Source: Pseudomonas sp. MTM4 (lineage in GTDB: Bacteria > Pseudomonadota > Gammaproteobacteria > Pseudomonadales > Pseudomonadaceae). Taken from it: a stretch of DNA of 64,000 nucleotides. A model generated the notes under the pieces. That model did no database searches. It saw only the letters and a list, made by a program, of their open reading frames with translations, and was not told where the DNA came from. The position numbers and the translations under genes were made by a program. How positions within the stretch are numbered: position 1 is the first letter of the stretch; the number at the start of each line of letters is the position of its first letter. Below, piece by piece: positions 1 through 64,000 of this stretch. The stretch spans positions 4,449,001 to 4,513,000 of the forward strand of contig NZ_CP048411.1 in NCBI RefSeq assembly GCF_019355055.1. Reading direction: 5' to 3'.

Positions 1-625
1 CCACGTTGGCCGCCGTGCCAACCACGCTATGCACCAGCCCCGACTCGTCATCCACACCGATGTGGGCCTTCATGCCGAAGTAGTACTGGTTACCCTTCTT
101 GGTCTGGTGCATCTCCGGGTCGCGCTTACCGTCCTTGTTCTTGGTCGAACTGGGTGCATGGATCAACGTAGCATCGACGATAGTGCCCTGACGCAGCGAC
201 AGACCGCGGTCACCGAGATAGCCATTGATGACGGCCAGGATACCGGCAGCCAGTTCGTGTTTCTCCAGCAGGCGACGGAAGTTGAGGATGGTGGTTTCGT
301 CGGGAATGCGCTCCAGGCTCAGCCCGGCGAACTGACGCAGGATGGTCGTCTCGTAGAGCGCTTCTTCCATGGCCGGGTCGCTGTAGCCGAACCAGTTCTG
401 CATCAAATGTACGCGCAGCATCGCCATCAGCGGATACGCCGGACGACCACCTTCACCCTTGGGGTAATGCGGCTCGATCAAGGCAATCAAACCCTTCCAC
501 GGCACCACCTGATCCATCTCGATCAGGAACAGCTCTTTACGGGTCTGTTTGCGCTTGCCGGCGTACTCGGCGTCGGCGAAGGTCATCTGCTTCATCGGAA
601 AACTCGGCGGGTGGAGTCCGGACAT
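1..625 (-). CDS. IS5-family transposase (3' end outside the window)
   Basis: DDE transposase read on the minus strand. It starts at ATG 625 (or the internal ATG at 595, reading [14 protein letters not shown]) and is still open at base 1, so the C-terminal part is missing. Translation shows the N-terminal DUF772-type segment ([51 protein letters not shown]), then the first catalytic Asp in [14 protein letters not shown] and the [13 protein letters not shown] block with the second Asp. These are hallmarks of the IS5 subgroup of the IS5 family. The visible part is intact. It marks the left side of the window as mobile-element territory. The exact IS name cannot be given from sequence alone. Confidence 0.85.
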
Positions 626-638
626 TTTGCCAAAATTA

Positions 639-660
639 GGAAGTCTTCTTCAGAGTTTCC
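639..660. repeat. Probable outer terminus of the IS5-family element
   Basis: The sequence just upstream of the transposase start reads GGAAGTCTTCTTCAGAGTTT followed by CC, a plausible terminal inverted repeat for an IS5-type element. The partner end lies outside the window, so neither the inverted repeat nor a target duplication could be confirmed. Confidence 0.4.
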
Positions 661-709
661 TTAGTGCTTCGCTGTTTGCAGTGCTAAGCCAGGTCGCTCC
701 ACGGCAGAG

Positions 710-1747
710 TCAATCCTCACGCATGAATTTCTCATAAGAGTGAGCGTGATAGGAACACAGCCCACCATTGTGCTGGTCTTCTTGCCCCAGACGCTCCTCA
801 CACATCTCGCATTCCGTGTATTCGAGTTCAGCGGCACACCACAGGCAGGACTGCTCATAGATGAGGAACGCTCCACGGCCACACTGATTGCAGCCCTCAA
901 GGCTGGCCTCGCCTCCGTCACGCGGGTCGTAACTATGGGCGTTCTCCAGCGCGACGACCATGAGCGGGGCAACCAAGTCTGTGTATCCACAGGCGATACA
1001 GATAGCCTTAAAGCGGTCATCGTTGCGTTTAACAGTATCACCTGCGTCCAGACTTTCTTGCGCAGGCGCTAATAAAGTTGAACCGCATTCCGGGCACTTA
1101 GACTCCTTCAGCCAAGGCTCCATTCCTTCAGGCACGTAGGCCTCAGACCAAGCCTCTTCGCATCGTTTTGTGGTGTCTACAAAGAAGTTGTGATGCAACA
1201 GCATGAGCTGCCAAGCGTCCCCGAGGATAGCTGCTGGTGACTCCTCCAGCTCCGTCTGAATGAAATCCCGTAACACCGGGAACAGCTCCGCCACGAATTC
1301 GGCTACCTCACCTAGCGTGTGAGCGGGATGGAGATGCTCAAGATGGTTGCGGCACGCCTGCAGTTTTTCGATCACATCCCAATCAACATCTATCTCAAAA
1401 GCTTCAAAACGCTTTTGGATCGTTCCCACATCGATTGTGGTGGGCCTGAACTTGCCCACCGGCACCCATGCGATACCCCCTTCCCCATCTGAATGAGGCA
1501 AAACCTCCGGTGGATTGAAGATTAGCGCCGCAGCATTAGCGGGGTCATCGACACACGTAGCGATTTTGTACTTGAATAGGAGCAGTACGCCTGCGAAGAG
1601 GTTTCGAATTGCCGAGAGCGCCCGCGCTGGATCGCCCGCTGGATGTCTGCAGCGCTCGAAGTCCTCAACGCCTAACCGAATAGAGGTAAGCGCGTTCTCC
1701 CGAAGCTTCGCGGCATCAAGCCTCGGCATCGGGCGTTGGGTAGCCAT
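710..1747 (-). CDS. HEPN-like / multi-zinc-ribbon protein of unknown function
   Basis: A 345-residue protein. Start ATG 1747 is preferred over an upstream ATG at 1819 because GAAGGG lies just upstream of it. The N-terminal half (about 10-190) looks all-helical and contains RNHLEH (R133-x4-H138), the R-N-x3-H signature of HEPN ribonuclease domains, after a helix of the SAIRNLFAGVLLL type common in HEPN folds. The C-terminal half carries paired cysteines: CPEC (218/221) with CIAC (250/253), CNQC (286/289), CLWC (301/304), CEMC (313/316), and C331 with H334, consistent with two or three zinc ribbons. No named family was recognised. It stands alone between an IS end and umuDC. HEPN proteins often act as RNases in toxin or anti-phage systems; that role here is inference. 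Confidence 0.6.
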   Translation of the reverse strand: MATQRPMPRLDAAKLRENALTSIRLGVEDFERCRHPAGDPARALSAIRNLFAGVLLLFKYKIATCVDDPANAAALIFNPPEVLPHSDGEGGIAWVPVGKFRPTTIDVGTIQKRFEAFEIDVDWDVIEKLQACRNHLEHLHPAHTLGEVAEFVAELFPVLRDFIQTELEESPAAILGDAWQLMLLHHNFFVDTTKRCEEAWSEAYVPEGMEPWLKESKCPECGSTLLAPAQESLDAGDTVKRNDDRFKAICIACGYTDLVAPLMVVALENAHSYDPRDGGEASLEGCNQCGRGAFLIYEQSCLWCAAELEYTECEMCEERLGQEDQHNGGLCSYHAHSYEKFMRED

Positions 1748-1924
1748 ATGTTGATTTCCCTTCACGGCCTCAGATAACTCAGCAGATATTAGCTGACTGC
1801 ATCTGTGAACGGCACGCACTTCCCAGAGCCAGCTTAGTCTCGGGGCGACGCCTACAAGAAAGGGGGGTTGTCAGCATTTACCAACGTCCTTCCTTAGCCG
1901 CAAGAAGACGCCTCCATTCAAAGA

Positions 1925-3199
1925 CTATCCTCGCACGCCAATAATTTCATCCCAGCGCGTCGTGTACCGTTGACTCAACATCTCCCGACGGATAGCCCAA
2001 ACCGGTGTCGCAGGCACTCGGCCAATACGCACAGTGTCTCTTCCTTCTCTGCGGTTGATTTGGTCAATAACTGCCATCAGCCGCTCGGCACCATGGCGTG
2101 GTTTGGGTGCAAATAGATCCGGTGTCAGCTCGCCGCGCTGACTTAAATTCATGAGCAAGATGGAACACTTCGAGAAAGGGTAGCCATGGCGGTAGATTCG
2201 CCCAAGGCCGTATTGGGCCATAGCCAAAATTTCGCGAGTGTCATCTGTTGGAGAGGGTAAGGCTAAGGTGATGGCATCGGCGTAACGTGGCCCATTGCGA
2301 TCAGCCAGCTGGGTCTGGAGTCCGACCTGGATAGTGCTGCACAGCGAGTTCTGGCCGCGCAGCTTTTCGGCTGCTCGAGCCACGTAGGCAGCTAGTGCTT
2401 CCCGAATCGGCGGCAGGTCTGTCTGACGCGCTCCAAACATCTTGCTCGAGCAGATGGCTTCCTTGGGAGGGGGGCCGTCATTGAAGCCAATACAGCTCAC
2501 ACCACGCAGCTCACGCGCCGTGCGCTCCATGGTCACGCCGAAAGTCTTTCGCAATGTACCGATATCGAACTGAGCCAGTTCCCAAGCGGTAGAAATGTTC
2601 AGAGCTGCTAGCTTGGCAGCCGAGCGGTGCCCCACGCCCCACACCTCCGACACAGGAGCCAACCGAAGCAATTTCTCTTGGCGGATAGGGTCGGTCAGGT
2701 CAAGTACACCGCCAGTTGCCTTCCATTTCTTCGCTGCCCAATTCGCGAGCTTGGCCAGCGTCTTGGTGGTGCTGATGCCTACTCCGACCGGCATCCCAAT
2801 TTCATGGGCTAGACGGTTGCGAATGCCTCGGCCCAGCTCAGCCGGGTCGGCAACTCCGGTCATGTCGCCCCAAGCCTCATCAATGGAATAAACCTCAATG
2901 CCTGGCAGCATCTCAGCCATTACACGCATCACCCGATTGCTGATGTCTGCATAGAGGGTGTAGTTGCTGGAGCGCGCCACCACTCCTTGTCGGCGCATCT
3001 GCTCGCGCACTTGGTAGTAGGGCGCCCCCATGGCGATACCAAGCCCCTTGGCCTCGGCTGAGCGAGCAATTACGCAGCCGTCATTGTTGGATAGCACTAC
3101 GACCGGCTTACGTTTGAGCTCCGGCTGACAGATGCGCTCACAGCTGCAGTAAAACGAGTTGCAATCTATAAGCGCGAATACTTTCGGCGGTATGCTCAT
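1925..3199 (-). CDS. umuC: UmuC-like translesion DNA polymerase V catalytic subunit
   Basis: Y-family polymerase, 424 residues, the size expected for UmuC. Start ATG 3199 overlaps the umuD stop in an ATGA arrangement; a longer in-frame start at 3238 lies inside umuD and is less likely. Visible motifs are FALIDCNSFYCSCER (metal-binding Asp and the steric-gate Tyr), PVVVLSNNDGCVIAR, SSNYTLYADISNRV, and YSIDEAW with the catalytic Asp-Glu, followed by the helix-hairpin-helix region GVGHRSAAKLAALN and a C-terminal little-finger domain. It would insert bases across lesions as part of the SOS response. It is co-transcribed with the upstream umuD-like gene under a LexA box. Confidence 0.93.
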   Translation of the reverse strand: MSIPPKVFALIDCNSFYCSCERICQPELKRKPVVVLSNNDGCVIARSAEAKGLGIAMGAPYYQVREQMRRQGVVARSSNYTLYADISNRVMRVMAEMLPGIEVYSIDEAWGDMTGVADPAELGRGIRNRLAHEIGMPVGVGISTTKTLAKLANWAAKKWKATGGVLDLTDPIRQEKLLRLAPVSEVWGVGHRSAAKLAALNISTAWELAQFDIGTLRKTFGVTMERTARELRGVSCIGFNDGPPPKEAICSSKMFGARQTDLPPIREALAAYVARAAEKLRGQNSLCSTIQVGLQTQLADRNGPRYADAITLALPSPTDDTREILAMAQYGLGRIYRHGYPFSKCSILLMNLSQRGELTPDLFAPKPRHGAERLMAVIDQINRREGRDTVRIGRVPATPVWAIRREMLSQRYTTRWDEIIGVRG

Positions 3200-3636
3200 G
3201 TCGCCACACGACTTACCACCCAGGTGACGACACCCCAAACTTCGATGATCTCATCGCCGTCCAGTTGTACGCCCGGTACGGTGGGGTCAGCTGCTTTCAG
3301 CCAGCGGCCCCCCAACAAGTCACGCTGAACCAGGCGCACGCGGTAGTCTCCCGCAAGGTCAACCACCACCAGCCTTTCGTCCAGGTGAGTGGCCGCACGG
3401 TTCACGATCAGCCGATCACCACGGAATATGCCGAAGCCGACCAAACTATCGTCCAAGACTTGCACAGCCCAAACGTGAGGCGCCCCCAAGCCAGTGAGAA
3501 GGTCGAGAGAAAGCCCGTCGTCCTTCTCATCCTCGGCGGGTGACTGAAAGCCAGTAATACGCAGGCCGTTGGCCACATCGGTGAGAAGACGCTCCCGCAG
3601 GCGTTCGCACCGGGCCAGTATCGAAAGAGATGACAT
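3196..3636 (-). CDS. umuD: UmuD-like S24-family protein, catalytic lysine replaced by arginine
   Basis: A 146-residue protein matching UmuD: GFQSPAED near residue 29 (E. coli GFPSPAAD), DDSLVGFGIFRGDRLIVNR around the serine (S64), and AGDYRVRLVQR where E. coli UmuD has GEFTVKKLQL. The lysine general base (K97 in E. coli) is Arg (R101) here, and the usual Cys-Gly cleavage site reads Thr-Gly. Start ATG 3636 is chosen because the ATG at 3666 lies inside the LexA box. Known UmuD needs a Ser-Lys dyad for RecA-stimulated self-cleavage, so this one may not self-process or may work uncleaved. The stop overlaps the umuC start by 4 nt. Confidence 0.85.
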   Translation of the reverse strand: MSSLSILARCERLRERLLTDVANGLRITGFQSPAEDEKDDGLSLDLLTGLGAPHVWAVQVLDDSLVGFGIFRGDRLIVNRAATHLDERLVVVDLAGDYRVRLVQRDLLGGRWLKAADPTVPGVQLDGDEIIEVWGVVTWVVSRVAT

Positions 3637-3654
3637 CGCAACATCCAAGGAATA

Positions 3655-3670
3655 CTGTATATGCAAACAG
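3655..3670. promoter_or_regulatory. LexA (SOS) box upstream of umuDC
   Basis: CTGT-ATATGCAA-ACAG is a full match to the gammaproteobacterial LexA consensus CTGT-N8-ACAG. The palindrome extends outward as TACTGT...ACAGTA. It lies 19 nt upstream of the chosen umuD start, so umuDC should be damage-inducible. Confidence 0.9.
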
Positions 3671-3720
3671 TATTCGCGAACCGTTGAGAGAGGTCAATCA
3701 GGGTGGACAAGCGGCCGGAT

Positions 3721-4215
3721 CTACAACGGATCTCCGCTTAGCACAGCGGCACCTATGTCGCCTTCGCAGCCCGCTTCCGCGCTGGGACTCCATTCCAAAC
3801 GAGCCTGCTGAGCAACCAGATCAACGATCAGTCTCCGATCTAAACACTCCATCGCTTGCCCAGCCACCGCAAGCATTTCGGTCTCTGTCCAGTTTTGCAC
3901 CACGTAGTCGAATACCTGCGCTTCGAGATCCTCTCCCTCGGTGTGATGCAAGATCGAGGCATAGGCTTCTACGCAGCGGGAGCTGGCTGTATCACAACGG
4001 ATCTCTACTGCGTTGATACCTGGTGCTTGGTATCCCTTCGTAGTTTCCCAGCCGCCCCAAATCAGTAGGTTCCCGTTTTGATGCTCAACCTTCAGCGGGG
4101 GGCGTGTGACGGAGTGAGAGGATTCGGCAGTTTTCGGAGCTGCGTGCCAGAGCGTGGCGGAAACAGAGAGCAGTGAGGAGGCGAGGGCAATCGCGATGTA
4201 TGGGAGATACCGCAT
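3721..4215 (-). CDS. Secreted or membrane-anchored hypothetical protein
   Basis: A 164-residue protein. Start ATG 4215 is chosen because GGAG sits 7 nt upstream and because the protein then begins with a signal or anchor sequence (MRYLPYIAIALASSLLSV). After it come LIWGGWETTKGYQAPGINAVEIRCDT and a Cys-containing C-terminal part (C60-C70 region, a Cys in AMECLDRR, and one near the end), which could form disulfides in the periplasm. No family was recognised. It is divergent from the SRAP gene and downstream of the umuDC promoter on the same strand side. Confidence 0.6.
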   Translation of the reverse strand: MRYLPYIAIALASSLLSVSATLWHAAPKTAESSHSVTRPPLKVEHQNGNLLIWGGWETTKGYQAPGINAVEIRCDTASSRCVEAYASILHHTEGEDLEAQVFDYVVQNWTETEMLAVAGQAMECLDRRLIVDLVAQQARLEWSPSAEAGCEGDIGAAVLSGDPL

Positions 4216-4301
4216 CTTCGAACTCCATTCGAGAGGGGAATGCCTTCCTGGCGAGCAGAGTCTAGAACATAAGGCAGCGTAAGCAGTGTGAGGTAACAAG
4301 C

Positions 4302-4751
4302 ATGTGCGGAGGCGTAGAGGCCCGTGAGGCCGATAAGGTCTGGAAGATCTATTTTCCCAATCCCAAAGCAGCCATTCCGGTGCTGCTTGAGGAAAGCGGC
4401 CAGCTCGATTGGATTCCTTGGGGCAGGAGGAAGGAGGAGCCAGGAAACGGCCCTCAGGGCGGCTGGGCAAGGCTCAGCACCGTGCAGTCTGGCGGCTGGG
4501 AGAAATACAGGCCCCGCCGTGGGTTCGGCATGGTTCAGAGGTATATGGAGAAGGAAGGTCGGCCAGGCGAGAAGAAACGGACATCGCACTGGTTCGATGT
4601 CCCAAAGGGCTTTGCGCTAGAGTGCCTGGTCATTGGCGAAGGGGAGCAGCGGAGGGTATATGTCGTGACTACGACGCCACCTGCCGAATATGAGTGGATC
4701 CATGATCGATGGCCGCTGCTGACGGTGCTGAGCGATGTTAGTTTCAGCTGA
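4302..4751 (+). CDS. Short SRAP-family protein (YedK/HMCES-like)
   Basis: A 149-residue protein starting MCGG, so that removal of Met exposes Cys2, the nucleophile with which SRAP proteins form a thiazolidine crosslink to abasic sites. Other family features are YFPNPKAAIPVLL, LDWIPWGRRK and the C-terminal EWIHDRWPLL, whose His134 corresponds to the HDR-P histidine of YedK (H160). It is shorter than YedK (about 220 residues), and the Asn of the usual NAR-ET motif is not evident (GGWARLST instead). The RBS GTGAGG is well placed. Proximity to umuDC fits a DNA-damage module, but no LexA box was found in its own upstream region. Confidence 0.72.
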   Translation: MCGGVEAREADKVWKIYFPNPKAAIPVLLEESGQLDWIPWGRRKEEPGNGPQGGWARLSTVQSGGWEKYRPRRGFGMVQRYMEKEGRPGEKKRTSHWFDVPKGFALECLVIGEGEQRRVYVVTTTPPAEYEWIHDRWPLLTVLSDVSFS

Positions 4752-4824
4752 GTTGTGCTACCTCGTTAGCTATCGTTTGCGCTGCATTGTCTGATGGAAA
4801 TGCTGGGATCTTAAGGCGGGATTC

Positions 4825-5031
4825 ATGATGGTTAGATCAGCGCTAGAGATCGAGCTCAGAAAGGCAGCAACAGATCTATTTGCCGGTGATGAGCAAAGCG
4901 CTGTCGAGTGGCTGAACAAACCTGCCAAGGCGCTTAATGGCCGCAAGCCCGTCGATATGACAGGAAGCGATGCTGAGCTTCGCTTAGCCCTGGATCTGAT
5001 AGGGCGTCTACAGCATGGCGTTTTTACGTGA
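4825..5031 (+). CDS. MbcA/ParS/Xre-type antitoxin, toxin-binding domain only
   Basis: A 68-residue protein with the DUF2384 (antitoxin Xre/MbcA/ParS toxin-binding) pattern: A-DLFAGDEQSAVEWLNKPAKALNGRKPVDM followed by a C-terminal LIGRLQHGVFT. There is an AAGGCGGG ribosome-binding site. The family normally pairs with a RES or related toxin encoded directly downstream, but no such gene is present before the oppositely oriented lipoprotein operon. It may be an orphan antitoxin, the remnant of a toxin-antitoxin pair, or a regulator acting in trans. Confidence 0.75.
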   Translation: MMVRSALEIELRKAATDLFAGDEQSAVEWLNKPAKALNGRKPVDMTGSDAELRLALDLIGRLQHGVFT

Positions 5032-5136
5032 GGAAAAGGCTAGGCCCTGGCGAGATTGCCTCGAATAGGCGTATGCCCCAGCTACTCAGGCTAGCGAAGT
5101 TTAGCCGTTAGCAACAACGCCCACATTAGGCTGCCA

Positions 5137-5153
5137 TCGGCCAAAAGCAGTCA
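5137..5153 (+). repeat. Partial copy of a dispersed intergenic repeat
   Basis: TCGGCCAAAAGCAGTCA matches the head of the longer repeats at 16931 and 20731 (the latter inverted). It lies in the 224-bp gap between the antitoxin and lipoprotein genes; apart from the inverted repeat at 5205-5239, nothing else was seen in that gap. Confidence 0.5.
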
Positions 5154-5204
5154 CACCTAAAGTGCATGATGTAGCGGTAGCCGAGAAGAAGAGGCATTTG
5201 CTGA

Positions 5205-5239
5205 TTGTCACGAACAAGTAGGCTCCTCGCTCGTGACAA
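5205..5239 (-). terminator. Inverted repeat downstream of the leftward metal operon
   Basis: TTGTCACGA and TCGTGACAA form a perfect 9-bp stem with a 17-nt loop, 17 bp beyond the lipoprotein stop codon. There is no clear U-tract, so termination is only a plausible role. Confidence 0.4.
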
Positions 5240-5255
5240 CACAGCGTTTCAGATC

Positions 5256-5387
5256 TTAGTCGTGAGCGTGACCGTGGCTTTCGACTTCGGACTGGGTTTC
5301 CGGCTCGCCGCCGCCACAGGCCGACAGCAGACCAAGCAGACAAACCAACAGCAGGGAGCGACTCAGGGTAGTTGTGCTTTTCATCAT
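5256..5387 (-). CDS. 43-residue His-rich lipoprotein
   Basis: Starts at ATG 5387 (or the adjacent ATG 5384) with AAAGGA 5-6 nt upstream and ends with TAA at 5256. It has a basic N-terminus, a hydrophobic stretch and the lipobox LLSAC, giving a lipidated Cys24. After that comes GGGEPETQSEVE and a SHGHAHD C-terminus. The mature peptide is about 20 residues and ends in three histidines, a plausible metal ligand. It is the last gene of the leftward operon with the anchored protein, the HupE-like permease and the His-rich protein, divergent from rcnRA, so a periplasmic nickel or cobalt role is inferred. Its small size makes it easy to miss. Confidence 0.75.
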   Translation of the reverse strand: MMKSTTTLSRSLLLVCLLGLLSACGGGEPETQSEVESHGHAHD

Positions 5388-5454
5388 GTAATCCTTTCTG
5401 TTTCGATCATGAAAGTAGAAGCCCCTGTGCCGGCTGACGCAGGGGCTATGTGCC

Positions 5455-6117
5455 TCAGATAACGCGTTTGACGCTCAGGTACTCGCCCTTGGTCTTCAGC
5501 GTGATGGTCACGTCCTGGTTGCTGCGGTTGCGCCAGAACCAACCGTGTGTGCCGTCGAAAATGGCGGTGAACTCGCCTTTGTCACCCTTGATCTGCTTGG
5601 CTTTGCTGTAGCTGTGGTAGTAGCCCTTGGGGCCGTTGTAAGGCTCGCCATGAGTGTCGTGGTTGACCGGTACGCCATTGGTTGCCCACTCGTAGCTGAC
5701 CGTGGCCTTGTTCAGCATCTCCAGCTTGATTTCACTGGCCTCACCTGGCTTCAGGGTGACGGTTATCTCGTCAGACTTCAGGGCTGGCTGTGGCTCTGCG
5801 GCTGGTTCAGCCACAGGCACTGCCGCGACTTGCTCTTGAACTACCGGCTGAACAGGCACGGGGGCTTGCACAACGGGGGATGCAGCGGGTTGAACCGCTG
5901 CATCCGCAGCCGCTTCTTCGGCCAGGGTTTTCTTCATTTCGCCCATCTGGGTCAGGCCGAGTAAGCGGCCAACGCCCGTTGGGTCGATGGCGTACTCCGA
6001 AGGCATCACTACAGTGACCAGTAAGGCTGCGGCAACGCCCACGGCGATCACAGTGGAGCGCAACAGTTGGCGGCTGGTAGGCAATTCGCTTTGGGTCGGA
6101 AGCTTGGTATTGAACAT
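5455..6117 (-). CDS. Single-pass membrane-anchored protein in a metal operon
   Basis: A 220-residue protein. An N-terminal cytoplasmic stub is followed by one transmembrane helix (about 24-41, STVIAVGVAAALLVTVVM), a Pro/Ala/Val-rich linker (about 75-115) and a C-terminal beta-rich domain (EITVTLKPGEASEIKLEMLNK, YEWATNGVPVNHDTHGEP, FDGTHGWFWRNRSNQDVTITL). The C-terminal domain contains several His and Trp residues and resembles proteins annotated as transmembrane anchor proteins next to HupE-like permeases. The RBS AAGGA precedes ATG 6117. It lies 12 bp downstream of the HupE-like gene, so it is in the same operon. It likely acts in the periplasm beside the permease; the exact function is unknown. 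Confidence 0.65.
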   Translation of the reverse strand: MFNTKLPTQSELPTSRQLLRSTVIAVGVAAALLVTVVMPSEYAIDPTGVGRLLGLTQMGEMKKTLAEEAAADAAVQPAASPVVQAPVPVQPVVQEQVAAVPVAEPAAEPQPALKSDEITVTLKPGEASEIKLEMLNKATVSYEWATNGVPVNHDTHGEPYNGPKGYYHSYSKAKQIKGDKGEFTAIFDGTHGWFWRNRSNQDVTITLKTKGEYLSVKRVI

Positions 6118-6129
6118 GCTGAGAATTCC

Positions 6130-6867
6130 TTACTGAGAGGCGATCAGGCCGGTGAGCTGGTAACCCATCAAGAGGAAACCGGCGCTCATCATGGCGACGT
6201 TTGCGGTATATGCATGGCGCCAGAAGCTGGCGGTGCGTCGCCAGTAGCCCATGACAATCAGGATGGCGCTCAGGGCCAGGAGCTGGCCGATTTCGACGCC
6301 GACGTTGAAGGCGATCAGGTTGGTGATCAGGCCATCTGCCGAGATCTCGTATTCCTGAATCTTGGTCGCCAGACCAAAGCCATGCAGCAGGCCGAAAATC
6401 AGCGTGGCCGCTTTGGTGTTCGGCTGATGGCCGAACCAGCGCTGGAATGCGCCCAGGTTATCCAGCGCCTTGTACACCACCGAGAAACCGATGATGGCGT
6501 CGATCACAAAGGAGCTGATGCTGATTTCTGCCAGCACACCGAACAACAGCGTAACTGTGTGGCCCACGGCGAACAGGGTGACGTAGAGCCCAACATCCTT
6601 CAGGCGGTAGAGGAAGAAGATCACTCCGAAGAGGAACAGCAGGTGGTCGTAGCCGGTGATCATGTGCTTAGCGCCCATGTAGATAAACGGCAGCACCATC
6701 ACCCCGGAGCTTTCCTGAATAAAGCCCTTGTCGCCCTCGGCAACGGCGTGGGCCAGCGCCTCAGGCATGCCTAGAAACAGCAATGCCATGAAAAGCAGCA
6801 ACAGTAGTAACGAGCGATTCGGACGCACGACAGATGAGTCCATTGCGCCCATAGATAGCGAATGCAT
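6130..6867 (-). CDS. HupE/UreJ-family metal permease
   Basis: A 245-residue polytopic membrane protein. The N-terminal hydrophobic segment (LLLLLLFMALLFLGMPEALA) looks like a signal or first helix, followed by HAVAEGDKGF and further helices. It carries the HupE/UreJ hallmarks GYDHLLFLFGVIFFLYR and HTVTLLFG, and the later LLHGFGLAT. Family members take up or release nickel or cobalt. The RBS AGGA precedes ATG 6867. The divergent rcnR-rcnA pair and its operator make nickel or cobalt the likely substrate, and regulation by RcnR is plausible because the operator lies between the two operons. Confidence 0.8.
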   Translation of the reverse strand: MHSLSMGAMDSSVVRPNRSLLLLLLFMALLFLGMPEALAHAVAEGDKGFIQESSGVMVLPFIYMGAKHMITGYDHLLFLFGVIFFLYRLKDVGLYVTLFAVGHTVTLLFGVLAEISISSFVIDAIIGFSVVYKALDNLGAFQRWFGHQPNTKAATLIFGLLHGFGLATKIQEYEISADGLITNLIAFNVGVEIGQLLALSAILIVMGYWRRTASFWRHAYTANVAMMSAGFLLMGYQLTGLIASQ

Positions 6868-6914
6868 GGTTGAGTCCTAAATTAAAGGGGGCTTGGGCCG
6901 CACAGCGGCCTGTG

Positions 6915-7274
6915 TCAGAGCACGAATGTGGCGCGCGGTGGCCGCTCGATCAGGAAGATCGGGCTTGGAGGAATGGAGTAGCGAGGGGCGAGTATCGGCT
7001 GCGCACGTTCTGGCAGCGTGCTTATTCTCAGCAGCGCGGTCAGATGCGGTGTTTCATGCAAGTGGTCGGCTGTCAGCGGCGAGTGGCAGTGATCCCCGTA
7101 CGCAGCACAGGCCTGCGTCTCATCACCATGCGCATGCGAATGAGCACTGTCATTTCCACTCAAGGAAGGCTGGCTCGATCCCATAAACAGCGCAGAGGTA
7201 TGCCCGGCCCAAGCCAGCAATATGGCGAGAGCAAGGGCAAAAATCACCTTGGTGCTAATGGGATTGCTGAGCAT
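6915..7274 (-). CDS. His-rich exported or anchored small protein
   Basis: A 119-residue protein, first gene of the leftward metal operon. It has an N-terminal hydrophobic helix (VIFALALAILLAWAG) and then a metal-ligand-rich stretch with HSHAHGDETQACAAYGDHCH and TADHLHETPH. The C-terminal part is Pro/Arg-rich with no recognised motif. Its start at ATG 7274 has only a weak Shine-Dalgarno sequence. The His/Cys-rich centre and its place between the rcnR operator and the HupE-like permease suggest metal buffering or sensing in the periplasm. No named family was recognised. Confidence 0.55.
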   Translation of the reverse strand: MLSNPISTKVIFALALAILLAWAGHTSALFMGSSQPSLSGNDSAHSHAHGDETQACAAYGDHCHSPLTADHLHETPHLTALLRISTLPERAQPILAPRYSIPPSPIFLIERPPRATFVL

Positions 7275-7334
7275 GTTGTGGTTCTTTCGATGCCTAAGCG
7301 AGTGGCTTTTATGGAGAGGTAGCCGGTTTGACCA

Positions 7335-7353
7335 TATCCCCCCCAGGGGGATA
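7335..7353. promoter_or_regulatory. RcnR/CsoR-type operator between the divergent metal operons
   Basis: TATCCCCC-CCA-GGGGGATA is a perfect 8-bp inverted repeat with a 3-nt centre. A/T-flanked G/C tracts of this kind are the known operator type for RcnR and related DUF156 repressors. It lies 40 bp upstream of rcnR and 61 bp upstream of the divergent His-rich gene, so it could control both. Confidence 0.75.
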
Positions 7354-7392
7354 GCATGAGAGCGTAATTCATCGACGCACGAGACTCAAGGC

Positions 7393-7680
7393 ATGAGCGA
7401 TCACGAACACGGCCACCAGCACCAAAGTCATGGCGACATCATCAAAAGGTTGAAGCGTGCGGAGGGCCACCTGCGCAGCATCGTCACCATGATTGAAGAC
7501 AGCCGGGCCTGCGTCGACATTGCTCAGCAGCTACATGCCGTGGAAAAAGCCGTCTGCCAGGCCAAGCGTGTGCTTATCCAAGACCATATCGACCACTGTC
7601 TGGAACATACAGTCGAAGCACTTGCGGTAGGCGAGCGCGCTTCACTCGAAGACTTCAAGCAAATCACCAAGTACCTCTAG
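7393..7680 (+). CDS. rcnR: RcnR/CsoR-family metal-responsive repressor
   Basis: A 95-residue DUF156 protein with a His-rich N-terminus (DHEHGHQHQSHG), then IIKRLKRAEGHLRSIVTMIED and SRACVDIAQQLHAVEKAV. Likely metal ligands are Cys40 (equivalent to RcnR C35) and the QDHIDHCLEH cluster with His65 (RcnR H60) and His68/Cys69. The family binds operator DNA when metal-free and releases it on binding its metal. It lies 10 bp upstream of rcnA and a G/C-tract palindrome sits in its promoter region. The extra N-terminal histidines resemble DmeR-type Ni/Co sensors. Metal identity is inferred from rcnA. Confidence 0.88.
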   Translation: MSDHEHGHQHQSHGDIIKRLKRAEGHLRSIVTMIEDSRACVDIAQQLHAVEKAVCQAKRVLIQDHIDHCLEHTVEALAVGERASLEDFKQITKYL

Positions 7681-7689
7681 GCCCCTCCC

Positions 7690-8823
7690 ATGTCGAGTTT
7701 CGCCGAATTGCTGCAACAGGGGGGCTCGCAGGCCTGGCTGTACTTCCCCAGCGCCATTCTGCTGGGTGCTTTGCACGGCTTGGAGCCTGGGCACTCGAAG
7801 ACCATGATGGCGGCGTTTATCGTGGCCATTCGTGGCACGGTGAAGCAGGCCATTCTGCTAGGCCTTGCCGCAACGCTTTCGCACACCGCCGTAGTCTGGC
7901 TGGTGGCCATGGGCGGCATGTACCTGGGGCAGAATTTGGATGCCGAAACTACCGAGCCTTATTTCCAGCTAGCGTCCGCCGTAATCATTATCACCATCGC
8001 CCTGTGGATGCTCTGGCGCACCTGGCGTGGCGAGCAGATGTGGCGCTTCGAGGAAGGTGATGAGCATCAACACGACCATCACCACCACGATGAAACGCAG
8101 CGTATCGACACAGGGCACGGGCGTATCGAGCTGTCGATCTTCGAAGAAGGCGCCCCTCCGCGCTGGCGGCTGAAGACCTTGAGTGGTCATGCCTGGCCGG
8201 CTGCTGAAGTAAGCTTGCTGACGACTCGCCCCGATGGCCTGGCCCAGCAGTTTCGCTTCGTCGACCGGTGTGACTACCTAGAGTCACTGGACGATATTCC
8301 CGAGCCCCATGAGTTCACTGCGCGCCTGAGCCTCGGCCATGCTGATCACTCCCACGACTATGACCTGGAGTTCCGCGAGCAAAGCCACCGTCATGAGCAT
8401 GATCATTCCGAGCTGGAGGGGCTAGAGCTGTCGCTGGAGGGCTACCAGGATGCCCATGAGCGAGCGCATGCCAACGACATCCGTAAACGCTTCAGCAATC
8501 GCAATGTCACCACCGGCCAGATCATCCTGTTCGGTCTGACTGGCGGACTGATTCCCTGCCCGGCAGCGATCACCGTGCTGCTGCTCTGCCTGCAAGTGAA
8601 AGAAGTCACCCTGGGTGCCGTCCTGGTGCTGTGTTTCAGCATCGGTCTGGCTATAACTCTGGTTACCGTTGGTGCAGCCGCTGCTATCGGCGCACGCCAG
8701 GCATCCAATCGTTGGCCCTGGCTGGGTGCTGTGGCCCGTCGCGCTCCTTACCTGTCCAGCCTACTGATCATTGGTGTGGGGGTTTACGTCGGCTTCCACG
8801 GCTGGATCGGCCTGAACGCCTAG
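7690..8823 (+). CDS. rcnA: RcnA-type nickel/cobalt efflux protein
   Basis: A 377-residue inner-membrane exporter of the NicO/RcnA family. The N-terminal half has LLGALHGLEPGHSKTMMAAFIVA, the signature His-rich helix pair, and ATLSHTAVVW. A long hydrophilic central loop contains a histidine run (QHDHHHHDE) and a second His-rich patch (HRHEHDHSE). The C-terminal half has GLTGGLIPCPAAITVLLLC, typical of the family. It exports Ni(II) and Co(II). It is longer than E. coli RcnA (274 residues) because of the enlarged central loop. It is co-transcribed with rcnR and probably with yqaA and traX, since those follow with little or no gap. Confidence 0.9.
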   Translation: MSSFAELLQQGGSQAWLYFPSAILLGALHGLEPGHSKTMMAAFIVAIRGTVKQAILLGLAATLSHTAVVWLVAMGGMYLGQNLDAETTEPYFQLASAVIIITIALWMLWRTWRGEQMWRFEEGDEHQHDHHHHDETQRIDTGHGRIELSIFEEGAPPRWRLKTLSGHAWPAAEVSLLTTRPDGLAQQFRFVDRCDYLESLDDIPEPHEFTARLSLGHADHSHDYDLEFREQSHRHEHDHSELEGLELSLEGYQDAHERAHANDIRKRFSNRNVTTGQIILFGLTGGLIPCPAAITVLLLCLQVKEVTLGAVLVLCFSIGLAITLVTVGAAAAIGARQASNRWPWLGAVARRAPYLSSLLIIGVGVYVGFHGWIGLNA

Positions 8824-8826
8824 CCG

Positions 8827-9267
8827 ATGTGGGAGTTATCCGGTTATTTCGGCCTGTTCCTCGCTGCCTTCGGTGCTGCCACGTTGCTACCCATGCAGTC
8901 GGAGGCGGTGCTGGTCGGGTTGCTGCTGACTGACCGCTATGCGGTCTGGGCGCTGCTGGCGGTCGCCACCACGGGTAATGTACTGGGCTCGGTACTGAAC
9001 TGGCTGCTGGGTCGCTCTATCGAGCGCTACAGACACAAGCGCTGGTTTCCCGTCAGCGAGGGCAAACTGGAAAAGGCTCAGCAGGCTTATCACCGCTTCG
9101 GTCGCTGGTCACTGCTGCTCAGTTGGGTGCCGATCATTGGTGATCCACTCACAGTCGTCGCGGGTGTCATGCGAGAACCCTTCTGGAGCTTTCTGTTGAT
9201 CGTGATGCTGGCTAAGACCACTCGCTATCTGGCACTAGCTGCCATGACGCTTGGGTGGTTTGGGTGA
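8827..9267 (+). CDS. YqaA-family (DedA-like) membrane protein
   Basis: A 146-residue integral membrane protein with four or five hydrophobic segments. SGYFGLFLAAFGAATLLPMQSEAVLVGLL, TTGNVLGSVLNWLLGR and LLSWVPIIGDPLTVVAGVMREP match the YqaA branch of the SNARE-associated/DedA superfamily. Its role is unknown; DedA relatives act in lipid scrambling and envelope homeostasis. It starts three bases after the rcnA stop and overlaps traX at its end, so it is probably expressed with rcnRA. Confidence 0.8.
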   Translation: MWELSGYFGLFLAAFGAATLLPMQSEAVLVGLLLTDRYAVWALLAVATTGNVLGSVLNWLLGRSIERYRHKRWFPVSEGKLEKAQQAYHRFGRWSLLLSWVPIIGDPLTVVAGVMREPFWSFLLIVMLAKTTRYLALAAMTLGWFG

Positions 9268-9980
9268 GCCTGCAGAAGCGCGACACCAACCTGGATCTGA
9301 TCAAGTGGCTGGCGATGCTGACCATGCTGCTGGATCACCTGCGCTACATCTGGCCTGACAACGGATGGTTGTTCATCGTTGGGCGCTTAGCCTTTCCAAT
9401 GTTCTGCCTGGGGATCGCCGCCAATGTCGCGCGCTCGCAAACAGGTGAGCTGTATTCCGATAACAACGTTCGCTACATGTGCTGGATGACTGCGTTTGCA
9501 GTGATCTCGGAGTTGCCCTATCGCCTGCTTTCTAACGACAGCAGCACGCTCAACGTTATGCCTTCGCTGCTGTTGGGCCTGCTTATCACCTGGGGAGCAC
9601 ATCACCGTGGTCGCGACGGTTTGATCCTGGCTCTGGCCGGCGTGACTGTCGCGGTGCTGATGCAAGAGCGCCTGATGTACGGCGTTTTCGGCGCACTGCT
9701 GCCGGCAGCGTTGCTGCTGGCCATTCAGCGCCCAGGGCTTGTGTGGCTATTGCCTGCCGCACTGTGCGTACTGGCCAATAGTCGCAACCGCTGGCTCGCC
9801 GAGTGGGAATTGCAGCCCTATACCTTGCTGATCGTGATCACTGCGTTTGTCGCACCCTTGCTTGGGTTGTGGCTGCTGCGCCGACTGCGCCAGTTCAGGG
9901 TCTGGCCGGTCAAGCGCTGGGGTTATTGGTTCTACCCCGGGCATCTGGCCGTACTACACATGATCCGCTCGCTCGGCTAG
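9264..9980 (+). CDS. TraX-family membrane protein
   Basis: About 238 residues. The GTG at 9264 overlaps the yqaA stop (GTGA); an in-frame GTG at 9255 is the alternative. It shows DLIKWLAMLTMLLDHLRYIW at the N-terminus, RLAFPMFCLGIAANVARS, and many hydrophobic helices ending WGYWFYPGHLAVLHMIR, all typical of TraX (PF05857). The founding member acetylates F-pilin; chromosomal homologues are widespread acyltransferase-like proteins without known substrates. No conjugation genes are nearby, so a conjugative role is not supported. It converges on the chromate operon with a 36-bp gap. Confidence 0.8.
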   Translation: MSLQKRDTNLDLIKWLAMLTMLLDHLRYIWPDNGWLFIVGRLAFPMFCLGIAANVARSQTGELYSDNNVRYMCWMTAFAVISELPYRLLSNDSSTLNVMPSLLLGLLITWGAHHRGRDGLILALAGVTVAVLMQERLMYGVFGALLPAALLLAIQRPGLVWLLPAALCVLANSRNRWLAEWELQPYTLLIVITAFVAPLLGLWLLRRLRQFRVWPVKRWGYWFYPGHLAVLHMIRSLG

Positions 9981-10016
9981 TGCCAGCGACTATCGCGTCA
10001 TATCGGCGGAGATCCA

Positions 10017-10343
10017 CTACCTCGATATGCTACGGGTGGGCCGGCCAGCGCCGTACCAGCCAGCAAAGCCATCGATCAAGAAGCGAGCATCCAGGCCCAT
10101 GGCCTCCAATGTGGCGGCGATGCCCTGGCTGATTTCATGCCCCTTGGCGCAATAGACAATCACTGGCCTGTCCCGTGAAACCTGATCTTTCCAGGTGAAG
10201 ACAGCCTCGGGATCACGCCAGTGTGCGTCGGGAATTTCTTCGGCATCGGCAAGCCGCACGCTCGTACGGCGCACATCCAGCAAAGTGAACGCCCGATCTG
10301 CTGCCTGCCATTCCGCCAGTTCGCATATCGAGATTCTGCTCAT
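10017..10343 (-). CDS. Rhodanese-like sulfurtransferase of the chromate operon
   Basis: A 108-residue single rhodanese domain. It shows TLLDVRRTSVR near the N-terminus and the active-site loop VIVYCAKGHEISQG with the catalytic Cys, then GFAGWYGAG. Small rhodaneses (ChrE-like) often accompany chrA and are proposed to handle thiol-chromium adducts or sulfur. A GAGAGG ribosome-binding site precedes ATG 10343, 10 bp after chrA, so it is the third gene of the chrB-chrA operon. Substrate is unproven. Confidence 0.85.
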   Translation of the reverse strand: MSRISICELAEWQAADRAFTLLDVRRTSVRLADAEEIPDAHWRDPEAVFTWKDQVSRDRPVIVYCAKGHEISQGIAATLEAMGLDARFLIDGFAGWYGAGRPTRSISR

Positions 10344-10353
10344 CTTCTACCTC

Positions 10354-11718
10354 TCAGTTTTGCAGCAGGTGTACCACCAGTCCGGCCAAAGCACAGGCCA
10401 TCAGCACTTGGATGACACCGCGTTTAAAGTGAAACAAGGCTACCGCTGCCGCCAGGGCAATTAGCGCCGAAGGCCAGTCGAAAGCCCCCTCGAAGCCTTG
10501 CGGCCAGAGCACGTGATAACCAAAGAACAGCGCCAGATTGAGGATTACCCCGACCACGGCGGCGGTGATGGCCGTCAGCGGCGCGGTGAACTTCAGTTCG
10601 TTGTGGGTCGATTCCACCAGCGGGCCGCCCGCAAGAATGAACAGGAAGGACGGCAGGAAGGTGAACCAGGTGACCAGGCTGGCGGCCACGACACCGGCCA
10701 AGAAGGCCTGATCGGCACCGAATACCTGCTGCACGTAGCCACCGACAAAACCGACGAAGGCCACCACCATGATCAGTGGCCCTGGCGTAGTTTCACCCAG
10801 AGCCAGACCGTCGATCATCTGTGTCGGGGTCAGCCAGCCGTAGTGGCCGACTGCACCCTGGTAGACATAGGGTAGTACCGCATAGGCACCGCCGAAGGTC
10901 AGCAGTGCGGCCTTGGTGAAGAACCAGCCCATCTGCGTCAGCGTGCCTTCCCAGCCGAATAGAGCGGTCAACAGCCCCATGGGCAACGCCCACAGCGTTG
11001 CACCTATCGCTGCCAGCAAGAGCAGTCGTGGCCAGCGGAAGCGCGCATGTTCCGGTGTCGGGGTTTCATCATCAATCAGCGCTGGGCCGTAAGACTGCTT
11101 GGCCGCGCCATGACCACCGCCGATGCTGAACTTCTCTGGGACGAAACGCCCACCGAAATAACCGATCACTGCGGCGACCAGCACGATCAGCGGGAACGGC
11201 AGGTTGAGGGCGAATATCGCCACAAACGAGGCGGCAGCTATCGCCCACAGCCAGTTGTTCTTCAGGGCACGGGAGCCGATGCGATGAGCGGCCTGCACCA
11301 CGATGGCGGTCACGGCGGGCTTGATCCCATAGAACAGTCCGGCCACCACCGGCACATCACCGAAAGCGATATAGACCCACGACAGCGCGATCAGGATAAA
11401 CAGCGAGGGCAGCACAAACAGCACCCCGGCAATCACACCACCCCAGGTGCGGTGCATCAGCCAGCCGATATAGGTGGCCAGTTGCTGGGCCTCCGGGCCG
11501 GGCAGCAGCATGCAGTAGTTCAGCGCATGCAGAAAACGCCGCTCAGAGATCCAGCGCCGACGCTCCACCAGCTCCTGGTGCATGATCGAGATCTGTCCGG
11601 CTGGGCCGCCGAAACTGATGAAACCGAGCTTGAGCCAGAACAGAAAAGCCTGGAACAAACTGACAGGCTCGGCACGTGGCAGATCCTGCTCTACAGGCGG
11701 CAGTGTGGTTTCATTCAT
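10354..11718 (-). CDS. chrA: Chromate transporter ChrA
   Basis: A 454-residue, two-domain (long-chain) CHR-family membrane protein that expels chromate from the cytoplasm. The first half carries FWLKLGFISFGGPAGQISIMH, RRRWISERRFLHALNYC and LPGPEAQQLATYIGWLM; the second half repeats the pattern with FFTKAALLTFGGAYAVLPYV and GLALGETTPGPLIMV. The start ATG 11718 overlaps the end of chrB by 8 nt, so expression is coupled. It is full length for a bidomain ChrA and has no visible damage. Confidence 0.93.
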   Translation of the reverse strand: MNETTLPPVEQDLPRAEPVSLFQAFLFWLKLGFISFGGPAGQISIMHQELVERRRWISERRFLHALNYCMLLPGPEAQQLATYIGWLMHRTWGGVIAGVLFVLPSLFILIALSWVYIAFGDVPVVAGLFYGIKPAVTAIVVQAAHRIGSRALKNNWLWAIAAASFVAIFALNLPFPLIVLVAAVIGYFGGRFVPEKFSIGGGHGAAKQSYGPALIDDETPTPEHARFRWPRLLLLAAIGATLWALPMGLLTALFGWEGTLTQMGWFFTKAALLTFGGAYAVLPYVYQGAVGHYGWLTPTQMIDGLALGETTPGPLIMVVAFVGFVGGYVQQVFGADQAFLAGVVAASLVTWFTFLPSFLFILAGGPLVESTHNELKFTAPLTAITAAVVGVILNLALFFGYHVLWPQGFEGAFDWPSALIALAAAVALFHFKRGVIQVLMACALAGLVVHLLQN

Positions 11719-12655
11719 CAGGGGTCTCTTCTTTCACAAATGCCGCCAGCAACCCATCGAAGATGGCGCAAGCAGCCGTTAGCAACTGGTCGTCATTGAG
11801 GATGGTTTCGCGCAGCCCGGCCAATACACGCTCGATGCCAACAGCCTCAGCGGGTTGAACGCCACCGACATCCAGGTAATGCACCAGAGCCGCGATGCGG
11901 CTTAGGCCTGGCTCGACCAGTGCAAAGCTGGCTTGCAGGGTTTCGAAGGTGACGCGACTGCCGACATGGCTAAAGGTCGCACCGTCGAAATCGAAGCCCA
12001 GCGCGTCAGCAGGGCAATCATTCGGTGTGTCCAACCAGAGAATGCGGGCTCTCGGATCGATGCAGCGCCGAATCAGCCAGGCACTGGCCAGGCGGTCGAC
12101 CCAGGGCCGCTTGCGCGTAGCCCAGAGGCGGCCCTGGTAGTCGCGGCGATCCAGCTGTTCGATAGGCTGATCCTGACTGCTCGGCTCATCCCGCGAAAGT
12201 GCCCGACTGATGGCCGTTTCAAGTGTTTTGAGGGCCGTGTCGGTCTGTTTCCGCGCTGCCGCAGGGAAGAAGTCGATGGCCGCAAGCTGCGCAAATGCCT
12301 TGCGCAGCTTGCGTACCTGCTTGGTGCTAGTGAGGGCGTTATCCGAAGTCAGTTGAGCCTGGCACGCCTCGATCTCGACGCGCAGCTTGGCGTAGTCCTC
12401 GCTACGGTCGAACAACTCGATAAAGCGCTCGCCTTGCGGATCATTGATGGGCAACAGAAAGGCCGTGCCATTGCTACCCAGCACGTCGCGCTCAACAGCT
12501 TCCAACGCTTCCCGGCAGGCGGGAGTATCAGGCAGCAAATAGACACCATCGCGCAGTACCGCTGCGCCACTGCTCTTGAGGGCACGCCAGGCACGCATCC
12601 GCTCTGTGGCGTTAGCGGTCGGCAAGGCGATGATCAGAGATAGCCAACTATTCAT
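11711..12655 (-). CDS. chrB: Chromate resistance protein ChrB
   Basis: A 314-residue protein matching ChrB: an N-terminal winged-helix-like region (LIIALPTANATERMRAWRALKSSGAAVLRDGVYLLP) and a C-terminal ChrB domain (RPWVDRLASAWLIRRCIDPRARILW, GFDFDGATFSHVGSRVTFETL). ChrB is a chromate-responsive regulator of the chr operon. A 13-bp palindrome sits 12 nt upstream of the start and could be its own operator. No clear Shine-Dalgarno sequence precedes ATG 12655, so the mRNA may be leaderless or the RBS weak. Confidence 0.9.
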   Translation of the reverse strand: MNSWLSLIIALPTANATERMRAWRALKSSGAAVLRDGVYLLPDTPACREALEAVERDVLGSNGTAFLLPINDPQGERFIELFDRSEDYAKLRVEIEACQAQLTSDNALTSTKQVRKLRKAFAQLAAIDFFPAAARKQTDTALKTLETAISRALSRDEPSSQDQPIEQLDRRDYQGRLWATRKRPWVDRLASAWLIRRCIDPRARILWLDTPNDCPADALGFDFDGATFSHVGSRVTFETLQASFALVEPGLSRIAALVHYLDVGGVQPAEAVGIERVLAGLRETILNDDQLLTAACAIFDGLLAAFVKEETPDE

Positions 12656-12666
12656 GTAGAGTAGAA

Positions 12667-12679
12667 TACCTATTAGGTA
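12667..12679. promoter_or_regulatory. Palindromic operator candidate of the chr operon
   Basis: TACCTA-T-TAGGTA is a perfect palindrome of 6-bp arms around one base, 12 nt upstream of the chrB start, within an AT-rich promoter-like stretch. Its position fits ChrB autoregulation; this is inference. Confidence 0.55.
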
Positions 12680-12726
12680 GTAATCTTTACTCTATTCTTG
12701 CTCTGGGTGATTGTGAAGCACTAAAT

Positions 12727-12805
12727 AGTTGGCCGATGATTGCCCGTTACGACTGGTCGCTTTTGGCCGATAGCTGCCGCTCTCGATCGCAGCTATCAAT
12801 CCAAT
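12727..12805. repeat. Dispersed TGGCCGA-type repeats in a long intergenic region
   Basis: The 503 bp between chrB and the 38-residue gene contain two units of the TTGGCCGATnnnTGCC type (from 12731 and from 12763), related to the repeats at 5137, 16931 and 20656. The rest (12806-13158) holds no supported gene: only short unconvincing frames and the upstream region of the small gene. Confidence 0.5.
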
Positions 12806-13158
12806 GCTGCTGGTCGCATCAGGCAAACCGGCCCTGAGCGATCCAAAGGAGGCCCACGCCTGAACCGTTTACGATTGCCTGCCTTAGCTAGCAGTGCACT
12901 ATGTTCACAGGGCAGCCAGGCATCGCTTTCGTGCCGGTTCGTTGGGTCACTCCGGTCTTTCTGGTGATTCAATGTTCTCGCTTGGCGGGCCCATTGCAGC
13001 TGCACCAAAGGATCAGGGGCGTATGAAAGTTGTGCTGCGCTACGCGGCGGGGCTTGAACAGGAAATTTCCATTTCAATTCCCTATTTCGCGCCTTGGCCG
13101 TTCCCGATACTGGCCCCGCACGCTAATCCCTGCGGGCATCATCAAAAAGGAGAGGGCC

Positions 13159-13275
13159 ATGAGCCAGAAAAGCGACCAAGACAACCACGCTAACCAGCTG
13201 AACCCGAACAATGACGCCTACTGGGAGTCCCGAGGGTACGATGATCGCCCTGAGGATTGGGATGATCGAATCTGA
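13159..13275 (+). CDS. 38-residue hydrophilic conserved-looking protein
   Basis: ATG 13159 follows a strong Shine-Dalgarno sequence (AAAGGAGAGG) and ends at TGA 13273-13275. The product is highly polar: Asn/Asp-rich NHANQLNPNNDAYWESRG followed by DDRPEDWDDR. A perfect 12-bp-stem terminator follows 9 bp after the stop. The strong RBS plus a dedicated terminator argue for a real small gene. The NQLNPNN-AYW-SRG pattern is reminiscent of small unannotated proteins in other bacteria (recollection, not searched). Function unknown. Confidence 0.65.
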   Translation: MSQKSDQDNHANQLNPNNDAYWESRGYDDRPEDWDDRI

Positions 13276-13284
13276 GCAATCGGA

Positions 13285-13313
13285 ATTGAAGGCGCCTGAG
13301 TGGCGCCTTCAAT
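13285..13313. terminator. Bidirectional rho-independent terminator
   Basis: ATTGAAGGCGCC and GGCGCCTTCAAT form a perfect 12-bp stem with loop TGAGT, followed by TTTTC. It serves the 38-residue gene on the plus strand. On the minus strand it overlaps the stop codon (TGA, 13309-13311) of the convergent 402-residue gene. Confidence 0.85.
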
Positions 13314-14517
13314 TTTCAATAGGCTTGCCCATAAGATGGCGCGCGGTTCGATACTCTATCGCGTACACGTCCATCACCGAAGTCACCAGCTCCCTCGGCC
13401 ATCCAGCGCGCTGCAAATCTCGAATGATGACCGACATTGTCTCCGCGAAGCGAAGCATGCAGGCCCCCTCCCAATAAGCAGGTATGACGTCAGCCGGGAG
13501 GTCATCCCTTTCCTTGATGTGAAAATCAAAACATATCGTCACGAGGTCACGGAGCATTTGAAAGGAAGGTCGTCCTCCTTTGTGCTGTACCCAATTCCGA
13601 AGCAAGCGGATTCGTGATCCAGCCTCCATGCCGTCATGTGCAGCCCAAAGCTTCCCGAGGTGAGTGACAGGCCCTGGTCTTTTCTTTGTTGAGCCTGCAA
13701 GGGCTGCTAATTTTTCAAGTGCGGTTTGCATGGGGTTTGACCATGACTGAGTGGTTGGGCACCAGTTCGGTATTGCCCAGGCTGCACAAATGACATTCTG
13801 CGTGCCTTCCTGCACCTCGACCTCCCAGCTGGCCACCTGCGACTCTGCGGTAAGCCACGCGGCCAGCCTGAGCAGCGCCGCTAGAGCGTCGGCTGCCATC
13901 AGTTGAGCGAGAGGTTTGCTGCGAGCAAGCTCGTCATCGGCCAGCTTCGCAAGCTGGTCTGAAAATGATTGGCGGCTTACTGGACATCCCAGCTGAGCGA
14001 CCACCTCAGACGAGTCGTACGCTTTGAGCCGGTCGCGCACATTAGGCAAAGAGCGAATCACTTGCCCACTGAGATCTGAGAGTGCGTAAAGCTTGTGCTT
14101 CCAATAATTCAGAACTGCGGGGTTAGAGCAACCCAATTCCAGGATGCCGAGCCAGCTTGTGATGGTAGGAACGCTAAAGCCCATTTCAATCTGAGCTTTA
14201 GTGAGCTCAGCTGACTGTCGAGGGAAAGGGAGAGCCCGGATGAACTTTTCTTGTGCTCTGATCGAGCATTTCTCTGCCTCTTTCGATAGGTGCTTGAGCG
14301 CTGTTTTGCTCGTCGGGAGTCCCTTGCGTAACCCTCTGGTCGCCTCCCACATAGAGCGGAGATTAACGTCTAACAAAGCGTACACTTTGTCTACAGAAGG
14401 CAGTAGTAAGGCTTCACGCATGCATACTTGCTTGTCACCAAATGCTGATAGGTATGCAGATATCTCGCTCTGGTCGAGCAGGTTGCTGCGTTCCTGCGTG
14501 CCTACTTTCGAATCCAT
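13309..14517 (-). CDS. Hypothetical 402-residue protein
   Basis: A 402-residue soluble, mostly helical protein with no recognised family. Visible features are a leucine-rich N-terminal third, an Ala/Leu-rich helix (LMAADALAALLRLAAWLTA), GTQNVICAAWAIPNWCP, and the C-terminal RIRLLRNWVQHKGGRPSF. RNWVQH fits the R-N-x3-H pattern of HEPN RNases, but the surroundings are not clearly HEPN-like, so this is only a hint. Its stop codon lies inside the stem of the convergent terminator. It is divergent from a HigA-like regulator 138 bp away, which may share its promoter region. Confidence 0.6.
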   Translation of the reverse strand: MDSKVGTQERSNLLDQSEISAYLSAFGDKQVCMREALLLPSVDKVYALLDVNLRSMWEATRGLRKGLPTSKTALKHLSKEAEKCSIRAQEKFIRALPFPRQSAELTKAQIEMGFSVPTITSWLGILELGCSNPAVLNYWKHKLYALSDLSGQVIRSLPNVRDRLKAYDSSEVVAQLGCPVSRQSFSDQLAKLADDELARSKPLAQLMAADALAALLRLAAWLTAESQVASWEVEVQEGTQNVICAAWAIPNWCPTTQSWSNPMQTALEKLAALAGSTKKRPGPVTHLGKLWAAHDGMEAGSRIRLLRNWVQHKGGRPSFQMLRDLVTICFDFHIKERDDLPADVIPAYWEGACMLRFAETMSVIIRDLQRAGWPRELVTSVMDVYAIEYRTARHLMGKPIEN

Positions 14518-14655
14518 TCGTTTGAACCTCCTAAGCGCTCAATTGGCGCGAAGCTTAGCCTTCTTGATCGAGGCCAGCGTTCCGTGCTGATAGCAGTAAG
14601 TGTTAACCCAGCATGTCCTGGATCATACTGAATGCAGCAAGAGGAGCGAGCAACC

Positions 14656-15057
14656 ATGACTGAACTGATCAAGCAGGCCTGCGAGCACTGGCGTTACGTA
14701 GCCCCGTTGCTGAGCAAGCCAACGAACGAGGACGACTATGATGCTCTGGTCGAGGCCTTGGATGAGTTGCTGGGCTTGGTGGGCCATGATGAGAATCACC
14801 CTTTGGCTAGTCTTGCATCACGTGTCGGGGACATGATTGAAGCCTACGACGAGCTTCGTCGGCCGTTGCCGAAAGCAGGCGGGGCAGAGGTGCTGCGTTA
14901 CCTGATGAGGGAGCATGGCCTGCGTCAGGGGGATCTACCAGAGATCGCTACCCAGTCAGTCATTTCCGAGGTGCTTGCTGGTAAACGCCAATTGAACGTG
15001 CGCCACATTCGTGCACTTTCGGATCGTTTCGGTGTTCCTGTGGATGCCTTTTTGTAA
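14656..15057 (+). CDS. HigA-family antitoxin / HTH regulator
   Basis: A 133-residue protein. ATG 14656 is chosen for the GAGGAG upstream; an in-frame ATG at 14632 is the alternative. The N-terminus (VAPLLSKPTNEDDYDALVEALDELL) and C-terminal helix-turn-helix (LRYLMREHGLRQGDL, VISEVLAGKRQLNVRHIRALSDRFGV) match HigA antitoxins of the long type. A HigB toxin gene normally lies directly upstream or downstream; neither side has one (upstream is the divergent 402-residue gene, downstream a convergent mvaT-like gene). It may be an orphan antitoxin, or partner to the divergent unknown. Confidence 0.78.
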   Translation: MTELIKQACEHWRYVAPLLSKPTNEDDYDALVEALDELLGLVGHDENHPLASLASRVGDMIEAYDELRRPLPKAGGAEVLRYLMREHGLRQGDLPEIATQSVISEVLAGKRQLNVRHIRALSDRFGVPVDAFL

Positions 15058-15069
15058 GACTCTCTAAAA

Positions 15070-15094
15070 AGAAAAGGGCCGCGGATGCGACCCT
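15070..15094 (-). terminator. Rho-independent terminator of the mvaT-like gene
   Basis: Read on the minus strand, AGGGTCGC and GCGGCCCT pair (one G-U wobble) around a 4-nt loop and are followed by the T-rich run TTTTCTTTTT. It lies 19 bp beyond the mvaT-like stop codon. Confidence 0.75.
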
Positions 15095-15112
15095 CCCAAG
15101 TAACCTGACCAG

Positions 15113-15439
15113 TTATTGCAGCCAGCTTTCGACCTTGTCGGCACCGTACTCAGCTTTCCAAGCCTTCAGCACCTTATGGTTGCCTCCCTTGGTCTCGACA
15201 ACCTCGCCGGTTTCCGGGTTCTTGTAGCGTTTCAAAGTGCGCTCACGACGTGCGCCTTTCACAGGCGCTTCGGCACTTTTCCCTGCCATCGGATCAAGCA
15301 CGGCGATTACATTACGCAGGGAGTAGCCGTATTCTGCCAAGAGATTGCGCAGCTTGGTTTCAAACTCAATTTCTTTTTGCAGCTTCCCGTCGCTTTCGAG
15401 AGCTTCCAGGCGCTTCTGCTGCTCCGCGATTTGGGCTTG
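15113..15439 (-). pseudogene. 5'-truncated MvaT/MvaU-type (H-NS-like) gene
   Basis: The frame encodes the C-terminal DNA-binding part typical of MvaT family xenogeneic silencers: RTLKRYKNPETGEVVETKGGNHKVLKAWKAEYG, preceded by YSLRNVIAVLDP and the coiled-coil dimerisation stretch LEALESDGKLQKEIEFE. Homology continues up to QAQIAEQQKRLEA, where it is cut by a TAG (15440-15442). The first 10-15 residues and the start codon of a normal MvaT (about 120 residues) are missing. A TTG at 15340 could give a 75-residue DNA-binding fragment without a dimerisation domain. The break coincides with the onset of AT-rich DNA, pointing to an insertion or recombination junction near 15440. MvaT proteins silence foreign DNA. 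Confidence 0.75.
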
Positions 15440-15473
15440 CTAAACCGTCATGAATTTCGATTTGCCAGATTAA

Positions 15474-16817
15474 TTATGGCTTTGATATTGAGGTGTGCCG
15501 ATAGCTAAGAGCGTCCTCCTTCACCAATTCTCCATTTTTTAGTGCCTCATTAAGCATTCTAAGAAGCGAGAATTGCAGTTCATGCCGCAAATCATTGTTA
15601 CAAGGGCACTGCTCCTTGTGGTGGATTTTCTCCCAGCCTTCATCACGTGACTTGTAGTACCACCCTCGATTTAGCCCGACACCCTCGACTACATTTCCAG
15701 GATGCTCTATGACAAGCCCAGAAATAGAAATACTACCATCCCCATCTATAGAAACATGAATGCCCTTTTCGTACTCATAGGGCCGTTGATCCTCTATAAC
15801 CTTGATCAATCCATCTATCTCAATAACAAAGTCACCATGACGCTTGAGCGCTTCATCAACAAGACTTAGGTCAAAACCTTCATTAGTGCTCGCATAGTAA
15901 GAGAACTGTGGAAGCTTATAGAATGTCAGGGACTTAAAAGGACTATCCTCCCCCCCTCTATTCTCGGATACCCAAAAATTTTCAAATAATGTAATCTCAG
16001 GTGGGAGATGCTTTACAAATTTAGTGTCATAGTCAGGTATTTCTAGACCCCTTTTAAATGTAGGGATCGGAGAGTCAATCCGTATCCGCTCCCAAGGTAA
16101 AGCCAGCAGCGCATTCAAAATAAAGTCTTCCTCCTTTTGAGGAAATACATCCGTAACTTTGTCAAGCCCATGCTTCCTGCAATATGACCGTAAAATTTCG
16201 CCAGGCACCTCAATATGAGATATGACGGCCTGAGGTGGCAGCCTATCCTTTAAATTTCCGGCCAAGCATGCTTGTTGTGCTTCAAACCTTAGCCTACCTT
16301 CGCTTCCCCCAAGCAGGGTTAGATCATGCACTTTGACTTCTAGGCTCTCTAATGCCAGCTGATCGATTGTATAAATATGCCCACAACCATCAACTTCGCT
16401 GTATTTGGCCTCCTTATGTACAAGCCACACAGGATCTTCATATAAATCTTCCCCCATATGAATGCACCGACTTTCTTCGTACTGATTCGCAGCAAACCAA
16501 GCGGCAATTTGAGGGGACTTAGTTAAATCGACGTAGAATGATCTCCAGCCATAATGCTGCAAAATAGCCTGCGAGACCTCAAGGCTGATATCAAAGTAAC
16601 CAGACCCTGAAAATGCCCTAATCATTGCCTTCGCATAGTGAGACCACTTAAACATAATGTCAGGCACGCATCCGTGCCGACTAAATGACGTTGGAATATT
16701 CACTAGGCCTGCATCATCAACATAGTGTTTCACTTGTCCGCGAAAAAAATAACCTGCGCTGTATCGAGCAAAGTGCATCTCAAGCGCTTCTAGGTTATCA
16801 ATTTTAGACTCCAGCAT
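15474..16817 (-). CDS. FRG-domain protein, candidate defence gene
   Basis: A 447-residue protein. The N-terminal FRG domain shows YFFRGQVK (residues 23-30), AILQHYGWRSFYVDLTKSPQIAAWFAA (85-110) and the later SHIEVP segment. FRG domains (named for a conserved Phe-Arg-Gly) occur in proteins of unknown activity, often in phage-defence neighbourhoods. The C-terminal half (about 240-447) shows no recognised domain; it ends with a Cys-containing CPCNNDLRHELQF stretch. AGGAG precedes ATG 16817. Base composition is clearly more AT-rich than the flanking core genes, suggesting transfer. It is next to a 238-residue unknown and an RloC-like gene. Confidence 0.75.
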   Translation of the reverse strand: MLESKIDNLEALEMHFARYSAGYFFRGQVKHYVDDAGLVNIPTSFSRHGCVPDIMFKWSHYAKAMIRAFSGSGYFDISLEVSQAILQHYGWRSFYVDLTKSPQIAAWFAANQYEESRCIHMGEDLYEDPVWLVHKEAKYSEVDGCGHIYTIDQLALESLEVKVHDLTLLGGSEGRLRFEAQQACLAGNLKDRLPPQAVISHIEVPGEILRSYCRKHGLDKVTDVFPQKEEDFILNALLALPWERIRIDSPIPTFKRGLEIPDYDTKFVKHLPPEITLFENFWVSENRGGEDSPFKSLTFYKLPQFSYYASTNEGFDLSLVDEALKRHGDFVIEIDGLIKVIEDQRPYEYEKGIHVSIDGDGSISISGLVIEHPGNVVEGVGLNRGWYYKSRDEGWEKIHHKEQCPCNNDLRHELQFSLLRMLNEALKNGELVKEDALSYRHTSISKP

Positions 16818-16930
16818 AATTAAGACGCTCCTGGCTTGGCCTTGAGTAGTTCCAACTGGCGATTATATTTATGTCAATTAATTCCGTGCAAAAATCGGAC
16901 AATGTGGCTTGTAGTTCAGAGCAACCAATT

Positions 16931-17007
16931 TCGGCCAGAAGCAGTCAGTCTGCGACAGGCAGAGTCGCCGCAGAGCTGACGCTCGGTAGCATCAATATCG
17001 TGGTCTG
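16931..17007 (+). repeat. Dispersed repeat, left member of an inverted pair
   Basis: A 77-nt unit starting TCGGCCAGAAGCAGTCAGTC and ending ATCAATATCGTGGTCTG. The reverse complement of 20656-20731 matches it over its whole length at roughly 85% by eye, with one 1-nt gap. The pair thus flanks the 238-residue gene and the RloC-like gene in opposite orientations. The rest of the 295-bp gap between the FRG gene and the next stop codon holds no gene. Confidence 0.7.
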
Positions 17008-17112
17008 TCCCCGATTGTTATGCTTGGTCGAGACAGAAGGTTTCCGATGACCGTATCACACGATCAAACCTCAAGGAGTCCCCCGGCTAAGCCAGGGTAC
17101 TACCTTATTTAT

Positions 17113-17829
17113 TTATGGGGTATAGCGGTGGCTTGTTGTACCTTGATGACCACCACTTGGGAACACACTGCAAAAACAATTGCATGCAGTTGTCCAGAAC
17201 AAATTTCCTGCATCATCTATTGCTTGCACCGCCCGCCATTTTGTTTTTGCGCTATTTCTGAAAGAAATATCTTTCATTTCGACATATCGCACAACATTGG
17301 CACGGTTCTCAGTGTCTGTTTTCTCTAGGAAGGCCGAGTCTTGGTACGGGGCGTGACTCTCGACAAACGTTCCATACAGTAGACATGGCCCCAATAAGTA
17401 TTCGGCTCCAGTTTCATGCAGCACCTGTGCAAGCTCACGCAAAACATCGGGATGCCGTGCTATATCGAAGCTTGGACAAACTAGCAGCGCGGGATCAGAA
17501 AACTCAACAGGCATAAACACGTGGCCAGTTAATTGCCAGCTGTTTGCTACCAGCGCCTGACACTCAGATTTAGGTATTGCTTTGGTTTCAAGAGCAAAAC
17601 CATCAGTATCAAACAACGCGCTCTCATACATTATTTCATCGTCGAGGATGTCATTATGCTTATGCAGCAGGCGAATACCAAGCTCGCCCTGCAATCTATA
17701 CCTTTGAATGACAGATAAGAGCTTTCCTACAGTTTCTTCTTCGCCTAAATCCGCGAGAATCCTAGTAGCCTCGGAAATTGGGTTTAGCGCATTATATGAA
17801 CGTGCATGCGCATAGGTGATTGCATCCAT
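17113..17829 (-). CDS. Hypothetical 238-residue protein
   Basis: Start ATG 17829 follows GGAGAAAG; upstream TTG/ATG starts at 17844 and 17841 are possible. The protein is soluble, with a helical N-terminus (SYNALNPISEATRILADLGEEE), LLVCPSFDIARHPDVLRELAQVL in the middle, and a distinctive C-terminus: KTKWRAVQAIDDAGNLFW, CNCFCSVFPSGGHQGTTSH. The tail has three close Cys residues and a Gly-His-rich end that could bind metal or nucleotide. No family was recognised. It is divergent from the RloC-like gene across a structured 350-bp region and lies within the AT-rich defence block. Confidence 0.55.
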   Translation of the reverse strand: MDAITYAHARSYNALNPISEATRILADLGEEETVGKLLSVIQRYRLQGELGIRLLHKHNDILDDEIMYESALFDTDGFALETKAIPKSECQALVANSWQLTGHVFMPVEFSDPALLVCPSFDIARHPDVLRELAQVLHETGAEYLLGPCLLYGTFVESHAPYQDSAFLEKTDTENRANVVRYVEMKDISFRNSAKTKWRAVQAIDDAGNLFWTTACNCFCSVFPSGGHQGTTSHRYTP

Positions 17830-17983
17830 GGCTTTCTCCATCAATAATTGATCATTGGGAAGGGGCCAACAGCCGCGACGAGACGAACCCCAAATCGGAG
17901 TGTAGCTTGCGTTTTATCGGCTGTTGCCCTGTGGAGATGCCAGCCCGTCTCGATGGTGACATGGCAGTCGCTGACCAGCAGGG

Positions 17984-18050
17984 GGGGGGCATAGCGCAGT
18001 CGCGCCTGTAGGCGTCATAGTAACGAACAGAACGCCTAGCTATACCCCCC
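17984..18050. repeat. Long nested inverted repeat in a divergent intergenic region
   Basis: The outer arms GGGGGGCATAGC (17984-17995) and GCTATACCCCCC (18039-18050) pair over 12 positions with one mismatch. The inner arms TAGGCGT (18009-18015) and ACGCCTA (18032-18038) pair perfectly. The right arms are contiguous; the left side has a 13-nt bulge. This is the main feature of the 350-bp region between two divergent genes, and could be an operator, a structured leader or a small RNA. Confidence 0.55.
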
Positions 18051-18180
18051 GCCATTCATAGATCGTAGCCAGGCAAATCCCTATGTACTACCTTGTAGAC
18101 ACCGGCCAGGGCATAGTCTTATTGCAGTCATCGATGGAGCTCGCCCGTACTCAAACCTGCCTCTGCCTACAGGGAACGTC

Positions 18181-20472
18181 ATGCCAGTCCAAAAAATCGT
18201 TTCAATCAAAAACCACGGAATTCTCAGAAATATCGCAACCCCCAAGATTAATGACTTTGGACGATACAACTTAATCTACGGGTGGAACGGCAGCGGCAAG
18301 TCAACACTATCCAGTCTATTTCGTTCAATTCAGAATCGCTCTCTGAGTAGCGCTTTTCCAGATGCAGAGTTTGCGCTAAAACTAGATAACGGCAGCCAGA
18401 TCACATCTACAAATCTAGCCGCTTCCAATCTCAATATTTATACATTCAATCGTGACTTCATAGAAGAAAACATCAACTGGAACGATGCCGTCAAAAGCAT
18501 CCTTCTAGTTGACAAAGAGAAGATTGTCGAGCGCCAGCAACTCGAAACTCTTCGCGCCCAAAACAAATTGGATGAAGCTAATTATCTCAACGAGCAACAA
18601 GAAATCCAAAAGCTAGAAGCCGCAATTTCGAAATTTGGAACCGACAGTGCTAGACATATAAAAACAAGTCTACAGTCAATTGACACAAGTGATAGTTACT
18701 ACCTGAATTATGATCGTCGCAAATTTGAACGATTCATATCAGAGAATCAAGCTGAAACTCAGGGTGGCCAGCCGATACTTAATGACGACCAGATACTAAA
18801 ACTCATTAAAGCCGCCAAGCCTGATCAAAAAGCACCAATAAACTTCCAGGCAAAGACTATTGGCGGTGAAATATTAGGCAAGGCAAAAACGCGCCTTGAT
18901 GAAATTCTCAAAACGAGCGTTGTGAGTCAAGTAATTACGCGCCTCGCGGAAAATCCAGATATAAAGTCCTGGGTGGAAACCGGATTGGCATTGCATAAAG
19001 GACATTCAGTCGGGAACTGTGAATTTTGTGGAAACAAGATTTCGCCAGAAAGACTTCAGAAACTCGATGCGCATTTCAATGATGAATACAAAACGTTCCA
19101 GTCCAGACTGAAAAGTGCAGAAGCATGGCTCGCAGCTCAATTTATAACTCCCCCACCCCTGCCAGCGGAAACAGAATTTTATGACGAACTCAGGCAACCA
19201 TACATTGATGCATGTGCCGAATTTAGCACAGCCATCGAAACACTAAATATTGAAATTCAAGATTGGCAGAAGGCGCTCAACTCGAAGATTTCAAACCCAC
19301 TTGATACTTCAATCACAATAACAAAAGTAAGCCAGCTAGCCATCAATACGCATAACAATGCTATTCAAAAGATTTCGGATGTGATTTTTCAACACAACCA
19401 CAAATCGCAGAATTTCAAGCAGGAAACCACCAAAGCGAAGAAACAACTAGAACTACACTACACAACAAAGGAAATTACAGTCTTCGACTATCACAACAAA
19501 AAAAATGAAATCACATCTCGAATGAGTACCAACTCGCAGCTGTTGAGCAAAATTAACGCCCGAAGGATCGAAATCAATAAAATAGAAGATTCACTATCCA
19601 ATGAAAGTCTAGGCGCCGATCAATTCAACTTGGCGCTTCATAGATTCTTAGGCCGGACTGAACTATCACTAAGCTTCAATCAAGCGAAAAAAGGTTACGT
19701 GATTCTCCGCAATGAAACGGAGCATGTAAAAGGCAATCTCAGCGAGGGCGAGAAGACCGCCATAGCATTCGTTTATTTCATCACTAAACTCAGCGAAAAT
19801 GACAACGATATCACCCAAACAATAGTCGTTATTGACGACCCAATCTCCAGCTTCGACTCAAACCATTTATTTCATGCATATTCATATCTTCGTGCTAATT
19901 GTGAAAAAGCATCACAACTTTTTGTGTTAACCCATAACTTTACTTTCTTTAAGCTAGTTCGTGATTGGATAGCGCGCCTCAATACCAAGGCAGAAACAAA
20001 TAATTCTAGATTTTACATAGTGCGCGCCAACAACGACACGCCACGATCCTCCACACTAAGTGATGCTGACAAAGCGCTGATTGCATACAACTCAGAGTAT
20101 CACTACATATTTTCCAGGCTAAATGCACTCAAAAAGCAAGAGTCGTTAGAAACCGATGATCATTTTCTTGCTGCCAATCTTTCAAGGAAGCTACTTGAGT
20201 CATTTCTTACATTCAAATTTCCCAAAAACCGCGGGAACTTTGCCAGCCTCTTCAATCATGCAATTGGTACATCAGCCATTCTTGATGCAGACACACAAGA
20301 AAGGATCAGGAAGTTTATTAATCAATACTCTCATAGCGACTTCATTGATACTGATCATAACTTCGCCGAAAATGTCGCTGGCGAAAGTGTTGCAGTTATA
20401 ACCGATGTATTCAGTTGGATTGACGAAATGGATAGCAACCATTTCCAAGAGATGATGGAGTCCATATCCTGA
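18181..20472 (+). CDS. RloC/PrrC-like AAA ATPase with anticodon-nuclease-type C-terminus
   Basis: A 763-residue protein. An N-terminal ABC-type ATPase half-site has Walker A GWNGSGKST (34-42). Long coiled-coil segments flank a Cys-x2-Cys zinc-hook motif, NCEFCGNKIS (C280, C283). The second half-site has the signature LSEGEKTA (520-527) and Walker B VVIDDPISSFDS (about 549-560). The C-terminal part carries RKLLE (R669, E673) and, 45 residues later, H718 in NQYSHSDF, matching the Arg-x3-Glu...His triad of the PrrC/RloC anticodon nuclease. RloC cleaves tRNA and is linked to DNA-damage or phage sensing by a Rad50-like hook. No hsd restriction genes are adjacent. AGGGAA precedes the ATG. AT-rich. 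Confidence 0.82.
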   Translation: MPVQKIVSIKNHGILRNIATPKINDFGRYNLIYGWNGSGKSTLSSLFRSIQNRSLSSAFPDAEFALKLDNGSQITSTNLAASNLNIYTFNRDFIEENINWNDAVKSILLVDKEKIVERQQLETLRAQNKLDEANYLNEQQEIQKLEAAISKFGTDSARHIKTSLQSIDTSDSYYLNYDRRKFERFISENQAETQGGQPILNDDQILKLIKAAKPDQKAPINFQAKTIGGEILGKAKTRLDEILKTSVVSQVITRLAENPDIKSWVETGLALHKGHSVGNCEFCGNKISPERLQKLDAHFNDEYKTFQSRLKSAEAWLAAQFITPPPLPAETEFYDELRQPYIDACAEFSTAIETLNIEIQDWQKALNSKISNPLDTSITITKVSQLAINTHNNAIQKISDVIFQHNHKSQNFKQETTKAKKQLELHYTTKEITVFDYHNKKNEITSRMSTNSQLLSKINARRIEINKIEDSLSNESLGADQFNLALHRFLGRTELSLSFNQAKKGYVILRNETEHVKGNLSEGEKTAIAFVYFITKLSENDNDITQTIVVIDDPISSFDSNHLFHAYSYLRANCEKASQLFVLTHNFTFFKLVRDWIARLNTKAETNNSRFYIVRANNDTPRSSTLSDADKALIAYNSEYHYIFSRLNALKKQESLETDDHFLAANLSRKLLESFLTFKFPKNRGNFASLFNHAIGTSAILDADTQERIRKFINQYSHSDFIDTDHNFAENVAGESVAVITDVFSWIDEMDSNHFQEMMESIS

Positions 20473-20655
20473 GGAGCCTCTGAAGTAGCCATGTATTTCT
20501 GGCTGACTTCAGTCTCCGCTGATTATAAAAGCGCCAATCGTTCAAAACGCTCAGATCAACGCTCATTTCTGTGTTCTTGGCCACCGCGAGCACCTCGCGG
20601 CAGCCTTTTCTCTCATCACGGACGCACCTCTCCTGCATTCGTCAATAAATATCGG

Positions 20656-20731
20656 CAGACCACGATATTGATACTAACGAGCGTCAACTCTGGGTCGACT
20701 CTGCCTGGCGCGACTGTCCGCTTCTGGCCGA
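20656..20731 (-). repeat. Dispersed repeat, right member of the inverted pair (split by an IS)
   Basis: The inverted partner of the unit at 16931. The IS1182-family element begins at its head, duplicating GGCC at 20726-20729. The 20473-20655 stretch between the RloC-like stop and this repeat contains no supported gene. Confidence 0.7.
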
Positions 20732-22335
20732 CTCTGTTGAAAAAGTAGCTGTCACCCCATGCCGTTGGCAAAATTGCTCTGTCAGCGAGCGTGGGGGCAA
20801 ACAGCATGATGGGACAGTTACCGGGAGGACAGCATCGCCTGTTCTACTCGTTCAACCTGGAAGATCACGTCCCAGCCCAGCATCTCCTGCGTAGCATCGA
20901 TCAGTGCCTGGATCTCAGTGATCTGCGCGCCTACCTGGCGGATTTCTATAGCCCCATCGGGCGACCCTCGATTGACCCGGAATTAATGGTGCGCATGCTG
21001 GTCGTTGGCTACTGCTATGGCATCCGTTCCGAGCGGCGATTGTGCGAAGAGGTGCACCTGAACTTGGCCTATCGCTGGTTCTGCCGGTTGGGTCTGGAAG
21101 ACGAAGTACCCAATCACTCCACCTTCTCAAAGAATCGCCATGGACGTTTCCGCGACAGCGATCTGTTCCGCTGGTTGTTCAATGAAGTGCTGCGCCGCTG
21201 CATGGCGATCGGACTGGTCAAAGGCGAAGGCTTCGCTGTGGACGCCAGCATCATCAAGGCCGACGCTAGCCGCCAACGTGGCGTGGCGGGTGATGAGGTC
21301 GATTGGAACGATCCAAAGCTCAGCAGCCGCGCAGTGCGCGAGTACCTCGAAGCCCTTGATGAAGAGGCGCTGGCAGAAACTCTTCCCAAGAAAATTTCGC
21401 TCACCGATCCTCTGTCCCGTTGGACAGCAGCGCCAGGTGGGCCGGCCTTTTTTGCCTACTCCACGAATTACCTGATCGACACTGATCACGGTGTGATCAT
21501 GGACGTGGAAGCTACCCCGGCGCACCGTACCGCCGAAGTCGATTCGACCAGGACGATGGTCGAACGTGTCGAAGCGCAGTTCGATCTCACACCGGAACGC
21601 CTTATCGGCGATACCGCTTATGGCACCGCCCCGATGCTGGCCTGGATGGTCGAAGAAAAGGACATCGAGCCGCATGTGCCGGTGTGGGACAAGACCGAGC
21701 GCAAGGACGACAGCCTCTCCAGTAACGACTTTCACTGGAATCAGGAAGCCAATGAATACCGCTGCCCAGCCGGTAAACCACTACGCAGTGAATGGCGCGC
21801 CTTCACCCATAAAAGATCGCGGGTGACCAAGGCAACACCATCATTTATCGCTCCAGCCAAACCGACTGCGCCACCTGCCCGTTGAAAGCGAAATGCTGTC
21901 CCAACACGCCAAATCGGAAGATCGTCCGCAGCATCCATGAGGCTGCCCGCGACGTGGCTCGACGCATCGCCAAGACACCGGAGTACCTCGTCTCTCGCTG
22001 CGAACGAAAGAAGATGGAGATGCTTTTCGCCCACCTCAAACGGATCATGAAACTCGACCGTTTACGACTGCGTGGCCTGACAGGTGCCACTGACGAATTC
22101 ACTTTGGCGGCGACGGTGCAGAACCTGCGACGCATGGCCAAGCTTTTGCCTCAAGGGCCACCATTAACGGGATAGGTACGCCTGCTGCAAGCAGAAACCC
22201 TCAAATTAACCCCCAAACCTGAGCAAGGACGCTCAGCGAAACGCCGGAAGACAACTTGAAGTGGCTTGCAGCCACTTCGACAGCAGGCACACTTGATCGG
22301 CAGGCTGCCGCTGAAGCTACTTTTTCAACAGAATC
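20730..22335 (+). mobile_element. IS1182-family insertion sequence with GGCC target duplication
   Basis: The terminal inverted repeats are GA(C/T)TCTGTTGAAAAAGTAGCT, at 20730-20750 and, inverted, 22315-22335, with a single mismatch. Flanking GGCC occurs at 20726-20729 and 22336-22339, a 4-bp palindromic target duplication of the kind reported for IS1182-type elements. Total length is 1606 bp. It carries one transposase gene that is frameshifted. It inserted into a dispersed repeat at the 3' end of the IMPase-like gene. Confidence 0.88.
20806..22175 (+). pseudogene. IS1182-family transposase, frameshifted
   Basis: The first frame runs from ATG 20806 (MMGQLPGGQHRLFYSFNLEDHVP) to a stop near 21885. 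It includes PIGRPSIDPELMVRMLVVGYCYG, the catalytic-region AVDASIIKADASRQ and RLIGDTAYGTAPML. The remainder (SSQTDCATCPLKAKCCPN, RCERKKMEMLFAHLKRIMKLDRLRLRGL) continues in another frame to 22175. The break is at ACCAAGGCAACACC (about 21828), where one extra G would restore the reading frame. There is no slippery heptamer, so a single-base deletion (or a sequencing error) is more likely than programmed frameshifting. Confidence 0.82.
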
Positions 22336-23204
22336 GGCCGGGAGCTGACAGAGGCGGCGTCCATCCAAATCGTGGCTAGAAGTGCTGGTGCTGATACTTC
22401 GGGGCGGAGTTGGAGCAAGTTGAGCCATGGACGGGCCAACAGAGTTCGACATGCCTCACTCTGACCGCCAAAGCACTGCTCCACGGGGTAGGTGAATTCA
22501 GCTGATGCGGTATAGCGAATAGGCTTCCCGTCTTGATCGAAGATATCGGCACCTACTGCCTTGAGTAGAGCCTGGCCTGCGACAACGTCATGGGGCGAGA
22601 CGGGGTATAAAGAAACGCCTGCGGCCCCATCACCAGCTGCGACTCGAGCAAGCCGATAGGCGATGCTAGGCATCGGTTCGCAGATTGCGGGGGTGCATAG
22701 GATGTCGTTCTCAGCGCGCTTGGAGGCTGCCGCCGTACTGACAAACACAACCGAACCTTGAAGGACGCGATTCGCACCGCACGGCTCAATGGCTTGGCCG
22801 TTACGAAGGAGCAATCGCATTCCTTGCTGCCAAGCAATGCAGTCTGGCCCACGAGGAGTGGCAGGTGCATATACAACACCAAGCACCGGTTCTCCCTCGT
22901 CCAGAAGCCCAACCGAGACTGCGGAGCCTGGTCGTCTAGCGAGAAAATCTGCAGTTCCATCATTGGGGTCAACAACCCAACAATAGCGATGCCCTGTCTG
23001 ATGGCGCCCGGTCTCTTCCCCTACGAAATCGCAGTTAAGAATCTGTTCAAGACCTCGACGCAGCATGACCTCGATCTCAACATCGACCTCGGCCTTGTAG
23101 CCACTTCCACGCGGCCCACCCGGCCTTTGAAGCTCAGCGAGGATGAAAGCTCCAGCTTCAATCACCAAGTCGGTAACTCGGTAAACAATCCCGGCTTCGA
23201 GCAT
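22317..23204 (-). CDS. Inositol-monophosphatase-superfamily (CysQ-like) phosphatase, IS-modified C-terminus
   Basis: A 295-residue protein with the Li+-sensitive phosphatase motifs: GEETGRH (metal-binding Glu pair), WVVDPNDGTADF (DP-x-DGT) and the C-terminal SPHDVVAGQALLKAVGADIFD (family W-D-AAG). Relatives hydrolyse inositol monophosphate or 3'-phosphoadenosine 5'-phosphate. The IS1182 element entered at codons for the last few residues: the terminal ILLKK and the stop come from the IS end, while the catalytic core is intact. Without the IS the frame would run on to TAG 20674-20676 in the adjacent repeat. The start overlaps the stop of the upstream zinc-ribbon gene (TAATG), so the two are translationally coupled. 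Substrate unknown. Confidence 0.8.
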   Translation of the reverse strand: MLEAGIVYRVTDLVIEAGAFILAELQRPGGPRGSGYKAEVDVEIEVMLRRGLEQILNCDFVGEETGRHQTGHRYCWVVDPNDGTADFLARRPGSAVSVGLLDEGEPVLGVVYAPATPRGPDCIAWQQGMRLLLRNGQAIEPCGANRVLQGSVVFVSTAAASKRAENDILCTPAICEPMPSIAYRLARVAAGDGAAGVSLYPVSPHDVVAGQALLKAVGADIFDQDGKPIRYTASAEFTYPVEQCFGGQSEACRTLLARPWLNLLQLRPEVSAPALLATIWMDAASVSSRPILLKK

Positions 23205-23452
23205 TAGCTTTCATCTCTGGGTGAGGTTTGACCAAAGTTGTCCAGTTCCTCCTGAACGTCATCAAACATCGTGTGCACTAGCCGCTCGCGGCGAAGACCT
23301 GAAAGGCATCGACCAAAACATCCAGAGCAAAGTACGACTTTGTAGCCCTCCCCAGAGTAGAGCGGACTCGAGACAAGAGCGCCACATGGCATGTCCTTGG
23401 TGCTCACGACAGGAGCATCGCAGACACTACAGAGTTGAATTGGTGTGCTCAT
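23204..23452 (-). CDS. Small zinc-ribbon-like protein
   Basis: An 82-residue protein starting at ATG 23452. An in-frame start at 23488 is possible but would add a tail without a better RBS. It has two knuckles: LCSVCDAP near the N-terminus and LCSGCFGRC in the middle, spaced as in a zinc ribbon, then an Arg/acidic tail. No family was recognised. Translational coupling (TAATG overlap) with the IMPase-like gene suggests the two proteins act together, for example as a phosphatase plus a small metal-binding partner; that is inference. Confidence 0.6.
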   Translation of the reverse strand: MSTPIQLCSVCDAPVVSTKDMPCGALVSSPLYSGEGYKVVLCSGCFGRCLSGLRRERLVHTMFDDVQEELDNFGQTSPRDES

Positions 23453-23506
23453 AGTGCGTTCACTCGCTGTAGGGGAGGCCAGTCTCAAGCTCTCTGCAAT
23501 GCACCT

Positions 23507-23692
23507 TCAGGCGCCCTGAGAACTATCCCGAATGGGTGTAAGCACTAAATCCTTCCCGACAAGCTCGAGGTTTAGCTTGTCTCCAAGCCGCAATCCCATT
23601 GCCTCAAGCACCTCTGGAGGAATCTCCACGATCAAGTCGCCGCTACCATCACCTGCGTCGTGGCAAACCGCAGTCCTGTTCGTGTCGCTCAT
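23507..23692 (-). CDS. AbrB/MazE-like (SpoVT-AbrB) small DNA-binding protein
   Basis: A 61-residue protein with the SpoVT/AbrB swapped-hairpin pattern: DLIVEIPPEVLEAMGLRLGDKLNLELVGKDLVLTPI. GGAGG precedes ATG 23692. Such proteins are usually antitoxins (MazE type) or transition-state regulators. The adjacent 143-residue gene upstream could be its partner, but does not look like MazF or PIN toxins. It lies in a leftward cluster of six genes. Confidence 0.75.
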   Translation of the reverse strand: MSDTNRTAVCHDAGDGSGDLIVEIPPEVLEAMGLRLGDKLNLELVGKDLVLTPIRDSSQGA

Positions 23693-23706
23693 GCATTGCC
23701 TCCGGT

Positions 23707-24138
23707 TTACGGGCGAATGCTATAGACGATGTCATCGCGCACTTTCTTGTAGCGACCAACGCCAAGCAGGACGTAAATGGTGCTCCTGGTCTCGAAAAAG
23801 CCATCGCCTTCATACCTCTGCTGCAAGGAGCTCCTCACCCAATAACCCGGTGGAAAACGTCCAGCTGAGTCTTCGACTACTTCATTAGCGTGGATAAGCC
23901 GAGCTACGAATCCGTCAGCTTCAATTTGCTGACGCGCTTCATCCGACATCTCTAACTCGACGAGAGTCCAGTTCTTGACCAGGCAGTACTGCTTCTTTGT
24001 ATTTCGCCTGTGTAACTCGTGCACGATTTCGTCCCGGCTCAGATCGGTGCCGTTGATTGTGGGAGCTTTGCCATACAGGAAATCTGCGATTTCGAGTGCT
24101 TTTTGGTTTCCACTAATGTCCAGAAATTCGAGCTTCAT
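23707..24138 (-). CDS. Hypothetical 143-residue protein (possibly DUF6957)
   Basis: A soluble protein: ALEIADFLYGKAPTINGTDL at the N-terminus, QYCLVKNWTLVELEMSDEARQQI in the middle, then RLIHANEVVEDSAGRFPPG and WVRSSLQQRYEGDGFFETRSTIYVLLGVG. From memory this resembles small Pseudomonas proteins classed as DUF6957; no search was possible. Function unknown. It is 14 bp upstream of the AbrB-like gene, in the same direction, suggesting an operon. Confidence 0.55.
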   Translation of the reverse strand: MKLEFLDISGNQKALEIADFLYGKAPTINGTDLSRDEIVHELHRRNTKKQYCLVKNWTLVELEMSDEARQQIEADGFVARLIHANEVVEDSAGRFPPGYWVRSSLQQRYEGDGFFETRSTIYVLLGVGRYKKVRDDIVYSIRP

Positions 24139-24167
24139 GGCGTATCTCGTAGTGATTTGAAAGGCAT

Positions 24168-24551
24168 CTAGTGAAGCTGTCTGGATGTCATAACGATGCT
24201 CGACTTCATCAGGCGCTGAAGAGCCATAAGCGAGGGGAGTCCAACGTGCCGCTTAAAGGTAACCACGACGTACAATGAGTTGACTGTTTTTATAAGCCAT
24301 CGGTCGTCACTACGGCGCAGGCCGATGATGTCGGATGTTCGTATTAGATGGCCGTCGGCAAACCGCCCCGTACTTTCCCTTCGGGCATGTTGATAGCTGA
24401 TCCCAACAGCGGCGTTAGCTATCACAAACGCATCTACTAGAAAGCCCGTCACCGGAACCGGATAGCTCGACTTCAAAGCATAGGCCAGCTGTCGTTTTGC
24501 ATAAGGCGAAATCGACCGATGTGTCTCTGGAATCAAGGTCGTGTTCAACAT
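24168..24551 (-). CDS. Hypothetical 127-residue protein
   Basis: A basic, soluble protein with VPVTGFLVDAFVIANAAVGISYQ, GHLIRTSDIIGLRRSDDRWLIKT and SLYVVVTFKRHVGLPSL. No family was recognised. Spacing to the neighbours is short (11 bp from the 145-residue gene, 29 bp to the 143-residue gene), so it belongs to the same leftward cluster. The Shine-Dalgarno sequence is weak. Confidence 0.5.
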   Translation of the reverse strand: MLNTTLIPETHRSISPYAKRQLAYALKSSYPVPVTGFLVDAFVIANAAVGISYQHARRESTGRFADGHLIRTSDIIGLRRSDDRWLIKTVNSLYVVVTFKRHVGLPSLMALQRLMKSSIVMTSRQLH

Positions 24552-24562
24552 GTGTGCTCGAG

Positions 24563-25000
24563 TCAGCTGAGATTTGTGTAATACACGGTTTTCTGGTTTG
24601 TCAGCTCCAGAATTTCAGCTGGCGTCCGCGAAGGGTCGTAGTAGTTCTTACCTTCATGCGTCACATAGATATGGATCAGCTCGTTGTCGACTGATCTGGC
24701 TATGTCAATTTGTCTGATAGGTTCAAGCAGCCACCGTCCCGCGCCGTTCATCCACGCTGGGCTCATCAGCTGAAGCTCGCCGATGCGTGCATCAGGAGTT
24801 TTCAAGTTGGCCATTTCAAGGAAAGTAGTCAGGTCATTGGGCATGACGGTCTTTGTGTATTCAATGCCACCCTCTGTCACCTTCACCGTTGCGTGAAGCC
24901 ACGGGCTCGAGATTTCGCGCTCAACGAGCCTCCAGTGATGATGGTCGGGCCCATACACGGGCGCTAGGTTGTAGTAGGCGCTCTCGTGGGTTTTGAACAT
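24563..25000 (-). CDS. Hypothetical 145-residue protein, first gene of the cluster
   Basis: Start ATG 25000 (MFKTHESAYYNLAPVYGPDHHHW) is chosen because GGAG sits 8-10 nt upstream; longer in-frame starts would overlap the operator region. The body has REISSPWLHATVKVTEGGIEYTKTVMP and YVTHEGKNYYDPSRTPAEILELTNQKTVYYT. No family was recognised. It opens the leftward operon that ends with the IMPase-like gene and is divergent from an XRE regulator; the operator palindromes lie between them. Confidence 0.55.
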   Translation of the reverse strand: MFKTHESAYYNLAPVYGPDHHHWRLVEREISSPWLHATVKVTEGGIEYTKTVMPNDLTTFLEMANLKTPDARIGELQLMSPAWMNGAGRWLLEPIRQIDIARSVDNELIHIYVTHEGKNYYDPSRTPAEILELTNQKTVYYTNLS

Positions 25001-25017
25001 TAGACAGCTCCGGATAA

Positions 25018-25079
25018 TGAGTGCAATACCTTGTAGTGCAATTGCACTCATTCTGGCTCCATCCTTCCTTTTGTGCAAT
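25018..25079. promoter_or_regulatory. Palindromic operator cluster between a divergent operon and its XRE regulator
   Basis: The region contains AGTGCAATTGCACT (25035-25048), a perfect 14-bp palindrome. TGAGTGCAAT (25018-25027) also pairs with ATTGCACTCA (25041-25050) as a second inverted repeat, and a third GTGCAAT occurs at 25073-25079. These repeated GTGCAAT elements in a 92-bp divergent promoter are typical of sites for a dimeric HTH repressor. Confidence 0.7.
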
Positions 25080-25091
25080 GGGAAGATTGGG

Positions 25092-25373
25092 ATGGAGTAC
25101 AGGCAGGCGCTGGGCTTGAGCTTGCGGAGAGTTCGCAAAGCTCGCGGGCTCACTCAAGAGGCGTTCACGTCCGTCAGCAGCCGGACGCACATGTCGGAGC
25201 TCGAGAGAGGAGTGATAGGGATTACGGTCGAGAAGCTGATAGAGATAGCCGAGGTAATGGGAGTGCATCCCCTCACAGTGCTACTCGACTCGTTCAGTAG
25301 CTACGAAGGAGTGATGCCAGAGAAACTTTTAGAACAAATTGTCAGAGAGCATAACGAGCTTAGGGGTGGTTAA
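25092..25373 (+). CDS. XRE-family HTH regulator
   Basis: A 93-residue protein. ATG 25092 (MEYRQALGLSLRRVRKARG) is used; longer in-frame starts run back through the operator. The helix-turn-helix is LTQEAFTSVSSRTHMSELERG, followed by GITVEKLIEIAEVMGVHPLTVLL, a standard XRE layout with a short C-terminal tail. It probably binds the GTGCAAT palindromes just upstream and represses the divergent six-gene cluster and itself, as in controller proteins of defence or toxin-antitoxin loci. The downstream 276 bp (25374-25649) contain no supported gene. Confidence 0.82.
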   Translation: MEYRQALGLSLRRVRKARGLTQEAFTSVSSRTHMSELERGVIGITVEKLIEIAEVMGVHPLTVLLDSFSSYEGVMPEKLLEQIVREHNELRGG

Positions 25374-25649
25374 AGGCTCGATCAGGTCGTCAGTTTGCGA
25401 AGCTTTTATCGCTCATCTTTATGCCGCAGGAAGCCTGGCTAGGTCGAGGCGCCAGAGACCGTGCGCCTGGGGTTTGAGCGTCAATCTCGCCCGGCTGACG
25501 CATTTATCAAGGAGCTGTCTACCGGCAGCTTCTTGCCGTTCAGAGGCTGTCGTATCAGGCAGGAAGCGTCGCCTATTCACTGAGCCAGCATGTGAGCGGG
25601 CTCAATCTGCGGAATATTCGTGCCTGACCTTTCTGCGTGCGTAAGAGCC

Positions 25650-26060
25650 CTACTTGGTGGCCTTCTTCTCAGCGAGCGGCAAAGGCTTGTCGAGGTCTGT
25701 CAGGGATAGACCTCGACGGGTTGCGTTGTGCGCCCAGCGGACGAATTGCTCAAGCAGTTGATTGTTTTCAAGCGTAAGGCGCTCTACGCGCCTCTCTAGT
25801 TCGCGTACCCGCTCTGCGGAGAGGGACATGGCGACATTGCCATAGCCGCCGCGAGGGGCGCTCTCATGCACCCTGTCTTTGGCCAGATCCCAGGCTGCTT
25901 TAATCCTTGGCTGACGCAGCATGGCCACCTTGGTGTAGGTGTGTCCTATCTCTACTGCCAGCACGGCTAGATAGCGATCCCAGGTTAGCTTGCCTGACCA
26001 TCCATCAAGCAGCAGGACAGCCTTCTCAATGTCTTTGTCGGTGAGCTTAGGGGCACCCAT
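25650..26060 (-). CDS. TnpC-like accessory protein of a recombinase module
   Basis: A 136-residue protein. The N-terminal part (KLTDKDIEKAVLLLDGWSGKLTWDRYLAVLA, HTYTKVAMLRQPRIKAAWDLA) looks like a small helical DNA-binding domain, and RVRELERRVERLTLENNQLLEQF forms a coiled coil. This is the layout of TnpC of Tn554-family elements, which modulates the recombinases and gives orientation preference. Its ATG directly follows the stop of the large recombinase gene (no gap), so it is the last gene of a four-gene operon. Alternatively it corresponds to the small protein of gamma-mobile-trio elements. Confidence 0.65.
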   Translation of the reverse strand: MGAPKLTDKDIEKAVLLLDGWSGKLTWDRYLAVLAVEIGHTYTKVAMLRQPRIKAAWDLAKDRVHESAPRGGYGNVAMSLSAERVRELERRVERLTLENNQLLEQFVRWAHNATRRGLSLTDLDKPLPLAEKKATK

Positions 26061-28169
26061 TTAGAAGAACTCCAATTCAAGCAGGGTGTTCAAGTCGTCA
26101 GCAGATTCATCGTCAGGCTCAACGGCGTTGACTATACGTACCGCCTGAGCAAGCCCAGTCTTGGACTGAGAGTGCTCAGGAGGGGGAAGTGTGATGAGCG
26201 TGCCATCCGGGGTATCAGGGTCTGTCAGGAGCTCCAGGACAAGCCTCCAGCGTTGCAGGCGGCCTTCGTTGTGCTTGATCCAGCGGGATGCCCCAGGCTC
26301 CCCGTTCGCCAAGGCTTGCAGGGCCATCTGGAGGGCTTTCTCATGGATCTCCGTCTGGTATCTCGCCTCAGCCAGATGCTTCGGTTCCCCTTTCACCACG
26401 GCATGTTCTCCGCACATGGTGCAGTCCTTGTCCTTCGGGCAAGGCGTCAGCGCGTAGTCGTGTCGGCAGATGCCGTACCGGGTGCTATGGATGGCTCCCA
26501 GTTCGATCTTGAGGGCCTGGCTCTGCGTTAGGCCGTTGTTCTCGGCCATGGCCCTAGCTTTATCTGCGATGGGCCCTTGCACGCTCAATTCAGGAGCGTT
26601 ATCGCCGAGCTTGGTGTAGGCCTCAATGAAGGCTTCCTGTGGCAGATGGTCGTACCAGGCGTTCTGGGTGATGTGCTTGCGTCCAGACCAGAAGGCAATC
26701 AGGGATTCCGACAGGTGCTTGGACTGGGCCAGGGTGTTCAGCAGGTGTCTGAACTGGTGCGTCGTGATGGCGATAGGGCTGCCATCCTTGTGCGTCATGC
26801 CATTGCGCGAGAACACGGTTACCCCGGCTGGGTTGGCTCCCAGCTGGTTGTTCAGCATGTTGGTGGTAATGGTTGAGGGCACGTTCATGAAGGCCTCTAC
26901 ATTTGGCCTTAGTGCGTGCTCAGGAATCAGGAACAGCGCCTCATGCCACATCAGACCTGACTCCCCATCCAGAATTGGGAACGTGGCTGGCAGCTTCGTC
27001 AGAACAGTTTTCTCCAAGGAGTCCCAGCTAAACAGGGAGGTGCCACGAGTGCCGCTCAGCTCATCCACGCGCTCAGGATCATGGGTTTTCTGGCCCAATG
27101 GCTCTAGGCCAACCCTTCTGGCATGGCCGCTCTGGATAGTGGTTTGCCGGCCTAGGATAAGGCTCGCCTCCCGCAGCGTAAGCGGCTGGCCTCGCAGGTG
27201 TTCAAGGCCAGGAGGCAGGTAAAGCTGGCCGGGGTTTTCCGCATACCACTTCGCTGCTACGCGGGCACTTGCACCCAGTTCAGTGAAGAACTTCACAGCC
27301 GCTCTGGCGATATCTTCCGAAGCATCCGAAGTAGAGAACTTGGTCATTGGAGAGCCGCCTTTTGCGGGCCTCCATGATATCCCCATCATCTCTCCGTCAT
27401 TGCCCTGCGCAGATGTAATGCAATCGACGGGAAGTGTCAGTATTTCTGATACCCGGCTAGGTGCAAACATTGCCAGCGAAACAAACCCTGTGACGATGTT
27501 GTCAGGCAGGCTTTTAGATTCATGGTGGATTTTTGCCAAGTCCAGAATCGACTGAATGTTAGGGAGTTTAGAGGTGTTCTCCTCTCGCATGGTCGGATCA
27601 AGTCGATCATTTCGTGTTGGTTGCTGGTATTGGATCGACGACTTCCAAGAGAGGTTATGGTTAACCAGTCTTGCCGGAATGATGATGTCATTGACAATGC
27701 GCTCTAGGCACCTACCAACCGTCCACGCATCCTTAAAGCGATCCCGGAGAAGATTCGACGCTTCATCCAATATGTTGGCGTTTACCCTCGTTACGCATGG
27801 TTCCAAATTGGCATCAAGCAAAGCTTGCTCGATGGCTTGCAGGGCATAAAGAAAACGCCTGTATTCTTGAAGCTTAAAGCGCCTCATGATTTCGCTAAAG
27901 GTGGATTTGGCGAACTCAAGGAACGGCATATCAAAGGGTGTCTCGACCTTGGATTTGTTGCCCGACTCATCCCTTAGCGATTTGAAGTGGGCGATCTTCT
28001 TAGTCCGACCCTGGTTGCGCCCAATCAGAAAGGTCGAGATATCCCAGCTATTATCCGCCCAAACAATGTTTACAAACGGACAGTTATCTATCGCATGGCG
28101 ATTGAAGTCGCTCAAGTTCTGATTGGCTGTAAGGTCGGCCTTGCCAGAAAAATAAATCAACTCACCCAT
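26061..28169 (-). CDS. Large tyrosine recombinase (TnpB/GmtZ-like)
   Basis: About 702 residues from ATG 28169, which overlaps the end of the upstream recombinase gene by 8 nt; ATG 28181 is an alternative. The catalytic domain shows box I APSRVSEILTLPVDCI (Arg) and box II HQFRHLLNTLAQ (H-x2-R), then GRKHITQNAWYDHL with the probable nucleophile Tyr. A Cys-rich C-terminal segment (CRHDYALTPCPKDKDCTMCGEH) follows, a probable metal-binding motif. Size and gene position resemble TnpB of Tn554 (630 residues). It would act with the two smaller recombinases in integration and excision. Confidence 0.78.
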   Translation of the reverse strand: MGELIYFSGKADLTANQNLSDFNRHAIDNCPFVNIVWADNSWDISTFLIGRNQGRTKKIAHFKSLRDESGNKSKVETPFDMPFLEFAKSTFSEIMRRFKLQEYRRFLYALQAIEQALLDANLEPCVTRVNANILDEASNLLRDRFKDAWTVGRCLERIVNDIIIPARLVNHNLSWKSSIQYQQPTRNDRLDPTMREENTSKLPNIQSILDLAKIHHESKSLPDNIVTGFVSLAMFAPSRVSEILTLPVDCITSAQGNDGEMMGISWRPAKGGSPMTKFSTSDASEDIARAAVKFFTELGASARVAAKWYAENPGQLYLPPGLEHLRGQPLTLREASLILGRQTTIQSGHARRVGLEPLGQKTHDPERVDELSGTRGTSLFSWDSLEKTVLTKLPATFPILDGESGLMWHEALFLIPEHALRPNVEAFMNVPSTITTNMLNNQLGANPAGVTVFSRNGMTHKDGSPIAITTHQFRHLLNTLAQSKHLSESLIAFWSGRKHITQNAWYDHLPQEAFIEAYTKLGDNAPELSVQGPIADKARAMAENNGLTQSQALKIELGAIHSTRYGICRHDYALTPCPKDKDCTMCGEHAVVKGEPKHLAEARYQTEIHEKALQMALQALANGEPGASRWIKHNEGRLQRWRLVLELLTDPDTPDGTLITLPPPEHSQSKTGLAQAVRIVNAVEPDDESADDLNTLLELEFF

Positions 28170-29622
28170 TGTTATTGTCATCCGTCGTGGAGCGCTTTGA
28201 ATCGCGGGCGATAATGATTTCGTTAATGGCCGACATAGCGTTGTGGTTGATCTCGCGAATCCGATCATCCTTTTCCATGTCTTGATCGGCCTTCAGCGAG
28301 GCCATCAGTGTCTCCCATGGGGCGTCGATCAGGGGCTCAAAGTGATGGCAGTACAGGCACGCAATGGGCGCATTTTGATGACACTCAGCGCGGGTGCCGC
28401 AAGCGCCCACTGTCTGGCCCGTAAGTCGCAGGAAGTCAGCAATGACTGAGGTATCGTCACCAGCTCGCGTCGACTCGTCGAGGGATGTGATGAGGCGCCC
28501 CTGGAAGGCCCTTGCAAAGAACTCCATCTCCTTCCCAATAGCCTCGCGGATGGGGTTCTGGAGCTGAGGCATGGAGGCGCGGTAGAACTGGATGCAGCTT
28601 GTGCTCCTGTGCGTCAGGAGCCTTGCCACTTCAAAGTCGGATGCGCCATGGGCTAAGGCTCGTGTAGCTAGGGTGTACCGGAAGCGGTAAGGGGTGATAG
28701 GGACTCTTTGCTCCAGTCGATTTGAATAGGTATTCAATCGGCTCAGTGTTTTAATTAGTCGCTTGCCAATAGCGTCTGGCGCGCCATCAAAGAGCTTCGA
28801 TTCGTTGGATTCATCGTTTTTGCTCTCTAGGTAGTTGATTAAGCACTCAGCCAGAACGGTAGGGGCGCGTCTCAGCCAGTATTCTGTTTTGCCACCGCCT
28901 TCACCTTTGGCAAGAGGGATGCGCAAAGTAACCTCTTTGCCCTCGGCTCCTTCAGAAATCTGCACATCAGATCTGACCATGCGCGAAACTTGCACAGGAC
29001 GAACGCCAGTGCCTATAAAGAACCAGGCAAGAGTATATTCTTCCTGGTTTACTGTGCCCTGAGAGTACGCGTAGTTTAGCTCGCCATGAATGCTGCTCAG
29101 CTCTTGATCGGTTAAGGCACCGCTTACAGGGTCGTTTGTGATGAGTGTGAAATAGGCGCCATTATTTTTTTCTTCCCACTTGTGGTTGTTGTTTAGGAAG
29201 TCAATAACCTCTGGTGACATCCCATTCAGGCGCTGATCTTTAATTCGTCGCAGTGTCGGAACGATAAAGGCAATGTAGGTGGGTATCTTTGATATTAGGC
29301 TGACATGTCTAAGCTGAATGATCCATTCCTGCCCGCAATCCTCTGTCGAGAGCCAATGCAGAAGTGCAACCGTAATAGTAGAGTTGTATTTCAGGCTGTG
29401 CGTTGAAAGAGTTCCGCACATCACCTTGAACAATGAATGATGAAAGGGATTGCCTTCATAAAGAATCTCGAAGTGCAGAAGCACTGGGACGCCATCGCTG
29501 TTGTGTATGCGAAACGATTCACCCATCTTTACAGTAACTACCCTGCCATCCAGTAAAACCAGCGTGTTTTCTGTGGGGGCTGCGGCTTCACTTCGTTGAG
29601 CTAGCAGTTCGTTATTCATCAT
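28162..29622 (-). CDS. Tyrosine recombinase, middle gene of the trio
   Basis: A 486-residue protein with box I GTGVRPVQVSRMVRSDV (Arg), box II YRFRYTLATRALAHG (Tyr in place of the usual His) and LLTHRSTSCIQFYRAS with the candidate nucleophile Tyr. The C-terminal part has CGTRAECHQNAPIACLYCHHFEPL, a Cys/His cluster also present in the large recombinase. Its start overlaps the upstream integrase stop by 11 nt, and its end overlaps the next recombinase by 8 nt, so the three are coupled. The altered box II may make it a specialised or accessory partner. Confidence 0.78.
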   Translation of the reverse strand: MMNNELLAQRSEAAAPTENTLVLLDGRVVTVKMGESFRIHNSDGVPVLLHFEILYEGNPFHHSLFKVMCGTLSTHSLKYNSTITVALLHWLSTEDCGQEWIIQLRHVSLISKIPTYIAFIVPTLRRIKDQRLNGMSPEVIDFLNNNHKWEEKNNGAYFTLITNDPVSGALTDQELSSIHGELNYAYSQGTVNQEEYTLAWFFIGTGVRPVQVSRMVRSDVQISEGAEGKEVTLRIPLAKGEGGGKTEYWLRRAPTVLAECLINYLESKNDESNESKLFDGAPDAIGKRLIKTLSRLNTYSNRLEQRVPITPYRFRYTLATRALAHGASDFEVARLLTHRSTSCIQFYRASMPQLQNPIREAIGKEMEFFARAFQGRLITSLDESTRAGDDTSVIADFLRLTGQTVGACGTRAECHQNAPIACLYCHHFEPLIDAPWETLMASLKADQDMEKDDRIREINHNAMSAINEIIIARDSKRSTTDDNNNG

Positions 29623-30865
29623 CTTTCTTTTTGCCTGCCGCTATTTCGTTGGCTAGTTCTTCTGCAATTTGGTCAGATTTCACTCTGATGGTTCTGCGAG
29701 AGTAGCGAGCACTCATCTGAGAGTCTTTCTTCCACCCCATCAGGCGGTTCCTTACCTGCTCCTCTTCGTTCTTGGATATGCGCTTCTCAGGCGGGGCCTT
29801 ATCAACCTTTGTGCTGAACCTGTCATTCCATGTCCGTCTTAGCGCGTGCGGTGCAAAGTCTTCAGGCAGCTCGTGGGCCTTCTTCCTGGCCGTCCTGAAG
29901 ATGAGATTGATCGTGTCCGCGCAGATGTGGCGCCCCTCTGCGGTGGTAAAGAGGTAGCCGTGGGCCCGCTGCCTGGCAGGGATTTTCGACCAGTGCTGAA
30001 GGACGAAATGGTGAAAGGCGAGCGCAGTCGCACTGGAGATTGGAACGGTGCGGGCTTGGGTCTTAGAGACTCGAATGCGCACGCGCTTGTTGGCGTAGTT
30101 GACGTCTTCGACCTTCACGAAGCGCAGTTCACTTCGGCGCATGCCGTTGTCGGACAGCATCCGGTACACCAGGTGGTTACGGTGCTTGATGAAGTCTGTG
30201 CTGAATGGGTTGATCTCGGCGGAAGGGTCGAATATCTCGTCTGCGAACGCCATCGTGACCTCATCCATGCCCTCCAGTGCGTCGCTCTCATCCGCATTGC
30301 CGACGCTGGGAATCAGCGCCTTCAGTCGGCGTATGGAGGGGTGTACAGCCTCATCCTTCGCTGTGCCTGGAGCTGGGCGTGGCAGGCCTTGCTCAACCTT
30401 TTCCAGCTGATACTCAAGGAAGGCTGCAACGATACGGATTCGATAGGCACCTTCCTCGGCAGAGCAAGCAGTGCGCTCTGAGGCTTTCTGATGGAACCCA
30501 CCACGCACCTGCTCAAGCCGAACAACCCGCGATGGTAACTCTTCCATACTCAAGGCCAGCTCGCGGTCTTGCGATGGTCTGTCCAGGCGAAGGAAGAAGG
30601 CCAGATCCTCGCACTGCTCAATGGATAGGAAGGCTTCTGAGCTGATGGCTGCATGCAGATCAAGCTTTCTGGCGGAGGCCCACAGATAGGCCATGCCAAG
30701 CGTTCTGAGCGCTTTCTTGATCGTTGCTGAAGAAGAACCGTTATCGCGGTAATGGAACGTCGCATAGACGTTGGGGAGGAAGAGGGGGCTGCCTTGGTCA
30801 TCAACCAAGACAGCCATCTCTACTCCATCCGAAGCAGTGAATGAACGAATGGAGAAGGCTTGCAA
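29612..30865 (-). CDS. Tyrosine recombinase, first gene of the trio
   Basis: A 417-residue protein starting at TTG 30865 with AGGAAA well placed upstream; the next in-frame ATG is at 30817. Catalytic features are box I RRSELRFVKVEDVNY (Arg), box II FAPHALRRTWNDRF (H-x2-R) and QMSARYSRRTIR with the nucleophile Tyr. An N-terminal SAM-like core-binding region precedes this (DLAFFLRLDRPSQDRELALSME). It is the promoter-proximal gene of the four-gene recombination operon. Direct and inverted repeats in the adjacent 140 bp could be its binding and crossover sites. Confidence 0.82.
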   Translation of the reverse strand: MQAFSIRSFTASDGVEMAVLVDDQGSPLFLPNVYATFHYRDNGSSSATIKKALRTLGMAYLWASARKLDLHAAISSEAFLSIEQCEDLAFFLRLDRPSQDRELALSMEELPSRVVRLEQVRGGFHQKASERTACSAEEGAYRIRIVAAFLEYQLEKVEQGLPRPAPGTAKDEAVHPSIRRLKALIPSVGNADESDALEGMDEVTMAFADEIFDPSAEINPFSTDFIKHRNHLVYRMLSDNGMRRSELRFVKVEDVNYANKRVRIRVSKTQARTVPISSATALAFHHFVLQHWSKIPARQRAHGYLFTTAEGRHICADTINLIFRTARKKAHELPEDFAPHALRRTWNDRFSTKVDKAPPEKRISKNEEEQVRNRLMGWKKDSQMSARYSRRTIRVKSDQIAEELANEIAAGKKKDDE

Positions 30866-30866
30866 A

Positions 30867-30993
30867 GTATACGTTTCCTAGTCATCTGGTGTAATGGCTA
30901 GGATTGTAGATTCTGTCTATACCCCCTGTAAACGACTAATGCATAGCGTTTGCAGGGGTTCTAGATAGTAGATCTGGTTGAATGTATACGTTT
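30867..30993. repeat. Candidate terminal or attachment region of the recombinase element
   Basis: The 143 bp between the recombinase operon and nrdA contain a direct repeat GTATACGTTT (30867-30876 and 30984-30993). Within it, CCTAGTCAT pairs with ATGGCTAGG (30877-30885 with 30894-30902, one mismatch), and CCCCTGTAAACG pairs with CGTTTGCAGGGG (30923-30934 with 30947-30958, one mismatch). Such an arrangement suits recombinase arm and core sites; the hairpin could instead terminate nrdA. Confidence 0.5.
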
Positions 30994-31008
30994 ACATAAG
31001 TATCGGTG

Positions 31009-33900
31009 TCACTGGCAGGCTTCGCAGTCGGGCTCATCGATCGCACACGCCTTTGGGACCGGTGCCGGGCCGGCGGACATTTCTGGGGCTGGCGCGGCTT
31101 TCGCCGGTGCGGCGCTGTTGCCGCTATTGCCACCGCTGGACACGGCGTTGAGCTTGCCGGTGTTGACGGTGGACTTCTCGGTGCTGGTCGCGGCCAGGGC
31201 ACGGAGGTAGTAGGTGGTTTTCAGGCCACGGTACCAGGCCATGCGGTAGGTCACGTCCAGCTTCTTGCCCGAGGCGCCGGCGATGTAGAGGTTCAGCGAC
31301 TGGGCCTGGTCGATCCACTTCTGGCGGCGGCTGGCGGCGTCGACGATCCACTTGGTTTCCACTTCGAAGGCGGTCGCGTAGAGGTCTTTCAACTCCTGCG
31401 GGATGCGCTCGATCTGCTGCACCGAACCGTCGTAGTACTTGAGGTCGTTGATCATGACCGCGTCCCACAGGCCGCGTGCCTTGAGGTCGCGAACCAGGTA
31501 GGGGTTGATCACGGTGAATTCGCCCGAGAGGTTCGATTTCACGTACAGGTTCTGGTAGGTCGGCTCGATGGACTGCGATACGCCGGTGATGTTGGCGATG
31601 GTCGCGGTCGGTGCGATGGCCATGATGTTGGAGTTACGGATGCCGTTCTTGACGCGGGCGCGAACTGGAGCCCAGTCCAGGGACTCGGTCAGGTCGACGT
31701 CGATGTACTTCTGGCCACGCGCTTCGATGAGGATCTGCTGCGAGTCCAGCGGCAGGATGCCCTGGCTCCACAGCGAACCCTGGAAGGTTTCGTAGGCGCC
31801 GCGCTCGTCGGCCAGGTCGCAGGAGGCCTGGATGGCGTAGTAGCTGACCGCTTCCATGGACTTGTCGGCGAAGTCGATGGCGGCATCGGAACCGTAGGGG
31901 ATGTGCTGCAGGTACAGCGCGTCCTGGAAGCCCATGATGCCCAGGCCCACCGGGCGGTGCTTGAAGTTGGAGTTCTTCGCCTGCGGAACCGAGTAGTAGT
32001 TGATGTCGATGACGTTATCGAGCATCCGCACGGCGGTGCGCACGGTGCGCTCCAGCTTGGCGGTGTCGAGCTTGCCGTCGACGATGTGGCGCGGCAGGTT
32101 GATCGAGCCCAGGTTGCAGACGGCGATCTCGTCCTTGTTGGTATTCAGCGTGATCTCGGTGCAGAGGTTGGAGCTGTGCACCACGCCGACGTGCTGCTGC
32201 GGGCTACGCAGGTTGCACGGGTCCTTGAAGGTCAGCCATGGGTGGCCGGTTTCGAACAGCATGGACAGCATCTTGCGCCACAGGTCTTTGGCCTGCAGGG
32301 TTTTGTAGTTCTTGATCTTGCCGTATTCGATCAGGGCTTCGTAGTACTCGTAGCGCTCCTCGAAGGCCTTGCCGGTGAGGTCGTGCAGATCGGGTACTTC
32401 GCTTGGCGAGAACAGGGTCCACTTGCCGTCGTCGAAGACGCGCTTCATGAACAGGTCCGGAATCCAGTTGGCGGTGTTCATGTCGTGGGTACGGCGACGG
32501 TCGTCACCGGTGTTCTTGCGCAGCTCGAGGAATTCCTCGATGTCCAGGTGCCAGGTTTCCAGGTAGGCGCAGACCGCGCCCTTGCGCTTGCCGCCCTGGT
32601 TGACCGCAACGGCTGTGTCGTTGACTACCTTCAGGAAGGGCACGACGCCCTGGGATTTACCGTTGGTGCCCTTGATGTAGGCGCCCAGTGCGCGCACTGG
32701 CGTCCAGTCGTTGCCCAGGCCGCCGGCGAATTTGGAGAGCAGGGCGTTATCGCGGATGGCGTCGTAGATGCCGCCCAGGTCGTCCGGCACGGTGGTCAGG
32801 TAGCAGGAGGACAGCTGCGGACGCAGGGTGCCGGCGTTGAACAGGGTCGGCGTGGAGGCCATGTAGTCGAAGGATGACAGCAGGTTGTAGAACTCGATGG
32901 CGCGGGCTTCGCGCTGTTCTTCCTCGATGGCCAGGCCCATGGCGACGCGCATGAAGAAGATCTGCGGCAGTTCGAAACGCACGCCATCCTTGTGGATGAA
33001 GTAGCGGTCATAAAGGGTCTGCAGGCCGAGGTAGGTGAACTGCTGGTCCTGCTCGTGGTTGATCGCGGCGCCCAGCTTGGCCAGGTCGTATTCCTTCAGG
33101 CGCGGGTCGAGCAGTTCGAACTCGACGCCCTTTTCCACGTAGGCGGGCAGGGCCTTGGCGTAGAGGTCGGCCATTTCGTGGTGCGTGGCGGACTCGGCGA
33201 CTTCCAGGAAGCTCAGGGCCTCGGCGCGCAGGGTATCCATCAGCAGGCGAGCAGTGACATAGGAGTAGTTCGGCTCACGCTCGACCAGGGTACGGGCGGT
33301 CATCACCAGGGCGGTGTTGACGTCGGTCTGCTCAACGCCGTCGTAGAGGTTCTTCAGGGTTTCTTTCTGGATCAGCGCGCCATCGACTTCTTCGAGGCCT
33401 TCGCAGGCTTCGGTGATGATGGTGTTCAGGCGTCCCAGGTCCAGCGGCGCCATGCTGCCGTCGGCACGCTTGATGCGGATGCTCGGGTGGGCTTCGACCG
33501 GGGCGTCGACCGCGCCGCGCTTGCGCTCCTGGCTGCGGGATTCGCGATAGATGACGTAGTCGCGGGCGACTTTCTGCTCGCCGGAACGCATCAGGGCCAG
33601 TTCGACCTGATCCTGGATTTCTTCGATATGGATGGTTCCACCGGAGGGCATGCGGCGCTTGAAGGTAGCGGTGACCTGTTCGGTCAGGCGCTGCACGGTG
33701 TCGTGGATGCGCGACGAGGCGGAGGCATTGTTGCCTTCCACTGCGAGAAACGCCTTGGTGATGGCGACGGTGATTTTGTCATCGGTGTAGGGGACGACTG
33801 TACCGTTGCGCTTGATCACGCGCAGCTGGCCCGGCGCGGTGGCGGCCAGGTCCAGCGTGCTGTCGGCGTGTGGGTTCTCGCGAATGGACTCGTTCTGCAT
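31009..33900 (-). CDS. nrdA: Ribonucleotide reductase class Ia, alpha subunit
   Basis: A 963-residue protein, the size known for Pseudomonas NrdA, which has two N-terminal ATP-cones: VIKRNGTVVPYTDDKITVAI (about 28-47) and IRIKRADGSMAPLDLGRL (about 140-157). Catalytic landmarks are SCYLTTVPDD (substrate-site Cys), NLCTEITLN (Asn-Cys-Glu, with the thiyl-radical Cys) and VCNLGSINL (second substrate-site Cys). The C-terminus ends DEPDCEACQ, the Cys pair that passes reducing power from thioredoxin. It makes dNDPs with NrdB. nrdB, next to nrdA in P. aeruginosa, is not in the window; the recombinase operon occupies its expected place. The upstream region carries NrdR and DnaA boxes. Confidence 0.96.
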   Translation of the reverse strand: MQNESIRENPHADSTLDLAATAPGQLRVIKRNGTVVPYTDDKITVAITKAFLAVEGNNASASSRIHDTVQRLTEQVTATFKRRMPSGGTIHIEEIQDQVELALMRSGEQKVARDYVIYRESRSQERKRGAVDAPVEAHPSIRIKRADGSMAPLDLGRLNTIITEACEGLEEVDGALIQKETLKNLYDGVEQTDVNTALVMTARTLVEREPNYSYVTARLLMDTLRAEALSFLEVAESATHHEMADLYAKALPAYVEKGVEFELLDPRLKEYDLAKLGAAINHEQDQQFTYLGLQTLYDRYFIHKDGVRFELPQIFFMRVAMGLAIEEEQREARAIEFYNLLSSFDYMASTPTLFNAGTLRPQLSSCYLTTVPDDLGGIYDAIRDNALLSKFAGGLGNDWTPVRALGAYIKGTNGKSQGVVPFLKVVNDTAVAVNQGGKRKGAVCAYLETWHLDIEEFLELRKNTGDDRRRTHDMNTANWIPDLFMKRVFDDGKWTLFSPSEVPDLHDLTGKAFEERYEYYEALIEYGKIKNYKTLQAKDLWRKMLSMLFETGHPWLTFKDPCNLRSPQQHVGVVHSSNLCTEITLNTNKDEIAVCNLGSINLPRHIVDGKLDTAKLERTVRTAVRMLDNVIDINYYSVPQAKNSNFKHRPVGLGIMGFQDALYLQHIPYGSDAAIDFADKSMEAVSYYAIQASCDLADERGAYETFQGSLWSQGILPLDSQQILIEARGQKYIDVDLTESLDWAPVRARVKNGIRNSNIMAIAPTATIANITGVSQSIEPTYQNLYVKSNLSGEFTVINPYLVRDLKARGLWDAVMINDLKYYDGSVQQIERIPQELKDLYATAFEVETKWIVDAASRRQKWIDQAQSLNLYIAGASGKKLDVTYRMAWYRGLKTTYYLRALAATSTEKSTVNTGKLNAVSSGGNSGNSAAPAKAAPAPEMSAGPAPVPKACAIDEPDCEACQ

Positions 33901-34125
33901 GGGGTCTCCGGATTCTCTCTGTCTCTAACGCGTTAGTGTCAGGCCTGCTTTATGAGCGGCCTTTTCTCGAACTGAGTGTCTCGAATTACATGTTTCGTAT
34001 TGCATGAACCATGCCCCGGCGAACCGGCCCATGGGTGACCCAAAACTGGAAACGATCCGGCACCAGGGGTGGCGAATCGAATGTGCCGAAGCATAGTCAG
34101 GCGTTGTGAAGTTCACAACCTCAAA

Positions 34126-34141
34126 ACACAACATGTAGTGT
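34126..34141. promoter_or_regulatory. NrdR box 1
   Basis: ACACAACATGTAGTGT is a 16-bp palindrome close to the NrdR consensus ACACWATATATWGTGT, 226 bp upstream of the nrdA start. Confidence 0.75.
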
Positions 34142-34316
34142 GATGCGTTTGGCGCATGCGCTACCGCTGGGCTTGAGCAAAATCAACGTTGGACGCGGCA
34201 GCATCGCGATCTGCGGCGGCGATCTATCGCGCCAGGTGCGGGCGCGAGCCGGGTACAAAACAGAGCGAATTATTTAGCTTGCTTTTTTCGGCGTTTGTGT
34301 CTGTTTGTCTTTTGAC

Positions 34317-34332
34317 ACCCAATATATGGGGT
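34317..34332. promoter_or_regulatory. NrdR-box-like palindrome 2
   Basis: ACCCAATATATGGGGT keeps the NrdR core CAATATATGG with G/C variants at the arms. It is the weakest of the three candidates. Confidence 0.5.
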
Positions 34333-34400
34333 TAAAAGCGCCTGGAGCGACACGATAGTGGGGGTTCAGGCACAGCGCAAGGCGCCCAAAATGAACAACC

Positions 34401-34409
34401 TGTGGATAA
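34401..34409 (-). promoter_or_regulatory. DnaA box in the nrdA upstream region
   Basis: TGTGGATAA is the exact complement of the DnaA consensus TTATCCACA. DnaA control of class Ia nrd promoters is documented in E. coli and Pseudomonas. It lies about 500 bp from the nrdA start. Confidence 0.6.
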
Positions 34410-34527
34410 GATGTGGGTGAACTGTGCGCGATCGAGGCGCAGCCCGCGCCGTTTCGGGGCTACGCAAGGTTCGGATGAAAGGCGTGCTCAAGTGTGTTTT
34501 CAGATGCCTGGCTCTGTTGAATGCAAA

Positions 34528-34543
34528 ACACTATATGTGGTGT
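34528..34543. promoter_or_regulatory. NrdR box 3
   Basis: ACACTATATGTGGTGT matches the NrdR consensus with one arm change. It is 628 bp from nrdA and about 300 bp upstream of the response-regulator gene. Apart from these sites, the 937-bp stretch 33901-34840 contains no supported gene; a short open frame at 34424-34609 has no RBS or recognisable features. Confidence 0.65.
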
Positions 34544-34840
34544 TTTGTCAAAGGCGGATTCATTGCGTTTAGCGGCTGCGAGGCGGGTGATTTGACGGAG
34601 CGGGCGTGAATACTGGCCTTTTGCCTAGGGCTCCGTGGGCGCAGAGATGTGAAGGCCGCTGCGAAGTAGCCGCTACCACACGTGTAGCGCTCATCGCTGA
34701 TCGGAGCCCGGCCAAACGAAGGCGTTTTCATGGGAGTGGCTATGCGCGGATCGGGCAGTCAAGCGGAGCACGTCTGCCGCTGCCATCTGCAAGTGCCCTG
34801 ACGCTACAATGCTGGCCGGTGTCTGGGGGAGGGCGCGTTG

Positions 34841-35563
34841 GTGGATCAAGAGTCTTGGAACATCCTGATTGTCGAAGATGACCAGCGGTTGGCCGAGCTG
34901 ACCCGCGACTATCTTGAGGGTAACGGCTTGCGGGTTTCCATCGAAGGGGATGGCGCCCTGGCGGCCGGACGCATCATCGATGAACGCCCCGACTTGGTGG
35001 TACTCGACCTGATGCTGCCCGGCGAAGACGGCTTGTCCATTTGCCGCAAGGTGCGCCATCGCTATGACGGCCCGATCCTGATGCTCACCGCCCGTGCCGA
35101 TGATCTCGATCAGGTGCTCGGTCTGGAGATCGGTGCGGATGATTACGTCTGCAAGCCGGTGCGTCCGCGGCTGTTGCTGGCCCGGATTCGTGCATTGCTG
35201 CGCCGACGCGAAGGCGTTGAAGTAGCTGCGGCGGCCAGCAGCAAACGGCTGCAATACGGCCCTCTGGTCGTGGACAGCGCGCTGCGCGAGGCCTGGTTGC
35301 GAGGCGAGGGCATCGAGCTGACCGGTGCCGAGTTCGATCTGCTCTGGCTGCTGACCTCCAATCCCGGGCGGATCATGTCCCGGGAACAGATCTTCGCCGA
35401 ATTGCGTGGAATCGAATACGACGGGCAGGATCGTTCCATTGACGTTCGTATTTCGCGCATTCGTCCGAAGATCGGCGATGACCCCGATCACCCACGCCTA
35501 ATCAAAACGGTTCGCGGCAAGGGCTATCTGTTCGTATCCGAAGCGGCTGAAGCGCTGCAGTGA
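34841..35563 (+). CDS. OmpR/RstA-family response regulator
   Basis: About 240 residues. GTG 34841 is preferred (GGAGG 8 nt upstream); TTG 34838 is in frame too. The receiver domain has ILIVEDDQRLAEL, the phospho-acceptor Asp in LVVLDLMLPGEDG (about D56), LTARADD and the conserved Lys in YVCKPVRP. A C-terminal OmpR winged helix follows (LTGAEFDLLWLL, SREQIFAEL, RSIDVRISRIRPKIGDD, KTVRGKGYLF). It pairs with the kinase that overlaps its stop. The same arrangement beside nrdA exists in P. aeruginosa (PA1157-PA1158). The signal is unknown. Confidence 0.93.
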   Translation: MDQESWNILIVEDDQRLAELTRDYLEGNGLRVSIEGDGALAAGRIIDERPDLVVLDLMLPGEDGLSICRKVRHRYDGPILMLTARADDLDQVLGLEIGADDYVCKPVRPRLLLARIRALLRRREGVEVAAAASSKRLQYGPLVVDSALREAWLRGEGIELTGAEFDLLWLLTSNPGRIMSREQIFAELRGIEYDGQDRSIDVRISRIRPKIGDDPDHPRLIKTVRGKGYLFVSEAAEALQ

Positions 35564-37161
35564 ACTCGATTTTCCTGCGCATCTATGGCGGCGTGCTCGT
35601 CGTGCTGGTGCTCGTCGGGCTGCTGGGCGTCGGTGGCGTAAGTCTGCTCAACGAGGCACGCGCCGATCGGCACCGCGAGATGCTCGCCAGCGGGACCTTT
35701 CGCCTGATGGCGCACAACATGAGCGGCATGACACCCATCGAACGGCGCCAGGCAGCCAATCTCTGGGGGCGCCTGCTGGGAATTCCGCTGCGAGTTCGTA
35801 CCTTGGAAGACGTCAGCCTGGAGAGCCGCCTGGAAGCCCGGCTCTTGCGCGGTCAGGTGTTGGTGGAGCAAATGCGCCCGCACAGCGTGACGGTTTATTC
35901 CCTGGTCAGCGCCGAGGATCGCCTGGTGCTGACCGGTGAGGTGGAGCAGCTCAGCGAGCAGCTCGCACGCGCGACCATTTATCTACTGATCGACGAGCTG
36001 ATCCGCTATCCCGAAGCTGAACAACCTCAGCGTCTTGCCGAATTGAAGAACGCGCGCGGCTTCGGCTACGAGTTGCGGCTGCTGACCCGTGACAATGCCA
36101 GCCTCGATGACGATCAACGTCGCCGACTGGACGAAGGCGACACCGTAATGGCGCTGGTCCGTGGCGGCGAGGCCGTTCGGGTGTTCGCCGCTATTTCCGG
36201 AACGCCCTGGATCATGGCGTTGGGGCCGTTGCACCCGATGAACCCTTACCCGCCGCAATTGCTGGTGCTGATCGGCGTGCTGGGGCTGTCGCTGATCGGG
36301 CTGATGGTCTATTTGCTGGTGCGCCAACTGGAACGGCGACTGCGTGAAGTGGAAAGCGCCGCCTCGCGCATCGCTGGAGGGAATCTGGAGGCACGTGTGC
36401 CGGGTGCCGGGACGGATTCGGTCGGGCGGCTGGCGAAGGCGTTCAACGGCATGGCCAGCCACCTGCAGCGCCTCCTGGCCGTGCAGCGGGAAATGGTCAG
36501 CGCGGTGGCCCACGAGCTGCGCACGCCGGTCGCGCGGCTGCGTTTCGGCTTGGAGATGGCCGGCTCGGCACCGACCGCGGATGCTCGGGCGCGGTATCTA
36601 GCGGACATGGATGGCGATATCGACGACCTCGATCGTCTGGTGGACGAGATGCTGGTCTATACGCGTCTCGAGCGCGGATCGCCTGATCTCACCTTCCAAT
36701 CGGTCGATCTGAGTGCTCTGGTCGATCAAGTGATCGGAGAGCTGGCGCCGCTTCGGCCTGACGTTCTGGTCGAGCGCGGACCGTGCGTGCCGGCTGAGGA
36801 TGGCAGCAGTGTCGCCGAGGCCGAGTTTCATTATCTGCGTCGCGCCTTGAGCAACCTGATCACCAACGCCATGCGCCACGCGGCAACGCGGGTTCAGGTG
36901 AGCTTCATCATTGACGCCCAGCGCGCACATCTGGTGGTTGACGACGACGGTTCGGGCGTGCCGGAAGAGGCCTGGGAGAAGATATTCGCGCCATTCATGC
37001 GTCTGGACGACAGCCGCACACGTGCTTCCGGCGGGCATGGGTTGGGGTTATCCATCGTCCGGCGAATTTCATACTGGCACGGCGGCCGCTCGCAGATCGG
37101 GCATAGCGAATTGGGCGGCGCGCGCTTCAGCCTGGTCTGGCCGCGCAGGCGGCCGGATTAG
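35560..37161 (+). CDS. RstB-like sensor histidine kinase
   Basis: A 533-residue inner-membrane kinase. The N-terminal helix (FLRIYGGVLVVLVLVGLLGVGG) and a second around 226-253 enclose a periplasmic domain of about 200 residues. A HAMP linker follows (RLREVESAASRIAGGNLEARVPG), then the HisKA box SAVAHELRTPVARL with the phospho-acceptor His318, and a HATPase domain with NLITNAMRHA, DDDGSGVP and GHGLGLSIVRR. The start overlaps the response-regulator stop by 4 nt (ATGA-type coupling). The periplasmic part shows no recognised ligand domain. Confidence 0.92.
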   Translation: MNSIFLRIYGGVLVVLVLVGLLGVGGVSLLNEARADRHREMLASGTFRLMAHNMSGMTPIERRQAANLWGRLLGIPLRVRTLEDVSLESRLEARLLRGQVLVEQMRPHSVTVYSLVSAEDRLVLTGEVEQLSEQLARATIYLLIDELIRYPEAEQPQRLAELKNARGFGYELRLLTRDNASLDDDQRRRLDEGDTVMALVRGGEAVRVFAAISGTPWIMALGPLHPMNPYPPQLLVLIGVLGLSLIGLMVYLLVRQLERRLREVESAASRIAGGNLEARVPGAGTDSVGRLAKAFNGMASHLQRLLAVQREMVSAVAHELRTPVARLRFGLEMAGSAPTADARARYLADMDGDIDDLDRLVDEMLVYTRLERGSPDLTFQSVDLSALVDQVIGELAPLRPDVLVERGPCVPAEDGSSVAEAEFHYLRRALSNLITNAMRHAATRVQVSFIIDAQRAHLVVDDDGSGVPEEAWEKIFAPFMRLDDSRTRASGGHGLGLSIVRRISYWHGGRSQIGHSELGGARFSLVWPRRRPD

Positions 37162-37357
37162 CAGAGCGCTGCGCTGAGGTGATCAATGCGTTCGCGGGAC
37201 GGGCATCGCTCCGCTTAATTTCACTCGGGCCGGGTATTTCACGCCGCTGGACGAGCACGTTCGTCCCTACAGTTGGATCATGCGCATCGTTGGTTTTTGT
37301 TGGGTCGAATTTATTCGATCAAGCTCGATAGGAAGGGTATCGCTGCGCTCGATGCTC

Positions 37358-38074
37358 CTACGAGGCGGGGATGCTGACCAGGCTCAGCAGATAGTCTTCG
37401 AACTGCACGAATTGGCCCTCGAGTTCAGCACCGGCCTTCCATTCATCCGAGAGATCGCTGAGCAGGCGCAGGCGGGCGTGACCGTCGGCGTCGTGATGGA
37501 TGAGCTCGGCTTCCTGAAAGTAGAAGCGCGTTTTAACCAGCGGATAGAGCGCCTTGAACAGGCTCTCTTTGATGGAAAAGGTCAGCGTCACGCGTAGCGC
37601 CCGCTGTGAGTCGTCCAGCGCTGCATAGCCTTGCAGTTCACGCGGCGTGAGGATCTCTCCGGCCAAACGGTCGGCGCGGGTGACCGGCAGCAGTTTTTCC
37701 ACATCAAGCCCGAGCCCGCGCCAGTGATCGCTTCGCGCCGCGACGACTGCGGCCCAGCCGGCACCGTGAGTAATGGAGCCAACCACGCCGGTTGGCCAGC
37801 AAGGCGATCGATCCTCGCTAACGGCGGGAATGCCCGGCACGCCGGTCACCTTGCGCAGGGCCTCGGAGGCACAGATGCGGCCGGCGAGAAATTCGGTCTG
37901 GCGTTTGCTCACCGCGGCCATCGCCGGCAAGCCCCAGCGGGTAAAGTCCTCGGGATCGAGCAGCCCGGGATCGAAGCGGGTGCTGAGCAGGTGCACGCCG
38001 GGGAGGGGGTGCGGGAGTGGCCAATGTTCGCTCAGCGGGGAGCAGCAGGCGGGATGTTGGGGCGGGCAGTTCAT
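37358..38074 (-). CDS. pcpS: 4'-phosphopantetheinyl transferase (EntD/PcpS type)
   Basis: A 238-residue Sfp-superfamily enzyme. It transfers 4'-phosphopantetheine from CoA to the serine of acyl and peptidyl carrier proteins. Family motifs are KRQTEFLAGRICASEAL, VGSITHGAGWAAVV, GLDVEKLLP (metal-binding Asp/Glu) and FSIKESLFKALYP (catalytic Glu-Ser-Lys block). In P. aeruginosa, PcpS (PA1165) lies near nrdA and the adjacent two-component system and serves as the general PPTase. The upstream gap from the kinase (37162-37357) contains no gene. It is followed by argP on the same strand side. Confidence 0.9.
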   Translation of the reverse strand: MNCPPQHPACCSPLSEHWPLPHPLPGVHLLSTRFDPGLLDPEDFTRWGLPAMAAVSKRQTEFLAGRICASEALRKVTGVPGIPAVSEDRSPCWPTGVVGSITHGAGWAAVVAARSDHWRGLGLDVEKLLPVTRADRLAGEILTPRELQGYAALDDSQRALRVTLTFSIKESLFKALYPLVKTRFYFQEAELIHHDADGHARLRLLSDLSDEWKAGAELEGQFVQFEDYLLSLVSIPAS

Positions 38075-38121
38075 GGGCGCTAGTGTGCCTCAACCGTCGA
38101 TACGAGCGCAGGGCCGACGCG

Positions 38122-39030
38122 TCATGCTCGTGGCTCGGTCGGTCGCGCGAGGATCATAGGCGCCGCTTCGATGATCTGCCGCGACAGGTTTTCCATCCGT
38201 GGCGACTGCACTTTCCAGGTATGCCAGTACAGCGGAATATCCAGCGGCGCCTCCGCAGCCAGATCGACTACTTCACTTTGCGCCAGCGCATCGTGCAGCA
38301 GCAGCTCCGGAACCATACCGTAACCCAGGCCGTAGCGGATCGCGCTGAAGTGGGGCTCGGCGCCGGGCACGTAATGGCAGGGATAGGCGCGTTCCGGCAA
38401 GCCCAGTTGGCGCAGCAGGAAAGATGAAGAAAGGCGGTCCTTGCGCGTATAGGCGACCACGGGTGCCTTGCGCGCGGCGTTGCGATTCAGCCCGTTGGGA
38501 AAGTACCGCTGGCAAAACTCGCGGGACGCCACCAGGCGATAGCGCATGCTGCCCAGCGGGCTAGCCGTGCAGCCGCGCATCGGTTTGGGTTCGGTGCTGA
38601 TGCAGCCGATCGCCAGGCCGGTTTCCAACAGGTTGTAAGTGTGATCCTGATCTTCGATGGTCAGGTCCAGCAGCACGTGCTCGCGAATCAGCACCTCGGC
38701 CAGCGCCGGGAAGAACCAGGTTCCCAGGCTGTCGGAATTGAGCGCGGCGACCACCATTAGCGGCGCGTCGCTGCGCTCGTCCAGGTCCGCAAGCAGGTCG
38801 GCTTCGAGCATGCTGGCGCGCTTGAGGTATTGCAGCAATCGCTGGCCGGTCTCGGTGGGGCGGCACGGTCGGCTGCGCACCACCAATGCATTGCCCAGTG
38901 CGCTTTCCAGAGCGCGAACCCGCTGTGAAATCGCCGGTGGTGTCAGGTGCAGGCGTAGCGCAGCCTGTTCGAAACTGCCGGTCTTGATTACCGCTCGGAA
39001 GGCTTCGGTCTGCTTCGGATCAAGATTCAA
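38122..39030 (-). CDS. argP: ArgP (IciA)-family LysR regulator
   Basis: A 302-residue LysR-type regulator. The N-terminal winged HTH (KQTEAFRAVIKTGSFEQAALRLHLTPPAISQRVRALESALG) and the effector domain (ALNSDSLGTWFFPALAEV, YRLVASREFCQRYFPNGL, HYVPGAEPHFSAIRYGLGYGMVPE) match ArgP. In E. coli ArgP binds arginine or lysine and controls argO, lysP and others. Here it is divergent (123 bp) from a TRIC-type membrane gene. Lysine exporters are its usual neighbours, so this pairing is slightly unusual. Confidence 0.88.
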   Translation of the reverse strand: MNLDPKQTEAFRAVIKTGSFEQAALRLHLTPPAISQRVRALESALGNALVVRSRPCRPTETGQRLLQYLKRASMLEADLLADLDERSDAPLMVVAALNSDSLGTWFFPALAEVLIREHVLLDLTIEDQDHTYNLLETGLAIGCISTEPKPMRGCTASPLGSMRYRLVASREFCQRYFPNGLNRNAARKAPVVAYTRKDRLSSSFLLRQLGLPERAYPCHYVPGAEPHFSAIRYGLGYGMVPELLLHDALAQSEVVDLAAEAPLDIPLYWHTWKVQSPRMENLSRQIIEAAPMILARPTEPRA

Positions 39031-39153
39031 GCTGTGGCTCGCTGATTAAGTAAATATTTGTATAGCCTACTTTTACTTAGCCATGCCAATTAAGTTCGCG
39101 TCTGCCCCATAATTGCGCATCTTCTGCCTGTCCCGCCCTGTTGGAGTTGCCCC

Positions 39154-39780
39154 GTGACGCTGTTGCATATCATCTATCTGGTCGCCATCACTGCTGAAGC
39201 CATGTCCGGCGCGATCATGGGCATGCGTCGCGGCATGGACCTGTTCGGTATTTGCGTGCTGGGCACGGTGACGGCGCTGGGCGGCGGCACGGCGCGCGAC
39301 GTACTGCTCGGGCACTATCCGATCGGCTGGATCGCCAATCCCGAATATCTCGGCTTCACCGTCGGCGCGGCCATCGTCACGGCGATGGTTGCACGGCACA
39401 TGCATCACCTGCGGCAGGTATTTCTGCTGGTCGACGGCCTGGGTCTGGTGGCTTTCACGGTGATCGGTTGCGGCGTTGCGATGGAAATGGATGTGCATAT
39501 GTCGATCGTCGTGCTGGCTGGTGTGATCACTGGCGTATTCGGCGGGCTGTTGCGCGACATCCTGTGCAATGAGGTGCCGATGGTGCTGCAGCGCGAGCTG
39601 TACGCCACGGTGGCGTTGTTCACGGGTGTGCTCTACGTCGGCCTGCTGTGGCTGGGTATCGGCAACTCCATCGCCTCGGTTGCTGCGCTCTGTGCCGGCT
39701 TCCTGTTCCGCGTCCTGGCGATGACATTTCAGTGGAAGCTTCCCGATTTCCAGGGCCGCGACATCCGCGGTCTGGATTGA
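39154..39780 (+). CDS. TRIC-type (UPF0126/YicG-like) cation channel
   Basis: A 208-residue membrane protein with two repeats of the UPF0126 domain, each of about three helices: MSGAIMGMRRGMDLFGICVLGTVTALGGGTARDVLLG and the second GVITGVFGGLLRDILCNEVPMVL. The paired GGG-RD and GG-LRD motifs are signatures of the bacterial TRIC family, trimeric K+/monovalent-cation channels. GTG 39154 with GGAG upstream is the likely start. It is divergent from argP and may be regulated by it. Confidence 0.88.
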   Translation: MTLLHIIYLVAITAEAMSGAIMGMRRGMDLFGICVLGTVTALGGGTARDVLLGHYPIGWIANPEYLGFTVGAAIVTAMVARHMHHLRQVFLLVDGLGLVAFTVIGCGVAMEMDVHMSIVVLAGVITGVFGGLLRDILCNEVPMVLQRELYATVALFTGVLYVGLLWLGIGNSIASVAALCAGFLFRVLAMTFQWKLPDFQGRDIRGLD

Positions 39781-39893
39781 TGGCGGGCTGATCCGGTGAA
39801 CGCCGCACGCTCCGTCGCCAGACGGCTCTGGTAGGCAGATTCCCTTACGGCGAGCCGCTACACTAGCGGCCTTGCGATAGAGGGGATGGAACC

Positions 39894-42647
<2,754 letters not shown>

Positions 42648-42668
42648 CGCAATGCCGTTCACTTAGGC

Positions 42669-42915
42669 CCATTCGCCCCGAGGTCGGGCCTCCCACAAAA
42701 GCAGCAGGTGCGCGCACCGAGCCGCTGTAGGAGGCGCGCCCTCGCGGCGAATGCAGGGCGTGGACCTGCGCGAAGGTCCGGCGGGTGCCCCGATCAATCC
42801 AACGTCTACAGACCAAGGCTTGCTGCCTGCTCGAGATCATTCGCCCCTCCCACAAAAGCGGCAGGCACGCACTGACCCTCTGTAGGAGGCGCGCCCTCGC
42901 GGCGAAGCAGGCCGC
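42669..42915. repeat. Two tandem REP/BIME-like units
   Basis: Two similar units about 165 bp apart fill the gap between gacS and ggt. Each carries CATTCGCC...CTCCCACAAAAGCRGCAGG and, 20-30 bp on, TGTAGGAGGCGCGCCCTCGC followed by GGCGAA. The arms are imperfect inverted repeats of each other (CTCCCACA/TGTAGGAG, GGCG/CGCC), as in Pseudomonas REP or BIME elements. Confidence 0.7.
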
Positions 42916-42955
42916 AGGCCTGCCCCCCAAGCCACGACACGCGCGTTGTCAGCCC

Positions 42956-44749
42956 TCACTCGCCCATCACCACACCTTCACGCCGCGGATCGGCGCCGCC
43001 GAACCAGCCGCTGTCGGTGCGCTGGATGGCCTGCAGGCCGCTGGTCATCTCTGTCTCATTGACCTCATGGCCGCGTGCTTCCAATGACTCCACCGTGCTG
43101 GCCGGGAAGCGTCCGGCTTCGAGTACGGTCGGGCCGTTGAAGCTGCCGAAGTTTGGCAGGTCGATCGCCCGTTGCGCATCCAGGCCCCAGCCATACATGC
43201 CCAGCAGGGTTTTCGCCGTGAAGTGAATGATGGCCGCACCGCCAGGCGAACCGACGCTGGCGAGCACACGGTCGCCTGCGGCATCGAACACCAGCGTCGG
43301 ACTCATGCTCGAACGAGGGCGCTTGTTCGGCTCGACGCGGTTGGCTACCGGCTTGCCCTGGGAATCCCGCGGCTCGAACGCGAAGTCGGTGAGTTCGTTG
43401 TTCAGCAGATAGCCGCCGGGCAGGCCGGTGCCGCCGTCATTGAGCAGACGTGAGCCGAAGGCCTGCTCGATGCTGGTGGTCATCGCCAGCGCATTGCCCT
43501 GGTCGTCGACGATGCTGATGTGGCTGGTGCCGTATTCCGGCTGCTCGGGCTGAGGCGCGAACGAGACGGGCACCGCTCCCGGTTCGCCTGCTTGCGCAGT
43601 CCCCATGCTGCGCGTGCCGATCAGTTCGGCGCGCTGTTTGAGGTACTTGGGCGCGAGCATGCTGTTCCACGTCCGCCCCGGTACCGGAGCGAAATCGGGG
43701 TCGGCGATGTATTTGGCGCGATCCGCGTAGGCCAGGCGCGCGGCTTCGGTGTACTGGTGCAGGAACTCCGCCGAAGGCACGCCCTGGTCCAGCGCCGGCA
43801 GCGGCGAAAATTGCTCCAGAATCCCGAGGATCTGCATCTGGGTGATATGCCCGGATGACGGCGGTGGAAAGCCACACACCTGATAGCGCTGCTGCCAGAG
43901 GTTGCACAGCGGATCGCGTTGGCGCGGTTCGTAGACCTCCAGGTCACTCAGGGTCATTGCTCCGGCGTTCTGATGCTCGTTCACCTGGCGCACCAGCGCC
44001 TGGGCGTTGGCGCCGCGATAGAAGGCATCGCTGCCGTTCTCGGCGATATTGCTCAGCAGCTCGGCGAGCGCCGGGTTGCGCAGGCGATGCCCAACGGGCC
44101 AGGGCGAGCCGTCCGGCTGGTAGTAGAAGGCGGCGGCGGGCGGGTTGTCGCGAAGCGCCGGGTCGCTCTCAAGCAAACGGTGCAGTCGCGGGCTGATTTC
44201 GAAACCGTCCTCGGCGAGCCGGATGGCCGGTTGCAGCAACTCTCGCCAGGGCAACTTGCCGTATTGCTGGTGTGCCTGCTCGAGCATTTTCACGATGCCC
44301 GGCACGCCCACCGAGCGGCCCCCAACGACCGCCTGCTGAAAATCCATGGGTGTGCCATCGGGCTTCAAGAACAGCGCTTCGTCGACAGCAGCCGGTGCGG
44401 TCTCGCGACCGTCCAGCGCGATCACGTTCTCGCCATCCCAATGCAGCAGAAAGGCGCCGCCACCGATGCCGCTGGATTGCGGCTCGACCAGCGTCAGTAC
44501 CATCTGCACGGTCACTGCAGCATCCATCGCGCTGCCTCCCGCCTTGAGAATCTGGTAGCCCGCCTCGGTCGCTAGCGGGTTGGCAGCGGCCACGGCAAAG
44601 CGTTCGGTGGCCCAACCGGGTTTGGCGGTGTAGCCGCTGGCGCCTTCGGGTGCAGGTGGCGTCTGGCTGGATGAGCCGTCCGGGCTGGAACAGGCAGTCA
44701 GGCTGGCGAGTAAAAAGGTGAAGACCAGTGCGGCAGGTCCGACGGGCAT
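42956..44749 (-). CDS. ggt: Gamma-glutamyltransferase lipoprotein
   Basis: A 597-residue exported enzyme that cleaves glutathione and other gamma-glutamyl compounds. The signal ends in a lipobox (LLASLTACSS), so it is probably lipidated. GGT motifs: GGSAMDAAVTVQMVLTLVEPQSSGIGGGAFLL, DGRETAP and GVPGIVKMLEQAH. The autoprocessing nucleophile Thr is in EYGTSHISIVDDQGNALAMTTS, followed by GVVMGE at the end. It is processed into two subunits. Divergent from cysM. It may recycle cysteine-containing peptides, fitting the neighbouring cysteine synthase. Confidence 0.93.
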   Translation of the reverse strand: MPVGPAALVFTFLLASLTACSSPDGSSSQTPPAPEGASGYTAKPGWATERFAVAAANPLATEAGYQILKAGGSAMDAAVTVQMVLTLVEPQSSGIGGGAFLLHWDGENVIALDGRETAPAAVDEALFLKPDGTPMDFQQAVVGGRSVGVPGIVKMLEQAHQQYGKLPWRELLQPAIRLAEDGFEISPRLHRLLESDPALRDNPPAAAFYYQPDGSPWPVGHRLRNPALAELLSNIAENGSDAFYRGANAQALVRQVNEHQNAGAMTLSDLEVYEPRQRDPLCNLWQQRYQVCGFPPPSSGHITQMQILGILEQFSPLPALDQGVPSAEFLHQYTEAARLAYADRAKYIADPDFAPVPGRTWNSMLAPKYLKQRAELIGTRSMGTAQAGEPGAVPVSFAPQPEQPEYGTSHISIVDDQGNALAMTTSIEQAFGSRLLNDGGTGLPGGYLLNNELTDFAFEPRDSQGKPVANRVEPNKRPRSSMSPTLVFDAAGDRVLASVGSPGGAAIIHFTAKTLLGMYGWGLDAQRAIDLPNFGSFNGPTVLEAGRFPASTVESLEARGHEVNETEMTSGLQAIQRTDSGWFGGADPRREGVVMGE

Positions 44750-44930
44750 GAGTGAGTTCCTTAAGGAAGCGCGATAGGTATAGAGCTAGACCACTGACAA
44801 CTATCTGCCAAGCTTGATCGCTGCGTTTCGCGCATTGCGGTATGCGCTGGCCAAGCCGGGCGGTCTGCCCGTGTCCGGTGGTTGTCGGTATCATGTGCGC
44901 CTTCCAAATGCCGCTCGGTTCATCGACGCC

Positions 44931-45833
44931 ATGACAATTCAGTACCCGACCATTGCCGATTGCGTCGGCAACACCCCCCTGGTTCGCCTGCAGCGGCTGC
45001 CCGGCGAAACCACCAACACCATTCTGGTCAAGCTCGAAGGCAACAATCCGGCGGGCTCGGTGAAAGATCGCCCCGCATTGTCGATGATTGCGCGCGCCGA
45101 AGCGCGCGGTGATATTAAACCCGGCGATACCCTGATCGAAGCCACCTCCGGCAATACCGGCATCGCCCTGGCCATGGCGGCGGCGATCAAGGGTTACAAG
45201 TTCATCCTGATCATGCCGGACAACTCCAGCGCCGAGCGCAAGGCGGCGATGACCGCCTACGGCGCCGAGCTTATTCTGGTGAGCAAGGAAGAGGGCATGG
45301 AAGGTGCCCGCGACCTGGCAGTGAAGATGGCCGCCGAGGGCCGCGGCAAGGTGCTCGATCAGTTCGCCAATGGCGACAACCCCGAAGCGCACTACAGCAG
45401 CACCGGCCCGGAACTCTGGCAGCAGACCGGCGGCGGCATCACCCATTTCGTCAGTTCCATGGGCACGACCGGCACCATCATGGGCGTGTCGCGCTACCTG
45501 AAGGAGCAGAACCAGGCCGTCCAGATCATCGGACTGCAGCCCATGGAAGGCGCGGCAATCCCCGGTATTCGCCGCTGGCCGCAAGAGTACCTGCCGAAGA
45601 TTTATCAGGCCGAGCGCGTCGACCGTGTCGTCGACATGTCCCAGGCGGAGGCTGAAGACGTCATGCGGCGCCTGGCCCGCGAAGAGGGCATCTTCTGCGG
45701 CGTGTCCTCTGGTGGTGCGGTAGCGGCTGCGCTGCGTCTGTCGCAGGAAGTCGAGAACGCGGTAATTGTCGCGATCATCTGTGACCGTGGCGACCGCTAC
45801 CTGTCGACGGGCGTTTATGACCAGCCTAACTGA
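44931..45833 (+). CDS. cysM: Cysteine synthase B
   Basis: A 300-residue PLP enzyme. ATG 44931 (MTIQYPTIADCVGNTPLVRLQRLPG) is chosen; an upstream start at 44814 would add a non-homologous tail. The PLP lysine is in NNPAGSVKDRPALSMI, the Asn in ATSGNTGIALAMAA, and the phosphate loop in SSMGTTGTIMGVSRYL. CysM uses O-acetylserine with sulfide or thiosulfate. The gene order cysM-rlmD-relA-mazG is conserved in Pseudomonas. Confidence 0.95.
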   Translation: MTIQYPTIADCVGNTPLVRLQRLPGETTNTILVKLEGNNPAGSVKDRPALSMIARAEARGDIKPGDTLIEATSGNTGIALAMAAAIKGYKFILIMPDNSSAERKAAMTAYGAELILVSKEEGMEGARDLAVKMAAEGRGKVLDQFANGDNPEAHYSSTGPELWQQTGGGITHFVSSMGTTGTIMGVSRYLKEQNQAVQIIGLQPMEGAAIPGIRRWPQEYLPKIYQAERVDRVVDMSQAEAEDVMRRLAREEGIFCGVSSGGAVAAALRLSQEVENAVIVAIICDRGDRYLSTGVYDQPN

Positions 45834-45866
45834 TCGGTTCGTGCGCGCTCGGAGCGGTGTTCTCTG

Positions 45867-47222
45867 ATGGCCAAACGCAGCGGAGGCTTGCGCTTCCAGC
45901 CCAGTGGTGGCGAGAAGAAGCCACAGATCCCGACCGGCAAGAAGCAGCGGCTGAATATTCAGCGCCTGGCCAACGACGGCCGCGGTATTGGCTTCGTTGA
46001 CGGCCGCACCTGGTTCGTCGAAGGCGCCTTGCCCGACGAAGAGGTCGAGGGGCGTGTGTTGGCGGCGCGCAGTCAGATAGTCGAAGCCCGTACCGAGCGG
46101 GTGCTGAGCGCCAGCTCCCGCCGTCGCTTAGAACCGTGCCCTCATGCACGGGTTTGCGGTGGCTGCAACCTGCAACACCTGGGCGCGACTGATCAGCTCG
46201 AACTCAAGCAGCGCAGTCTCGCCGAGCAGCTGTCGCGGCTGGCCGGCATCGAACCTCAGGTCTGGGCGACACCGCTGAGCGGGCCCGAATTCAGCTATCG
46301 TCGCCGCGCCCGGCTGGCGGTGCGCTGGGACAACAAGGCCAGACGACTGGACGTTGGCTTTCGCGCCAGCGCCAGTCAGGACATCGTTTCCATTCGTGAA
46401 TGCCACGTGCTGGTACAGCCTTTGCAGTCAATGCTGCCGGCGTTGCTGGCGGTGTTACATGAGCTGGATAAACCGCAGGCGATCGGTCACGTGGAGATGT
46501 TTAGCGGTACCGCCGAAGCGGTGCTGGTGCGTCATACCGTAGCGTTGGTCGAGGCCGATCTGCAGCGGCTGTCGGCTTTTGCCCAAGCACATGGCGTGCA
46601 GCTCTGGTTGCAGGGCGAAGGCCAGCCGCAGCCGCTGGAACATACGTATGCGTTGGGCTACCGATTGCCGGCCTGGAATCTGGAGTTGGCCTGGCGGCCG
46701 GGCGATTTCGTTCAGGTCAACGCGCCGGTGAACGAGGCGATGGTGGCGCAGGCGTTGGAATGGCTGGCGCCGGAAGCGGGTGAGCGGGTGCTGGATCTGT
46801 TCTGCGGACTGGGCAACTTCGCCTTGCCGCTGGCACGTGAGGGCGCGCAGGTGGTGGCGGTGGAAGGCGTCGAAGAGATGGTCGAGCGCGCTCGCACCAA
46901 TGCGGCGCACAACGGTCTGGTCAATGCGCACTTTTATCAGGCGGACCTGTCGAAGCCGCTTGTCGAAGCGCAGTGGGCCAAAGAAGGTTTCTCGGCCGTG
47001 TTGCTGGACCCGCCGCGTGACGGCGCGTTCGAGATCGTTCGGCAAATGACGACTTTAGGCGCGCGGCGCGTGGTTTATGTTTCGTGCAACCCTGCGACGC
47101 TGGCACGCGATGCCGCCGAGCTGGTTCGCCAGGGCTATCAGCTCAAGCGAGCCGGCGTGCTGGACATGTTTCCGCAAACGGCGCACGTCGAGGCCATGGC
47201 GCTCTTCGAGCGTTCGGCATAG
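45867..47222 (+). CDS. rlmD: 23S rRNA (uracil-1939-C5)-methyltransferase RlmD
   Basis: A 451-residue protein (RumA). An N-terminal TRAM domain ([28 protein letters not shown]) is followed by the [4Fe-4S] cluster motif [14 protein letters not shown] (with the fourth Cys near 199, IRECHVL), the SAM site [14 protein letters not shown], and the catalytic Cys in [14 protein letters not shown]. It methylates U1939 of 23S rRNA. It begins 33 bp after cysM and is probably co-transcribed. Confidence 0.94.
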
Positions 47223-47321
47223 CAGCAGATTTTTGACAGGCAAACGGCCTGTGGTTCAACCGACCGACTCCCAGAAAGTCGGCGTATTCGACGCAAATAC
47301 TGCGTAGAGGGAAGGTAATAG

Positions 47322-49568
47322 ATGGTCCAGGTCAGAGCGCTTCAGCCGATCAACACCGACGGCAGCATCAACCTCGAAGGCTGGCTCGATCATGTGCTCG
47401 GGTTGGACCCGGCACTCGACCGCGACGCACTCAAGCAGGCCTGCGAATTCGCTCGAGCGGCGGAGCAGCAGGCCAATGCGGCACAGAATCTGTGGAGCGA
47501 AGGCACCTCCAGTTACCTGACCGGTCTGGAAATCGCAGAGATACTTGCCGATCTCAAGCTCGATCAGGACAGCCTGGTGGCCGCGGTGATCTACCGCGGC
47601 GTGCGTGAAGGCAAGATTCAGCTGGCGGAGGTGCATCAGCAGTTCGGCCCGGTGGTGGCCAAGCTGATCGAGGGCGTGCTGCGTATGGCCGCTATCAGCG
47701 CCAGCCTCAACCCGCGCGAGTCGCTGGTACTCGGCACTCAGACCCAGGTGGAAAACCTGCGCAAGATGCTGGTGGCCATGGTCGACGACGTGCGCGTCGC
47801 GCTGATCAAACTGGCCGAGCGGACCTGCGCCATCCGCGCGGTGAAGAATGCCGACGATGACAAGCGCCATCGTGTCGCTCGCGAAGTGTTCGACATCTAT
47901 GCTCCGCTGGCGCATCGCCTGGGCATCGGACATATCAAATGGGAGCTGGAGGACCTGTCCTTCCGTTATCTCGAGCCCGAGCAGTACAAGCAGATCGCCC
48001 AGTTGCTGCATGAGCGCCGCCTGGATCGCGAGCAGTACATCGATAACGTGGTTCAGCAGTTGCAGGACGAACTGAACGCCGCCGGTATCAATCCGGAAAT
48101 CGATGGCCGCGCCAAACACATCTATTCCATCTGGCGGAAGATGCAGAAGAAGGGCCTGCAATTCAGCCAGATCTACGACGTTCGTGCCGTGCGGGTGCTG
48201 GTACCAGAAATTCGTGACTGCTACACCGCGCTCGGCATCGTGCATACGCTGTGGCGACACATTCCTAAGGAGTTCGACGACTACATTGCGAACCCCAAGG
48301 AGAACGGCTACCGCTCACTGCACACCGCGGTACTCGGCCCGGAGGGCAAGGTGCTGGAAGTGCAGATCCGTACCGTCGCCATGCACGAGGAGGCGGAATT
48401 GGGGGTTTGCGCCCACTGGCGCTACAAGGGCACGGACGTCAATTCCAGCTCCAACCACTACGAAGAAAAGATCGCCTGGCTGCGGCAGGTACTCGAATGG
48501 CATGAGGAACTGGGCGATATCGGCGGTCTGGCCGATCAGTTGCGCGTGGATATCGAGCCGGACCGGGTCTATGTCTTCACGCCGGACGGTCATGCCATCG
48601 ACCTGCCCAAGGGTGCCACGCCGTTGGATTTCGCCTATCGCGTACACACCGAAATTGGCCACAACTGCCGCGGCGCCAAGATCAACGGGCGCATCGTGCC
48701 GCTCAACTACAGCCTGCAGACCGGCGAGCAGGTGGAAATCATTACCAGCAAGCACGGCTCGCCAAGCCGCGACTGGCTGAACCCCAACCTGGGCTATATC
48801 ACCACCTCGCGCTCGCGGGCGAAGATCGTCCATTGGTTCAAACTCCAAGCTCGCGACCAGAACGTCGCCGCGGGCAAGGCGCTGCTGGAGCGTGAACTGG
48901 GCCGCCTCGACCTGCCGCCGGTGGATTTCGACAAGGTGGCAGAGAAGGCCAATCTGAAGAGCGCCGAAGACATGTTCGCTGCGCTCGGCGCCGGCGATCT
49001 GCGCCTGGCTCAGTTGGTCAATCACGCGCAGCAACTGGTGGAGCCGGATGGCCACGCCGCCGATCAGCTCGAGCTGATCCCACGCCGTCCCGCCAGCACC
49101 AAGCCCGGCAAGCGTGGCGACGTGCAGATCCAGGGCGTCGGCAACTTGCTGACGCAGATGGCCGGCTGCTGCCAGCCGCTGCCGGGCGACCCCATCGTCG
49201 GCTACATCACGGTCGGTCGGGGGGTCAGCATTCACCGTCAGGATTGCGCCTCGGTGCTGCAGCTGTCCGGGCGCGAGCCGGAGCGGATCATCCAGGTCAG
49301 CTGGGGCCCGATCCCGGAGAAAACCTACCCGGTGGACATCATCATTCGCGCCTACGACCGCGCCGGCCTGCTGCGCGATGTCTCGCAGGTGCTGCTGAAC
49401 GAGCGCATCAACGTACTGGCGGTCAACACCCGTTCGAACAAGGAAGACAGCACGGCGCTGATGACACTGACCATAGAAATTCCGGGGCTGGGTGCGCTGG
49501 GGCGGTTGCTGGGACGGGTATCGCAGCTGCCGAATATTATCGAGGCGAAGCGCCAAAGAGCCTCCTGA
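47322..49568 (+). CDS. relA: GTP pyrophosphokinase RelA
   Basis: A 748-residue monofunctional (p)ppGpp synthetase. The N-terminal hydrolase-like domain lacks the HD pair (VIYRGVREGK where SpoT has HDVIEDT), so it should not hydrolyse ppGpp. The synthetase domain follows (AKHIYSIWRKMQKKGL, YDVRAVRVLV, ENGYRSLHTAVLGPEGK). Regulatory domains are TGS (VYVFTPDGHAIDLPKGATPLDFAYRVH), a zinc-finger region (MAGCCQPLPGDPIVG, SIHRQDCAS) and a C-terminal ACT domain. It responds to uncharged tRNA on the ribosome. Good RBS (GGGAAGG). Confidence 0.95.
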   Translation: MVQVRALQPINTDGSINLEGWLDHVLGLDPALDRDALKQACEFARAAEQQANAAQNLWSEGTSSYLTGLEIAEILADLKLDQDSLVAAVIYRGVREGKIQLAEVHQQFGPVVAKLIEGVLRMAAISASLNPRESLVLGTQTQVENLRKMLVAMVDDVRVALIKLAERTCAIRAVKNADDDKRHRVAREVFDIYAPLAHRLGIGHIKWELEDLSFRYLEPEQYKQIAQLLHERRLDREQYIDNVVQQLQDELNAAGINPEIDGRAKHIYSIWRKMQKKGLQFSQIYDVRAVRVLVPEIRDCYTALGIVHTLWRHIPKEFDDYIANPKENGYRSLHTAVLGPEGKVLEVQIRTVAMHEEAELGVCAHWRYKGTDVNSSSNHYEEKIAWLRQVLEWHEELGDIGGLADQLRVDIEPDRVYVFTPDGHAIDLPKGATPLDFAYRVHTEIGHNCRGAKINGRIVPLNYSLQTGEQVEIITSKHGSPSRDWLNPNLGYITTSRSRAKIVHWFKLQARDQNVAAGKALLERELGRLDLPPVDFDKVAEKANLKSAEDMFAALGAGDLRLAQLVNHAQQLVEPDGHAADQLELIPRRPASTKPGKRGDVQIQGVGNLLTQMAGCCQPLPGDPIVGYITVGRGVSIHRQDCASVLQLSGREPERIIQVSWGPIPEKTYPVDIIIRAYDRAGLLRDVSQVLLNERINVLAVNTRSNKEDSTALMTLTIEIPGLGALGRLLGRVSQLPNIIEAKRQRAS

Positions 49569-49604
49569 TCCGTTCCGAGCTGCTGCGCTCGATCTGGCGT
49601 TGTT

Positions 49605-49664
49605 GAAGGCCTACCGAAAAATGCCCATTGGCAGACGCCAACTCCGCTTTTTCGGTAGGCCTTC
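49605..49664. terminator. Nested hairpin between relA and mazG
   Basis: GAAGGCCTACCGAAAAA and TTTTTCGGTAGGCCTTC form a perfect 17-bp stem. The 26-nt loop contains its own hairpin (TTGGC-AGAC-GCCAA). The U-run lies inside the 3' arm, so it could act as a bidirectional terminator or an attenuator-like element. Confidence 0.65.
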
Positions 49665-49737
49665 GCCTAGCCAGCTTTTCGCTCGCGACGCTCGGTGCTG
49701 ACCAACCGGTGAAAAGCCAAGTCTTTTTGAGGACACC

Positions 49738-50568
49738 ATGTACCAACTCCCCGATCTCCTGCATCTGATGGCCCGCCTGCGTGATCCGCAACACGGTTGC
49801 CCCTGGGACCTGCAGCAGGATTACGCCAGCATCGTGCCGCACACGCTCGAAGAAGCTTATGAGGTGGCCGATGCCATCGAGAGCGGCGATTTCGATCATC
49901 TGCCCGGCGAACTGGGCGATCTGCTGTTTCAGGTCGTCTACTACAGCCAGTTGGGGAAGGAGGAGGAGCGGTTCGAGTTCGCCACGGTGGTCGATGCCAT
50001 TACCCGCAAGCTGATCCGCCGCCATCCTCATGTGTTTCCCGACGGTGACCTCTATGGCTCCCCCGAGTTGCCACGGCTCGATGAGGCGGCGATCAAGCAG
50101 CGCTGGGAAGAAATCAAGGCCGAGGAGCGCGCCGAGAAAGCGGCCGCGCCGGAGCAGCTTTCACTGCTCGATGACGTGCCCAGCGCGCTACCCGCCTTGA
50201 GCCGTGCCGCCAAGCTGCAAAAGCGCGCTGCTCAGGTTGGTTTCGACTGGCCCGATGCCTTGCCGGTGGTGGACAAGGTGCGTGAGGAATTGGACGAAGT
50301 GCTCGAAGCCATGAGCGAGAACGATCCAGAAGCCATCGCCGAGGAAATTGGCGACCTGCTGTTCGTCACGGTCAATCTGGCGCGTCATCTGAAGGTAGAT
50401 CCGGAAAACGCCTTGCGCGCCGCCAATCGCAAATTCGAACGGCGCTTTCGGTTCATCGAGCAAGCCTTGCGGGATACCGGTCGGCCCATCGAGAATTGCG
50501 ACCTGCAAGAGCTGGATGCGCTTTGGGGCGAGGCCAAAAAAGCCGAGCAGGCATCAAGCTGCGGTTGA
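49738..50568 (+). CDS. mazG: Nucleoside triphosphate pyrophosphohydrolase MazG
   Basis: A 276-residue protein with two MazG repeats. The first has CPWDLQQDYASIVPHTLEEAYEVADAI and ELGDLLFQVVYYSQL (E-x2-E...E-x2-D metal site). The second has VREELDEVLEAM and EIGDLLFVTVNLARHL. It converts NTPs, including aberrant ones, to NMPs and PPi, and in E. coli it counteracts (p)ppGpp accumulation, which fits its place next to relA. No frame damage. Confidence 0.94.
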   Translation: MYQLPDLLHLMARLRDPQHGCPWDLQQDYASIVPHTLEEAYEVADAIESGDFDHLPGELGDLLFQVVYYSQLGKEEERFEFATVVDAITRKLIRRHPHVFPDGDLYGSPELPRLDEAAIKQRWEEIKAEERAEKAAAPEQLSLLDDVPSALPALSRAAKLQKRAAQVGFDWPDALPVVDKVREELDEVLEAMSENDPEAIAEEIGDLLFVTVNLARHLKVDPENALRAANRKFERRFRFIEQALRDTGRPIENCDLQELDALWGEAKKAEQASSCG

Positions 50569-50678
50569 TAGCCGGAGCGTAATCACGGATGTTGTCTACG
50601 CCACGAACCTCCGCTCGGTGGATCCAGTAAATCCACCTTTACGTCTAATTTGAACTTCACGACTAAACGAGCCGACAC

Positions 50679-51218
50679 ATGAGTCTTTCCCTTCGCGACC
50701 AGCTGCTCAAAGCCGGGCTGGTCAATGAGAAACAGGCCAAGCAGGCCGGCAAGCAACAGCAGAAACAGCAGCGCCTGGTAAAGAAAGGCCAGGCCGAACA
50801 GGACAATTCCCAGCGTGAGGCGGCACTCAAGGCTCAAGCCGAGAAACAGGCGCGCGACCAGGAACTGAACCGCCAGCAGCAGCAAAAGGCCGAGCAGAAG
50901 GCGCGCACCGCGCAAATCAAGCAGCTGATCGAAACCAGCCGCCTGCCCAAGCTGACGACCGAGGATTACTACAACTTCGTCGACGACAAGAAGGTCAAGC
51001 GCCTGTCGGTGAACAAGCTGATGCGCGACAAGCTATCCAGCGGCTCGCTGGCCATCGTCCGTCATGGCGGCGGCTACGAGGTAATCCCGCGCGAAGCGGC
51101 GCTGAAGATTCAGGAGCGCGATCCGCGCCGCATCGTGCAGCTCAACACCCAGACTGAAGCGCCGGATGCGGACGATCCATACGCCGCCTACCAGATTCCT
51201 GACGATTTGATGTGGTAA
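50679..51218 (+). CDS. DUF2058 (YaiL-like) protein
   Basis: A 179-residue, Gln/Lys-rich protein. The long charged helix (KQAKQAGKQQQKQQRLVKKGQAEQ...) in the N-terminal half is probably a coiled coil. A C-terminal domain (TTEDYYNFVDDKKVKRLSVN, GGGYEVIPREAALKIQERDP) matches DUF2058. A nucleoprotein-like role has been suggested for relatives but is unproven. It follows mazG by 110 bp and has its own ribosome-binding region. Confidence 0.82.
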   Translation: MSLSLRDQLLKAGLVNEKQAKQAGKQQQKQQRLVKKGQAEQDNSQREAALKAQAEKQARDQELNRQQQQKAEQKARTAQIKQLIETSRLPKLTTEDYYNFVDDKKVKRLSVNKLMRDKLSSGSLAIVRHGGGYEVIPREAALKIQERDPRRIVQLNTQTEAPDADDPYAAYQIPDDLMW

Positions 51219-51298
51219 CGCGCTGCTGAATGACGTACCGCGACCGGTTATTGCCAGCCCGACAGAAGGATGGATTTCTGCCAGCCGCAAAGCCTCTA

Positions 51299-51335
51299 CT
51301 GCTGTAGAAGCATCCGGACGTTCCGGTTACAGCAG
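51299..51335 (+). promoter_or_regulatory. Hairpin abutting the SD of the small Pro-rich gene
   Basis: CTGCTGTA and TACAGCAG pair as an 8-bp stem, with an inner CCGG/CCGG pairing in the loop. The 3' arm ends where AGGAGG begins, 7 nt from the ATG at 51348. It could terminate upstream transcription or influence translation initiation. Confidence 0.45.
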
Positions 51336-51347
51336 GAGGACAGCGAC

Positions 51348-51497
51348 ATGGAAAACATATTCGAATTGGACGACACGCTCAGCTGGCAGGCCAACGGTGT
51401 ACCGGGTGATCCGGAAGAGCCCGGCGTGCCGGATCTGCCGAGCGAACCCGGTGAGCCAACCATTCCAGACCAGCCGCCCCCCGCGCCAGTGGCCTGA
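51348..51497 (+). CDS. 49-residue acidic, Pro-rich hypothetical protein
   Basis: ATG 51348 has a strong SD (AGGAGG) 7-8 nt upstream. The product starts MENIFELDDTLSWQANGVPGD and then is a low-complexity Pro/Glu/Gly tail (PEEPGVPDLPSEPGEPTIPD). It is likely disordered. No family was recognised. The perfect SD and an adjacent hairpin favour a real gene. It converges with the phosphoribosyltransferase gene 15 bp away. Confidence 0.6.
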   Translation: MENIFELDDTLSWQANGVPGDPEEPGVPDLPSEPGEPTIPDQPPPAPVA

Positions 51498-51512
51498 GGT
51501 GGTCAGCGCCGG

Positions 51513-52193
51513 CTAGGGTGCATCCGCAAAATCCTGAGCTTGGGCGAGCAGGCCGATGACCTGCTCGTCATTGGTCTGCGTGAAATCACCATAGTGACGT
51601 CCTACACCAATGAACGGCTCGGGCATGGCCAGGCACACCAGCTCGTCGACCTCCGTTTTCAGCATTTCGACTTCCTCGCGCGGACCCACCGGAATTGCGA
51701 GCACGATCCGGCTGGGATTCGCCTGTTTCAATCCCTTCAATGCGGCTCTCACAGTCGCACCCGTTGCGACGCCGTCATCGATCACGATGACGCAACGACC
51801 GCCCAATAGCGGGGCGGGCCGTCCACCGCAATAGCGTTGCCGACGCCGTTCCAGCTCGGCCAGCTGACGTTCCATTTCGTCATCGAACCAGTTCGGTGGC
51901 GGTGCGATCTGGTTGAACAACTCCTGATTGATGACCCATTTCGGCTCGGCGCCATCGATCACCGCGCCGAGCGCCAGCTCTTCGTTGCCCGGTGCGCCGA
52001 TCTTGCGCACCAGCACCAGGTCGAGACGCGCCTTGAGGCGGCGTGCCACTTCGAAAGCAACGGGCACGCCGCCACGCGGCAACGCAAGTACCACCGGGTT
52101 CGCGTCGGCCAGGTGTTGCAGGGCCTCGGCCAGCTCCTGGCCGGCATGGGCACGGTCGCGAAACAGATAGGAATCAGGAATGAACGCACGCAT
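51513..52193 (-). CDS. Phosphoribosyltransferase-domain protein
   Basis: A 226-residue type I PRTase-fold protein. The PRPP-binding loop is CVIVIDDGVATGATVRAAL, preceded by NPVVLALPRGGVPVAFEVARRL. An atypical insertion with PPNWFDDEMERQLAELERRRQRY follows the hood region. Substrate unknown. A good RBS (GGAGAG) precedes ATG 52193, 3 bp after the upstream gene, so it is co-transcribed with the erythromycin-esterase-like gene. This pairing also occurs in other bacteria, sometimes with dioxygenase or stress genes. Confidence 0.8.
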   Translation of the reverse strand: MRAFIPDSYLFRDRAHAGQELAEALQHLADANPVVLALPRGGVPVAFEVARRLKARLDLVLVRKIGAPGNEELALGAVIDGAEPKWVINQELFNQIAPPPNWFDDEMERQLAELERRRQRYCGGRPAPLLGGRCVIVIDDGVATGATVRAALKGLKQANPSRIVLAIPVGPREEVEMLKTEVDELVCLAMPEPFIGVGRHYGDFTQTNDEQVIGLLAQAQDFADAP

Positions 52194-52196
52194 GAC

Positions 52197-53528
52197 TCAC
52201 TCTCCGAACGGGTAGGTATCCGGAACGATTTCGTCGTCGATCTGTTGCGGGCCTATCGGCGTCACCGCATGGGTCTGTTCCAGCCAGATCAAAGCGTCGA
52301 ACTGTTCCGACAGTATGGCCTGGAAATAATGACTCTGCCGCTCGGTAGCCGGGCGGTAGATGACGCCGATAGCCCGTTCCAGACGCGGTTTGGCCAGCGT
52401 CTGGCGTAGTTGCGCGTTGTCGCGCCAGTTGGTCAGCGACGCAGCGATGCCGGTACGCAGAAACAATTGCTCCCAGCTGTCCGGACGAGACGGGCGAACC
52501 TGCTTGATCTGCATCGGCTCGTCCCAGTTGTCCGCCGCCGCCACCTCGCCACGGTCCGTGGCCATGCCGATCAGTACTGCATCGCTACCGAAAGCGGTAC
52601 GGCACAGCTCGCCGATATTGAACTCACCGCCCCAGCCCATCGAGGTCGCCGCGGCGTTGCCGATATGCGAGTTGTGCGCCCAGACGATGGCCTTGGCGTC
52701 ATCGCCGCGGTGGTCCAGCAGCGCGCGTAGGGTGTCGAACATATGCCGGTCACGCAGATTCCAGGAGTTCACCGAACCTTGATACATGGCCCGGTAGTAC
52801 TGTTCCGCCGCGAGCACGACGCGGGCATTCTGCTCGGCATTGAAGAAGCTGCCGCCGTCCTTTTCCAGGTATTCCAGACGTTGATCGAGCAGCGCGCTCA
52901 ATTGCTCTACCACCGCGTCTTCACAGGACGGCTGGCCAAGCATGACGTTGTGACCGTAGATCGCTGGCTCTTCGTGCCAAGGGCTGAGGCAACCGTAGCG
53001 ATCCCGCGCGGCGCTGGCGGCCTGCGGGTCGACGCGATCGAGGTAGTCGAGCACTTCACGGATCGAAGAGCCGAGGCTGTAGACGTCAAGGCCACGAAAC
53101 TCGACCCGTTGTTTGGGCGCCAGGGCCTCGTTGTGGCCACGCAGCCAACGGGCGAAATCAGCGACTTCTTGGTTGCGCCACATCCAGGTCGGGAAGCGCT
53201 TGAAGCCTTCCTCGACCCAGGTCGGCGGCTGCAGATGGCGCACGTAGCGGTCGATTTTCGCCGCATCCGGCCAGTCCGCTTCGGCAGCGATGATGGTGAA
53301 ACCGTGACGCTCGACCAGCCGTCGGGTAATGGCCGCTCGGGCACGGTAAAACTCCGACGTGCCGTGACTGGCCTCGCCGATCAATACCACTCGGGCATCG
53401 GCGAATCGATCGAAGGGGTCTGCGAACGCCTGATCGTCGATCGCCAGTAGCGGGATCGCGTGCTGGCGCAGCAACTCGACGAGTTGCTCTTCGGTCATTT
53501 CTGTAGTTCTTGAGCGTGATCGAATCAT
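52197..53528 (-). CDS. Erythromycin-esterase-like (EreA/SucD-like) hydrolase
   Basis: A 443-residue protein. Start ATG 53528 has GGAG upstream and is preferred to the internal ATG 53498. It has the erythromycin esterase fold motifs: VVLIGEASHGTSEFYRARAAITRRLVE (catalytic His/Glu region), IIAAEADWPDAA, EFRGLDVYSLGSSIREVLDYLD and IVWAHNSHIGNAAATSMGW. Family members range from macrolide esterases to uncharacterised stress proteins; chromosomal copies like this rarely confer resistance. It forms an operon with the downstream phosphoribosyltransferase. Confidence 0.85.
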   Translation of the reverse strand: MIRSRSRTTEMTEEQLVELLRQHAIPLLAIDDQAFADPFDRFADARVVLIGEASHGTSEFYRARAAITRRLVERHGFTIIAAEADWPDAAKIDRYVRHLQPPTWVEEGFKRFPTWMWRNQEVADFARWLRGHNEALAPKQRVEFRGLDVYSLGSSIREVLDYLDRVDPQAASAARDRYGCLSPWHEEPAIYGHNVMLGQPSCEDAVVEQLSALLDQRLEYLEKDGGSFFNAEQNARVVLAAEQYYRAMYQGSVNSWNLRDRHMFDTLRALLDHRGDDAKAIVWAHNSHIGNAAATSMGWGGEFNIGELCRTAFGSDAVLIGMATDRGEVAAADNWDEPMQIKQVRPSRPDSWEQLFLRTGIAASLTNWRDNAQLRQTLAKPRLERAIGVIYRPATERQSHYFQAILSEQFDALIWLEQTHAVTPIGPQQIDDEIVPDTYPFGE

Positions 53529-53705
53529 GGTTTCGTCTCCGACTATCTATCGATGACCGGCGCTCGATTGCCCTGTTCAGACCGTTCGGCAGGTCGTCCG
53601 AACAAGCATGAGCGGCAGAACTGAACACGAAGGGCTAGGCTCTAAACAAAGCAACGCCCATTTCGGCGAGCAATGCCGAAGGCGCTACGAATAAAGGGGG
53701 CATTC

Positions 53706-53939
53706 ATGACGACCTGGATCATCGCGTACAGCAAAGACGGCAATACCTCCATCCTCCGTACCGAATCCGAGCATCAGCCGGACATCGACGAGGCCGTAGA
53801 ACTGGTTACCCGCAAGGCGGAACAGGATTATGCCGGTGAGGAAGACGCCTATGAGCATGATCCGGATATCGAGGAGACACCCGCCACACGCTTGGCCGAA
53901 CGCTTCGGTATTACCGTGACCGGTATTTCCGAGGCCTGA
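53706..53939 (+). CDS. 77-residue acidic hypothetical protein
   Basis: ATG 53706 with AAAGGGGG upstream is chosen over an in-frame ATG at 53673. The protein is small and acidic: MTTWIIAYSKDGNTSILRTE, then DEAVELVTRKAEQDYAGEEDAYEHDPDIEETPA and a short C-terminal RFGITVTGI. Only its composition is notable. It converges with pdeM 9 bp away. No family was recognised. Confidence 0.6.
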   Translation: MTTWIIAYSKDGNTSILRTESEHQPDIDEAVELVTRKAEQDYAGEEDAYEHDPDIEETPATRLAERFGITVTGISEA

Positions 53940-53948
53940 ATCCCGGGC

Positions 53949-54605
53949 TCAAGCCACCCGCCACACACAGTCATCCCCAACCACGAACAGACGCCGGCCC
54001 GGGTCGGCGTCGACCTCCATCATGCCGGTGAAGCTGCCGAAGGCCGGCAGCAGACTCACCCGCTCGCCGATGCAGTAGCAGGGCAGGCGCAACGACTGGC
54101 GTCCGCGCCCGTTGAGGCGGAACGCCGGATGCAGATGGCCGGCCAGCACGTGATGGGTGGGGTGCGGGTCGGGTTCGTGTTGCAGGGCGAACGGGCCGAG
54201 TAGCAGGGGTTCGGGAACCACGGTCATGCCGAGGGTGGCAGGCGGATCGCCGGCGCGGCGGTCATGGTTGCCACGGATCAAGGTGATGGCGAGCGCTGGG
54301 TGCTTGTCGCGCCATGCATGCAGTTGCCCGAGGGTGGCTGGCGTCTGCGATTCCGGTGCGTGAAGAAAGTCGCCCAGGAAAATCAGCTGCTCGCACCGAT
54401 AGCGGGCCAGTAGCGCATCCAGTCGCTGCAGATTGGCCTGAGTAGTGCCGTGCGGCACCGGCTGACCGAGGCGTCGATACGCGGCGGCCTTGCCAAAGTG
54501 GATATCGGCGATCAGCAGCGCGCGCTGTTCCGGCCAGTAGATAGCCTTGTCGGCAAGCAGCCAGAGTTCGGTCTGTTCCAGTTCGATGGAGAGATGCAGG
54601 GTCAT
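53949..54605 (-). CDS. pdeM: Ligase-associated phosphoesterase PdeM
   Basis: A 218-residue metallophosphoesterase with LLIADIHFGKAAAYR (Asp-x-His), LIFLGDFLHAPES (Gly-Asp), LIRGNHDRRAG (Gly-Asn-His-Asp) and VLAGHLHPA (Gly-His-x-His) motifs. PdeM is encoded with a DEXH helicase, an exonuclease and an ATP-dependent DNA ligase in a DNA-damage response set. Here the helicase is upstream, but no ligase or exonuclease gene is near. Its start lies 208 bp after the helicase stop; the gap (54606-54813) holds no gene. Confidence 0.88.
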   Translation of the reverse strand: MTLHLSIELEQTELWLLADKAIYWPEQRALLIADIHFGKAAAYRRLGQPVPHGTTQANLQRLDALLARYRCEQLIFLGDFLHAPESQTPATLGQLHAWRDKHPALAITLIRGNHDRRAGDPPATLGMTVVPEPLLLGPFALQHEPDPHPTHHVLAGHLHPAFRLNGRGRQSLRLPCYCIGERVSLLPAFGSFTGMMEVDADPGRRLFVVGDDCVWRVA

Positions 54606-54813
54606 GCGGGGTAGTGTATCGCGGGGGTGCGATTCTTCTCAGTGCCCAGTTGGAGGCACGATCTCAAGCGAGGCTTCTCAAAGAATCGGGGCGCACCTGC
54701 CGCGTTTGTTGGATGCCCGCCCTCGGGGCGAAGAGTTTGATCGTTCGACGCTTTTCGTGGGAACGCACCCGTGACGCTCTTGCGTCTATGAACTGGCTCC
54801 GTGTGGAAGATCC

Positions 54814-57438
54814 TCAACCGGAGCGTTTTGCCTTCTTCAGCCTCGGCGTACCGTCCTTAGCCACGCGCGGTTTGCGCTTTGGGCTGGTTTCACGCTCGAC
54901 CGCGATGCTGGCGTTTGCTTCCGGCTGATAGCCGCCAGGTCCCGCCGCCTTGTCCAGCTCGGCGACCATCCGCCGAATACGATCGGCCAGTTTTTCCGTG
55001 CTCATGCTTTCGCGGAATCGCTCGACCATCAGTGGGAACGCCAATGGCGTGGTGCGTTTGACCACATGGACGTCCAGCTGGCGTTGCTGCAGCCGGCTCA
55101 AGGTCTGTTCCAGCCGTTCGACCTCTAGTTCCTGTCGAAGCACTTCTTCCTCGGCCTGGGTCAGCAGCAGGTTGGCCGGGTCGTATTGGCGGAAGACATC
55201 GAAGAACAGGCCGCTGGACGCCTGTAACTGGCGGGCGCTCTTTTGCGCACCGGGGTAGCCGGAGAACACCAGCCCGGCAATCCGGGCGATCTCGCGAAAC
55301 CGTCGGCGCGCCAGCTCGCCCGCGTTGAGGCTGGCGAGCACGTCATGCAGCAGATTCTGTTGACTGAACAAGATCGGCGTCAGCCAGTGCAGCCAATCCA
55401 CTTCAGTGGCCGAGAGCAGTTCCAAGCCGTAATCGTTGACGGCGATGGAGAATGTCAGCGGCTGTCGCTGGCCCATGCGCCAGGCCAACAGGCTGGCGAG
55501 GCCGAGGTGCACGTGGCGGCCAGCGAAGGGGTAGAGAAATAAGTGCCAGCCTTCACGGGATTTCATTACCTCCGCCAGCAGCGTGGTTTCGGTCGGCAGC
55601 GCCGACCAATCCAGCTGCACGCGCAGCAAGGGCTCGACCAGGCGCATCTCCGCACTGGCGAACTGGCCGCGCGAGGCGGCACCGAGTTGCTCGACCACCG
55701 CATCGGCGAGTTCGCTGGACAGTGGCATGCGCCCGCCATTCCAGCGCGGCACCGCGGCTTTCTTACCCGTGGCGCGGCTGACGTAGACGGTCATGTTCTC
55801 GACCCGCACCAGCTCCAGCAGGCGACCGCCGAACAGAAAGTTGTCACCCGGTCGCAGACGGGCAATGAAGCCTTCTTCGATGGTGCCCAGCGAGCGCCCG
55901 CTGCCACCCTTGGCCCAGAATTTCACCGTCAGGCTGGCATCGCTGACGATGGTGCCGATGCTCATGCGATGGCGCAGAGCGACGCGTTTGCTCGGTACTT
56001 TCCACAGGCCGGTTTCGTCCGGCTCGACGCGTTGATAATCCGGGTAGGCCGTCAGCGAATGCCCGCCGTGGCGGACGAACGCCAGCGCCCATTGCCACTG
56101 GTCTTCGTCCAGATTGCGGTACGACCAGGCCTGGCGGACTTCGGCGAGTAACTCGTCCGGTCGAAAACCGCCGCCCAAAGCCATGCTGACCAAGTGCTGG
56201 ACCAGCACGTCGAGAGGTCGATGCGGTGCGCTACGGGCCTCGATGCGGCGTTCGGCGATGGCGACCTGAGCGGCGACGGCTTCGACCACTTCTACGCTGT
56301 GCGTCGGCACCAGCGTGACCCTGGACGTCCGACCCGGTGCGTGGCCGGAACGCCCGGCGCGCTGCATCAGCCGCGCCACGCCTTTTGGAGAACCGATCTG
56401 CAGCACACGCTCGACCGGCAGGAAGTCTACGCCGAGGTCCAGGCTCGACGTACAGACCACCGCCTTCAGCGCACCTTGCTTAAGGCCCAGTTCCACCCAG
56501 TCGCGCACCTCGCGGGCCAGCGAGCCATGGTGAAGGGCGATCAGCCCGGCCCAGTCCGGCCGCGCTTCGAGGATGGCCTGATACCAGAGTTCGGATTGCG
56601 ACCGGGTATTGGTAAAGACCAGCGAAGTGGCCGCCGATTCGATCTCCTCGACCACCTGCGGCAGCATGCGTAGGCCGAGGTGCCCAGCCCAGGGAAAGCG
56701 TTCGATGCTTGGCGGAAGCAGCGTGTCGACGCGCAGTTGCTTGTCGATCCTGCCTTGCACCAACCGACCCGTGCCCGGATGCAGCAGCACTTCCAGTGCA
56801 TGCGGTTGATTCCCCAACGTGGCCGAAAGGCCCCAGACCATCAGCTCTGGCATCCAGCTGCGGAGCCGGGCCAACGCCAGTTGCAGCTGGACGCCGCGCT
56901 TGTTGCCCAGCAGCTCGTGCCATTCGTCCACGATCACCATGCGCAGATGGGCGAAAGCCTGCCGCGCGTCAGCGCGGGTCAGCAGCAGTGTCAGGCTTTC
57001 CGGCGTGGTAACCAGCGCACTGGGCAGGCGACGATTCTGCCGAGCACGCTCGGCGCCGGCAGTATCGCCGGTGCGCAGGCCAATGCTCCAATTGATGCCG
57101 AGCTCGTCGAGCGGAGCCTGTAGGGCCCGTGCGGTATCGGCCGCCAGCGCGCGCATGGGGGTAATCCAGAGGACGGTGAGCGGGGCGGGTTTATCGGATG
57201 GTCTGGGCTGGGCGTGTGATTCGTTCGCCGGCAGGGCTTGTGCAGGCGCAAAGCGGTTCAGTGCGCCTAGCCAGACGGCATAGGTCTTGCCCGAACCGGT
57301 GGTGGCGTGGAGCAGACCGGATTCGCCGTTCTGCACGGCTTGCCAGACGTCCTGCTGGAATGGGAAGGGCTGCCAGCCACGGCTGGCGAACCAGATCTCG
57401 GCGAGATTGCCGGTTTGCGATGGTGGAGCCTTGCTCAT
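54814..57438 (-). CDS. Lhr-type (ligase-associated) DEXH-box helicase
   Basis: An 874-residue superfamily 2 helicase. Walker A is [15 protein letters not shown] and the DEXH-type box is [15 protein letters not shown]; later motifs are [31 protein letters not shown] and the motif [14 protein letters not shown]. The rest matches Lhr-core, with a C-terminal Lys-rich tail. Lhr-core proteins are 3'-5' helicases, and this branch co-occurs with PdeM and an ATP-dependent ligase. The 265-bp upstream gap to urtE (57439-57703) has no supported gene. Confidence 0.9.
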
Positions 57439-57703
57439 GTGCCATACCGTCGGGTGAAACGGTGCCCGTAGGCGCGATTGCTGCTTGCGATTGGGTCAGC
57501 GACCAGATGTGTCGCGGCCGCTCAGGTCAGCACCGCGTTGCATTCGCCGTTCGCTGCACTGACCCTGTTCGAAAGCACCAATTGCTCTGACAGCGTATGA
57601 GCTCACTCTATCTTGGAGGCGAGGTGTGCCGGTGGAACGCAGCGGCATCCGGCTCGCCGAAGCGGGCTTGGTTTTGGCAGAACGCCAATCGATACCGCGT
57701 CCT

Positions 57704-58402
57704 TCAGATCGCTACCAGCCCGCGCACCCCTTCGGCCTCCATCGTCTCGCCCCGGCCCTGCTGAATGATTTCGCCGCGGCTCATTACCAGGTACTGGTCG
57801 GCCAGCTCGGCGGCGAAGTCGTAGAACTGCTCCACCAACAGAATCGCCATGTCGCCACGTGTGGCGAGTTTCTTGATCACTGCGCCGATCTCCTTGATCA
57901 CCGAGGGCTGAATGCCTTCGGTGGGCTCGTCCAGGATCAACAGACGCGGCTTGCTCGCCAATGCGCGGCCGATGGCCAACTGTTGCTGCTGGCCACCGGA
58001 AAGGTCGCCGCCCCGGCGGTGTTTCATTTCCTTGAGGACCGGGAACAGCTCGTAGATGAACTCGGGCACCTCTTTCGCTTCCTTGGCGCTGAAACGAGAC
58101 AGGCCCATCAATAGGTTTTCCTCGACGGTCAGGCGACCAAATATCTCGCGGCCCTGCGGTACGTAGGCGATGCCGGCTTGCACGCGCTGGTGCGGCTTGA
58201 AGCCGGTGATCGGCTTGCCTTCCCAGTTCACCGCGCCTTCCTTGGCCGGGATCAGGCCCATCAGGCACTTGAGCAGGGTGGTCTTGCCGACGCCGTTGCG
58301 GCCGAGCAGGCAAGTCACTTCGCCGATCCTGGCCTCGAACGACAGGCCGCGAAGAATGTGGCTGCCGCCGTAGTATTGATGCAGTTGTTGGACTTGCAGC
58401 AT
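57704..58402 (-). CDS. urtE: Urea ABC transporter ATPase UrtE
   Basis: A 232-residue ABC ATPase. ATG 58402 (MLQVQQLHQYYGGSHILRG) with AAGGA upstream is the usual UrtE start; an ATG at 58420 is in frame too. Walker A is LLGRNGVGKTT, the signature LSGGQQQQLAIGRAL and Walker B LLILDEPTEG. It is one of the two ATPases of the urea importer and the last gene of urtABCDE, 67 bp after urtD. Confidence 0.95.
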   Translation of the reverse strand: MLQVQQLHQYYGGSHILRGLSFEARIGEVTCLLGRNGVGKTTLLKCLMGLIPAKEGAVNWEGKPITGFKPHQRVQAGIAYVPQGREIFGRLTVEENLLMGLSRFSAKEAKEVPEFIYELFPVLKEMKHRRGGDLSGGQQQQLAIGRALASKPRLLILDEPTEGIQPSVIKEIGAVIKKLATRGDMAILLVEQFYDFAAELADQYLVMSRGEIIQQGRGETMEAEGVRGLVAI

Positions 58403-58469
58403 GTCGATGTCCTTGTTCATACGTAGGGCAGATCACGTTTATCGATCCACCGTGCGGGTCTCGGACGCT

Positions 58470-59320
<851 letters not shown>

Positions 59321-59324
<4 letters not shown>

Positions 59325-60400
59325 TGTTCGCCCCTCCGGCGCAGCAATCCGATGACGCCTTTCGGCAGATACAGGGTGACGACGATGAACAGCGCGCCGA
59401 GGGCGAACAGCCAGTACTCGGGAAAGGCCACGGTGAACCAGCTCTTCATGCCGTTGACGATGCCGGCGCCCAGCAGCGGGCCGACCAAGGTGCCGCGACC
59501 GCCCAGGGCAACCCAGACGGCGGCTTCGATGGATTGCGTCGGCGCCATTTCGCTGGGGTTGATGATGCCTACCTGTGGCACGTAGAGCGCTCCGGCCAGG
59601 CCGCAGAGCACCGCCGACAGCGTCCAGATGAAGAGCTTGTAACCGCGCGGATCGTAGCCGCAGAACATCAGCCGGTTTTCCGCGTCACGCAGCGCGGTCA
59701 GTACCCGGCCGAACTTGCTGCGGGCCAGGCGCCAGCCGAGAAACAAACTGCCTGCCAGCAGCGCGACGGTGGCGAGAAACAGCGTGGCGCGGGTGGCCGG
59801 GGCCGATATCGAGAAACCGAGGATGGTCTTGAAGTCGGTAAAGCCGTTGTTGCCGCCGAAGCCGGTTTCGTTGCGGAAGAACAGCAGCATACCGGCGAAG
59901 GTCAGCGCCTGGGTCATGATCGAGAAGTACACGCCCTTGATCCGCGAACGGAAGGCAAAGAAGCCAAAGGCGAAGGCCAGCAGCCCGGGCGCCAGCACCA
60001 CCAGGCACATTGCCCAAAGGAAGCTGGAGGTGCCGTACCAGTACCAGGGCAGCTCGGTCCAGGCAAGGAAGCTCATGAACGCGGGCAAGCCGTCGCCGGC
60101 ACTTTCACGCATCAGGTACATGCCCATGGCGTAGCCGCCGAGCGCGAAGAACAGGCCGTGGCCGAGCGACAGCAGCCCGGCGTAACCCCAGACCAGGTCC
60201 AGCGCCAAGGCGACGATGGCGTAGCAGAGGATCTTGCCGACCAGCGTCAGGGTGTAAGCCGAGACGTGAAAGGCATTGTCCGCGGGTAGCAGGTGCAGCA
60301 GCGGCATTGCCAGCAGGATGGCGAGCACCACACCGAGGGCGACGGCGGTGAGTTTCGGGCCGGCTTTCTGCGCGGCCGTCAGGGTAAGGGGCTGGTTCAT
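59321..60400 (-). CDS. urtC: Urea ABC transporter permease UrtC
   Basis: A 359-residue LivM-type permease with about ten transmembrane helices. Typical blocks are ALALDLVWGYAGLLSLGHGLFFALGGYAMGMYL and VLTALRDAENRLMFCGYDP; near the C-terminus are the AALWVALGGRGTLVGPLLGA-like loop and GVIGLLRRR. Its own start is 91 bp after the urtB stop; the gap contains no gene. Confidence 0.94.
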
Positions 60401-60491
60401 GGATGTGCGCCTCGGGCAGGGGATACGGACACCTTTGTGGTGTCGATCTGTAGGGGCGAATTCATTCGCCCGCGCTTCAGCGAGAGCTGGC

Positions 60492-62063
60492 TCAATCGAT
60501 CACCCTCCCTTTCAGCGCAAACAACCCCTGCGGGCGCTTCTGGATGAACAGGATGATCAGCGCGAGGATCAGGATCTTGCCGAGCACGGCGCCGATCTGC
60601 GGTTCGAGAATCTTATTGGCGATACCCAGCCCGAAGGCGGCGAAGATGCTGCCGGCGAGTTGACCCACGCCGCCGAGAACCACGACAAGAAAGGAGTCGA
60701 TGATGTAGCCCTGACCCAGATCCGGGCCGACGTTGCCGATCTGGCTCAGCGCCACGCCGCCGAGCCCGGCGATGCCGGAGCCCAGCCCGAAGGCCATCAT
60801 GTCGATGCGCCCGGTGGGCACGCCGCAGCAGGCGGCCATGTTGCGGTTCTGCGTCACGGCGCGCACGTTCAGGCCCAGCCGGGTCTTGTTCAGCAACAAC
60901 CAGGTCAGCAGCACCACGAACAGCGCGAAGCCGATGATCACCATGCGGTTGTAGGGCAGCACCAGATTCGGCAGCACTTGCAGCCCGCCAGACAGCCAGC
61001 CGGGGTTGGCGACCTCGACGTTCTGCGCGCCGAACAGCACGCGCACCAGCTGGATCAGGATCAGGCTGATGCCCCAAGTCGCCAGCAGGGTTTCCAGCGG
61101 GCGCCCATACAGATGGCGGATTACGGTGCGTTCGAGCGCCATGCCGACCGCGGCGGTGACGAAGAAGGCCACCGGCAACGCGACCAGCGGGTAAAGCGCT
61201 AATGCTTCCGGCGCGAATCGTGCCATCAGCACCTGCACCATATAAGTGGCGTAGGCGCCGAGCATCAGCATTTCGCCGTGGGCCATATTGATCACGCCGA
61301 GCAGGCCAAAGGTGATGGCGAGGCCCAGCGCAGCAAGCAAGAGAATCGAACCCAGCGACAAACCGCTGAAGGCCTGGCCGAGCAGTTCGCCGATCAGCAG
61401 CTTGCGTTTGACCTGCGCCAGACTGGTCTCGGCGGCCTTGCGCACGCCGGGGTTGGTTTCGGCTTCATCGGCCAGTAGGTTTTCCAGGCGAACCCGGGCC
61501 AGCGGCGCGCCGGTTTCGCCAAGCAGGCGGACGGCAGCCAGGCGTACGGCGGGGTCTGTAGCGCTCAGCTGCAGATTGGCCAGGGTCAGGGTGAGGGCTT
61601 CGCGCACGGCCGGGTCGTCTTCGGCTTCGAGGCGCTGTTGCAGGAGCGGCAGCTGTTCCGGCTGGCCGCTGCGCTGTAGGCGCTTGGCAGCGCTGACGCG
61701 TTGCGAGGGATCGTCGGAAAACAGCTTGTGGCTGGCGAGTGCGGTGTTGAGCAAGCCGCGCAAACGGTTGTTCAGGCGCAGCTTCTTCGGCGTGCCGACT
61801 GGCGCGGCGTCGCCTTCGAGGGCGCGGTAGTCACCGTTCTCCTCGATAAAAGGCGTCTTGTTCTTGTCGATCACCACGCGGCTGGCGCGCAGGGCTTCGA
61901 TCAGCTCCAAACGCTCGGGTATGGGCGCGACGGCCCAGCTTTTCAGCAGCTTGGCCTGTTTGGCCGGGCTGGCCTTGGCGTAATCGGCTGCGTCTCCGGC
62001 GTGCGCTGCCCAGGGCAGGGCCAGCAGGAGCAGTAGAGTAATTCGATACAGGGCAGTGTTCAT
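60492..62063 (-). CDS. urtB: Urea ABC transporter permease UrtB
   Basis: A 523-residue protein. A signal peptide (LLLLLALPWAAHAG) and a periplasmic alpha-helical region of about 220 residues (HEAT-like repeats, RSGQPEQLPLLQQRLEAEDDPAVREALTL) precede a LivH-type permease with about eight helices (GSILLLAALGLAITFGLLGVINMAHGEMLMLGAY, NMAACCGVPTGRIDMMAFGLGSGIAGLGGVAL). The N-terminal extension is normal for UrtB. Confidence 0.94.
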   Translation of the reverse strand: MNTALYRITLLLLLALPWAAHAGDAADYAKASPAKQAKLLKSWAVAPIPERLELIEALRASRVVIDKNKTPFIEENGDYRALEGDAAPVGTPKKLRLNNRLRGLLNTALASHKLFSDDPSQRVSAAKRLQRSGQPEQLPLLQQRLEAEDDPAVREALTLTLANLQLSATDPAVRLAAVRLLGETGAPLARVRLENLLADEAETNPGVRKAAETSLAQVKRKLLIGELLGQAFSGLSLGSILLLAALGLAITFGLLGVINMAHGEMLMLGAYATYMVQVLMARFAPEALALYPLVALPVAFFVTAAVGMALERTVIRHLYGRPLETLLATWGISLILIQLVRVLFGAQNVEVANPGWLSGGLQVLPNLVLPYNRMVIIGFALFVVLLTWLLLNKTRLGLNVRAVTQNRNMAACCGVPTGRIDMMAFGLGSGIAGLGGVALSQIGNVGPDLGQGYIIDSFLVVVLGGVGQLAGSIFAAFGLGIANKILEPQIGAVLGKILILALIILFIQKRPQGLFALKGRVID

Positions 62064-62138
62064 CTATGCATTTCCCAGGGGCGCTACGTGCTCTCTTGAC
62101 GGAGCTGGCGGCTGTCGTAGGTGAATGAGCTGCAGTGT

Positions 62139-62253
62139 CGTAGGGTGGGCTTCAGCCCACCGATGACGTTACTGGTGGGCTGAAGCCCACCCTACGGACT
62201 GTGCGACATCTGCTGGTGGGCTGAAGCGGAGCGCCGCCCGGCCCACCCTACAA
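62139..62253. repeat. Perfect inverted repeat of a dispersed Pseudomonas type, plus partial third copy
   Basis: Two 23-nt arms (62139-62161 and 62174-62196; CGTAGGGTGGGCTTCAGCCC-ACC and its complement) pair perfectly around a 12-nt loop. A diverged third copy, GGTGGGCTGAAGCGGAGCGC...GGCCCACCCTAC, covers about 62214-62252. The three fill the 208-bp gap between urtA and urtB. The hairpin could lower expression of urtB-E relative to urtA. Confidence 0.75.
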
Positions 62254-62271
62254 AAGCCGTATGGGCGCCAA

Positions 62272-63540
62272 TCAGTTCGACTTCACCGCGTAGTCCGGCT
62301 TCTTGTCGTTACCGGGGATGTACGGGCTCCACGGCTGAGCGCGGAGCGGGCTTTCGGTCTCCCAGACCACCGAGAACTGCCCATCATCTTGGACTTCGCC
62401 GATCATCACCGGCTTGTGCAGGTGATGGTTCTTCTCGTCCATGGTCAGGGTGTAGCCGCTCGGTGCTTCGAAGGTCTGGCCGGCTAGCGCGTCGCGCACC
62501 TTGCCGACGTCGGTGGTGCCGGCTTTCTCGACCGCCTGCGCCCACATATGAATGCCCACGTAGGTGGCTTCCATCGGGTCGTTGGTCACGGCCTTGTCTG
62601 CACCCGGCAGGCCTTTTTCCTTGGCGTAGGCCTTCCACTTGCTGACGAACTGTTCGTTGACAGGATTTTCCACCGACTGGAAGTAGTTCCAGGCGGCCAG
62701 GTGGCCGACCAGCGGCTTGGTGTCGATGCCGCGCAGCTCTTCTTCGCCGACCGAGAAGGCCACCACCGGAACGTCGGTGGCTTCCAGGCCCTGGTTGGCC
62801 AGTTCCTTGTAGAAGGGCACGTTGGAGTCGCCGTTGATGGTCGACACCACTGCGGTCTTGCCGCCCGCGGAGAACTTCTTGATGTTGGCGACGATGGTCT
62901 GGTAATCGCTGTGACCGAAGGGGGTATAGACCTCTTCGATGTTCGCTTCCGGCACGCCTTTGCTGATCAGGAAGGCGCGCAGAATCTTGTTGGTGGTCCG
63001 CGGGTAGACGTAGTCGGTGCCCAGCAGGAAGAAGCGCTCGGCGCTGCCGCCGTCCTCGCTCATCAGGTACTCGACCGCCGGAATGGCTTGCTGGTTTGGC
63101 GCGGCGCCGGTGTAGAAGACGTTGGGCGAGAGTTCTTCGCCTTCGTACTGAACGGGGTAGAACAGCAGGCCGTCGAGCTCTTCATAGACCGGCAGCACGG
63201 ATTTGCGCGACACAGAGGTCCAGCAACCGAAGGTCACCGCGACCTTGTCCTGGGTCAGCAGCTGACGGCCCTTTTCGGCGAACAGCGGCCAGTTGGATGC
63301 GGGGTCGACCACAACCGGCTCGAGCTGCTTGCCGAGCACGCCACCCTTGGCGTTGATTTCGTCGATGGTCATCAGCGCCATGTCTTTCAGGGAGGTTTCC
63401 GAAATGGCCATGGTGCCGGACAGCGAATGCAGGATGCCGACCTTGATGGTCTCGGCGGCCTGCAGGGTGAACGGGAACAGGCCGCTGAGCATCAGGGCAC
63501 TGGCGGCAAGGGTGGACTTCAGTAGGGGACGGCGTTTCAT
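62272..63540 (-). CDS. urtA: Urea ABC transporter substrate-binding protein UrtA
   Basis: A 422-residue periplasmic binding protein. ATG 63540 with AGGAG upstream gives a clean signal peptide (MKRRPLLKSTLAASALMLSG, cleavage near LQAAETIKVG); a longer in-frame start is 5' of the promoter. Landmarks are GILHSLSGTMAISETSLKDMALMTIDEINAKGGVLG and VSRKSVLPVYEELDGLLFYPVQYEGEE. It binds urea or short-chain amides and delivers it to UrtBC. A sigma-54 promoter and NtrC-like site upstream indicate nitrogen control. Confidence 0.95.
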   Translation of the reverse strand: MKRRPLLKSTLAASALMLSGLFPFTLQAAETIKVGILHSLSGTMAISETSLKDMALMTIDEINAKGGVLGKQLEPVVVDPASNWPLFAEKGRQLLTQDKVAVTFGCWTSVSRKSVLPVYEELDGLLFYPVQYEGEELSPNVFYTGAAPNQQAIPAVEYLMSEDGGSAERFFLLGTDYVYPRTTNKILRAFLISKGVPEANIEEVYTPFGHSDYQTIVANIKKFSAGGKTAVVSTINGDSNVPFYKELANQGLEATDVPVVAFSVGEEELRGIDTKPLVGHLAAWNYFQSVENPVNEQFVSKWKAYAKEKGLPGADKAVTNDPMEATYVGIHMWAQAVEKAGTTDVGKVRDALAGQTFEAPSGYTLTMDEKNHHLHKPVMIGEVQDDGQFSVVWETESPLRAQPWSPYIPGNDKKPDYAVKSN

Positions 63541-63604
63541 GGTGGGCGGCTCCTTGGCTGTCCATGCGCAACTATGGGTGGGTCCTTGGGGACGTGGAGC
63601 GCTA

Positions 63605-63621
63605 TCGCAGCATCCGTGCCA
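63605..63621 (-). promoter_or_regulatory. Sigma-54 promoter of urtA
   Basis: Read on the minus strand, TGGCACGGATGCTGCGA matches the -24/-12 consensus TGGCACG-N4-TTGCW with the invariant GG-N10-GC spacing. It is 65 bp upstream of the urtA ATG. Confidence 0.75.
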
Positions 63622-63739
63622 GCTTTGCGGGAGCCGCCTGGGGCGGGGCTTTGCCGCCGTCTTCACCATGCGCCGCAATTGTGCGGCGCGGCGGTGTGGT
63701 GCGAAAAAGGGGCGGCGGGGATGTGATGAAGCGGTGCTT

Positions 63740-63756
63740 TGCACGCTCGTGGTGCG
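63740..63756. promoter_or_regulatory. NtrC-like enhancer site
   Basis: TGCACG-CTCGT-GGTGCG matches the NtrC palindrome TGCACC-N5-GGTGCA at 10 of 12 defined positions. It lies about 120 bp upstream of the sigma-54 promoter, a normal enhancer distance. Confidence 0.6.
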
Positions 63757-63783
63757 AAGGCCAGAGGCTGGTTTGCTCTTTGC

Positions 63784-64000
63784 TCAGCTGACCAGCAGCC
63801 AGGCGCCAGCCAGTGCCGAGGCGGCGCCAGCGACCCGGATGAGTGGGGCAGCGGCTTGCGGCAGGCTGCGCGCCAGCACGTAACCGACCGCATGCAACGC
63901 AGCCGTGGCGGCGATGAAACCGGCTGCATACCCCCAGGGGCTGGCCAGTTCCGGTAGTTCCAGGCCATGGGCCATCCCGTGGCTGAGCGCGAACAGTGCG
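63784..64000 (-). CDS. ureJ: UreJ/HupE-family nickel permease, C-terminal part
   Basis: The last 71 or so residues of a membrane protein whose start is outside the window. It reads ALFALSHGMAHGLELPE and then GYAAGFIAATAALHAVGYVLAR and a final Ala-rich helix (VAGAASALAGAWLLVS). The H-x3-HG motif with the LHAVG helix is typical of UreJ/HupE, which supplies nickel for urease. Its presence upstream of urtA suggests that a urease cluster continues to the right. A second HupE-like gene in the window (6130) belongs to a different, metal-efflux context. Confidence 0.75.
   Translation of the reverse strand, partial: ALFALSHGMAHGLELPELASPWGYAAGFIAATAALHAVGYVLARSLPQAAAPLIRVAGAASALAGAWLLVS

Follow-up and report, generated by a model that had tools for sequence, protein, structure and literature searches.

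In the definition given in the founding paper (PMC2610378), RloC proteins carry a nuclease triad R-x3-E-x36-52-H and are 658–897 aa long, and a table in the same paper ties 8 of 73 of them to type I or type III restriction–modification (R-M) systems. A table in a survey of HEPN proteins (PMC3710099) describes the class PrrC/RloC/APECO1_4465 as often lying within R-M operons, and one correlative study, which counts against an anti-phage reading, reports that RloC is associated with phage susceptibility, not resistance (PMC12447246). FRG proteins are placed, in passages of a further paper (PMC9503650), within the ADP-ribosyltransferase (ART) superfamily, of which KptA is a member, and are treated there as immunity effectors, in agreement with the link to phage defence drawn in an initial sequence-only reading of the DNA described here.

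We analyzed a window of 64,000 nucleotides from Pseudomonas sp. MTM4 (all positions are those of the window), in which that reading had described three clustered AT-rich genes, encoding an FRG-domain protein, a 238-aa protein and an RloC-like protein, as a possible new combination. The three ORFs are present and adjoin one another, and their GC contents are 0.44, 0.46 and 0.41, respectively, versus 0.63 at positions 31009–64000 of the window. We consider it very likely that the three genes are separately acquired mobile defence-type cargo in an island of about 35 kb, with the 763-aa gene as a stand-alone RloC. What the analysis shows directly is sequence membership, motif conservation, the lack of a conserved partnership in the compared loci, the anatomy of the repeats and insertion sequences, and the island borders.

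The 3' end of nrdA (31009..33900, reverse strand; assigned by Pfam) is the insertion site of the island, and this gene forms the chromosomal border; the nrdA side of the junction has a match in 54 of the 56 same-genus genomes compared (its own included). Three long ORFs of 735, 486 and 417 aa occupy the nrdA end of the island (26061..30865, reverse strand): the 417-aa ORF matches PF00589, of the tyrosine-recombinase type (E 6.9e-16), the match of the 486-aa ORF (E 2.4e-4) is below the cut-off, and the 735-aa ORF has no PF00589 match. No phage structural gene was recognized among the island ORFs scanned with Pfam, and a search of positions 14000–23000 against Rfam gave no match at E<=0.1. The truncated mvaT-like gene and the insertion sequence said to flank the cluster are both real. 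The former (15113..15439, reverse strand), whose translation we take to be MvaT-like, is a relic of the C-terminal part that lacks its 5' end, with a stop directly upstream and no start at its head. The latter (20734..22331, forward strand) is an IS1182-type element resembling ISCfr1, sharing 94% identity with plasmid copies annotated as ISCfr1, with visible inverted ends and its transposase present as two ORFs of 364 and 97 aa, the longer of which is matched by Pfam.

The rloC-type gene (18181..20472, forward strand) encodes a predicted RloC-type ABC-ATPase/HEPN anticodon nuclease of 763 aa. The protein matches Pfam AAA_13 (PF13166, E 1.1e-159) and, over residues 1–760, the full length of the PADLOC PDC-S06 profile PDLC04894 (E 3.4e-181); its match to the PADLOC PrrC profile is weak (E 6.6e-9). 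The frame is unbroken from ATG to stop, and no ATG, GTG or TTG occurs in frame between this ATG and the in-frame stop at 18037. All motifs named in the sequence-only reading were seen in the ORF: the ABC head with Walker A (GWNGSGKST, residues 34–42), signature (LSEGEK, 520–525) and Walker B (D552-D553), the CXXC zinc-hook motif in the insert (C280-x2-C283), and the triad R669-x3-E673-x44-H718. The ABC head also has its switch histidine (H585). Both the x44 spacing and the length of 763 aa fall within the published ranges. That reading had been made to depend beforehand on conservation of the triad among homologues, and these three residues, as well as C280, C283, D552-D553 and H585, are the same in all 18 intact RloC sequences compared, although these are not all independent, three of them (L010, L091, L092) being nearly the same gene with motifs and neighbours alike. 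This count derives from 20 RloC loci and leaves out two in which the gene is split (L076, L098) and one in which it is cut by the contig end (L102). Walker A and the ABC signature are kept in the 18 sequences but vary slightly; L100, for example, has MSDGE in place of LSEGE. By these marks the 763-aa protein is RloC-like, and it is probably a functional, stand-alone RloC.

Relatives of this protein belong to mobile DNA and have varied neighbours. They match 254 plasmid records, 130 of them with a query coverage of at least 80% (neighbours were read in three plasmid records), and occur in 15 viral contigs, in two of which (L095, L096) the gene adjoins phage portal genes, with a terminase gene also nearby in L096; the rloC-type gene was AT-richer than the adjoining DNA in all five loci checked. 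In one locus (L008) a ThsB-like TIR gene follows RloC. In L101, a single locus of the 20, RloC is flanked by the HsdS- and HsdR-type genes of a type I R-M system, so some relatives do have partners. The Pseudomonas sp. MTM4 genome gave no HSDR_N match, so there was no sign of a type I R subunit that could serve as a partner in trans. The claim that RloC usually accompanies restriction systems therefore applies to a subset, such as L101, as the tabulated 8 of 73 (PMC2610378) indicate; an RloC gene without an R-M neighbour is not unusual, which corrects the premise that stand-alone copies are rare.

We considered whether the locus has decayed, RloC having been silent or non-functional since the insertion sequence arrived. 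The IS1182-type element starts only about 260 bp beyond the rloC stop, and relatives do become disrupted, being split in L076 and L098 and, on one P. aeruginosa plasmid, around an annotated IS1380-type element. However, the rloC frame is intact and its motif residues are present, and we regard such decay as unlikely.

The 238-aa gene (17113..17829 including the stop, reverse strand) starts with ATG at 17829, or encodes 243 aa (17113–17844) if a TTG start is used. The ORF has no Pfam match, even at E<=10, and none in NCBIfam, PADLOC or PHROGs. The view of it as an orphan without a family is not supported, as it has phage- and plasmid-borne relatives. In this analysis, scans of viral and genome contigs were empty when run with single sequences and gave matches when run with alignments. 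The relatives are one, 58% identical, in a temperate-phage-like viral contig (L088) with integrase and S24-type repressor genes, and a distant one (28%) on a Rhizobium plasmid (L086). They share the motifs LLHxH...E, NSxKTxW and C-x3-C...GGHxG, so that the Cys-rich, GGHQG-containing tail remarked on earlier is conserved. Queried with L086, 398 phylum-level genomes yielded none, but as this search also missed the gene's own copy, it is not informative. Four further plasmid records matched the 238-aa protein weakly at E<=10, one of them from P. fluorescens, and 15 further records matched L086 at the same threshold (the best, at 6e-4, covering only a short segment), so the family may have further, more distant members. 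With the single sequence as input, AlphaFold2 (AF2) gave a model of no use (mean pLDDT 42.9). The stop of the gene overlaps the end relic of an IS200/IS605-family element. We also considered that the ORF might be an artefact truncated by that relic; this was mostly rejected, since the phage relative ends just four residues further on and has the same tail. In the favoured reading we class the 238-aa gene as an accessory gene of phage type; it is a member of a sparsely sampled family, a minor uncharacterized phage-borne family that is in itself a useful addition.

The 238-aa and rloC genes are framed by an imperfect inverted repeat of about 91 bp, whose left arm lies at 16931..17021 (forward strand) and whose right arm, 85% identical and in inverse orientation, lies at 20645..20731 (reverse strand), beside the IS1182-type element; the FRG gene is outside. 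The IS200/IS605-type end relic, which lacks tnpA, is inside the frame (17023..17115, forward strand) and is 81–92% identical to the sequence that immediately precedes IS200-type tnpA, a gene annotated in Acidovorax (L072) and present as broken copies in L071 and L078. Since the arms are the only copies of the repeat found in their own genome and the two genes within are divergent neighbours, these genes might form a two-gene unit moved by the repeats, in which a protein with a conserved Cys/His tail tunes a zinc-responsive RloC. Against this, the 58% relative has no RloC within the 14.9 kb examined, and the 238-aa family is absent from 20 of 20 RloC loci. Furthermore, apart from an IS1182 relic in G203, no transposase stood out among the ORFs around repeat copies in four related-genome stretches, and partial copies are scattered in 5 of 55 other same-genus genomes, so the repeat may be an ordinary interspersed one. 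We therefore find the two-gene unit very unlikely; an undescribed phage-borne family with a possibly metal-binding tail, joined to RloC in a cassette and controlling or complementing the nuclease, seems to us equally doubtful.

The FRG-domain gene (15474..16817, reverse strand) encodes a 447-aa member of a mobile family. It scores 28.3 bits against PF08867 (Pfam cut-off 25) and matches PADLOC PDC-S15 weakly (best E 8.2e-5). Its 48 genome loci show no fixed partner for the family, the most widespread neighbour family occurring in at most 4 of 49 loci. A 42-row alignment has 42 invariant columns and reveals a C-terminal half that is conserved outside the Pfam domain (E333, K351-G352, C404-x-C406, H412); it omits sequences with an in-frame stop in the stretch taken (L027, L053, L056, L057), short matches (L013, L055), matches weaker than the E 1e-20 cut (L060, L061), and also L011 and L012. 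This conserved architecture, an FRG domain followed by a C-terminal half with C-x-C/H, is a further useful addition, and the family's 48 genome loci are available for study. In Foldseek searches the AF2 model (mean pLDDT 89.4) matched neither PDB entries nor viral models at E<=0.001. Among the PDB matches listed, the top probability was that of Tpt1, which we take to be KptA (probability 0.54, TMt 0.35, E 1.1); the best viral-model match was an uncharacterized phage protein (E 8.9e-3, probability 0.99, TMt 0.34). We predict that the FRG protein is an ART-superfamily enzyme with an ADP-ribosyltransferase fold and an NAD+-using effector.

The co-occurrence check does not bear out a new three-gene combination: within the flanks available, which ranged from zero to about 9 kb on each side so that distant partners would be missed, all three genes were found together in none of 51 FRG loci (48 in genomes and three on plasmids, L007 being left out as a weak hit with short flanks), none of 20 RloC loci and neither of the two 238-aa-family loci, although associations of this last family are poorly sampled with just two relatives confirmed. 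No FRG locus contained a 238-aa relative, no RloC locus contained FRG or the 238-aa family, and neither relative in L088 (14.9 kb examined) and L086 had FRG or RloC beside it. Two of the 51 FRG loci contain a gene that is clearly of the RloC class but belongs to another clade; it lies about 2.2 kb from FRG in L046 and about 0.2 kb in L051, where no long ORF on the same strand is closer upstream. These 2 of 48 genome loci exceed a rough chance expectation of 0.01–0.03 loci (from a base rate that is a lower bound, because just three candidates per genome were scored), so FRG and RloC-class genes do tend to share islands. A single defence system built from all three genes, with RloC as sensor-effector, FRG as a second, NAD+-consuming effector and the 238-aa protein as regulator, is scarcely credible: they adjoin in a single AT-rich stretch and FRG and RloC-class genes do meet in L046 and L051, but no second locus was found that pairs the 238-aa family with either, rloC points away from the other two genes, the intergenic distances amount to roughly 300 and 350 bp, and the IS200-end relic separates FRG, outside the inverted repeat, from the rest.

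Instead, the related genes suggest that each travels alone, so that this looks like an ordinary cluster of defence-type cargo, acquired separately. Guilt by association misleads here: three adjacent genes resemble a block, yet their histories seem to be separate. We infer the activities of RloC and FRG, the RloC trigger and the anti-phage effect as follows. In the published model, RloC would be kept silent by its own zinc-hook/Rad50-like ATPase, which DNA breaks from infection or damage would switch; the C-terminal HEPN domain (R669, E673, H718) would then cut tRNA anticodon loops and remove the wobble base, and the resulting translation halt could block phage multiplication (abortive infection). 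FRG would act as a separate gene, and the 238-aa gene would be an accessory alongside both.

Among known systems, the 763-aa protein agrees with RloC of G. kaustophilus and A. baylyi (Davidov & Kaufmann 2008; Klaiman 2013) in ABC motifs, CxxC hook, triad and length, a likeness judged by published features; likewise, no R-M genes were recognized beside the gene here. No difference was seen from PADLOC candidate class PDC-S06, under which this RloC family is already listed. ABC and triad motifs are shared with PrrC, but PrrC, as described in PMC2610378, has 341–416 aa, lacks the hook insert and lies in type Ic R-M loci, whereas the protein here has 763 aa and its genome gave no HSDR_N match. The 447-aa protein shares with PF08867 the FRGQ motif and an above-cut-off score, and differs by its conserved C-terminal half. 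Finally, the locus resembles phage morons, in that RloC and 238-aa relatives occur in viral contigs near genes for portal, terminase, integrase or repressor proteins and, in the loci checked, have a higher AT content than the adjoining DNA, but the genes described here reside instead in a chromosomal island.

The sequence-only reading had placed three AT-rich genes between an mvaT-like relic and an insertion sequence, and had proposed that they form a candidate new defence combination: an FRG-domain gene (15474–16817, minus strand, 447 aa), a gene for a 238-residue protein (17113–17829, minus strand) and an rloC-like gene (18181–20472, plus strand, 763 aa). While the ORFs, their coordinates and AT-richness, the relic and the insertion sequence were all confirmed in the window, the combination itself did not recur in the loci compared. 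An alignment search yielded 48 FRG genome loci and a protein search five plasmid records, three of which were examined; no neighbour family was common to more than four of 49 loci (up to four ORFs compared on each side). In profile searches of the ORFs of 103 loci, with flanks ranging from none to about 9 kb per side, a relative of the 238-residue protein was absent from every FRG and RloC locus except the window's own, and an FRG gene was found in none of the 20 RloC loci.

RloC-class proteins of other clades, carrying the CxxC motif and the triad, were present in two FRG loci, from Pseudoxanthomonas (L046) and Roseibium (L051); matches in two further FRG loci (L027 and L056) were weak (24 and 27.5 bits). 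At least 20 AAA_13 genes exceeded 100 bits in 299 phylum-level genomes, our own genome excluded, a lower bound with three candidates scored per genome. Assuming that genomes average 4 Mb, chance would place RloC-class genes in about 0.01 loci within the 0.70 Mb of FRG loci, rising to 0.03 with all of the roughly 50 matches above the cut-off. Since two such loci were observed, RloC-class genes seem to occur in the same islands as FRG genes at above-chance frequency, as defence genes generally do, and the two seem not to form a fixed unit.

The premise that RloC usually accompanies restriction systems also proved too broad. Of the 73 RloC cases in the founding paper, 8 were linked to type I or III restriction-modification (R-M) and 10 were located in putative transposons (PMC2610378). 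Among our 20 RloC loci, one (L101:6096–15572) is a type I R-M locus, comprising Methylase_S, a DSPc-domain gene, a 31% identical RloC relative, an HSDR gene overlapping the RloC end, and a GmrSD-type gene. A HEPN survey table gives the PrrC/RloC/APECO1_4465 class as often found in R-M operons (PMC3710099). Taken together, the count, the table and L101 indicate that R-M linkage holds for a subset of RloC proteins. A search confined to HSDR_N gave no match in our own genome (GCF_019355055.1) and was positive in nine of 14 control genomes.

DNA-break inducers are reported to switch on RloC even in an R-M-deficient host, the A. baylyi protein targeting tRNA-Glu and tRNA-Gln (PMC3874168), and RloC is described as normally kept inactive by its own ATPase domain (PMC3710099). 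Because R-M linkage is limited to a subset and activation occurs in an R-M-deficient host, a stand-alone RloC is plausible without a partner. Our reading as a whole, which we hold with considerable confidence, is that rloC is an independent, abortive-type defence gene and that the FRG and 238-residue genes are cargo unrelated to it. We hold the predicted activity less firmly: DNA breaks would trigger RloC, which would then stop translation with no partner gene involved. In one study of Pseudomonas strains, RloC correlated with phage susceptibility, which the authors interpreted either as a lack of protection or as suicide (PMC12447246), and a Streptococcus thermophilus paper lists RloC among the systems it left untested (PMC12322248). 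A literature search covering a small share of the matching papers found no phage-plating test of RloC, although one may have been published. The value of the analysis lies in correcting the premise on RloC and in two side families.

The first of these is the FRG protein, whose Pfam FRG domain spans residues 23–116. An alignment of 42 sequences contains 42 invariant columns, including R26-G27-Q28, H88-Y89-G90 and E123 and, in the C-terminal half, E333, K351-G352, C404, C406 and H412. The closest relatives (about ten, 48–66% identical) come mostly from marine or halophilic Proteobacteria, together with a bin each from Campylobacterales and Phycisphaerales. AF2 modelled the protein well (mean pLDDT 89.4); Foldseek found no significant match to the model in the PDB, the top probability among the best 50 rows (0.54) belonging to the tRNA phosphotransferase Tpt1 (E 1.1, not significant). 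In a published survey, FRG is placed in the ART superfamily and a possible NADase role is suggested (PMC9503650). On a Rhizobium plasmid (L011:7507–9284), an FRG relative lies 11 bp 3' of an annotated RES-family NAD+ phosphorylase gene and adjoins an ABC-three-component system.

The 238-residue protein, previously assigned to no known family, found nothing significant apart from itself in single-sequence searches. At a relaxed threshold (E<=10), five plasmid records came up; the top one, from Rhizobium (E 0.7), has in common with it LLHxH, NSxKTxW and a C...C...GxGHxG tail. A pattern search from this pair recovered one viral contig with a full-length, 58% identical relative, so relatives with conserved tail residues do exist. 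That contig also carries an integrase gene and an S24-type repressor gene, and the relative's gene is AT-richer than its 14.9-kb stretch (GC 0.52 vs 0.60). Invariant in the three-row alignment are H56, H58, E65, N192-S193, K195-T196, W198, C216, C220, G226-G227-H228, G230 and H234. Relative to the phage copy, the window protein terminates four residues early, at a stop codon that overlaps an IS200-end relic. From these few members, we tentatively picture a small accessory protein of phage type that may hold a metal site.

An imperfect inverted repeat (16931–17021 and 20645–20731; 85% over 91 columns) flanks the 238-residue and RloC genes. Our own genome holds no further copies at E<=0.001, and five of 55 other same-genus genomes searched have partial matches; a sixth, G209, has the IS200-type stretch only. 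Adjoining the left arm, 17023–17115 is an IS200/IS605-family end, as the same 93 bp directly precede an annotated tnpA in Acidovorax; in Azotobacter and G209 the tnpA copies that they precede are broken. An IS1182 copy starts at 20734, two bases past the right arm, and similarly, in genome G203 (L073:8119–8472), a repeat copy and a relic of an IS1182 transposase (94% over 35 aa) are about 160 bp apart. An inositol-monophosphatase-like gene (22317–23204) runs at its 3' end into the window's IS1182 copy.

In 51 of 53 other matching same-genus genomes (four via a second short piece), similarity in the nrdA region begins at 31007–31013, and the DNA 3' of nrdA in genome G117 is found in our own genome at 4442846–4444677. 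This junction and displacement suggest the insertion of a roughly 35.3-kb island (window −4323 to 31008) at the nrdA 3' end. Its nrdA end holds three long ORFs (417, 486 and 735 aa; at least one recombinase-type) plus a 136-aa ORF, an arrangement reminiscent of Tn554-like elements. Within the inferred island lie chromate transporter and ChrB genes (10354–12655). An HTH antitoxin-like ORF (14632–15057) matches PADLOC PD-Lambda-2_B (E 3.2e-14); none of the adjoining genes was recognised as its toxin partner. Gene content suggests that the host belongs to the Pseudomonadaceae.

Other RloC relatives occupy varied settings. The gene is in two pieces in L076, L098 and NZ_CP124659.1, the last with an annotated insertion sequence between them. 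In L095 and L096 it adjoins phage portal genes (with a terminase gene also in L096), a position we assume may be a cargo site of P2-like phages. A 60% identical gene on a Shewanella plasmid is directly followed at its 3' side by a TIR protein gene (L008:8964–9659; PADLOC ThsB, E 2e-122).

The RloC-like identity of the window protein is upheld by near full-length matches to Pfam AAA_13 (residues 13–745, E 1.1e-159) and PADLOC class PDC-S06 (residues 1–760, E 3.4e-181), and by the presence of CxxC and R669, E673 and H718. We aligned it with 17 intact relatives (three from plasmids, 13 from viral contigs, one from a genome), three of 20 relatives' loci being excluded as split or cut; in these 18 sequences, which are not fully independent, C280, C283, E524, D552, D553, H585, R669, E673, S717 and H718 are invariant, so that the Arg-Glu-His residues are conserved among homologues, while G37, S38, S41, L520, E522 and K525 vary in some. 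The founding paper defines the RloC group by its ABC motifs, an insert with the CxxC zinc hook and the pattern Arg-x3-Glu-x36-52-His, and gives lengths of 658–897 aa (PMC2610378), and the window protein agrees with this group in every sequence feature tested.
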